Shown here: piece by piece, positions 1 to 35,580 of the stretch
Layout: every line of letters starts with the position of its first letter
How positions within the stretch are numbered: position 1 is the stretch's first letter
Virus record (IMG/VR): IMGVR_UViG_3300000116_000078
Location: 1-35,580 of that record
Strand: one strand, 5' to 3'
Source: a virus
Length of the DNA: 35,580 bases
Notes under the pieces: generated by a model
Told to the model about the DNA's origin: nothing
The model's input: only the letters and a program-made list of their open reading frames with translations
The model's database searches: none
Program-made: the position numbers and the translations under genes

Positions 1-1
1 C

Positions 2-58
2 AGATTGGATCCATACCCAGCAGCAGTAGCACTTTCTATCAATGTCGTTTCTGCTTAG
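2..58 (+). CDS. C-terminal end of an upstream gene (partial)
   Basis: An open frame enters from the left edge and ends at TAG 56-58, giving the C-terminal fragment RLDPYPAAVALSINVVSA. The alternating hydrophobic end and the close packing against the next gene suggest a real structural protein, probably another baseplate or tail-tube component. The fragment is too short to identify. If the next gene starts at ATG 66 the two are separated by 7 bases; if it starts at ATG 42 they overlap. Confidence 0.5.
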   Translation, partial: RLDPYPAAVALSINVVSA

Positions 59-65
59 TATACTG

Positions 66-1052
66 ATGGCTAAAATAACCGCAGCAGATATACAAAGAGA
101 CCTGTTAGAGTCTCAGATTAAGCTGGGAAGAATATCCAGCATGATTCAAAATGTTGAGAATACTTATACTAGATTGAATGCATCTTTTAAAACAACGGAG
201 TCTTTATTGAAAGTTGTCAGCAGATCCATAAAGGATGTTGAAGAAGAATATGATTCTGATATTGAAGAGCAGCAAGAGACAACTGCACAAAAAGTAAGAC
301 GAGTCCGATTAGAAGAGGATAAGAATGAAAGAGAATTAAAAAAAGATCTTGATGTAAATAGAACTTTAATGACAGCATTGATGGGAGCACCAACACTTGC
401 TACTGCAGGATCCCTCAGTATGCCATCTGATGATACTGAAGTTGAAGATGAAGATCAGACTGGTGAGAATGGAAAATTATCTCCTAGCCAGCTAATTGCT
501 GTAGGACAACTATCAAGTAGCCCAGAGGGGGGTCCTTATTGGTATGGAAATACAGCCTACCTGAGACCCGATGCAGCACGGGCATTTATAGAAGCACAGC
601 AAGCAGCAGCCGTTGAGAACATAACGATAGTGATTAATAGCGCATACAGAAGCTATAAACACCAGGAAGCATTAGTTGGCAAGTATGCTGTTGTTGCCAA
701 ACCTGGAACATCACCACACGGTCTAGGCATTGCTTTGGATATTGAGACTGGGGCTGGTTGGAATTGGATGACTAAGAATGGAATGAAGTATGGTTGGAAG
801 TGGATGGCTATTCCAAATGATGAAGTTCACTTTGAATATGTTGGTGGTGGATCTGCTGAACCAGCGCAGACTATTAGTTATGAAGAGATAAGTAAAAGTA
901 CAACTGGATCTAAGTTTGGACTTGTTGTAGTGGAACCTCAATCTCAAACAGAACCACCAAATATATTTCAACCTCCACTATCACCAGCACCTAGAAGAAT
1001 AGCACTAAATACATCTAGACCGCATCCGTTCTTTATTACACCTACTGGTTAA
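66..1052 (+). CDS. Putative tail-associated M15-family zinc peptidase (D-Ala-D-Ala carboxypeptidase / L-Ala-D-Glu endopeptidase type)
   Basis: The C-terminal half carries the M15 signature: SAYRSxxxQ, then SPHGLGIALD, then VHFEY. Numbered from an alternative ATG at 42 (subtract 8 for ATG 66), the zinc ligands are His226, Asp233 and His263, with His to Asp spaced 7 apart. Asp260 sits three residues before the last His, as in the DxxH arrangement of M15C endolysins. Such enzymes cut peptidoglycan peptides. The N-terminal third (about 20-110) is acidic and charged, probably coiled coil, and the C-terminus is Pro-rich, so the enzyme is probably tethered to the virion. It lies just before hub genes, so a role in local wall digestion during injection is inferred. 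ATG 66 is preferred because the frame upstream encodes the end of the previous gene; ATG 42 adds MSFLLSIL. The stop overlaps the next ATG (TAATG). Confidence 0.75.
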   Translation: MAKITAADIQRDLLESQIKLGRISSMIQNVENTYTRLNASFKTTESLLKVVSRSIKDVEEEYDSDIEEQQETTAQKVRRVRLEEDKNERELKKDLDVNRTLMTALMGAPTLATAGSLSMPSDDTEVEDEDQTGENGKLSPSQLIAVGQLSSSPEGGPYWYGNTAYLRPDAARAFIEAQQAAAVENITIVINSAYRSYKHQEALVGKYAVVAKPGTSPHGLGIALDIETGAGWNWMTKNGMKYGWKWMAIPNDEVHFEYVGGGSAEPAQTISYEEISKSTTGSKFGLVVVEPQSQTEPPNIFQPPLSPAPRRIALNTSRPHPFFITPTG

Positions 1053-2314
1053 TGTCCGCAGAAAATAGTTTTGAATACGGTAAATTTAAAATCAAACTTC
1101 TTAAATCAAATTCTGAAATAACAGAAATTGATTTGGGATCAAATTCTATTTCCAGTTTTTCTTTTTATGAGAACGTAAAGTCTCCTGGACTTACTGCAAA
1201 TCTAAAGTTCATGACAACTGATGTTGTCGGTGGGAAGATTGAGTTGTATGGTGGAGAACAAGTAATTGGAAGTGTCAAGGTCACAGACTTTTCTGAAGAT
1301 GAAATTAAAGTCAACTTCAGAGTTAGAAGTATGCAAGTTTTGAAGGACTCTGGAAAGACGGCATTCAATCTAGAACTTGTAAGTCTTGAAACCTTAAAGA
1401 ATGAAACTAAAAGGATCTCAAATAGATTTGATGGTAATATTGCAACAACGGTTGAGAAAATCTTTAAGAGTTTAGAGAGTACTAAAAGGATAGAGACCGA
1501 ACAAACTTCTAACAAGTACTCCTTCATTGGTAATAGTAAAAGACCTTTTGATTTGTTTACTTTCCTGATGCCAAAGGCAGTTTCGTCAGGTGAAAAGAAA
1601 TCTGCTGGATACTTTTTCTTTGAAACTCAAGATGGATATGTCTTTAAGAGTATCAACACGTTGTTGAGTGGAGATGTTCAAGAGATCTATACACAAGACG
1701 AAGCATCAGCGGCAAACAATCCAAATAATAAGTTTAGAATACTTACATCTTATGTTGAGAAAAATAATGATGTACTGAATTCTTTACGACTTGGAATGTA
1801 TTCGAGCAATACATTCTTCTACAACATGTATACAAATGAAGCTAAGAGTGTTGACTTTAAATTAAAAGAGAAGTATAATAAGAGCATTGCAACTTCTGCT
1901 AAGAAATTTACAGAGTCTTATCCTCCACTACCAGGAAACATTCAAGAGTTTCCTTCTAGATATTATGTTAGATCGTTGGACGTTGGTAATTTAGATAAGA
2001 CTGGTAAACTTAGCAAGGATACAATGTATCCTGACCTACCTAAATATCAAGCAGAAGCTGTTGTGAGGTACAATTTATTGTTCTCACAGGTATTAAAAAT
2101 AACAATACCATGCAATCCTTCATTAAGAGCTGGTCAAGTAATCGAATGTAGAATACCTGAAACTGCTTCACAAATGAAAGATAAAAATTATGGTTCTCAA
2201 AACTCTGGACGTTATATGATATCTGCATTGCACCATGCATTTGCTGGCAAAACTTGTTACACCAGTCTTGAGTTAATTAGAGACTCTTACGAAATCAAAA
2301 CTCAGGTAGCATAA
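1052..2314 (+). CDS. Baseplate hub protein, gp27-like candidate
   Basis: A 420-residue protein with no signal peptide or membrane segment. It is rich in beta-strand-like stretches, beginning with FEYGKFKIKLLKS and a Leu/Ile/Ser-rich domain. It ends in a region (RSLDVGNL..., LRAGQVIECRIPE..., GRYMISALHH) that resembles the second barrel of gp27/gpD-type hub proteins, where 'aGqvi...P' and 'yliss..H.f' patterns recur. The length is close to T4 gp27 (391 residues). It lies one small gene upstream of a gp5-like OB-fold protein, its expected partner: in T4 a gp27 trimer forms the torus that holds the gp5 spike. The assignment rests on position, size and weak motifs, so another baseplate component is possible. 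The start ATG overlaps the previous stop. Confidence 0.55.
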   Translation: MSAENSFEYGKFKIKLLKSNSEITEIDLGSNSISSFSFYENVKSPGLTANLKFMTTDVVGGKIELYGGEQVIGSVKVTDFSEDEIKVNFRVRSMQVLKDSGKTAFNLELVSLETLKNETKRISNRFDGNIATTVEKIFKSLESTKRIETEQTSNKYSFIGNSKRPFDLFTFLMPKAVSSGEKKSAGYFFFETQDGYVFKSINTLLSGDVQEIYTQDEASAANNPNNKFRILTSYVEKNNDVLNSLRLGMYSSNTFFYNMYTNEAKSVDFKLKEKYNKSIATSAKKFTESYPPLPGNIQEFPSRYYVRSLDVGNLDKTGKLSKDTMYPDLPKYQAEAVVRYNLLFSQVLKITIPCNPSLRAGQVIECRIPETASQMKDKNYGSQNSGRYMISALHHAFAGKTCYTSLELIRDSYEIKTQVA

Positions 2315-2315
2315 C

Positions 2316-2528
2316 ATGGAAAACATCGAACAACACATTCAAAAAGACAAAGAGATTCTTGATAATCCTACCATCTCACCACAGATGCGTCGTCATACTG
2401 AAGAAGAGCTAAAAGATTTGGAAGCATATGCAGAGCGTCATCCTGGTGATGAGCATGATCCAACTCCTTTAGAACTTTATTGTGATGCAAATCCAGATGC
2501 CCTAGAATGTAGAGTATACGACGACTGA
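2316..2528 (+). CDS. CP12-like small protein (putative Calvin-cycle regulator homologue)
   Basis: A 70-residue acidic protein whose C-terminus, ELYCDANPDALECRVYDD, matches the CP12 tail. It has a Cys pair with eight residues between (Cys56, Cys65), an internal Pro, and the ECRxYDD end that in CP12 docks into the GAPDH active site. Upstream, TEEELKDLEAY lies where CP12 has its AWDxVEEL helix, but the N-terminal Cys pair is absent. CP12 forms an inhibitory complex with GAPDH and phosphoribulokinase. Cyanophages are known to carry CP12 genes, thought to shift host carbon flow toward the pentose phosphate pathway. The unusual point is the location: 1 base after the hub gene and overlapping the gp5-like start (TGATG), so it would be co-expressed with late structural proteins. 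It could instead be a small structural protein with a convergent tail. Confidence 0.7.
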   Translation: MENIEQHIQKDKEILDNPTISPQMRRHTEEELKDLEAYAERHPGDEHDPTPLELYCDANPDALECRVYDD

Positions 2529-4648
2529 TGTTTTTAGATCAATCCTCCAACCAATTAGTTAGAACACACTATCTCGGAAGAGATGGTTTTGTGTGGTGGC
2601 TTGGGCAGATTGCTCTACCAGACACATCAAAGTCTAATACTCAAGAATTATCTGCACGAAAGAAAGATACAACTCTGTATTATAATCGTGTAAAGGTTAG
2701 AATCTTTGGGTATCACACTGCGAATGGTGGAGAACTTCCCGACGTAGATTTGCCATGGGCACATATCTTAGTTCCTCCTGGAGTGGCTAATGGTACTCTT
2801 GGTGAAGGAACTTCCCATGAATATGTTGGAGGAGAAACTGTCTTTGGATTTTTCCTAGATGGTGATGAGGGGCAGCAACCAGTAATCGTCGGTTCTTTAT
2901 ACAAAGGATCTGGGATTCAGAATCTACAAACACTGACACAGGTCAAAACAAATAAGAGTACAAAGTTTCTTCCAACACTACCTCCAGGCAAGAGAGGTAA
3001 TCACACCATTAGAGTTGGTGGAGAAACTCTAGGTGGTCAAAATGTCAGAACTGGTGTTGGAAGTACAACTAGTACGGGAGTCAATCCTAAGAAAGGAACT
3101 TGTGGAATTGATGATAAAGCGAGATACATCCCTGAAGACACAGACAAAGCTACTGCTAAATTCTGTCTAGCAACTGATAAAGTTTCTATACCACCCAATC
3201 CTTGTAAAGAGGATGAAGTCTCAAAGATTACAAGTGCTCTTGAAGACTTCATGAAGAGAATGCAAGGATACCAAGCGTATCTTAATCTTTATGTTGGTGG
3301 AGTTGCGAATAAACTTGGTAGCATTGCTGGAGAAATCAGAGAGATTGGCATGTTAATTGCTGGTCTTATCACAGGTTTGTTCAAGCGTGGGATGAAGTAT
3401 ATTTTTGATCAAGTATCGAAAAAACTTCAGGGATTAATCTCAACACTATTTCCAAAACCAAAACAATCAGCAGCGCAGCAAAAGGTAAGAACATTACTGA
3501 CAACAATCTACTGTTTGTTTAAGAAATTTATCAAGAAGATATTCTCTTATGTAATTAACCAACTACAATCAATGGTTGGTCAAGTTCTCAATGCAGCATC
3601 TTGTGTTGTTGACAACTTTGTTGGTCAAATGCTCGGAGACTTGTTTGACTCCTTTGCAAATGCTATTGGCCCAACACTAGATCAACTAAGCAATTTCCTT
3701 GGTGGTGCATTGGGCAAAGCAAATGAAATCATGAGTAAGGCACTTAACGTTGCTGGATTTATCAGAAGCTTGTTTGATTGTGAGAAGAGAAATTGCCAAC
3801 CACCTCAAAAGTTCACCACAAGATATGGCCCTTCACAACAAGAGATAGATAACTTCAATAAGATTATGAATAAGGCAGGCGCTGCTGGCGCTAGAAGTCT
3901 TATCAATGATCTTAAGAAAAAGAATCCAGATCTCTTTGGAGATGTTGACTTTGGATTTGGTGGATGTAGTGGTGACATCTTGAGATGTGGCCCACCAAGC
4001 ATTCAAATTCTAGGTGGCGGTGGATCTGGAGCATCTGCACAAGCAATTGTTAATAACTTGGGTCAGGTAATTGGTGCTAATATCTTAAATACTGGTCAAG
4101 CATACTTTGAACTCCCATACGTTTCTATCATTGATGGATGTGGTAAGGGACAAAATGCAAGGGCAAGAGCTGTACTTGATAATGGTGGAGTGACTAGAAT
4201 TATTATTGATGATCCTGGGTATGGATATCTAAACAATCAAACTACACAACAATATGGTTCTGAAGAAGTTAGTATTCCTTCTGAAGGAAACAACGATATC
4301 AATTCAAATTCTTATGTGACGGTTATTGATAGTGTTGAGATTGATGATATTGGTTCTGGTTATGATGAGAACACTGCAATCGTAGTAATCCCAGGTGATA
4401 ATGATATTGGAGTAGTTGATCTTCCAGAGTTTGAATTGCAATTTGGCCCAAATGGTTCAATTATTGGGGTCAAGGTTACAAACAAAGGTGGTGGATTTAC
4501 ACAAGTCCCAGAGATTCAAGTTGTTAGTTTGGATGGTGCTGGTGCAGTATTGAAACCAGTCTTCAGATTTGTTGAGGTAAATAAAGAAGACGCTGGCGAG
4601 TTCGGTGTAGGTAGAGTTCTTAACGTTGTGGATTGTGTTCAAAGATGA
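2528..4648 (+). CDS. gp5: gp5-like baseplate hub/spike protein with OB-fold, lacking the lysozyme domain
   Basis: Residues about 10-135 match the gp5 N-terminal OB-fold domain: RVKVRIFGYHT, DLPWAHILVPPG, GETVFGFFLDGDEGQQPVIVG. In T4 this domain seats the spike on gp27. The lysozyme domain that follows in T4 gp5 is not visible. Instead, residues about 225-420 are long amphipathic or hydrophobic helices, including IGMLIAGLITGLF and several Cys. The C-terminal third (about 495-700) has Gly-rich beta modules of the type 'YELPYVSII..GCGKGQNARA' and 'IIIDDPGYGY', repeated at least twice. At 706 residues it is longer than T4 gp5 (575). Wall cleavage may be supplied by the M15 peptidase gene upstream. 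The start overlaps the previous stop, and the stop overlaps the next gene's ATG (ATGA). Confidence 0.8.
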   Translation: MFLDQSSNQLVRTHYLGRDGFVWWLGQIALPDTSKSNTQELSARKKDTTLYYNRVKVRIFGYHTANGGELPDVDLPWAHILVPPGVANGTLGEGTSHEYVGGETVFGFFLDGDEGQQPVIVGSLYKGSGIQNLQTLTQVKTNKSTKFLPTLPPGKRGNHTIRVGGETLGGQNVRTGVGSTTSTGVNPKKGTCGIDDKARYIPEDTDKATAKFCLATDKVSIPPNPCKEDEVSKITSALEDFMKRMQGYQAYLNLYVGGVANKLGSIAGEIREIGMLIAGLITGLFKRGMKYIFDQVSKKLQGLISTLFPKPKQSAAQQKVRTLLTTIYCLFKKFIKKIFSYVINQLQSMVGQVLNAASCVVDNFVGQMLGDLFDSFANAIGPTLDQLSNFLGGALGKANEIMSKALNVAGFIRSLFDCEKRNCQPPQKFTTRYGPSQQEIDNFNKIMNKAGAAGARSLINDLKKKNPDLFGDVDFGFGGCSGDILRCGPPSIQILGGGGSGASAQAIVNNLGQVIGANILNTGQAYFELPYVSIIDGCGKGQNARARAVLDNGGVTRIIIDDPGYGYLNNQTTQQYGSEEVSIPSEGNNDINSNSYVTVIDSVEIDDIGSGYDENTAIVVIPGDNDIGVVDLPEFELQFGPNGSIIGVKVTNKGGGFTQVPEIQVVSLDGAGAVLKPVFRFVEVNKEDAGEFGVGRVLNVVDCVQR

Positions 4649-5226
4649 CAAAACCGACAGTACAAATAAAATCGACGTACAGAGTAGACGGTGGCAATAC
4701 CATTCCTGTCCATGGAAAGGTAAACCATTCTATGATTTGTCAAAATGGTGATGGTGAAATTTATGCTGAGAGTGGTAGAAATGTAAAGACTGTTAGTGAA
4801 GCATCGATTGAAGTAGTTGGCACAGAACTATCAGCTAATGCAGATGCTAGTCAACCACATATCCCAGCAAAATGGATTCGTGCAGAGAAGGGAGATGTTC
4901 TAATAGAAGCACCTAATGGTACTTTGTATTTGTCTGCAAGAAATATAGTAGTTGCTGCATCAGGCCCTGAGACAGAAAATTCTAGCAATGGTAACATTGA
5001 TATTATTGCATCCAATGATATCAATCTTGATTCAAAGGACACTATAAAAATGGATGCTACAAATGTTTATATGAATGCATCATTAGCAATGGACATTTGT
5101 GGCAAATCATTCTTGAGTATCACTGGAGGGATGACAATCGGTGGTTCTGGAGTTGATTCCAAATCAATTTTAAGTGTAAGTGGAACTATTATTAATAGCT
5201 TAACAGGACTAGGAGGATTGTTATAA
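4645..5226 (+). CDS. Beta-repeat spike-like protein
   Basis: A 193-residue protein taken from ATG 4645, whose ATGA overlaps the stop of the gp5-like gene. An earlier in-frame ATG at 4633 is possible but lies deeper inside that gene. The middle and C-terminal parts are short alternating beta repeats: GDVLIEAPNGTLYLSARNI, GNIDIIASNDINLDSKDTI, KMDATNVYMNAS. These resemble the VgrG/gp5 C-terminal beta-helix, in which successive strands wind a trimeric needle. It ends in a Gly/Leu-rich stretch. The likely role is the membrane-piercing needle, or a sheath of the spike, encoded separately from the OB-fold part. No PAAR-type tip motif was seen. The stop TAA shares its last base with the next ATG. Confidence 0.6.
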   Translation: MTKPTVQIKSTYRVDGGNTIPVHGKVNHSMICQNGDGEIYAESGRNVKTVSEASIEVVGTELSANADASQPHIPAKWIRAEKGDVLIEAPNGTLYLSARNIVVAASGPETENSSNGNIDIIASNDINLDSKDTIKMDATNVYMNASLAMDICGKSFLSITGGMTIGGSGVDSKSILSVSGTIINSLTGLGGLL

Positions 5227-6269
5227 TGAATTTCCCATCTTTATGTGCAGAAAATAGTTTGCATGTTGGATTATCCGATCCAACATTCTTACCAGGCGTA
5301 GGTCTTTTAAAACTTCCTGGTCTTGCAACGATTAATGGGCCTCTTGTTGTTGGTGGTACATTAGTTGATGGCATTATGGGACCTCTTTTCCCCAAAACAT
5401 CTGTAGTTAATATTATTCCATCATTAAATGCAGTTGGAACAGCTTTAAAGATCAGTGCTCTTGGTGATGGTATTGCACCGTTTCCTGGGATAGGTTTGCA
5501 AGTCAGTGCGTTAAGTCATAATATTATTGCAGCTGCAACTATAGATGTAACAAGTCCTATCACTAATATTAAAGGTGGTTTATTAAATGTTATCGCTCCA
5601 ACTACAGTAACGGGATTCTTAACTATTACTGGTGGTGTTTCTATTACTGGAGCTGCTACAATAGGAACCGTAATATTGAGTGGTGGAACACTATCATTTG
5701 CAAACGCCGCCACATCAATTGCATCAACACTAGCAGTTTCTGGAGCCGCTGCATTTACAGCAGCAGCATCTTTTAGTAGTCCAGTTGGAATCACAAATAC
5801 ACTAACAGTATCAGCAATTACTTTGACTGGAACTGGTGATGTTGCTACTGAAATTGCATTAGCAAAAGCACTACCTGCAAAACCGTTTGACATCAAACAT
5901 CCAACCAAAGATGGTCATAGATTACGTCACGTCTCTCTTGAAGGCCCTGAAATTGCTGTTTATTATAGAGGTAAGTTGGATGGGGAGCATGTAATCAAAC
6001 TTCCAGATTACTGGAGTGGTTTGGTGGACGAGTCAACCATTACAGTTCAATTGACTCCTTATAAGTATTCAGATTCAACATTATATGTCAAGAAAGTTCA
6101 ATCAGACAAGATCATCATTGGATCTGAGAAGCTTACAAAGATCTACTGTTATTATACAGTGTTTGCTGAAAGAAAAGACCTCGAAAACCTGATCGTCGAG
6201 TATGAGGGTGAGACCATTAAGGATTATCCTGGTCAGGACTTCATCGGGGTATTGACAGACACAGAATGA
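5226..6269 (+). CDS. Structural protein with beta-roll repeats and a conserved 'EGPE' tip domain
   Basis: A 347-residue protein. Residues about 60-215 are low-complexity Ala/Gly/Thr/Val/Ile repeats of alternating polarity (for example GVSITGAATIGTVILSGG, TLAVSGAAAFTAAASFSS), consistent with a beta-helix or beta-roll shaft. From about residue 222 the composition changes to a compact domain: FDIKHPTKDGHRLRHVSLEG, then PEIAVYYRG, LPDYWSGLV, and a strand-rich end. I recognise this 'hP...RL.H..lEgPE..vYyRG' pattern from the C-termini of many phage and phage-like fibre proteins. Its biochemical role is not known to me; trimerisation or receptor contact is plausible. As the last gene of the hub operon it may be a tail-tip or central-fibre component. 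A host-type promoter overlaps its 3' end. Confidence 0.6.
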   Translation: MNFPSLCAENSLHVGLSDPTFLPGVGLLKLPGLATINGPLVVGGTLVDGIMGPLFPKTSVVNIIPSLNAVGTALKISALGDGIAPFPGIGLQVSALSHNIIAAATIDVTSPITNIKGGLLNVIAPTTVTGFLTITGGVSITGAATIGTVILSGGTLSFANAATSIASTLAVSGAAAFTAAASFSSPVGITNTLTVSAITLTGTGDVATEIALAKALPAKPFDIKHPTKDGHRLRHVSLEGPEIAVYYRGKLDGEHVIKLPDYWSGLVDESTITVQLTPYKYSDSTLYVKKVQSDKIIIGSEKLTKIYCYYTVFAERKDLENLIVEYEGETIKDYPGQDFIGVLTDTE

Positions 6270-6280
6270 TCTGCTATAAT
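6252..6280 (+). promoter_or_regulatory. Consensus sigma-70 promoter with extended -10
   Basis: TTGACA at 6252-6257, a 17-base spacer, then TATAAT at 6275-6280 preceded by TGC, which completes the extended -10 element TGnTATAAT. Every position matches the bacterial housekeeping consensus. It overlaps the last codons of the preceding gene, and transcription would start near 6287. It would let host RNA polymerase transcribe the 59-residue gene and tRNA-Leu early in infection, independently of the phage late machinery. Confidence 0.85.
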
Positions 6281-6306
6281 ATGTGAGTCCGTGTGAAGGA
6301 AGTGCT

Positions 6307-6340
6307 GGGGGAGATCATTCTCCCCCGCCATCAATTTTTT
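6307..6340 (+). terminator. GC-rich hairpin followed at a distance by a T-run (terminator or attenuator candidate)
   Basis: GGGGGAGA (6307-6314), loop TCAT, TCTCCCCC (6319-6326) form a perfect 8-bp stem. A run of six T follows at 6335-6340, eight bases after the stem. The gap is longer than in a textbook intrinsic terminator, so termination may be partial. It sits about 20 bases after the predicted start of the 6252 promoter. It could therefore end the hub-operon transcript, attenuate the early transcript, or protect a 5' end. Confidence 0.5.
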
Positions 6341-6347
6341 AATTCTT

Positions 6348-6527
6348 ATGAGACAAGAAACCAGAGAAGCAATGGAAATGCTGTTCACTGCAAAGTGGAA
6401 CTTGCCAAAAGCAGCAAGACATGCTAAACTAACTAACAAGGAAATGAAGATTACTTTTAATGAGTACTGTAATTTCCATCCATCTACCTATGTGGCAGAA
6501 TGTAACAACCAACTCAAACTCTTCTGA
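6348..6527 (+). CDS. Small conserved-looking protein of unknown function (59 residues)
   Basis: The frame from ATG 6348 to TGA 6527 encodes a 59-residue basic protein beginning MRQETREAMEMLFTAKW and continuing with NLPKAARHAKLTNKEMK. It looks helical, and the middle (AARHAKLTNKEMKITFNEY) could form a helix-turn-helix-like pair of helices. That is a guess from the pattern only. It lies directly downstream of the consensus promoter and ends 8 bases before tRNA-Leu. No Shine-Dalgarno sequence is evident, since the leader is AT-rich. The sequence is not low-complexity and its placement argues for a real gene. I do not recognise a named family. Confidence 0.65.
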   Translation: MRQETREAMEMLFTAKWNLPKAARHAKLTNKEMKITFNEYCNFHPSTYVAECNNQLKLF

Positions 6528-6535
6528 GTTTTTAT

Positions 6536-6620
6536 GGGAGCGTGGTGGAAGTGGTAGACACACCAGACTTAAAATCTGTCGGGCGTTACGCCCATGTCGG
6601 TTCAAGTCCGACCGTTCCTA
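6536..6620 (+). tRNA. tRNA-Leu (anticodon UAA)
   Basis: An 85-base class II tRNA. The acceptor stem GGGAGCG pairs with CGTTCCT (two G-U pairs), with discriminator A6620. The D-arm region contains TGGTAGAC. The anticodon loop CTTAAAA gives UAA, on a stem with a mismatch at its outermost pair. The long variable arm GGGCG-TTA-CGCCC is typical of leucine tRNAs. The T-arm is GTCGG-TTCAAGT-CCGAC. CCA is not encoded. It reads UUA codons. Confidence 0.93.
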
Positions 6621-6705
6621 TCTGAGTCAAAATCAACTTTTGATTCAAAAAAAGGCGGGAAAAAAATTCCCCCAAAAAATTGCCAAAAAGGTTTTTTGGA
6701 AAACA
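6621..6705 (+). other. AT-rich spacer with two hairpins
   Basis: Directly after tRNA-Leu, GAGTCAAAA (6624-6632) can pair with TTTTGATTC (6638-6646) across a 5-base loop. Further on, CCAAAAA (6683-6689) pairs with TTTTTGG (6693-6699). Both stems are AT-rich and neither is followed by a T-run. They may mark a 3'-processing site of the tRNA transcript rather than a classical terminator. No gene is visible in this short stretch. Confidence 0.4.
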
Positions 6706-6712
6706 CTAAATA
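6706..6712 (+). promoter_or_regulatory. Candidate T4-type late promoter (CTAAATA)
   Basis: CTAAATA followed by AC lies 10 bases before ATG 6723. It matches the late-promoter-like elements seen before other genes in this window and is a one-base variant of the T4 late -10 box TATAAATA. The short distance would leave a very short leader. Confidence 0.4.
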
Positions 6713-6722
6713 ACCCAAAGCA

Positions 6723-7001
6723 ATGAAGCTTATGAAATATCGAATCGACACTGCATATTGCTGGTATTTGAACGGCACTATGATAGTGAAGATGTATTTC
6801 ATAAATCAGGTTCCTTTCACATTTGATGAACTTCCTGATGAATCAATTCATGATGAAGAGTTAATTAAACTCGCAAACAACGAATGTAGCTACGAACCAG
6901 AAGATCTATACAAATCATCATTTTACTTGATTGACGAAGAATGTCATCCAATGTTATTTGATGTTGAGTTAGAAAATCCTGAAATGTTACCCGTTGATTA
7001 A
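6723..7001 (+). CDS. Small acidic hypothetical protein (92 residues)
   Basis: A 92-residue protein beginning MKLMKYRIDTAYCWYLNG. An internal start at ATG 6732 is equally possible. It is acidic, with Glu/Asp-rich stretches (DELPDESIHDEELIKLA; NECSYEPEDLY) and three Cys, and has no membrane segment or recognised domain. It is sandwiched between tRNA-Leu and tRNA-Thr, ending one base before the tRNA-Thr gene, so both are likely on one transcript. A CTAAATA late-type box lies immediately upstream. The function is unknown to me. Confidence 0.65.
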   Translation: MKLMKYRIDTAYCWYLNGTMIVKMYFINQVPFTFDELPDESIHDEELIKLANNECSYEPEDLYKSSFYLIDEECHPMLFDVELENPEMLPVD

Positions 7002-7002
7002 C

Positions 7003-7074
7003 GCCCTTGTAGCTCAGTGGTAGAGCAGCTGTCTTGTAAACAGCAGGTCGTCCGTTCAAATCGGATCGGGGGCT
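7003..7074 (+). tRNA. tRNA-Thr (anticodon UGU)
   Basis: A 72-base tRNA. The acceptor stem GCCCTTG pairs with CGGGGGC (two T-G wobbles) and the discriminator is T7074. The D-arm contains AGCTCAGTGGTAGAGC. The anticodon stem-loop GCTGT-CTTGTAA-ACAGC gives UGU, reading ACA codons. The T-arm is GTCCG-TTCAAAT-CGGAT. No CCA is encoded. The upstream coding region stops one base before the tRNA begins. Confidence 0.95.
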
Positions 7075-7099
7075 TTTATATAATATAAAATATATTAAA

Positions 7100-7492
7100 A
7101 TGAATTTACTTCAACTTTCTGGAATAGAAGATAATTCTAAAATAAAAACTAAAGTGTGTTTAAAATGTAAAACTGAAAAACCAATTTTAGAGTATGCTAA
7201 ACATTCCCATTATCATGATAATTTAGATAGTACATGTAAAACATGTAGAAAAAACCTTGCGAAATTGAGAGATAAACTTCGTAAAAATGCTCCGCCAATG
7301 CCAAAAATTTGCGATTGTTGCAAAAAACCACCAGTTAAATTTGGTAACAAAAAAAATCTTTGTTTAGATCATGATCAAGAAACAAATCAATTTAGGGGGT
7401 GGTTATGTGAGCCTTGTAATACAGGAATGGGTCTTCTGGGAGACAATCTTGATAGTCTTATGATGGCTGTGGAATACTTAAAAAATAAATAA
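7100..7492 (+). CDS. Endonuclease VII/HNH-type nuclease (probable free-standing homing-like endonuclease)
   Basis: A 130-residue protein with two zinc-binding regions. The N-terminal one has CLKCKTEKP...CKTCRK (about residues 19-50). The second resembles the recombination endonuclease VII core: CDCCKKPP (about 71-78), LCLDHDQETNQFRGWLCEPC, then NTGMGLLGDN and a C-terminal AVEYL helix. The DHD...FRGWLC.pCN signature is the betabeta-alpha-metal catalytic motif. T4 endonuclease VII (gp49) resolves branched DNA, but many phage relatives of this size are mobile homing-type nucleases in intergenic sites. Here the gene sits between a tRNA and a structural gene, far from replication genes, and is richer in A/T (strings of AAA/AAT codons) than its neighbours, so mobility is plausible. 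The AT-rich leader contains TATAAT at 7079-7084 with a weak -35. Confidence 0.85.
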   Translation: MNLLQLSGIEDNSKIKTKVCLKCKTEKPILEYAKHSHYHDNLDSTCKTCRKNLAKLRDKLRKNAPPMPKICDCCKKPPVKFGNKKNLCLDHDQETNQFRGWLCEPCNTGMGLLGDNLDSLMMAVEYLKNK

Positions 7493-7510
7493 CTCGATTT
7501 TTTGTATGAA

Positions 7511-7542
7511 TATAAATAAACCATAACAGCTCCTTTATGGTT
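7511..7542 (+). promoter_or_regulatory. T4-type late promoter and 5'-leader hairpin
   Basis: TATAAATA at 7511-7518 is an exact T4 late -10 box, 32 bases before the giant gene at 7551. Just downstream AACCATAA (7519-7526) can pair with TTATGGTT (7535-7542), so the late transcript could begin at or inside an 8-bp hairpin. No Shine-Dalgarno sequence is evident before ATG 7551. Confidence 0.7.
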
Positions 7543-7550
7543 ATATTTCC

Positions 7551-10500
7551 ATGCCTTTAAGCAGATTAGAGAATTTCTTAAAGAACACTGACGGAAACAT
7601 TTTATACGTTAATCCATCAGATCTAGATGCGACCGATAGTATTGAAAACCAAGGTAATTCCTTAACGAGACCTTTCAAAACTATCCAAAGAGCACTACTT
7701 GAAGCAGCAAGATTCTCGTATAATATTGGTCAGAACAACGATAAATTTGATAAGACAACCATCTTACTATATCCAGGTACATACGAGATTGATAACAGAC
7801 CTGGATTTTCTGTAGCTAACGTTGGTGGAAATGCAGAGTTTAGAGATGTAAACGGTAATATTGCAACTCTTTCTGAGTTAACAGTAAACACCAATTATGA
7901 CATTCAAGATCCTGGTAACGATCTTTATAAGTTCAACTCTGTTCATGGTGGTGTAATCGTTCCTAGAGGAACATCGATTGTTGGTTTAGACCTTCGTAAG
8001 ACCAAAATTCGTCCTAAGTTTGTCCCAGAACCTGAAACTGCTGGCATCACCAGCACTTCAATCTTCAAAATCACTGGTGGTTGCTATTTCTGGCAGTTCT
8101 CAATATTTGATGGTGACATCAACAGTTCAGTATACTATGATTATGCTGGAAATACAAAGACTCCTACGTTCTCTCACCACAAACTAGCAGTATTTGAGTA
8201 TGCTGATGGTGTAAACGGAGTTGGTGTCGGTACTTCATCAACGAATACTGACCTCAGCATGTACTATTATAAAGTTGCTGAGGCATATGGTGATAGCTCT
8301 GGTAGAGCAATTGGAGATTTCCCAACAACCCTAGATTTTGAACCTAACACTCCAGAATTCAAGATTGTTGGTGCTCTTACTGCTGATGACATTGGAATTT
8401 CTAGCGTAGGTTATGCTGGAAACCTTGTTACCATTGATACTGCAACCAGCCATGGTCTAAACATTGATGATCCTATTAGAATCAGTGGTTTTACTTCTAC
8501 AGTCTACAATGGATCTTATACTGTAGTTGGTGTTGCTAGTGCTACCAGATTCCAGTATAGAGCAAGTGCAACTCCATCAGGAACTGGTGTTCTTCTAAAT
8601 GGTGCTGAAAATCTTGTTATTGAGCCAGATACTGTAAATGGTGCTTCACCATACATCTTCAACTGTAGCATGAGATCCGTCTTTGGTATGAGCGGATTGA
8701 ATGCTGATGGTGGTAAGGCTACTGGTTTCAAATCTGTGGTTGTTGCACAGTTTACTGGTATTAGCCTTCAGAAAGATGATAATGCATTCGTAATCTATGA
8801 TAAGACTTCTGGTACTTATCAAGATGAAAATAGCACTTCTGATGCTAATAAGCCACTACACTTAAACTCTAGGGCAATCTATAAGCCAGAATATAGTAAC
8901 TATCATATTCGTGCTGCTAATGGTTCATTCATTCAGTGCGTTTCTATCTTTGCTATTGGTTATGCAAATCACTTCCTAGCAGAGTCTGGTGGTGACTTGT
9001 CAATTACCAACTCTAACTCTAACTTTGGTGCAAAAGCACTAGTATCTAAAGGTTATAGAGCGGAGTCATTCGATCGTGATGACGTAGGTTACATTACACA
9101 CGTTATCCCACCAAAAGATTCTGATGATGTAGTTGATCCAATTACCTGGGTTTCTCTAGATGTTGGTCTATCGACATCAACCGCAGGTGTTGGAACAACC
9201 TCAAGACTATATTGCTATGACTTCACTGATCCAGACAATGCACCTCCATATATCCTAAGTTCTTATAGACTTGGTGCCAAGAGCGATGAACTATTGAATG
9301 TTCTTGTTTCTACAGGTTCTGCAGAGACTGTTGCTACTGCTCCTGTATTGATGCCAACTCCAGATGCCACTGATGGGCCTTCTGGTGAAAAGTCATATAA
9401 GGTTATTCGTGTCGGTGCTGCTAACAGCATCACTTCAAACAACACCCTTAACCTTGAGACTGATCACAAACTATTCAATGGTGAATCTGTAAGAGTATTC
9501 AGTGATAATGGCGCTGTTCCTGATGGAATGGAAGCTGATACTGTTTACTTTGCAATTACTGGTGGTCTAGCGACTAACCAAGTTCAACTAGCCAAGAGTC
9601 TAAATGATGCAATTACTGGAACACCAGTACCTGTAACCTTTGATAATACTAAAGGTGGTGTTCTAACAATTGTAAGTAGAGTATCCGATAAGACTCCTGG
9701 TGATTTTGGACACCCAGTTCAATACGATACTGTTAATAAGAATTGGTATATCGTATCTTCTAGCGATCCTGTTAAGAATAGAATTCATAGCGACTTCATT
9801 ACTTATAGACAATTCTTAACAGATTCAAGTTCTAAGACTTATATCAACAGAAGACCTGATACCAGAAGCGTAGAAGATCGCATCTACAGATTCAGATATG
9901 TAATTCCAAAGGAGTATGGTTCAACTGCAGCAAATGCTAAGCCACCTTCGATTGGTTACATCATCCAGGAAAGTAAGACCGTAGGTGTTAGTGCTGCGTC
10001 TGAATTTGCTGGTGTACAAAATGCAACTGAAAGAAGAAATCTAAAAATTGTTCATTCAGTATCACACGATCAATCTGCAGGCATTTGTACAGTAGTTACT
10101 GAAAGACCTCACAGATTTAATGTTGGTGACAACATTAAGATTAACAATATTAGAAGTGCAAACAATCCAGTTGGTGCAGCAAACTCTGGTTTCAATGGTA
10201 CTTTCCCTGTTGTTGGGGTTACTAGTGATAAAGGATTTACCGTTAATCTTTCTTCAACTCCTGGTGCTGTAATTGATGTTTCTTCAACAAGAAACGAGAA
10301 TCTTCCTACAGTATCGAGAGAATCCTTTAGAAACACCTATACAATCTATACAATTGATACTCTACAGGAGCAAATTTTCAATAAGTCAGATGGTGTTTAC
10401 CATGTAACTTGCCTTGCCAATAACGTTTCACCAACTGATACTTATTTCACTGGTGACAACTACGGTCAAAACCCAGCATTCCTATATCCAACAAGGGATA

Positions 10501-13500
10501 GAGATAATTATAATAGCGATCCAGGTTCAACTGTTAGCTATGCATCTAATGAGAAACTTGGTAAAGTAAGCGTCAACGATAGAAGACACAGTTTAACCAA
10601 AGAAACTGTTGAGACATTCTATAAAGACATTAGAGTTGGTACTGCTGTAACTAATGCAAAACATGACTCTGGAATCACAACATACTATAGTGACATTCAG
10701 CACGGTCTAAACTCTATTAAGAGTCTCTCCCTAACTGGGTTTGGTACTAATTATGGTTATGCTGGTATTGCCACTGTTCTATACAATGCATCCCTAATCG
10801 GTATTGGAATTACTGGTGAAGGTGCTACTGTCAACATCTCTGTCAGTGCTGGTGGTACTGTCAACGGAGTAACACTTGTTGATGGTGGTTCTGCCTACGG
10901 AATTGGTCAGACAATGACTATCGTTGGTGTAAGAACTGAGGCAAATTGGTCTGCTGCTGTTGTAACCGTTTCGGACATTAACAATAACGTAGGTGATACC
11001 TTAGAAGTCGTTGGTGTTGGAACCACTGGCAATCGCAACGACAGTTCTTATAATGGACTCTTTAGAATTTCTGGTGTTTCAAGTTCTAGATCTGTTACGG
11101 TAACTTCATCAGTCAATCCTGGAATCTACACATCATCTTCTGGTTTCTTCTATGTAAGTGATGAAACCAAAGATATCACCGATATTCAATATACTAATGT
11201 CTCCAGCGGCATTGTAACAGTAATCACCTCATCTGCACACGGTCTGTCTGTAGGTAACAGATTCAGCATTGTTGGATCTGCACAAACAGTATACAATGGA
11301 AACTATACTGTAAGAGAAAGACTTGGAATCACTAGCTTCACTTTCTATCGTGGTGTAGGATTTAATACGGCAGCATTTACTGGCGGAAATGTATTCCTAC
11401 TCAGAGATAGCTTAGCGTCTCAAAATGAGACTACTAGTGCAATTGATGAGAAATTAGGAAGCAGAATGATTCCATTCTATGCTGGAATTGGAACAGTTTC
11501 TTCTATCGGTCTTTCAACAACTTCATCAGGATTAGAATTAGAAGATGTAGTTGGCTTTAGCACTGGAGATTATCTGCAAATTGACAATGAAATTGTTAGA
11601 ATTAGTGGAGCTGTAAATCCAACATTAAATACTTTCAGTATTTTAAGAGGTCAGTTTGGAACAAGACCAAACTTCCACCAGTCTGGATCTGTTGCTAGAA
11701 AAATTAAGGTAGTTCCAACAGAACTAAGAAGACATTCTATTATTCGTGCTTCTGGTCATACATTTGAATATGTTGGATTCGGTCATGGTAACTACTCTGT
11801 ATCCTTCCCACAAAGACAAAATAGAAATCTAACCAGAGAAGATCAACTTCTTGCACAATCAATCAAGCAAGACGGTGGTACTACAGCATACACTGGAACA
11901 AATGATGCTGGTGAATTCTATGTCGGAAACAAGATCATTGATCCTGTCAGTGGTAAAGAAGCTTCTATCAATATTCCTACCGAAACCTATATTGGCGAAG
12001 CTGATTCTAGCCTATCGGTAAGCTTTGATGACGTAACAATTGCCAATACACTTCAGGTTAATGGAGGTCCTGGTAACTTCCAGTCATCTGAATTTAGAGG
12101 TCCAATCAACGCTTATAAGAAGATCACTTCAAACTCTGCTGATGGTATTGAAGCAATTCAATATCTAATCAAGGGTGATGCATCACAAACAAGATCCTTA
12201 ACTGTTGGAATTTCCACTCCAACCACTGCTGGAACTCAAGGTGATGTTGTTCTTTCTACAGGAACAGTTTCTGGTGGTTATGCTGGTTGGTTAAACATTG
12301 GTTCTAACAACTGGAGAAGATTTGGTCTAGTCAGCAGATCTGCTAATTCTAACTTCATCACTCCAGATCAGATTGGTATCAACACCACAACTCCAAGAGA
12401 CTTGGTTGATATCAGAAACGGTGGTATTATTGTACAGCAGTTGAGAGTAACTGGTATTGTTACCTTCGACAACGGTGGTCTATTCAATGATATTACGTTC
12501 GGTAGTATTGACTGTTTGGGTGTTTCTACTTTCCGTGGAAATATTGAACAAACCGCTGGCATTGCCACCTTCACTGCTCTCGATACTCCAAGACTAGATC
12601 TTGTAGATCTTAATGTTACTGGAATCTCTACATTTGGTAGTGATATCGATCAAAGTGCTGGAACTGCTGCACTAAACAGACTAACAGTTTCTGGTGTAAC
12701 CACAGTATCGGATCTATTTGTTACTAACAATGTTTCAATCACTGGAGTAACGACAGTCATCGGAATTGGTAGCTTCTCTAATAACGTTAACGTTACTGGA
12801 ATTACGACTGCTGACAAGTTTGTTAAGAGAACTGGTATTGCTTCACACTTCCTCAAAGCAAATGGTGATGATGCAGTATTGACCTCGGCAGAAGTTACAA
12901 GTGCTCTCGGATTTACTCCTGCAAACGCTGCCGCAGTTACTGGTGATTATCCATTAGGTAACTCACTAATCATTGATGACATTTCATCTTCCTTTAATGG
13001 ATCTCTAACTGATTTCACAATGAATATCAGTGGTTCTCCATTCGTTCCTTCTGGAAGTGCTGCTAACGTTCTTGTTTCTCTTGGTGGTGTAATTCAAAAG
13101 CCAGGAACTGACTTCTTGATTGTACAAAGTGGTGGTAATAACACAAGTACGATTAGATTTACCACTCCTCCCCCAAGTGGAGTACCAGCATTCTTGATTG
13201 CCATGGGTGGTCAAGGTTCACTAACACTTGAGCCAACATGGAATGCTAAGGGTGATCTAATTGTTGCATCTGGTGATAATTCTGCATCAATCCTTCCTGT
13301 TGGTTCTAATGGACAAGCACTGGTTGCTAATTCTGCTGCACCTCTCGGTGTTAATTGGGCAACTCCAGTTTATGTTCCTGCTGGTGCTGTATTCTACTTT
13401 GCAACAGCATCTGCTCCATCTGGATACCTTGTATGTGATGGTCAAGCTGTAAGTAGAAGCACTTATGCAGCACTGTTTGCTGTTGTCGGCACATCTCATG

Positions 13501-13925
13501 GTTCTGGTGACGGTGTTTCTACCTTCAACGTACCAAACCTAGTCGATAGATTCGCTGTTGGTTCTGGAAGTGCTTATTCAATGGGTTCCAGCGGCGGTAA
13601 TGCTGATGCGACTCTTGTATCACACACTCACACCGCAAGTGTTACTGATTCTGGTCACTCTCATGGAATTACTGATCCTGGTCATGATCATAGATCTAAC
13701 CAAGACCTTGAGAATCCTAACTCTGGTGGAATCACCCAAGGTGCTGGTAATAGAAATCATGGTGTTATTAGTAACAATAGTGTTATTACTAGATCTTCTA
13801 CAACTGGAATCACTGTTAATTCTGCTACAACTGGAATTTCAGTTAGCAACAGCACTGAAGGTTCTTCGGCAACAAATGCAAACCTACCTCCATATTACGG
13901 TCTACTCCCAGTCATTAAATACTAA
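7551..13925 (+). CDS. Giant tail-fibre/baseplate structural protein 1 (2124 residues) with tail-collar tip
   Basis: The N-terminal part (about residues 18-160) has a pectate-lyase-like beta-helix start: ILYVNPSDLDATDS, RPFKTIQRALLEA, LYPGTYEI and LRKTKIRP. The body contains at least three copies of a small beta module with 'HGL..gd.i.i.g...vYNGsYtV' (around 8430, 10110 and 11240), a 'LRGQFGTRPNFHQSG' module, and, from about 12480, 'GVSTF/GITT' repeats. The C-terminus is a tail-collar domain (GYLVCDGQAVSRSTYAALF; VPNLVDRF). It ends in three HxH motifs (His2025, 2036 and 2045, each with the His two residues on) and EGSSATNANLPPYY. HxH tips in T4 gp12 and gp37 bind metal at the trimer axis. The probable role is a long fibre or side-fibre adhesin; placement in the virion is inferred. 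It has its own late promoter. Confidence 0.85.
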   Translation: MPLSRLENFLKNTDGNILYVNPSDLDATDSIENQGNSLTRPFKTIQRALLEAARFSYNIGQNNDKFDKTTILLYPGTYEIDNRPGFSVANVGGNAEFRDVNGNIATLSELTVNTNYDIQDPGNDLYKFNSVHGGVIVPRGTSIVGLDLRKTKIRPKFVPEPETAGITSTSIFKITGGCYFWQFSIFDGDINSSVYYDYAGNTKTPTFSHHKLAVFEYADGVNGVGVGTSSTNTDLSMYYYKVAEAYGDSSGRAIGDFPTTLDFEPNTPEFKIVGALTADDIGISSVGYAGNLVTIDTATSHGLNIDDPIRISGFTSTVYNGSYTVVGVASATRFQYRASATPSGTGVLLNGAENLVIEPDTVNGASPYIFNCSMRSVFGMSGLNADGGKATGFKSVVVAQFTGISLQKDDNAFVIYDKTSGTYQDENSTSDANKPLHLNSRAIYKPEYSNYHIRAANGSFIQCVSIFAIGYANHFLAESGGDLSITNSNSNFGAKALVSKGYRAESFDRDDVGYITHVIPPKDSDDVVDPITWVSLDVGLSTSTAGVGTTSRLYCYDFTDPDNAPPYILSSYRLGAKSDELLNVLVSTGSAETVATAPVLMPTPDATDGPSGEKSYKVIRVGAANSITSNNTLNLETDHKLFNGESVRVFSDNGAVPDGMEADTVYFAITGGLATNQVQLAKSLNDAITGTPVPVTFDNTKGGVLTIVSRVSDKTPGDFGHPVQYDTVNKNWYIVSSSDPVKNRIHSDFITYRQFLTDSSSKTYINRRPDTRSVEDRIYRFRYVIPKEYGSTAANAKPPSIGYIIQESKTVGVSAASEFAGVQNATERRNLKIVHSVSHDQSAGICTVVTERPHRFNVGDNIKINNIRSANNPVGAANSGFNGTFPVVGVTSDKGFTVNLSSTPGAVIDVSSTRNENLPTVSRESFRNTYTIYTIDTLQEQIFNKSDGVYHVTCLANNVSPTDTYFTGDNYGQNPAFLYPTRDRDNYNSDPGSTVSYASNEKLGKVSVNDRRHSLTKETVETFYKDIRVGTAVTNAKHDSGITTYYSDIQHGLNSIKSLSLTGFGTNYGYAGIATVLYNASLIGIGITGEGATVNISVSAGGTVNGVTLVDGGSAYGIGQTMTIVGVRTEANWSAAVVTVSDINNNVGDTLEVVGVGTTGNRNDSSYNGLFRISGVSSSRSVTVTSSVNPGIYTSSSGFFYVSDETKDITDIQYTNVSSGIVTVITSSAHGLSVGNRFSIVGSAQTVYNGNYTVRERLGITSFTFYRGVGFNTAAFTGGNVFLLRDSLASQNETTSAIDEKLGSRMIPFYAGIGTVSSIGLSTTSSGLELEDVVGFSTGDYLQIDNEIVRISGAVNPTLNTFSILRGQFGTRPNFHQSGSVARKIKVVPTELRRHSIIRASGHTFEYVGFGHGNYSVSFPQRQNRNLTREDQLLAQSIKQDGGTTAYTGTNDAGEFYVGNKIIDPVSGKEASINIPTETYIGEADSSLSVSFDDVTIANTLQVNGGPGNFQSSEFRGPINAYKKITSNSADGIEAIQYLIKGDASQTRSLTVGISTPTTAGTQGDVVLSTGTVSGGYAGWLNIGSNNWRRFGLVSRSANSNFITPDQIGINTTTPRDLVDIRNGGIIVQQLRVTGIVTFDNGGLFNDITFGSIDCLGVSTFRGNIEQTAGIATFTALDTPRLDLVDLNVTGISTFGSDIDQSAGTAALNRLTVSGVTTVSDLFVTNNVSITGVTTVIGIGSFSNNVNVTGITTADKFVKRTGIASHFLKANGDDAVLTSAEVTSALGFTPANAAAVTGDYPLGNSLIIDDISSSFNGSLTDFTMNISGSPFVPSGSAANVLVSLGGVIQKPGTDFLIVQSGGNNTSTIRFTTPPPSGVPAFLIAMGGQGSLTLEPTWNAKGDLIVASGDNSASILPVGSNGQALVANSAAPLGVNWATPVYVPAGAVFYFATASAPSGYLVCDGQAVSRSTYAALFAVVGTSHGSGDGVSTFNVPNLVDRFAVGSGSAYSMGSSGGNADATLVSHTHTASVTDSGHSHGITDPGHDHRSNQDLENPNSGGITQGAGNRNHGVISNNSVITRSSTTGITVNSATTGISVSNSTEGSSATNANLPPYYGLLPVIKY

Positions 13926-13942
13926 TAGAGGAAATTAAAAAA

Positions 13943-14509
13943 ATGTCACAGACAACAGTAGAATTAATCACGGATGGTAAGATTCAAACTGCAGATCTAG
14001 CTTCAGATCTGCAGAAAGCATTTGTTCCCCTTGGTGGGATTATTATGTGGTACGGATCAGTTGCATCTGTACCCGATGGCTTCTCTTTATGTGATGGATC
14101 GACAGTAAATGGTTATGCCACACCAAATTTACAAGATAGATTTGTTATTGGTGCTGGGAATTCTTATGCAGTAAATGCAACTGGTGGTAGTGCTAACGCA
14201 ACTCTAGTATCTCACACCCATACAGCAAGTGCTAATGGTGATCACAATCACACTATTGATGCAGTTGGCGATCACTCCCACACATATACAAGAACTAGTG
14301 CTCCTTCTGGTGGACAAGACCAGGCAGGTTCTGGATCTGGTGACGCTGTTAATCAATCAAACTCAAATACAGGTTCTGCTGGTGGTCATACCCACACATT
14401 GCAAAATGCTGGATCTCATGCTCATACCATTAGCACAGAGGGTTCTTCAGCAACAAATGCCAATCTTCCACCATATTATGCTCTTTGCTACATCATGAGA
14501 ACATCCTAA
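13943..14509 (+). CDS. Short tail-collar fibre protein with five HxH motifs
   Basis: A 188-residue protein. It has an N-terminal ELITDGKIQTADLASDLQ linker, a tail-collar domain (GFSLCDGSTVNGYA; PNLQDRFVIGAG), and a His-rich tip. HxH motifs start at residues 91, 101, 111, 149 and 159, exactly ten residues apart within each group. In T4 gp37 and gp12, equivalent HxH motifs from three chains coordinate metal along the fibre axis, so a metal-stapled trimeric needle is expected. The tip and the end (EGSSATNANLPPYY) match the C-terminus of the giant protein just upstream, so this is a free paralogue of that tip. A good ribosome site, AGAGGAAA, lies upstream. It is probably co-transcribed with the giant gene. 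It could cap, replace or mix with that fibre's tip. Confidence 0.85.
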   Translation: MSQTTVELITDGKIQTADLASDLQKAFVPLGGIIMWYGSVASVPDGFSLCDGSTVNGYATPNLQDRFVIGAGNSYAVNATGGSANATLVSHTHTASANGDHNHTIDAVGDHSHTYTRTSAPSGGQDQAGSGSGDAVNQSNSNTGSAGGHTHTLQNAGSHAHTISTEGSSATNANLPPYYALCYIMRTS

Positions 14510-14521
14510 TTTCTCCACCGT

Positions 14522-14580
14522 CTAAATATAGTTAATTGGCAGTATATACTGCTCTAAAAAGGTTTATACCACGGAGAAAT
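14522..14580 (+). promoter_or_regulatory. Late-type promoter, palindrome and ribosome-site-masking inverted repeat
   Basis: CTAAATA at 14522-14528 is a late-promoter variant. GCAGTATATACTGC at 14539-14552 is a perfect 14-base palindrome. The ribosome site GGAGAAAT (14573-14580) for ATG 14588 is the exact complement of ATTTCTCC at 14509-14516, which begins in the stop codon of the preceding gene. A read-through RNA contains both arms; an RNA started at the promoter contains only the ribosome site. Confidence 0.5.
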
Positions 14581-14587
14581 AAGGCAC

Positions 14588-17500
14588 ATGTCCACGCCAA
14601 TTAGGATTAAAAGATCTGCTGTTCCTGGCAAAGTCCCTACGACAAGTGATCTACAGCTAGGCGAATTAGCTATTAATACTTATGATGGTAGGGCGTTTTT
14701 AAAGAAAGATAATGGTTCTGAAAGTATTGTTAGTGTTGGTGGTGGATATCCAGGTAGTACATATTTCGTTGCAGAGACTGGTTTAGATACAAACGACGGT
14801 GAAGACGAGTCCACAGCGTTTGCCACGATTGCAAAGGCTTTAACCGTTGCAACTGCTGGTGATACCATTGAGATTGCTTCTGGTACATTTACTGAAGTAT
14901 TTCCCCTTACCGTGCCTCAAGGGGTTACTGTCCGTGGTAAAGGTTTACGTTCAACAACCATTCAACCAACCTCAGGAACAGAAAGAAACGATGCTTTCTT
15001 ATTGAATGGTGAGTGTGGTGTTCAAGAACTTAGCATCACAAACTTCTATTATGATTCCAGTGCTGACACTGGTTATGGATTCAAGTTTGCTCCTAACATG
15101 GTCACGACCACTAGGAGTCCTTATCTCCAGAGAGTTACTGTAATAACTAGAGGTTCTGATACCAGTGCCTCTGATCCTTATGGTTTTGATACTGCTGATA
15201 ACTATCCCACCTCAAAGGTAGCTGGTCGTGGTGCTTTAATTGATGGTAGTGTAGTTTCTTCTGCTACCTTAGAACCAGCAATTCTTTTCAATGAATGTAC
15301 TTTTATCACTCCAAACCAGACTGGTCTAAAGATGACCAATGGTGCAAGAGCTGAATGGGTTAACTGTTTCACTTACTTTGCTAGTATTTCCATTGATGGT
15401 TCATCTGGCGAAGTTGGTGTTGGTAGCACTGCTAATGTAACTTTGAAACTTGATGGTGTTTCTACATCAATCACACCAAACCAAGTTATTAAGTATTACC
15501 AAGGTGGCCCAGCAGTTGCTATTGGTACTGTTACTTCTGTCGATGGTGCATATGTAACCATTAATGGTAAGGGATCTGGTGTCTTTAATTCTGTTGGTAT
15601 TGGATCAACACAAGATGTCAGAATCTTCCAGTCTGATGGTGTCACTCAGGTAGGTACTGCTAGCACAATTCTTTGGGCAGACTACCAGAAGTTTGGTGCT
15701 GATCTTAGAGCGATTGGCGCTGCATCAAACTTCGGTACTTTAGGTGTCCGTGGTGATGGTGCTGGTGTACAATTAAGACTATTCGGATATAACTTTGGTT
15801 GTGTTGGTTCAGGTAAGACATTCACACAAGATCCAACACTTACAATCAGATCTAATGAAGCTATTCAGCTAAATGGTGGTAGAGTATTCTTCCAGTCAGT
15901 TGACCAGGAAGGTAACTTTAGAGTTGGTAGCATCTTTGAGATTAGTCAAGAGACTGGAGCTGTTTCTCTTGCAAGTACAAGTGATATTAATATCGCTGGT
16001 ACAGCAACAATTACAAATCTGAATGTATCTGGATTCTCCACATTCCAGGGACAGATTCTACATCAGAATTCAAACTTCATCACTGATGAGACGACTTATA
16101 ATCTAATCAATACCAATGCTGGTGCAGTTAATTTTGCTGGTGCTGGTACTAGTATTGTAATTGGTGCAACAACTGGCATCACCACAATCAGAAACTATGA
16201 AGTTAATCTAAGTGGTGGGCAAGAATCTTATTCACCTTCAACTGGCACTCTAACAGTTGATGGTGGTGTTGGTATTAGTAGCAATCTTAATGTAGGTAAA
16301 GATTTTAAAGTAACTGGTGTCTCTACATTTGTTGATTCTGTAAGATTTGATACAGACCTGAGAGTTGCTGGTGTTTCTACTTTTGTTGATGATGTAATGC
16401 TAAGCAGTGACTTAGATGTCGCTGGAATCACTACTACATCTACCCTAAGAGTTACTGGAATTTCTACTCTATCTGGTGATGTAAGATTAGACAACAACCT
16501 AAGAGTTGCTGGAGTTTCTACATTTGTTGGAGATACCTCATTAGAAAGCAACCTAGCAGTTGCTGGTGTATCGACAATGACTGGCAGCCTTATGGTTGCT
16601 GATGATTTAAGAGTTGCTGGCGTATCAACTCTTGTCGATGATGTAATGCTTGGCAGTGACCTGGATGTTGCTGGAATTACTACTACATCCACTCTAAGAG
16701 TCACTGGCATCTCTACCCTAACTGGTGATGTCAGATTTGATAATAACATTAGAGTTGCTGGTATTTCCACATTAGAATCAACAGTAGACATTAATGGTGA
16801 TCTTGATGTTGATGGAAGAACTGAACTTGACACTACAAATATCTCAGAAACATTAAACGTTGCAGGTATCTCTACCTTTGGTTCTGATGTTGATATCAAT
16901 GCTAATCTTGATGTAAGCGGCACACTTACTCTTGGATCTTATGTACAGTTAAACAGTGACATCAATATTACTGGTGTCGTAACTGCAACTGCATTCCACA
17001 CTGGTGCTGAAGGTTCTGCGATTAGAGTTACTTCAGATACGATTAGTGGTCCAGCAACGATTAACATTGATCCTGCTGGAGTTGGTGATAATACTGGAAC
17101 TGTTGTTATTAAAGGTGATCTCCAAATCGATGGAACGACCACAACTGTAAATTCGACGACAGTTACGGTCGATGATAAGAATATTGTTCTAGGATCTGGC
17201 GCTGCTAATGATGCCGCAGCAGATGGTGGTGGTATCACCTTAGAATCTGGTGAAGGAGATAAGACCTTTAATTGGGTAGATTCCACAGATTCATGGACAT
17301 CATCAGAAAATATCGACCTTGCAACTGGTAAAGCATACAAGATTTCTGGTACAGAAGTCTTAAGATCTGATCAACTAACAGTAGCAAATGTCAATTCTTC
17401 TGGCATCGGTACTATCGAAACACTCGATACTACTGCTGGAACAATTGACTATCTAACTTCGACAAATGTCAACAACTTAGGAATCGCCACATTTGCTGGT

Positions 17501-20500
17501 AATATCGATGCTAATGGCGATCTAGATGTTGATGGAAGAACTGAACTTGACACCACAAATATTTCTGAGACTCTTAATGTTGTTGGGGTATCAACTTTCG
17601 TATCACATGTAGAAGTTGATGGTGATTTTAATGTAGCTGGTGTTTCTACACTTACAAATTCTGTTAGAATTGAAGATGAACTAAATGTTGCTGGTGTTTC
17701 TACCTTCAATTCAGATACAACTTTTGACAGCAATGTAGCAGTAACTGGAGTATCAACATTTACTGCTGATGTGATGCTAAGCAACAACCTAAGAGTTGCT
17801 GGCATTTCCACATTAGAATCAACAGTTGATATCAATGGTGATCTAGATGTTGATGGAAGAACCGAACTTGATATCACCAATATTTCTGAAACATTAAATG
17901 TTGTAGGAGTATCAACCTTTGCTTCAGATGTTGATATCAACGCCAACATTGACATTGATGGTCATACACAGTTAGATTCCGCAACAGTAGCAGAAACTCT
18001 GGATGTTGTAGGACTATCCACGTTTGCTTCAAATGTTGACATCAATGCTGATCTTGATGTTGATGGTAGAACTGAACTTGATACTACTAACATTTCGGAG
18101 ACTCTTAACGTTGTTGGAGTATCTACATTTGCATCAGATGTTGACATCAATGCTAATGTTGACATTGATGGTCATACTCAATTAGATTCTACAACCGTAG
18201 CAGAAACTCTGGATGTTGTAGGTCTATCTACATTCAGCTCTGATGTTGACATCAACGCCAACATCGATGTTGATGGACATTCACAATTAGATTCTGTAAC
18301 TGTAGCAGAGACCCTAGATGTTGCAGGTCTATCTACATTCAGTTCTGATATTGATATCAATGCATCTATTGATGTTGATGGACATACCGAACTTGACAAT
18401 CTCAACGTCTCTGGTGTTTCTACTTTTGTTGGTGTAAGTACATTCCAAAATGATCTTTATGTTGGTGGTAATCTTGGTGTTACTGGAACCTCAGAGTTTA
18501 TTGGTGTCGTAACATTCCGTGGTGGTACAATCAATATTGGTGATGCTGATACTGATGATGTTGTAGTTGGTGGTGAGTTTGCTTCAAATCTTGTTCCAAC
18601 CACTGATGGTCTATATGATTTGGGAACTTCTGGAAAGCAGTGGAGAGATCTTTATGTAAATGGAACGATTGATACCGATCAACTTAATGTCTCTGGTGTT
18701 TCTACTTTCACTGGTACAATTGATGCCAATGGTGATCTAGATGTTGATGGTAGAACTGAACTTGATACTACCAATATTTCCGAAACCTTAAGAGTTGCTG
18801 GTATCTCTACGTTGGTTGGAGACGTAAGACTTGATAATAATCTAAGAGTTGCTGGTGTATCAACTCTGGTTGGTGATGTAGAGCTAGATAATAACTTACA
18901 AGTAACTGGTGTAACAACATTTGTAGGAGTTTCAACTTATCAAAACGATCTGTATATTGGTAATGATCTATATGTTGGCGGCGATGCAAGAGTTGTTGGT
19001 GTTCTAACAGTCGGTTCATCTTCAATTACTCTTGATGGAACTGAAAACCAAATTAATGTTGGATCAGGAGCAACAGTTCATACTGATAGAGTTACTGTAA
19101 CCCAGTTTAGAGCTTCTGGTGTTTCTACCTTTGGTTCTAGTGTAGACATTGAATCAGACTTCACTGTTACTGGTGTTTCAACCTTCACTGGCACAGTAAA
19201 TTATGATGCTGCAATCGGTACTAGCTTCACTAATACTGGAACTGCAACACTAAACAACGTAAATGTTAGTGGTGTTCTAACCGCACCATTTATTAATTCG
19301 GATAGCGGTGCAGATTTTGCACAACTTAGAGTGACTGGAATTAGCACTCTAGCAGACTTTACATTCAGTAGTGGCATCATTACAGGTCCTTCTCAAATTA
19401 TTCTTGATCCTGCAGGAATTGATGATAACACTGGATCTGTTAGAATTAGAGGTGATCTCTATGTTGATGGAACTCAGACTACAATCAATTCAACGGTTGT
19501 TGAAGTTGGCGACAAGCTAGTCGGTCTTGGCACTACTGCAATTGAAATTGTACAAGAAGTAACTGGCGTTAATTATACTAACGGCGGAGTTACAGTTACA
19601 GGTGTTAACACTACTGGATTATTCGTTGGTTATGGTGCAAGTTCTAACAACGTAATTTCTGCTGCTTCATCTATCGTTTCGATTGGTGCTAGCTTCGTTG
19701 TTCTAAGTGTTGCCCCTACAGATAACTCTGAGGTTATTCTTGGAATTGGTATTACCGCAATCCTTGTTGGTTCTGGAAATACCTCACTAACTGGTATCGA
19801 TACCTCAAATCCAAATATTATTGTTGGTGCTGCACTATCTTCTGTTAACACCATTGATTCTCAAGAGGGTACATTTGTTGGCATTAATACATCGGTTATT
19901 ACTGGTATTAGCACAGCAACAATTCTTCTTGATGATAGAATTTCTGGTGATTACATCCCATCAAATACTGCCACTGGTTTTGGTGTAACAGTTGTTGCAA
20001 TTGGTAATTCGTCTATTACGATTGATCAACCTTCTCAGACACCAGTTACAGCACAAGAAGTTGGAACTTTAATTGGAGTTACTACAAATATTCTTGGTGT
20101 TAATACAATCAGTTTGACGACTGGACTGACTGTATTTGGACCTTATATCGCAGGAGGAACTACAGTTGTCAGTATTGCTTCTTCTCAGGGAGTTGGAGCA
20201 ACATATCCAAATGGTTTCATAACCCTATCAACACCATCATCTTCTCCTGCAGGAGTTTCGACCGATACTTACTTCTTCTCTGCTGTAGGTGTTGCGACTA
20301 CAAGTATTGTTGTTACTAGATCTTCCCTATCTTATGAAACCGTTATTACTGAAATCGGTGTAGGAACGATTTACTTCAGCCCTGCATCAGTAGAGAAGGT
20401 TGGTGTTGCAACTGTTGTAGAAACAGTCACTGTTAGAAATAATGGTACTATCCTCTTTGTAAGCGATCTTACGGGTGACGTACTATCAGATGGCGGTGGT

Positions 20501-23500
20501 CTACTACTTTACGGTAAGACAAACAAGACCCTAACATGGAGTGATGCAACCGATTCCTGGACATCATCTGAACACTTCGATGTTGTAAGTGGTAAGGATT
20601 ATAAGCATAGTGGCACTACTTTCTATGATGGCAATAGACTAACAGTTCCAAATGCTACAATCATTGCTGGTGTTGCCACAGACTTTACGATTGTATCTGG
20701 TAACATTCAGAATACAATTGCAACAAGAATTACCACAAATGATATTAATGTTGCAACAGCGGTAACTGCAAGAGACGTTCTACCAGAACACATTCAGGTT
20801 AGTGCTGCAACCACAACATATAGACTAACAGTTACCACTGATACTATCGGTCAAAACATTGACATTAGTGGCATTGTTACTGCTAACTCTGGTTTCGTTA
20901 CTACCTTAGAAGGTACTGATATTACTTATAGTGGAATCGCTTCATTTAATCAATTATCGGCTACTACTTTAAATATTGGGTCTATTGATGAATTAAATGT
21001 CTTAGGTCCTTCAACTGTCACTTCTTTATACGCCACTGATATTGAAGTTACAAGCGGAATTGCCTCTTTTGCAACACAATATGTAAATGTTGGATATACC
21101 ACAGAATTAACAGTTACAAATTTATCGTTCCAAAATCCACCAGCAGGATTTGCAACTGCTTTAAGTGTTGATGGAACACATTTAGGAATCAGCACCACAA
21201 TCATTGGTATTAATACAGTTGGTGTTGAAGTTGGTGACACGCTAAACGGTGATTATATTGGAGCTGGGACAACTGTTCTTTCTGTTGGTGTTGGATACAG
21301 CTACATTGATCCTGTATTCGGACTTGTAAATTACCCTGATGGTATCATCAGCATCTCTACCAATACAACATCACCTAACACTGCTTCTGCAACATTTATT
21401 GGTTTAAATACAACCTTTATTGGAATTGATACCACATCAGTTTCAATCGGTGGAACTTATGTTGGCATTGGAACTTATGTATTTGGATCATTTGTTTCGG
21501 TTGCAAGCAGCATCGTATCGATTGGTGGAACAACTGGTGATTATCCATTAGGATATGTTGAGCTATCTACAGCAACATCATCTCCAGCAGGAGTTACAAC
21601 TGAGAGTGTTTACTTTGAGTCTACAAATACTGGAGTAACCACAGCTAACGTTGGTTTTGCTAGAACTGTACAGAATGTTGGTTTTGCAACAATTGTACAC
21701 TTAGATTCAACTTATGTTGATGTTGGTATTGGTACTTTTACGCAAGTAGATGTAACAACTTTAACAGTTAATACTGGAGTTGCGACGATATTTGGTGTTG
21801 GTGATCTAACATTCAATAGTGGAATCGGAACAGTTCTTACGACCTTATCTGGAATTACTACATCTCTAGAAGTTTTAGGCGTTGGTACTCACAATACTGC
21901 TAATATTAACGTTGGTGTTGTAACTCACCTAGAAGCCACGGATCTCAATGTAACTGGCATTGCAACTATTGGTGAGATTAAACAAATTTACACAACTGGA
22001 ATTGGTTCTGTAGGAATCTCAACAATCAGTCACTTATTAAACGAAAACTTTGAATCTACTGGAATTGGTAGTTTTGAAGTTACAAGAACTAACGTTGCAC
22101 TTACAACTTCATTAACTGTTTCTGGTGTTTCTACTTTCAATGCGGTTATTGGTACTGATGCTCAATTTACTGGGATAACAACTGCAACTGATATTACTGG
22201 AACTTACTTACATTATACTGGAATTGGGACTATTAATACGTTCATCTCCACAGATGTATATGTAGGCGGTGCAACTTCAATTAACACCTTCAGTGCATAT
22301 TCTGGAATCGTAACTAGTCTTGATTGGGGTGATGGTTATTCATCTGGCATCACTTCACTTGGAACTCTAAACGTCAACTCTGGTGTTATCACCAGTTTGA
22401 ATGCCGAAAGTCTAGACATCGGCTTCATAATTGGTACTAACTTCTACATCAGTGGAATCGGTAGTGCTAATGAATTTAACATCAATGTTGGTACTTCAAC
22501 CCACTTTACCACAAACGACTTTGAGGCAACTGGATTCAGCACTGTAGTTTCCTTCAAGGCAACTGATGCTGAAGTAACTGGTGTAACAACACTTTCTACA
22601 TTGTTGATCTCGCCAAATAATGAACTTGCACACATCAGTGCTGGTACTAACTTAGACTTCCAAGGTATTGGTACTGTCATCAATCTCTATACTAATGTTG
22701 GTGTTATTACACATCTATCTGGTACTGATGTTGAGTACACTGGAATCAGCACTCTAACTTCAATTCAGAGTGTTGACCTAAGAACCACTGGTGTTGCAAC
22801 AATTACACAGATTGAAGGTACTAGTGCAAATATCACTGGAGTCAGCACTTTCGGTGATGTCTTTGCAACAACAATTAAGACAGATGCTCTTGATCTAACT
22901 GGTGCTGCTATTAACTTCACAGGTATTGCAACCTTTAGAATCTTAAATACTGATGATGCTACGATTGGATCTGCAAGAGCTGCAAATCTTGACGTTACTG
23001 GAATCTCCACATTACCAAGAATCTATAATGTAGATATTCAGAGCACTGGATTTAGCACGTCTTATGAAGGTCTACATGTTGGAGCTGGTGGTACAATCAT
23101 TACTGCTGATGCAACCTCTGGTATTGGATCGGTTGGTATTAACACCAGCGTTCCAAGAAACGCCTTCCATGTTTATGGTAACATTCAGCAGGATGGATCA
23201 ACTCTCGTTGGTACAATTTCCACCGAAAGAAGCACTGGTACTGCTGTTAAGGTTCACACTGAACTTGGTAGATTTGACTACAGATCTGTTGAATACACGG
23301 TTCAAGTTTCTTATGGTGTAACACACCAAGTTGCTAAGATTATGTCTATCCATGATGGTGTCACAGCATACAATTCTGAATACGCTAACATTTCTACAGG
23401 AATTGACATTGCAACCTTTGATGTTCAGATTGACAACACTGTTCCACCTGGAAACATTGCTCTAGTCGTAACCCCAATCTACGGCGCTTCTGGAATCACA

Positions 23501-23545
23501 ACAATCGTCGCTAACTTCCAAGCTACCAGACTGACCTCGTTATAA
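14588..23545 (+). CDS. Giant structural protein 2 (2985 residues), repeat-rich tail-fibre-like
   Basis: The N-terminus IKRSAVPGKVPTTSDLQLGE, followed by LAINTYDGRAFLKKD, is an adaptor I recognise from cyanophage fibre-like proteins. Residues about 57-125 repeat the beta-helix start (STYFVAETGLDTNDGED; FATIAKAL; LRSTTIQP). From residue about 577 to 1535 the shaft is built of 18-residue GVSTF-type and 35-residue DVDG-type repeats. Two copies of a domain with DK...DGGG...WTSS occur at about 820-925 and 1600-2018; the second contains an insertion of roughly 310 residues. The remainder is Thr/Gly/Ile/Val-rich 'GIGT/GVST' shaft. The last 120 residues (from NAFHVYGNIQQDG) form a compact beta-sandwich-like domain (RSVEYTVQVSYG; IMSIHDGVTAYNSEY). 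The likely role is a long fibre or baseplate-decorating fibre. It has a strong ribosome site (GGAGAAAT). Confidence 0.85.
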   Translation: MSTPIRIKRSAVPGKVPTTSDLQLGELAINTYDGRAFLKKDNGSESIVSVGGGYPGSTYFVAETGLDTNDGEDESTAFATIAKALTVATAGDTIEIASGTFTEVFPLTVPQGVTVRGKGLRSTTIQPTSGTERNDAFLLNGECGVQELSITNFYYDSSADTGYGFKFAPNMVTTTRSPYLQRVTVITRGSDTSASDPYGFDTADNYPTSKVAGRGALIDGSVVSSATLEPAILFNECTFITPNQTGLKMTNGARAEWVNCFTYFASISIDGSSGEVGVGSTANVTLKLDGVSTSITPNQVIKYYQGGPAVAIGTVTSVDGAYVTINGKGSGVFNSVGIGSTQDVRIFQSDGVTQVGTASTILWADYQKFGADLRAIGAASNFGTLGVRGDGAGVQLRLFGYNFGCVGSGKTFTQDPTLTIRSNEAIQLNGGRVFFQSVDQEGNFRVGSIFEISQETGAVSLASTSDINIAGTATITNLNVSGFSTFQGQILHQNSNFITDETTYNLINTNAGAVNFAGAGTSIVIGATTGITTIRNYEVNLSGGQESYSPSTGTLTVDGGVGISSNLNVGKDFKVTGVSTFVDSVRFDTDLRVAGVSTFVDDVMLSSDLDVAGITTTSTLRVTGISTLSGDVRLDNNLRVAGVSTFVGDTSLESNLAVAGVSTMTGSLMVADDLRVAGVSTLVDDVMLGSDLDVAGITTTSTLRVTGISTLTGDVRFDNNIRVAGISTLESTVDINGDLDVDGRTELDTTNISETLNVAGISTFGSDVDINANLDVSGTLTLGSYVQLNSDINITGVVTATAFHTGAEGSAIRVTSDTISGPATINIDPAGVGDNTGTVVIKGDLQIDGTTTTVNSTTVTVDDKNIVLGSGAANDAAADGGGITLESGEGDKTFNWVDSTDSWTSSENIDLATGKAYKISGTEVLRSDQLTVANVNSSGIGTIETLDTTAGTIDYLTSTNVNNLGIATFAGNIDANGDLDVDGRTELDTTNISETLNVVGVSTFVSHVEVDGDFNVAGVSTLTNSVRIEDELNVAGVSTFNSDTTFDSNVAVTGVSTFTADVMLSNNLRVAGISTLESTVDINGDLDVDGRTELDITNISETLNVVGVSTFASDVDINANIDIDGHTQLDSATVAETLDVVGLSTFASNVDINADLDVDGRTELDTTNISETLNVVGVSTFASDVDINANVDIDGHTQLDSTTVAETLDVVGLSTFSSDVDINANIDVDGHSQLDSVTVAETLDVAGLSTFSSDIDINASIDVDGHTELDNLNVSGVSTFVGVSTFQNDLYVGGNLGVTGTSEFIGVVTFRGGTINIGDADTDDVVVGGEFASNLVPTTDGLYDLGTSGKQWRDLYVNGTIDTDQLNVSGVSTFTGTIDANGDLDVDGRTELDTTNISETLRVAGISTLVGDVRLDNNLRVAGVSTLVGDVELDNNLQVTGVTTFVGVSTYQNDLYIGNDLYVGGDARVVGVLTVGSSSITLDGTENQINVGSGATVHTDRVTVTQFRASGVSTFGSSVDIESDFTVTGVSTFTGTVNYDAAIGTSFTNTGTATLNNVNVSGVLTAPFINSDSGADFAQLRVTGISTLADFTFSSGIITGPSQIILDPAGIDDNTGSVRIRGDLYVDGTQTTINSTVVEVGDKLVGLGTTAIEIVQEVTGVNYTNGGVTVTGVNTTGLFVGYGASSNNVISAASSIVSIGASFVVLSVAPTDNSEVILGIGITAILVGSGNTSLTGIDTSNPNIIVGAALSSVNTIDSQEGTFVGINTSVITGISTATILLDDRISGDYIPSNTATGFGVTVVAIGNSSITIDQPSQTPVTAQEVGTLIGVTTNILGVNTISLTTGLTVFGPYIAGGTTVVSIASSQGVGATYPNGFITLSTPSSSPAGVSTDTYFFSAVGVATTSIVVTRSSLSYETVITEIGVGTIYFSPASVEKVGVATVVETVTVRNNGTILFVSDLTGDVLSDGGGLLLYGKTNKTLTWSDATDSWTSSEHFDVVSGKDYKHSGTTFYDGNRLTVPNATIIAGVATDFTIVSGNIQNTIATRITTNDINVATAVTARDVLPEHIQVSAATTTYRLTVTTDTIGQNIDISGIVTANSGFVTTLEGTDITYSGIASFNQLSATTLNIGSIDELNVLGPSTVTSLYATDIEVTSGIASFATQYVNVGYTTELTVTNLSFQNPPAGFATALSVDGTHLGISTTIIGINTVGVEVGDTLNGDYIGAGTTVLSVGVGYSYIDPVFGLVNYPDGIISISTNTTSPNTASATFIGLNTTFIGIDTTSVSIGGTYVGIGTYVFGSFVSVASSIVSIGGTTGDYPLGYVELSTATSSPAGVTTESVYFESTNTGVTTANVGFARTVQNVGFATIVHLDSTYVDVGIGTFTQVDVTTLTVNTGVATIFGVGDLTFNSGIGTVLTTLSGITTSLEVLGVGTHNTANINVGVVTHLEATDLNVTGIATIGEIKQIYTTGIGSVGISTISHLLNENFESTGIGSFEVTRTNVALTTSLTVSGVSTFNAVIGTDAQFTGITTATDITGTYLHYTGIGTINTFISTDVYVGGATSINTFSAYSGIVTSLDWGDGYSSGITSLGTLNVNSGVITSLNAESLDIGFIIGTNFYISGIGSANEFNINVGTSTHFTTNDFEATGFSTVVSFKATDAEVTGVTTLSTLLISPNNELAHISAGTNLDFQGIGTVINLYTNVGVITHLSGTDVEYTGISTLTSIQSVDLRTTGVATITQIEGTSANITGVSTFGDVFATTIKTDALDLTGAAINFTGIATFRILNTDDATIGSARAANLDVTGISTLPRIYNVDIQSTGFSTSYEGLHVGAGGTIITADATSGIGSVGINTSVPRNAFHVYGNIQQDGSTLVGTISTERSTGTAVKVHTELGRFDYRSVEYTVQVSYGVTHQVAKIMSIHDGVTAYNSEYANISTGIDIATFDVQIDNTVPPGNIALVVTPIYGASGITTIVANFQATRLTSL
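16316..16864 (+). repeat. Tandem 54-base (18-residue) coding repeats
   Basis: Units beginning GVSTF, GISTL or GVSTM and ending in L.VA recur every 54 bases: 16316, 16370, 16457, 16511, 16565, 16619 and 16706. They are broken twice by an 11-residue GITTTSTLRVT unit (16424-16456 and 16673-16705). Similar 54-base units reappear near 17640-17800 and 18790-18910. The amino-acid pattern is conserved while many third codon positions differ. Confidence 0.85.
17801..18430 (+). repeat. Tandem 105-base (35-residue) coding repeats
   Basis: Units of exactly 105 bases start at 17801, 17906, 18011, 18116, 18221 and 18326 (the last diverges). Each begins G[VIL]ST, runs through VDIN-type residues and a DVDG box, and ends ETL.V. 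Two flavours are interspersed: DGRTELDTTNISETLNV and DGHTQLDSATVAETLDV. Earlier copies lie at 16760-16864 and around 17490-17580. Confidence 0.85.
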
Positions 23546-23548
23546 ATA
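23541..23548 (+). promoter_or_regulatory. T4-type late promoter (TATAAATA)
   Basis: An exact TATAAATA box overlaps the TAA stop (23543-23545) of giant gene 2. It lies 37 bases before the start of giant gene 3. AAGGGGA at about 23570 provides the ribosome site for the TTG start at 23585. Confidence 0.75.
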
Positions 23549-23584
23549 ACTGAAGACATATAGCGCATAAGGGGATAGTGAACC

Positions 23585-26500
23585 TTGGCTGATCAGAATT
23601 TTAGAGTCAAACATGGTATCTCTCTCGATACCGAGCAAATTATAGACGTAAATAGGAATATTAATGCTGGCGTGGCTACTGTCACCCACGCCAGAGTGTC
23701 AGGAATCACTACAATTGGTATCGTTTCTACTGTCGATCCTGCTACTGGTGGGATCGGCATTGTTACATTCCAGTCAAAGGTTGCAATTCAAAGTGGTACA
23801 CAACTTATTACTATTGCACCACCTAGCCAGAATGCTGGCTTTGTTTCGTCTTATAATTTGACTCTACCAGCCAAGCTTGGTACTGATGGTCAGGTATTAA
23901 CTCTAGGACAGAATGGTATCCTAGGTTTTAACACTGGAGGTTTATACGAAAATAGATATTACGTTTCTGCTGCTAATGGTGACGACAACAATGATGGTCG
24001 TTCAAAACCATTCGCTACAATCAAGAAAGCTGCACAAGCAGCATCATTTAGATCTTTCCAACTTCCTGGTGGTAGATTCCTCGATGCAGGTAACCTCCTC
24101 GAAGTAAACAAATCATTCATTCAGAATGAGGTTGTCGGTTTTATTACCAATACTTATCCTGGAATTCTTGCAAATCCTGACTACGACGAAACAACTTGTA
24201 AGAGAGACGTTGGATATGTTGTTGATGCTATTGTATATGACCTTTCGTTCGGTGGTAACTCCAAATCTAGAGAGGCTGGTCTAGCTTACTGGAATGGTGT
24301 AAATGCTGTTGCTGGTGAAGAGGAAGAAACCATTGCTGGTTTTGATTATATTAAAACCCTCTCAAGATATGTTGTCAATAACGTAGCTATTACAACATCA
24401 TATCAATCTCCAGTATTCAGCACCTCACAATCATTTGATCTAACAATTGCTTATGATGCTGGTTGTGGCATTGGCAATTCTTACAGTGCTGATTGTTGTG
24501 CCGATGTTGTATCTGCTATTGGTTCTTATGTTGGTATTGTAACCAGCGTTATTGGTATTGGTACAACTGCAGCTCCAGCTGAATCACTACCAACAACTCT
24601 GTCCAAACCAATTGCAATCTTTGTTGAGGCTGGTGATTACACCGAAGACAACCCAATTCTTCTCTATGAAGACGTTGCTATCATCGGTGACAACCTAAGA
24701 AACACAATCATTAGACCTCAAAATGCAGGTAAAGACCTGTTCAGGGTCAGGAATGGTTGTTATGTAACGCAGTTTGCGATGAAGGATAACATCGATGCTG
24801 CTGGTTTACCACAATTTGCGTTTGATAATGCTGTTGCATTTGATGATCCAGCCGATCCTTTAGTAAGTAGAACTGGTTATGCAACAAAGAATGATCAACC
24901 AAGAATTACAAGATCTCCATATATTCAGAACTGTTCGATCCTATCATTCTTAGGTGCGAATGGTATTCTTGTTGATGGTTCTAAAGTTGTAACACCTAAC
25001 GTTGCCGTTATTGAAGAAGAAGGTGAAAACCCAGTTGCAGGTGCTCAACCTGAATTTGGTAAATCCATGGTTGCTGCTGCCTTTACCATGGTTTCCTTCG
25101 GTGGTCTGGGTTGGCGTGTTATTAACGATGGTTATTCACAGGTTGTTTCGTGTTTCCAAATCTTTTGTAGATATGGATCACTTGCACAGTCTGGTGGTTA
25201 TCTATCCATTACAAACTCTGCTACAAACTTTGGTCTATACGCACTAAGATCTACTGGTTTCAGTCAAAACTCATTTAGATTTGACCGTGGTAGAATTGCT
25301 GCAACTGGTACTTCTGGTGGTCTGCAAACAATTAAAGTTATTGGTCTTGGAAGAACAGATCAAGATCTTTATGTTACCAGATTCTTTAATAATGCTCTAA
25401 GTGATCAAACTGCAAACTTCAAGCCAGTTGTTACACAGGAAACATTCAACCCTGCTGTTGGCGTTAATACTATAACAGATAGAATTACAATCTCTGGTCA
25501 CGCATTTATTCAAGGTGATACAGTTCTATACATTGGTGATGAAAATGCTTCTCCAGCACTTGTTATTGAAGGTTTGGTTAGTGATAACCAGTATTATGTC
25601 AACTACATTGACGCTAACCAATTCCAACTTTATGAAGATGATAGTTTTACAAGACTAGTCGATCTTAAATCATCTCCTGCTGGTATTAACACATTCCAGA
25701 AAGGTAACGTAGAATTCTTTGCCTCAGAAATCATTAATACGCACTCTCAATATCAAGAACTTGGTATTGGTGCAACAGGTGGAACACCACAGTTTATTTC
25801 TGGTAGAACTGTTACGCAATCAGTATCTGGTGGTAATGCTGTTGGTTACGCATTAACTTATATTGATTCAACCAGAAGTCTTGTTGTTTCTGTTGAAGAA
25901 TCTGGTGGAACAAGAAGATTCTTTGCTATTTCAGGCATTGGTGGAGCTGGTCAAATTGCTGACCACCAAGGTTCACCTGTATCGTTCTTTATTGATACTG
26001 TTACTGGAATTGGTACTTATAGAACTGTTGAAACTAAGATTAATTCTACACCTGAAGGAACCGTAATTTCTGGTGTTGCTAACCTTCCTGAAGATTACTA
26101 TTGCCACTTCCACAGACCATCCATTGTTAACTCTTCTGCACACACTTGGGAATACTCTGGATCTGGTACTGACTACAATGCTCTACCACAAAACGGTGGT
26201 GTAACCGATCCTGCAACTGAACAGGTATTCTTCCTTGGTGGTCGTGTTTACTCCTCAGGTACTAACGAACTTGGTGACTTCAAGATTGGTTCATTCATTA
26301 CTGCGTTCAACAGAACTGGTAACATTATCTTTAATAACAAAGTTACCATTGGTCAGTTAGACTCCTTGAGATTGAGTCTGTCTGGTGGTGTTGCTGTTGA
26401 AGAATTCTCCACTGATATTGGACTAGGTGATAATGAAGTTGGTGGTGCTCTAAACTCCAGAATTTCTACTCAGTTAGCTGTTAGATCATTCCTCAACAAT

Positions 26501-29500
26501 AGACTTGGAAACGTAATTGATAAGACTGTTTCTACTAACGCAGTTCCTAGTGCTATTGTTCAGCTAAACGCAACTGGTCAGATCAACGCTGACTTGATTC
26601 CTCCAAAGGTTGTTAACTACTATAGAGCTAATGTTGCTGGCGGTAAGACAGAACTGGTTGATCAAATTCCACCAGTTGACATTAGAAATGGTGACACAGT
26701 TCTTGAACCTTCTCAAGGATTTGTTCTTGTTAGTGATGTCTTTGGTCAATTCCTAAAACTTTCTGATAATACTAGAGATTATAACTATAATAATGGTCAG
26801 CAAGTAGTTAGTGCTGGTAGTGCTGGTGGTGCCATCGGTATTGTTACTATACCAACATCCGCTGGATATGGTGCAACTGGTCTTGTTAAAGGTGTTCTTC
26901 TAAGCATTAACACACTCAATGGTGGTAGTGGTTATACTAACCCTGGTGTTTATACCTGCGTTCTTGATACATCAACTGGTATTGGTACAAGTGCAAGAGC
27001 TGCTATTACGGTTGGTGGTGCAGGTACTGTTACTGCTGTTTCTCTTGTATATGGTGGTAGATACTATGCTGATGGTGATGTTGTTACCATCAATGATCCA
27101 AACCTACTTGGTGGTAGATCTGGCGGCGCTAACTTTAGTGCAACGATTGGAAGTAATAACATTGAGACAAGACTATATCTAAAACTAACAAATAACCAGA
27201 AGTTTACTGGTTCAGCATCTTTACCTGATTATGTTGAAGACGGTGACGCTGTTGGCGTTGGTACTACACTTTCTGCAGAATATACAGCAACATTTGATCC
27301 TACAGATGCAGGAACTGGTGGTGATGTAGACTTCGCTAACGATAGAATTATTGTTGGTGTCAATACATTTGCTGATGGTGATCCTGTTTACTACTATAAT
27401 GATGGTGGCAACGTTGTCAGCACCTTGAGTGGTAATGGTGCATACTATGTTAAGAGAGTTGGTATTACCTCTATTGAACTTTACAACTCTTATGCACTAT
27501 CATCTAAGATTGATTTAGATACAAGTGGTACTGGAACACAGAGAATTGTTAGAGTCGGTGTTAACACTGATAAGAACTCAATTATCTTCCTAAATCACGG
27601 ATTTGCAACTGGTGATTCAGTCAGAGTTTCTGATGCTGCTCCAACAGGAATTACAACTGGTAACTTCTACTATGTTGGTTCTGTTACAGAGAACTCATTT
27701 ACCCTACACGAAGCAAGAACTGATGCTGTTATCTCTGTTAACGGTGCAGTATTCAATGCTGTAGGTCTTACCTCATCGAATGATGCAGGCACTATGACAT
27801 TCACCAAACAGAATGTCATCTACAATGGTACTATCAACACCTCATCTAACCTAGAAGATAACTACACAGTTCTTGCTTCTGGTACTGTAGACGCTGCAAA
27901 CATTACTTCTGGTGTTCTTTCACCAACCAGATTGGGTAGTGGAACTGCTAATGACCAGACCTTCCTAAGAGGTGACTCTGTATACGAAAAGGTAACTAAG
28001 TCAGTTGGTATTGGTACAACTGAACCAATTAGTGCAACTGGTTCAACAGCAGATCTTGCTCCTGCTGGTGTTGGTATTAATACTTACTACGGTAAGGTTC
28101 AGATTTCACTTAACCGTGTAGCATCTACCATTGATACATATTCAACTCTTGGTGTTTCCAGATTTAAGATGTCAACCTTCACCATCGGTGCTGATGGTGC
28201 GGTTTCAATTAAGGATTCACAAACTGGTGATGTTGATGCTGCAACTCTTGGACAACAGGCTGGTGCTTACTATCTAAACCCATCCAACTTTACATCATCT
28301 ATTCCTATCTCGAAGGGTGGTACGGGTCTAGCCGCTCTACCTCCTGCAGGTGCTATTCTACAGGGTAATGGAACATCTTATGACCTTGTAACATCACCAA
28401 CTATTTCTGGTGATTTGACTCTAACTGGTCAGGGTAACTTTAAGGCAGTTGGTGCTGCTATCACTCACGTCAACATCACTGGATTCGGTACTGCCGTAAA
28501 CTTTGAATCACAAAACTCCACATTCACTGGTATTGTATCCTTCACGGGTCCTGATGAGAACATCAGACACACATCTGGTACTGCAACACTTAACAATGTT
28601 AACGTAACTGGTGTTACTTCTGTAACCTCTCTATTCTTTGAATCTCTTGGTGGTACTGCTGGTGCTACAATTCCTTATATCAACAACATTAATACTGTAC
28701 ATACTGGAATTGTTACCTTTAATGCCTCTGATAATAATATCAACTGTACTGCTGGTACACAGGTATTCAACAGAGCTGTATTCACAGGCATTACAACCTT
28801 CCTAGATTTCGTTAACGTTGGTGAGGCTGTATATCAGACAGCAGATGTTAATGGAACACTAACTGTTGGTAACTTTGAGAACCTTGGTGTTAGCACTATT
28901 GGTTGGCTTGAGAGTGACAGCACACTTAACTCTGCTACCCTAAACGTATCTGGTGTATCTACAATCAGTGGTCACCTTGAAGTTGGTGGAACTTTAGATA
29001 TAACTGGCATCTCCACATTTAGAAATAATGTAAAACTTCTTGATGATGACGTTCTTAGTTTTGGTATTGGCGAGGATTTGCAAATTTATCATGATCAAAA
29101 TAATAGTGTAATTCGTGATGTAGGAACTGGTGTTCTTTATATTGGAGGAAATAGTCAAGTTAGATTGTATGGAAGTGGTAATGGTTCTCAACTTGTGACT
29201 GCAACTCAAGGTGGATCAGTAGAACTCTACCACAACAACTCCCTGAAATTAGCAACCGCTGCTTATGGTATTAATGTAACAGGAACTACCGAATCTGACA
29301 ACCTCCTTGTAACTGGTATTAGTACCTTTAACACTAATATTAACCAAGCCGCTGGAACATTAGCTGCAAACATTCTAACAGTTGCAAGTAATGCTACCTT
29401 CTCTGGTAACATCACAGCAAGCACTGGAACCATTACTGCTAACAACTTCACAGGTTCACTTAACCACACCCTAACCAGAGGTTCATACCTAACTGGCAGC

Positions 29501-31681
29501 AACTTCAACAACTCTGCTAGCACCACCTGGGCAGTTGATGCTACATCATCCAACACTGCATCCAAGGTTGTTGCCAGAGACGGTTCTGGTAACTTCGCTG
29601 CTGGTAATATCACTGCTACAAGATTCATTTCTAACGGTTCATTCTCTTCCACCTCTGGTTCTATTCAACTGACTGGTTCTACTGGTAACTGGATCTCTTG
29701 GAATGCTAATGGTGTTGCTGCTCCTACATTTACCACCAGAAGTGCTGGTACTAAGTTAGTCTTATATCCAGGCTTAAGTGCTTCTAGTGTTGATTATGCT
29801 TTAGGTATTCAAGGCAGTACACTTTGGTATTCAGTTCCAAGTACAGGTTCTGTCCATAACTGGTACGGTGGAACCACCAGCATGATGACTCTAACCAACA
29901 GCAACCTCGATGTTGTTGGTAACGTCACAGCTTCCAGACTAATCTCTGATGTTGCACAAGGAACTGCACCACTACAAGTAACCTCAACCACACAGGTTTC
30001 TAACCTTAACGTTTCATTCCTTGAAGGTTATTCAACTGCCACCACAAACACCGCTAACAGAATTGTAAGACGTGATGCTTCTGGTAACTTCAGTGCTGGT
30101 ACGATTACAGTTGGATCTGTATCATCTTCTGGTGCTATTTCTGGTACAGTATTAACTGCAAGCACACGTCTTACAGCTACTGGTGCAAACGCTCCAAACA
30201 CTTTTGCATATCTAAACATTGGATTTAGTGGTTCTGGTATTGAAACTAGAGCAATTGATATTGATGGTGCCTGGGGTGCTGGTGAAAGTAAATCAATTAC
30301 TTTTACTCATGGTGGCAGCTCCACCAATATGGTTGGACAAATTAATTGCCAACATACTAGTCCTGGAAGTAGACTAAGATTTGGTAGATTATATCATAGT
30401 GGTGATTCATCAACTTATATTATGGAGTTGATCTCCACAAATGCTACCAGTGGTTACTTAACAATTAATGGAGGTACAGTTTGGCATTCTTTAAACGATG
30501 GATCTGGATCTGGTCTAGACGCTGACTTATTAGATGGTTTAAACAGTGCTTCGTTCTTGAGATCTGATACTGATGCAGTTACTAGCGCAAGACTTGCTGT
30601 TGGTGGTCACATTGGTTCCAGAAGTCCTGGTTTTAGTGTTAATGGTGACGGCAACTCTTCTCCAATTGCTGCTAAAGTAAGTGATTATAATACAGTATGG
30701 GCAGTTCTTCCTTGGTCTAGTGGACAAACATATATTAGTTCTGGTATTTACTATGATGATGGTTCTTGGATTCATGCATCTGCAGATGCCACTAATTGTT
30801 TGTTTAGGCTTGATGGTGGTGGATGTACTTGGTTTTCATCAAATAATTCTTCTGGATCATGGAACGTTGCTTCTGATGTTTCTTTGTGGACATCTCAAGG
30901 TTATTGGAATAACAGACTATCTACCAGTGTAACTTATAATGGAAATACTATTTGGCACGCTGGAAATGATGGTGCTGGTTCTGGTCTAGATGCTGACACT
31001 GTTGATGGATATCAATTCTTAAATACTCAAGGCATCTCAGCGACTGGTAACTTTGGTCAATGGTTTGGTCATAGTACCTACACTGATTTCAACGCTAGTA
31101 TTTCATATTGGGGTTGGAATTATGTTCAGGGAAATACAAATGCTCCTAACAGCACATCTTCACAATGGTATAGAAACAGAGTTTCTCTTGGATCCCAATA
31201 TGGTATAAATTATTCTTCTGGTCATTATTGGCTGGAGATGGCATATCCAAGAGCTAATAATACAACTGCTGGTCACATGTGGGTCAGAACCTGTGAGAAT
31301 GGATCTGTAGGAGGTTGGACTCAAGTTGGTGCAAATATTATTGGTAACTTTACCGCAACTGGTACAGTTACCTCAAGTTCTGATGCTAGACTCAAAGAAA
31401 ATATCACCACAATTGATAATGCTCTAAGCAAAGTTCTAAATCTACGTGGTGTTGAATATGATCGTCCTGATTTAGAAGGATCACCACATCATATTGGTGT
31501 CATCGCTCAAGAAATTGAGGAAATTATTCCTGAAGTTGTTTCTGAAGATGATTCTGGTTATAAGAAAGTTGCTTATGGCAACTTGGTTGGTCTACTAATT
31601 GAAGCAATCAAAGAACAAAATGATACCATAAATACGTTGAAAGCAGAAGTAGAAACCCTCAAATCAAAACTAGGAGACTGA
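23585..31681 (+). CDS. Giant structural protein 3 (2698 residues) with C-terminal S74 self-cleaving chaperone
   Basis: The start is TTG 23585, giving MADQNFRVKHGISLD with AAGGGGA about 10 bases upstream. No ATG fits better. Residues about 119-375 contain the shared beta-helix start (RYYVSAANGDDNNDGRS; FATIKKAA; LRNTIIRP) with a long insertion in the middle. The body has 'HGFATGD' type beta modules, 'TLNNVNVTGVTSV' shaft repeats, a module with LQIYHDQNNSVIRDVGTGVL near 29080, and two IWHAGND/WHSLNDG...GLDAD modules. The C-terminus is a peptidase S74 intramolecular chaperone: SSDARLKENI with Ser2599, HHIGVIAQEIEEIIPEVV and a final coiled coil. S74 domains assist trimer folding and then cut themselves off just before the Ser. 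The mature fibre would therefore be about 2598 residues. Confidence 0.88.
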   Translation: MADQNFRVKHGISLDTEQIIDVNRNINAGVATVTHARVSGITTIGIVSTVDPATGGIGIVTFQSKVAIQSGTQLITIAPPSQNAGFVSSYNLTLPAKLGTDGQVLTLGQNGILGFNTGGLYENRYYVSAANGDDNNDGRSKPFATIKKAAQAASFRSFQLPGGRFLDAGNLLEVNKSFIQNEVVGFITNTYPGILANPDYDETTCKRDVGYVVDAIVYDLSFGGNSKSREAGLAYWNGVNAVAGEEEETIAGFDYIKTLSRYVVNNVAITTSYQSPVFSTSQSFDLTIAYDAGCGIGNSYSADCCADVVSAIGSYVGIVTSVIGIGTTAAPAESLPTTLSKPIAIFVEAGDYTEDNPILLYEDVAIIGDNLRNTIIRPQNAGKDLFRVRNGCYVTQFAMKDNIDAAGLPQFAFDNAVAFDDPADPLVSRTGYATKNDQPRITRSPYIQNCSILSFLGANGILVDGSKVVTPNVAVIEEEGENPVAGAQPEFGKSMVAAAFTMVSFGGLGWRVINDGYSQVVSCFQIFCRYGSLAQSGGYLSITNSATNFGLYALRSTGFSQNSFRFDRGRIAATGTSGGLQTIKVIGLGRTDQDLYVTRFFNNALSDQTANFKPVVTQETFNPAVGVNTITDRITISGHAFIQGDTVLYIGDENASPALVIEGLVSDNQYYVNYIDANQFQLYEDDSFTRLVDLKSSPAGINTFQKGNVEFFASEIINTHSQYQELGIGATGGTPQFISGRTVTQSVSGGNAVGYALTYIDSTRSLVVSVEESGGTRRFFAISGIGGAGQIADHQGSPVSFFIDTVTGIGTYRTVETKINSTPEGTVISGVANLPEDYYCHFHRPSIVNSSAHTWEYSGSGTDYNALPQNGGVTDPATEQVFFLGGRVYSSGTNELGDFKIGSFITAFNRTGNIIFNNKVTIGQLDSLRLSLSGGVAVEEFSTDIGLGDNEVGGALNSRISTQLAVRSFLNNRLGNVIDKTVSTNAVPSAIVQLNATGQINADLIPPKVVNYYRANVAGGKTELVDQIPPVDIRNGDTVLEPSQGFVLVSDVFGQFLKLSDNTRDYNYNNGQQVVSAGSAGGAIGIVTIPTSAGYGATGLVKGVLLSINTLNGGSGYTNPGVYTCVLDTSTGIGTSARAAITVGGAGTVTAVSLVYGGRYYADGDVVTINDPNLLGGRSGGANFSATIGSNNIETRLYLKLTNNQKFTGSASLPDYVEDGDAVGVGTTLSAEYTATFDPTDAGTGGDVDFANDRIIVGVNTFADGDPVYYYNDGGNVVSTLSGNGAYYVKRVGITSIELYNSYALSSKIDLDTSGTGTQRIVRVGVNTDKNSIIFLNHGFATGDSVRVSDAAPTGITTGNFYYVGSVTENSFTLHEARTDAVISVNGAVFNAVGLTSSNDAGTMTFTKQNVIYNGTINTSSNLEDNYTVLASGTVDAANITSGVLSPTRLGSGTANDQTFLRGDSVYEKVTKSVGIGTTEPISATGSTADLAPAGVGINTYYGKVQISLNRVASTIDTYSTLGVSRFKMSTFTIGADGAVSIKDSQTGDVDAATLGQQAGAYYLNPSNFTSSIPISKGGTGLAALPPAGAILQGNGTSYDLVTSPTISGDLTLTGQGNFKAVGAAITHVNITGFGTAVNFESQNSTFTGIVSFTGPDENIRHTSGTATLNNVNVTGVTSVTSLFFESLGGTAGATIPYINNINTVHTGIVTFNASDNNINCTAGTQVFNRAVFTGITTFLDFVNVGEAVYQTADVNGTLTVGNFENLGVSTIGWLESDSTLNSATLNVSGVSTISGHLEVGGTLDITGISTFRNNVKLLDDDVLSFGIGEDLQIYHDQNNSVIRDVGTGVLYIGGNSQVRLYGSGNGSQLVTATQGGSVELYHNNSLKLATAAYGINVTGTTESDNLLVTGISTFNTNINQAAGTLAANILTVASNATFSGNITASTGTITANNFTGSLNHTLTRGSYLTGSNFNNSASTTWAVDATSSNTASKVVARDGSGNFAAGNITATRFISNGSFSSTSGSIQLTGSTGNWISWNANGVAAPTFTTRSAGTKLVLYPGLSASSVDYALGIQGSTLWYSVPSTGSVHNWYGGTTSMMTLTNSNLDVVGNVTASRLISDVAQGTAPLQVTSTTQVSNLNVSFLEGYSTATTNTANRIVRRDASGNFSAGTITVGSVSSSGAISGTVLTASTRLTATGANAPNTFAYLNIGFSGSGIETRAIDIDGAWGAGESKSITFTHGGSSTNMVGQINCQHTSPGSRLRFGRLYHSGDSSTYIMELISTNATSGYLTINGGTVWHSLNDGSGSGLDADLLDGLNSASFLRSDTDAVTSARLAVGGHIGSRSPGFSVNGDGNSSPIAAKVSDYNTVWAVLPWSSGQTYISSGIYYDDGSWIHASADATNCLFRLDGGGCTWFSSNNSSGSWNVASDVSLWTSQGYWNNRLSTSVTYNGNTIWHAGNDGAGSGLDADTVDGYQFLNTQGISATGNFGQWFGHSTYTDFNASISYWGWNYVQGNTNAPNSTSSQWYRNRVSLGSQYGINYSSGHYWLEMAYPRANNTTAGHMWVRTCENGSVGGWTQVGANIIGNFTATGTVTSSSDARLKENITTIDNALSKVLNLRGVEYDRPDLEGSPHHIGVIAQEIEEIIPEVVSEDDSGYKKVAYGNLVGLLIEAIKEQNDTINTLKAEVETLKSKLGD

Positions 31682-31682
31682 A

Positions 31683-31961
31683 ATGGCTTTAACTGTAGAA
31701 ATTCCTGAAATTGAAGAAGGTCAAAAACAAGTTGACGTTCTTTTTGTAAATGAAGAAGGATTGGTACTTAGAAAAACACTTAATGTGCCAAGATCTAATG
31801 GTGAAGTGAATCAAGAATTATTTGATGAGATTGTAGAAGATCAAAAACGTGGTGTTGAAATGAAAATTATGCTGGGTGCTGTTGAATTGCAAGATAGAGA
31901 AACTCTAGATGTGGATCCAAATCTTCAAAATGATATTCCAGAAGGGTTTCCTGGAACCTAA
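31683..31961 (+). CDS. Small acidic hypothetical protein (92 residues)
   Basis: A 92-residue acidic protein beginning MALTVEIPEIEEGQKQVDVL. It lies one base after the stop of giant gene 3, so it is almost certainly translated from the same message. It has no Cys, signal peptide or membrane segment. It appears to have a beta-rich first half and a helical middle (NQELFDEIVEDQKRG). I do not recognise a family. Its position directly behind an S74-bearing fibre gene and before tip genes suggests a small fibre-associated or chaperone role, which is inference only. Confidence 0.7.
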   Translation: MALTVEIPEIEEGQKQVDVLFVNEEGLVLRKTLNVPRSNGEVNQELFDEIVEDQKRGVEMKIMLGAVELQDRETLDVDPNLQNDIPEGFPGT

Positions 31962-31963
31962 CG

Positions 31964-31971
31964 TATAAATA
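31964..31971 (+). promoter_or_regulatory. T4-type late promoter (TATAAATA)
   Basis: An exact TATAAATA box starts 2 bases after the preceding stop and lies 29 bases before ATG 32001. A Shine-Dalgarno-like AGGGGGG follows at 31990-31996. It would drive the 57-residue gene and the collar-protein trio. Confidence 0.75.
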
Positions 31972-32000
31972 CTTCAAACCTTAGTTTCTAGGGGGGTATT

Positions 32001-32174
32001 ATGTCACAGGAAATTGGAGTTGGTGGTGGTGGAAACATCATGCGCCAAGATCAAAATATTACATCTAACACCACATTATCAGCCAATCAAAACTATATGA
32101 GTATTGGTCCCGTGCAGATCAATTCTGGCGTCACTGTCACAGTTCCTTCAGGAACAACTTGGGTAGTAGTTTAA
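32001..32174 (+). CDS. 57-residue stand-alone beta tip protein
   Basis: The frame ATG 32001 to TAA 32174 encodes 57 residues: a Gly-rich start (MSQEIGVGGGGNIMRQDQ), then ITSNTTLSANQNYMSIGPVQ, and the ending SGVTVTVPSGTTWVVV. I recognise the last part as a short beta-strand module that often closes the C-terminus of marine phage fibre proteins. Here it is an independent gene with its own late promoter and strong ribosome site, 9 bases before the first collar gene. A cap or tip subunit for a fibre is plausible. Confidence 0.7.
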   Translation: MSQEIGVGGGGNIMRQDQNITSNTTLSANQNYMSIGPVQINSGVTVTVPSGTTWVVV

Positions 32175-32183
32175 TTAAAAATT

Positions 32184-32687
32184 ATGTCACAAAGTAGTAT
32201 TCTTAAAGTAAACGATATTCAGGATCTTGATGGAAACAGCCTAATTGGTGGCGGTACTCCAGCAGGAACTGTATTCTTTTACACATCTTCTAGCACTCCA
32301 TCAGGATACCTGACCTGTAATGGTGCTTCGGTGTCAACATCAACTTATGCAAGTTTATTTGCTGCCATTGGATATACCTACGGTGGATCTGGTGGTTCAT
32401 TTAATGTACCCGATCTTCGTGGTGAGTTTGTTAGAGGTTGGGACGATGGTAGAGGTGTAGACTCTGGTAGAACACTTGGTTCTTTCCAGGATCACAACTT
32501 TTCTTCTCACCGCCATAATTTTAATGCTGGATCTTCTGAAAACGGCGGTGGTCGTGACTGTGGTTGCTATCCACGTACAGACTGCACCGACCTAAGAGGT
32601 AACGTAAGAGCTGATAGTTTGGCTAACACTGGTGGCAATGAAACCAGACCAAGAAACTATGCTCTACATGCAATCATTAAATTCTGA
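32184..32687 (+). CDS. Tail-collar domain protein A (tip adhesin candidate)
   Basis: A 167-residue protein. The N-terminal tag SSILKVNDIQDLDGNSLIGG precedes a tail-collar domain (PSGYLTCNGASVSTSTYASL; FNVPDLRGEFVRGWD), then the shared GRGVDS box and an HxH motif (His109, His111). A variable Cys-containing tip follows (ENGGGRDCGCYPRTDC, Cys126, 128 and 134), and the end is GGNETRPRNYALHAIIKF. T4 gp12 uses a comparable collar plus HxH arrangement to build a zinc-bound receptor-binding trimer. The first of three tandem paralogues, it has a weak ribosome site and begins 9 bases after the 57-residue gene. It is probably a short fibre or interchangeable tip; the receptor is unknown. Confidence 0.85.
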   Translation: MSQSSILKVNDIQDLDGNSLIGGGTPAGTVFFYTSSSTPSGYLTCNGASVSTSTYASLFAAIGYTYGGSGGSFNVPDLRGEFVRGWDDGRGVDSGRTLGSFQDHNFSSHRHNFNAGSSENGGGRDCGCYPRTDCTDLRGNVRADSLANTGGNETRPRNYALHAIIKF

Positions 32688-32697
32688 GGAAAGATAA

Positions 32698-33189
32698 ATG
32701 AGCGTAATTAAGGTAACATCTATTGTTGATTTTGATGGAAACGACCTACTCGGCGGATTAACTGCTGCTGGTCTTATTTACATGTATGCTGGCAGCACTG
32801 CTCCGACAAATTTTTTGAAATGTAACGGTGCATCATTGTCAACATCAACTTATGCCAATTTATTTGGTGCAATTGGTTATACCTATGGTGGTTCTGGATC
32901 AAACTTTAACGTTCCTGATTTGAGAGGATATTTTGTTAGGGGTTGGGATGATGGTAGAGGCGTAGATAGTTCTAGAACCATCGGATCATCACAAACCGAT
33001 GCTTATCAGTCTCACAGACACTCTCTTCAACGTGGAACTTCCGAGAATGGTTGCTGTAGAGATGATGGCGGTGCTCCTCAGGTAGATTGTAGTAATCTTT
33101 GCGGCATGTCTGGTTCTGTTATGAACGATACTGGTAGCAACGAGACAAAACCAAGAAACCGTGCAATGATGTTTATCATTTCATACTAA
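32698..33189 (+). CDS. Tail-collar domain protein B (tip adhesin candidate)
   Basis: A 163-residue paralogue of the preceding gene with the same order. The parts are: tag (SVIKVTSIVDFDGNDLLGG), collar (FLKCNGASLSTSTYANLFGA; FNVPDLRGYFVRGWDDGRG), HxH (His106, His108), a variable tip, and an end SNETKPRNRAMMFIISY. The variable segment ENGCCRDDGGAPQVDCSNLC has four Cys (119, 120, 131, 135) at positions different from the neighbours. The collar region is close to protein A, so the divergence concentrates in the tip. A good ribosome site (GAGGAAAG) lies before ATG 32698, 10 bases after the previous stop. Confidence 0.85.
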   Translation: MSVIKVTSIVDFDGNDLLGGLTAAGLIYMYAGSTAPTNFLKCNGASLSTSTYANLFGAIGYTYGGSGSNFNVPDLRGYFVRGWDDGRGVDSSRTIGSSQTDAYQSHRHSLQRGTSENGCCRDDGGAPQVDCSNLCGMSGSVMNDTGSNETKPRNRAMMFIISY

Positions 33190-33192
33190 ATA
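33186..33192 (+). promoter_or_regulatory. Candidate late promoter (CTAAATA)
   Basis: CTAAATAAC spans the TAA stop of collar gene B and lies 20 bases before ATG 33213. It has the same sequence as the element at 6706-6712. It could give collar gene C and the chaperone genes a separate late transcript. Confidence 0.45.
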
Positions 33193-33212
33193 ACACTACC
33201 TAGGGTCGAATC

Positions 33213-33713
33213 ATGAGCGTTTTAAAAGTAAGAGCACTAACTGACTTAAATGGCGATGCACTTCAAGGAAGTGATGTTCCTGCAGGTGCTATTTGCTGGT
33301 TTCCTGCAAATACAATTCCTGATGGATTTCTAAAAGCAAATGGTGCTAATGTTTCCAGAACAACTTATGCAGCATTATTTGCCACTTTGGGGACTGCGTA
33401 TGGATCAGGTGATGGAAGCACCACGTTCACATTGCCTGACTACCGTGGGGAGTTCTTCCGTGGATGGGACAATGGTAGAGGAGTGGATAGTGGTAGAAGT
33501 ATAAATACATCACAGGGTCAAGAAATTGCCTCTCACAACCATAGAATTAGATTAGGTTCTGTTGAAAATGGTGGTAGTCGTGACTGCGGCTGTTATCCAC
33601 AAATTGACAACAGTAATTATTGTGGAGCATGTGGAGAGGGTTGTGTAAGTTACTCTGGTGGTAATGAAACAAGACCTAAAAATTATGCAATGTTAGCACT
33701 AATTAAATTCTAA
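33213..33713 (+). CDS. Tail-collar domain protein C (tip adhesin candidate)
   Basis: A 166-residue third paralogue: tag (SVLKVRALTDLNGDALQGS), collar (DGFLKANGANVSRTTYAALF; FTLPDYRGEFFRGWDNGRG), HxH (His108, His110), a variable tip and an end GGNETRPKNYAMLALIKF. Its collar is more diverged than that of A and B, yet the start of its tip (SRDCGCYPQ) matches A (GRDCGCYPR). The tip holds five Cys (125, 127, 137, 140, 144). This mixed similarity suggests exchange of tip segments between paralogues. It has its own candidate late promoter and an AGGG ribosome-site candidate. Confidence 0.85.
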   Translation: MSVLKVRALTDLNGDALQGSDVPAGAICWFPANTIPDGFLKANGANVSRTTYAALFATLGTAYGSGDGSTTFTLPDYRGEFFRGWDNGRGVDSGRSINTSQGQEIASHNHRIRLGSVENGGSRDCGCYPQIDNSNYCGACGEGCVSYSGGNETRPKNYAMLALIKF

Positions 33714-33715
33714 AA

Positions 33716-34294
33716 ATGGCAAAAGCATACACATACGACTCAGCTACTAAAAAATTCCTCACATCTATTGATGTTGCCACTGGCAAGGCTGGTGAATATA
33801 TTCTTCCACCGAATTCAACGATGGTTGCGCCACCGCCAACAGTAACTGCTGGCAAAGAATTATACTGGCAAGAGACTCCTGCTGGTGAAGGAACGGCAGC
33901 ATCATCTCAATGGTCTGAAAGAGATATTGTTGTTGAAGAAGAACCTGCAGATGAAGATCCTACTGTTGTTATTGACGGTATGACAAAAATCCCTGAATTT
34001 AGATTAAGAGCTAAAGTTCAGGAATTACTAGAAAGAACTGATTGGACACAACTTGCAGACTATCCAGGAACTGCAGAACAGCAAGCAGCTTGGGCATCTT
34101 ATAGAGCTGCTGTTAGAGCACTTCCAAGCACAGACGGATGGCCCGATAGTCCAAATTGGCCCACCCCACCAGAACAGCTTGCTGGTGTAAGATTTGAGCA
34201 GGCTGAAAGAGAATATCTAAGCGGAACATTTACCAATTGGGATTCTATCAGCAGAGATGCTTCGATTCTACCTAACAGCTGGGAAAGAAATTAA
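33716..34294 (+). CDS. Tail-fibre assembly chaperone (Phage_tail_APC-like)
   Basis: A 192-residue protein. The N-terminal part (MAKAYTYDSATKKFLTSIDV; EYILPPNSTMVAPP) is the tip-contact type of domain common in fibre-assembly proteins. Residues about 95-155 match the tail assembly chaperone pattern: LLERTDWTQLADYPGT, AAWASYRAAVRALP, then PNWPTPP, with conserved TDW, W..YR and WPTPP. Such proteins bind and fold or attach tail-fibre tips and are usually encoded right after the fibre they serve. Here it follows the collar trio by 2 bases, so those tips are the likely clients. No clear ribosome site is present, suggesting translational coupling. Confidence 0.8.
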   Translation: MAKAYTYDSATKKFLTSIDVATGKAGEYILPPNSTMVAPPPTVTAGKELYWQETPAGEGTAASSQWSERDIVVEEEPADEDPTVVIDGMTKIPEFRLRAKVQELLERTDWTQLADYPGTAEQQAAWASYRAAVRALPSTDGWPDSPNWPTPPEQLAGVRFEQAEREYLSGTFTNWDSISRDASILPNSWERN

Positions 34295-34321
34295 TTAGTA
34301 TACTTTATTTGGATTGATAAC

Positions 34322-34807
34322 ATGAAAACAATTTATAACTACCATCCTCAGTATGGTTATTTCATGGCTTCATCTGAGGCAGATGAGTCACCTTTAGAAC
34401 CAGGAGTGTATTTGATTCCTGGTTATGCAACAGAAATTGCTCCACCTGAGGATGTCGCCAAAGATAGGATTGCAATTTTTGATCCAGAATCAAATGAATG
34501 GTTTGTAACCAAAGATTATCGTGGAACATACTACAGTAAGTATGAACCATGGAGTGAGAAAATTGATAATCATGATCCACAATTTAGACCTGACATGAAG
34601 GACTATGCCTTAGGGCCTATTCCTGAAACAAAATACATGCAAGACGTTTTCTTTAATGAAGATACACAAGCATGGGAAATTGTTGATACTCTAACCGATG
34701 ATAGAGAACCTGACGAAAGAATTGCATTTGTCAGAGAGTTTGTAAATCAATTAGACTTAATGGGTATTAGTATTGATGAACTAAAAGATCTATTAGATAG
34801 ACTATAA
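34322..34807 (+). CDS. Second tail-fibre chaperone-like protein
   Basis: A 161-residue acidic protein. Its start, MKTIYNYHPQYGYFMASSEA, followed by SPLEPGVYLIPGYATEIAPP and AIFDPESNEWFVTKDYRGT, matches the N-terminal domain of phage tail-fibre assembly proteins (pattern Y.Y...GyF..S..A..sPLePG.yLiP..aT...pP). The C-terminal half differs from the upstream chaperone: it lacks the TDW...WPTPP domain and ends in a helical, acidic segment (RIAFVREFVNQLDLMGISID). It may be a dedicated partner for a different tip. It is the last gene before the terminator at 34811. Confidence 0.65.
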   Translation: MKTIYNYHPQYGYFMASSEADESPLEPGVYLIPGYATEIAPPEDVAKDRIAIFDPESNEWFVTKDYRGTYYSKYEPWSEKIDNHDPQFRPDMKDYALGPIPETKYMQDVFFNEDTQAWEIVDTLTDDREPDERIAFVREFVNQLDLMGISIDELKDLLDRL

Positions 34808-34810
34808 AAA

Positions 34811-34832
34811 AAGCCCCTCAGAAGAGGGGCTT
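34811..34832. terminator. Strong bidirectional intrinsic terminator
   Basis: AAGCCCCTC (34811-34819), loop AGAA, GAGGGGCTT (34824-34832) form a perfect 9-bp GC-rich stem. On the + strand it is followed by TGCTTT. It is preceded by an A-run (34806-34812) that reads as a T-run on the minus strand. It lies 4 bases after the + gene stop and 5 bases before the stop of the minus-strand gene, ideal for ending both convergent transcripts. Confidence 0.92.
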
Positions 34833-34836
34833 TGCT

Positions 34837-34998
34837 TTACCAACGGTAGTCATCTAGGTTTTTAACTGTAACACTGACATCTTCGTCTCCTTCAAGCTTT
34901 AGAATGTTGTGCCAATCGATCTGTTGGGGATCGAGATCATCATATACATCTAAATCAAGAACAATTCGATACCGAGTCTTCTGGATAATGGTTGACAT
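34837..34998 (-). CDS. Small acidic hypothetical protein (53 residues)
   Basis: On the minus strand, ATG at 34998 to TAA at 34837 encodes 53 residues beginning MSTIIQKTRYRIVLDLDVYD and ending EDVSVTVKNLDDYRW. It is acidic, with a two-strand beta pattern at each end around a DLDPQQIDWHNIL helix. AAGG at 35007-35010, 8 bases before the ATG, is a fair ribosome site. It is the second gene of a two-gene minus operon that ends at the shared terminator. I do not recognise a family. Confidence 0.7.
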   Translation of the reverse strand: MSTIIQKTRYRIVLDLDVYDDLDPQQIDWHNILKLEGDEDVSVTVKNLDDYRW

Positions 34999-35021
34999 GA
35001 TGGTAACCTTGTGACTTACCC

Positions 35022-35216
35022 TTATATAGTACCAGACTCCTCCTCAAATGTCAACCCCAGACCTTCAAGGGCTTCTTGTTGCATAAGATACAGCTTGAGG
35101 TAGCTCTTTGCTGCGTTGAGAATTTCCTCAGGTTCCATTTGTTCTATAAGTCTTGCTTGAGACTCATAATGAAACTGTCTGCTCATCTTCTGAAGCTTGA
35201 TGGTATCTGGGTTCAT
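35022..35216 (-). CDS. Small helical hypothetical protein (64 residues)
   Basis: A 64-residue minus-strand protein beginning MNPDTIKLQKMSRQFHYESQ, with helical middle EEILNAAKSYLKLYLMQQEA and an acidic end. I recall similar 'KLQKMSRQF.YE...YLKLYL.QQE' proteins as conserved small unknowns in cyanophages. The ribosome site AAGGAG (35228-35233 on the + strand as CTCCTT) is a good match, 11 bases before the ATG. It is driven by the minus-strand promoter at 35261-35289. The role is unknown; being under a host-type promoter it is probably an early gene. Confidence 0.8.
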   Translation of the reverse strand: MNPDTIKLQKMSRQFHYESQARLIEQMEPEEILNAAKSYLKLYLMQQEALEGLGLTFEEESGTI

Positions 35217-35219
35217 GGG

Positions 35220-35248
35220 TTGACACGCTCCTTAAAGTGTGGTATCAT
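35220..35248 (+). promoter_or_regulatory. Host-type promoter for the rightward small genes
   Basis: TTGACA at 35220-35225, a 17-base spacer and TATCAT at 35243-35248 preceded by TGG (extended -10). The predicted start is near 35255, leaving a leader of about 16 bases before ATG 35271. Its -35 lies just outside the start codon of the minus-strand gene, and its spacer contains that gene's ribosome site. Confidence 0.8.
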
Positions 35249-35260
35249 GTGGATGTCCGC

Positions 35261-35289
35261 AACATAGCATATGGATGGATTTGTGTCAA
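35261..35289 (-). promoter_or_regulatory. Host-type promoter for the leftward small genes
   Basis: Read on the minus strand: TTGACA (35289-35284), a 17-base spacer and TATGTT (35266-35261) preceded by TGC. The predicted start is near 35254. The -35 box lies inside the first codons of the rightward gene. Confidence 0.7.
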
Positions 35290-35483
35290 GTGACGGATGG
35301 GCTGCTGTGCCCTATGGTAATCAGTACATGATTATCTATGGTGGAAGGCAGATTTCTGTGCATAAAACCTTAGAAAAAGCTAAAGAAGCTATCAAACAGA
35401 ATAGATCCAAGATCAAACAAAAAGGTCAACGACGGGTCAGCAGAGCAGCCAAGATCAAAGGTCTTGAGGAGTTTATGTCCTGA
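35271..35483 (+). CDS. Small basic hypothetical protein (70 residues)
   Basis: A 70-residue protein. The N-terminal half (MDGFVSSDGWAAVPYGNQYM; IIYGGRQISVHKTLEKAKEA) looks like a small beta sheet followed by a helix, of the kind seen in short 'query-and-index' proteins that display a residue and its position. The C-terminal half is strongly basic (KQNRSKIKQKGQRRVSRAAK), so nucleic-acid binding is possible. It has no clear ribosome site; a leader of about 16 bases is expected from the promoter at 35220. Its stop overlaps the next start (TGATG). Confidence 0.7.
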   Translation: MDGFVSSDGWAAVPYGNQYMIIYGGRQISVHKTLEKAKEAIKQNRSKIKQKGQRRVSRAAKIKGLEEFMS

Positions 35484-35580
35484 TGGATATTAATGCTCTG
35501 ATGATTGAGGCAATTTTGCATCCAATTAAGCAGAAGACTGTGATGAAGATCTATAAGAATCTTCATTGCAATGGAAATCT
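35483..35580 (+). CDS. Partial small gene running off the right edge
   Basis: ATG 35483 overlaps the preceding TGA and the frame stays open to the window end. It encodes MDINALMIEAILHPIKQKT and at least a dozen further residues. The coupling to the previous gene and the lack of stops support a real gene. It is too short to identify. Confidence 0.5.
   Translation, partial: MDINALMIEAILHPIKQKTVMKIYKNLHCNGN

Follow-up and report, generated by a model that had tools for sequence, protein, structure and literature searches.

Genes and features at the locus

The window, a virus contig of 35,580 bases, carries T4-like cyanophage tail genes, and a short open reading frame (ORF) coding for a CP12 protein lies between two structural genes (Table 1). 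The upstream gene codes for a tail protein of PHROG 350, for which S-PM2, S-P4, and P-SSM7 supply the homolog annotation. It ends in TAA, one nucleotide before the CP12 ORF. The downstream gene codes for a gp5-like protein of PHROG 1922, and its ATG overlaps the CP12 stop codon by one base (TGATG). The same one-base overlap between CP12 and gp5 was found at 23 of 54 CP12-junction loci, and a spacing of +5 nt at 17 of them. The VanY-type gene ahead of the tail protein belongs to the same operon, and DSL-LC03 has the same gene order. The initial annotation of this DNA had described a 70-residue protein packed tightly between structural genes, and both the ORF and its packing were found as described there.

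Table 1. Features at the tail protein-CP12-hub junction of the window.
Feature	Position	Strand	Evidence
VanY-type D-Ala-D-Ala carboxypeptidase domain protein, upstream of the tail protein	42..1052	+	PF02557, 3e-10
Tail protein (PHROG 350)	1052..2314	+	1.4e-86; T4-like gene cluster 15 in the deposited annotation of homologs
Candidate sigma-70-like promoter, TTGACT-17-TATAAT, within the tail gene and about 440 nt ahead of CP12	1851..1879	+	11/12 match
CP12 coding sequence, 70 aa, ATG start, TGA stop	2316..2528	+	PF02672, PHROG 627, PDB CP12 chains
Putative GAPDH-docking C-terminal tail TPLELYCDANPDALECRVYDD, residues 50-70	2463..2525	+	phmmer alignment to 3zdf_C, 3b1j_C
Cys56 codon TGT, first of the C-terminal Cys pair	2481..2483	+	sequence
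Cys65 codon TGT, second of the C-terminal Cys pair	2508..2510	+	sequence
gp5-like baseplate hub / tail lysozyme (PHROG 1922)	2528..4648	+	5.8e-104

Identity and class of the CP12 protein

The product of the ORF matched the CP12 family PF02672 (E = 1.1e-14, 55.4 bits, cut-off 22.7) across positions 3-70 of the 70 in the profile, and matched PHROG 627 at 1.8e-34. A phmmer search also aligned it with CP12 chains of solved structures, such as 6gfo_E (6.2e-07, residues 4-70), and its residues 50-70 with the CP12 peptide chain 3zdf_C (2e-05) and with 3b1j_C. By these matches, the ORF is a full-length CP12. The CP12 identity proposed in the initial annotation was therefore borne out, but its description of the protein as a CP12 tail was not, since the match spans the whole profile, and we rejected the reading as a tail only. 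When a second CP12 copy was sought, one copy each was found in all 13 phage records (8 from IMG/VR and 5 isolates) and in the window contig.

The CP12 of the window contains Cys at positions 56 and 65 only, separated by eight residues, and its last residues are ECRVYDD. No Cys occurs before residue 56 in the whole 70-aa sequence. The initial annotation had reported both this C-terminal pair and the absence of an N-terminal one. In the phmmer alignment the AWD_VEE core was not found, and the equivalent stretch is RHTEEELKDLE, of which only the EEL part is similar. A CP12 of 70 aa is a largely disordered protein, and the AWD_VEE core and the N-terminal Cys pair are required for full control of the GAPDH/PRK complex in plants. 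Canonical CP12-N/C proteins have both, and the protein of the window has neither; because no Cys precedes residue 56, it was not filed with them.

CP12 homologs were present in 370 of 390 cyanobacterial genomes. The host set was drawn from this genome search, and a single-protein scan of contigs yielded two relatives only. The N-terminal Cys pair is present in the full-length canonical cyanobacterial proteins (L090-L098, 7 distinct), whereas it is missing in all the host proteins recovered of the class most similar to the phage proteins, which, judged from the sequences, belongs to marine-type picocyanobacteria (L104-L133, 27 distinct). It has been reported that classical CP12 occurs in all groups except marine picoplankton, and that cyanophage CP12 proteins resemble the C-terminal region of CP12 (PMC3906501). 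The C-terminal-Cys-only class of marine picocyanobacteria corresponds to the CP12-C(M) of Stanley et al. (2013), as cited in PMC3906501. Like the protein of the window, this class has a full-length profile match, a C-8x-C pair, and a DPTxLExxC...ECxVYDD tail, and lacks the N-terminal Cys pair. Phage and host marine-type proteins are about 50-62% identical, and the host SEIEAAKAAGDEAK stretch exceeds the phage KEILDNPTISPQ-type sequence by two residues. In a CP12 tree built from only 70 columns, with many forks unresolved, the host marine-type proteins formed one clade beside the phage rows with a support of 100/100. The loss of the N-terminal Cys pair is thus not a peculiarity of the phage, and its explanation as a phage adaptation was ruled out, because all 27 distinct marine-type host proteins are likewise without it.

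The C-8x-C pair and the Glu before the second Cys were invariant in all distinct proteins, both phage (62/62) and host (27/27), and the final aromatic-acidic residues showed few substitutions in either group. Between the CP12 gene of the window and that of its nearest relative (L003, 90% identical protein), dN was 0.055 and dS was 0.66, and the median dN/dS was 0.14 over 69 usable pairs, which shows that the CP12 gene is under purifying selection. The low dN/dS together with the retained Cys, Glu, and tail residues is what a functional CP12 would be expected to show, and a recruited fragment would not. For the tail gene, the dN/dS obtained with L078 was implausible, probably owing to a misaligned slice, and was set aside. 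We are highly confident that the protein of the window is a CP12 with a metabolic role. Moreover, the gene is very probably an ordinary cyanophage auxiliary metabolic gene of the C-terminal-Cys-only class. This agrees with the initial annotation, which had called CP12 a known cyanophage auxiliary metabolic gene, and with both the flanking T4-like cyanophage structural genes and the wide occurrence of host homologs.

Position of CP12 across phages

The order tail protein, CP12, and gp5-like hub was also found in S-RSM4, S-T4, S-WAM2, ACG-2014e, S-SCSM1, S-CAM4, S-CAM9, DSL-LC02, and DSL-LC03, where the genes are joined by overlaps or short gaps as in the window, and in S-PRM1. The CP12 of the window is about 64-74% identical to those of the first nine of these phages; taken over the whole junction, DSL-LC03 comes nearest among the named phages, with 67.7% DNA identity over 1.2 kb. 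In a second group, consisting of syn9, S-RIM8, S-RIM2, S-RIM12, Syn33, P-SSM7, S-MS29, S-WAM1, S-H25, and ACG-2014d, CP12 follows the tail protein directly as in the window, but other genes precede gp5; in syn9, S-RIM8, S-RIM2, Syn33, P-SSM7, and S-WAM1 these are cpeT, tRNAs, or other small genes. In P-HM1, where it lies directly before talC, and in S-TIM5, a CP12 of the same family is located away from gp5, beside talC and other metabolic genes. Among 80 IMG/VR loci gathered with the CP12 protein as query, CP12 lay at the tail/hub junction in 49 and at other sites in 31, corresponding to 37 and 17 distinct proteins (n = 54). The junction is therefore conserved in other phages, even though the flanking proteins in some phages that share the CP12 position are only 23-40% identical.

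On the CP12 tree, the hub position required 10 changes, compared with a shuffled mean of 31.9, and at least 4 changes were forced by supported branches. These results indicate that the position is inherited, yet has been gained or lost several times. The initial annotation had treated the location as surprising. However, Sullivan et al. (2010) listed talC and cp12 at variable positions, including "near gp5", and described an insertion hot spot with tRNAs near gp5 (PMC3037559). The CP12 junction is conserved but not new, and the record of the window adds one member to it.

The same two flanking genes also occur without CP12. In S-PM2, which lacks CP12 (PMC3037559), the tail protein and gp5 genes are 29 nt apart. 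In a collection made with the S-PM2 tail protein as query, the two genes were adjacent without CP12 in 75 of 78 scorable loci, many of which are probably not from cyanophages. In addition, five contigs with CP12 elsewhere have an empty tail-hub junction. The simplest reading is thus that the tail-hub pair came first and that CP12 was inserted into it, which is a strong argument against a structural role. Phages with CP12 at the tail-hub junction, phages with the junction but no CP12, and phages with CP12 at another site form a clean natural comparison. It allows a direct test of whether a metabolic gene placed in a late operon is expressed late or from an early promoter of its own.

Virion data point in the same direction. 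The virion proteome of S-SCSM1, a phage with the hub junction, comprised 45 proteins (PMC9602691). CP12 carries no virion label in the deposited record, whereas the hub and the upstream lysis and tape-measure proteins do. The tail protein of S-SCSM1 is also unmarked, so the absence of CP12 is supporting and not decisive. The cp12 product of S-CREM2, a deep branch, is absent from the virion table of that phage. In both phages, absence of such a small protein in mass spectrometry is no proof.

One of the contigs with CP12 elsewhere is a 200-kb phage contig (L072) in which a row of ORFs at 3000-7100 codes for zwf (G6PDH-like), psbA-like, CP12, 2OG-oxygenase-like, and glutaredoxin-like proteins. 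The identities of these neighbors were judged by eye, and the empty tail/hub junction lies elsewhere in the same contig (L237).

Promoter-like sites and late motifs

Cyanophage late promoters have the form NATAAATA, and the early genes are believed to depend on host sigma-70 (PMC2984593). In the window, NATAAATA late-promoter-like motifs are located at 7484, 7511, 23541, 31627, and 31964, where they precede the tail-fibre genes and the genes after them, and at 33500; the ORFs starting at 7551, 23585, 31683, and 32001 are preceded, at a distance of about 37-56 nt, by the motifs at 7511, 23541, 31627, and 31964, respectively. A late programme is thus present in this phage. No such motif was found in positions 1-7000 of the window, and none occurred within the final 500 nt of the tail gene at any of 47 CP12-junction loci, where 3.0 were expected.

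Sigma-70-like sites, in contrast, were in excess in the end of the tail gene before CP12. A strong site was defined as a match of at least 10 of the 12 consensus positions, a threshold chosen on the first set. Relatives were clustered into groups, and the counts were compared with dinucleotide and synonymous-codon shuffles, with empty-junction controls, and with a second set of isolates. Such sites were found in 15.0 of 29 groups, compared with 4.1 (dinucleotide) and 5.8 (synonymous-codon) expected. Further upstream, the count was 7.2 against 4.7 expected, and in empty junctions it was 0.4 of 10 groups. With the criterion fixed, 8 of 15 further isolates had a site against 2.2 expected (P about 2e-4), with the same outcome after collapsing close relatives. 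In Syn9, where cp12 is gp17, the candidate site TAGACA-17-TATTAT is situated about 55 nt ahead of the stop codon of the tail gene. Of 11 cyanophage-like empty junctions, 2 had a site against 0.5 expected. The excess consists of consensus matches, not mapped promoters, and the positions of the sites differ between lineages. S-RSM4 is said to lack recognisable sigma-70 early motifs, according to an unpublished statement in PMC2984593. In the window, both hexamers of the candidate site at 1851-1879 are identical in the two nearest relatives (L002 and L003), but this site is not significant alone, since the null probability of a site with at least 10 of 12 matches is 0.42 under synonymous-codon shuffling.

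The lack of a late motif and the sigma-70-like excess suggest that CP12 may be transcribed early on its own. We tentatively propose that the end of the tail gene contains an internal host-sigma-70 early promoter for CP12 and, with slightly more reserve, that the CP12 insert carries or selects for such a promoter within the tail-gene coding sequence. The internal early promoter is the only part of this analysis that may be new, and it is offered as a suggestion and a lead, not as a result. If it is true, host carbon fixation would be turned off early while cp12 rides in the structural module.

Proposed role and timing of expression

A role for phage CP12 in favouring the pentose phosphate pathway was proposed by Thompson et al. 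(2011), as cited in PMC3906501 and PMC10665884. By analogy, the CP12 of the window would be translated in the infected cell, where its oxidised C-terminal Cys loop and ECRVYDD tail would dock into host GAPDH and might help to hold PRK as well. We infer such binding of GAPDH and PRK from the CP12 identity of the protein. Docking would slow the Calvin cycle, so that NADPH and pentose would go to phage nucleotide synthesis. The position of the gene would be a cargo site beside gp5 in the T4-like structural operon, with the stop-start overlap letting a gene insert without disturbing translation, and CP12 might be read from the operon and also from an early host-sigma-70 promoter inside the end of the tail gene. 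The timing of expression is relevant to the moment at which cyanophages switch off carbon fixation in their hosts, and this shutdown is important in the marine carbon cycle.

Alternatively, CP12 may be located there merely because gp5 borders an insertion hot spot, so that its position has no regulatory meaning and it is expressed by read-through. This account is possible but doubtful. Consistent with it, cpeT, tRNAs, pcyA, and small genes also insert between the tail protein and gp5, a hot spot with tRNAs near gp5 has been described (Sullivan et al., 2010; PMC3037559), and the position of CP12 has changed several times, as the supported branches of the tree require. However, the clustering of the position on the tree and the excess of promoter-like sites argue against it.

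It is unlikely that expression of cp12 is confined to that of the late structural operon, an arrangement that would couple the shutdown of the Calvin cycle to virion assembly. The tight packing with its stop-start overlap, the retention of the position between flanking proteins that have diverged widely, and the NATAAATA-type motifs ahead of the tail-fibre genes of the window would fit such late control. The absence of late motifs from the 47 junctions and the sigma-70-like excess would not. Furthermore, the auxiliary metabolic genes of P-HM2 are middle genes, among them cp12, which is highly expressed in light (PMC5082946); the sister phage P-HM1 has cp12 with talC and not at the hub. With S-RSM4, a phage of the hub-junction type, CO2 fixation ceases at about 2 h, compared with about 4 h for S-PM2 (PMC10452541), although S-RSM4 also carries zwf, gnd, and talC. 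On the question of whether CP12 expression is timed with virion assembly, the lack of late motifs and the sigma-70-like excess, both indirect, point weakly the other way.

The structural or packaged role raised in the initial annotation, in which CP12 would have become part of the hub or would travel in the virion and be injected, draws support only from the position of CP12 inside the hub operon, together with reports that cyanophage virions carry some metabolic proteins, such as NMNAT-like proteins (PMC9602691; PMC10665884), and we rejected recruitment as highly improbable because S-PM2 makes virions with the same junction and no CP12, the junction is empty in phages with CP12 elsewhere, the virion data of S-SCSM1 and S-CREM2 do not list CP12, and the protein is constrained like the metabolic CP12 of the host. 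A structural role of CP12 is thus unlikely, and the metabolic reading is preferred.

Other features of the window

Several further features were observed in the window. At the very end of the hub operon, ahead of the small ORF 6348-6527, positions 6252-6280 match the sigma-70 consensus perfectly (TTGACA-17-TATAAT), and a TG precedes the -10 hexamer; an early transcript may start there. A free-standing recombination endonuclease VII domain protein (PF02945, 9.5e-13) is encoded at 7100-7492, after the hub operon and before the tail-fibre genes. Positions 32184-33713 code for three small proteins in tandem, each with a Phage Tail Collar domain (PF07484, E from 3.6e-19 to 8e-23), and a weaker fourth match at 13943-14509 (1.2e-4) falls below the cut-off, suggesting duplicated fibre-tip proteins. 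The ORF 23585-31681 ends, at 31400-31680, in a C-terminus of the form SSDARLKENITTIDNALSKVLNLRGVEYDR..., which presumably resembles the self-cleaving chaperone domain of phage tailspikes.
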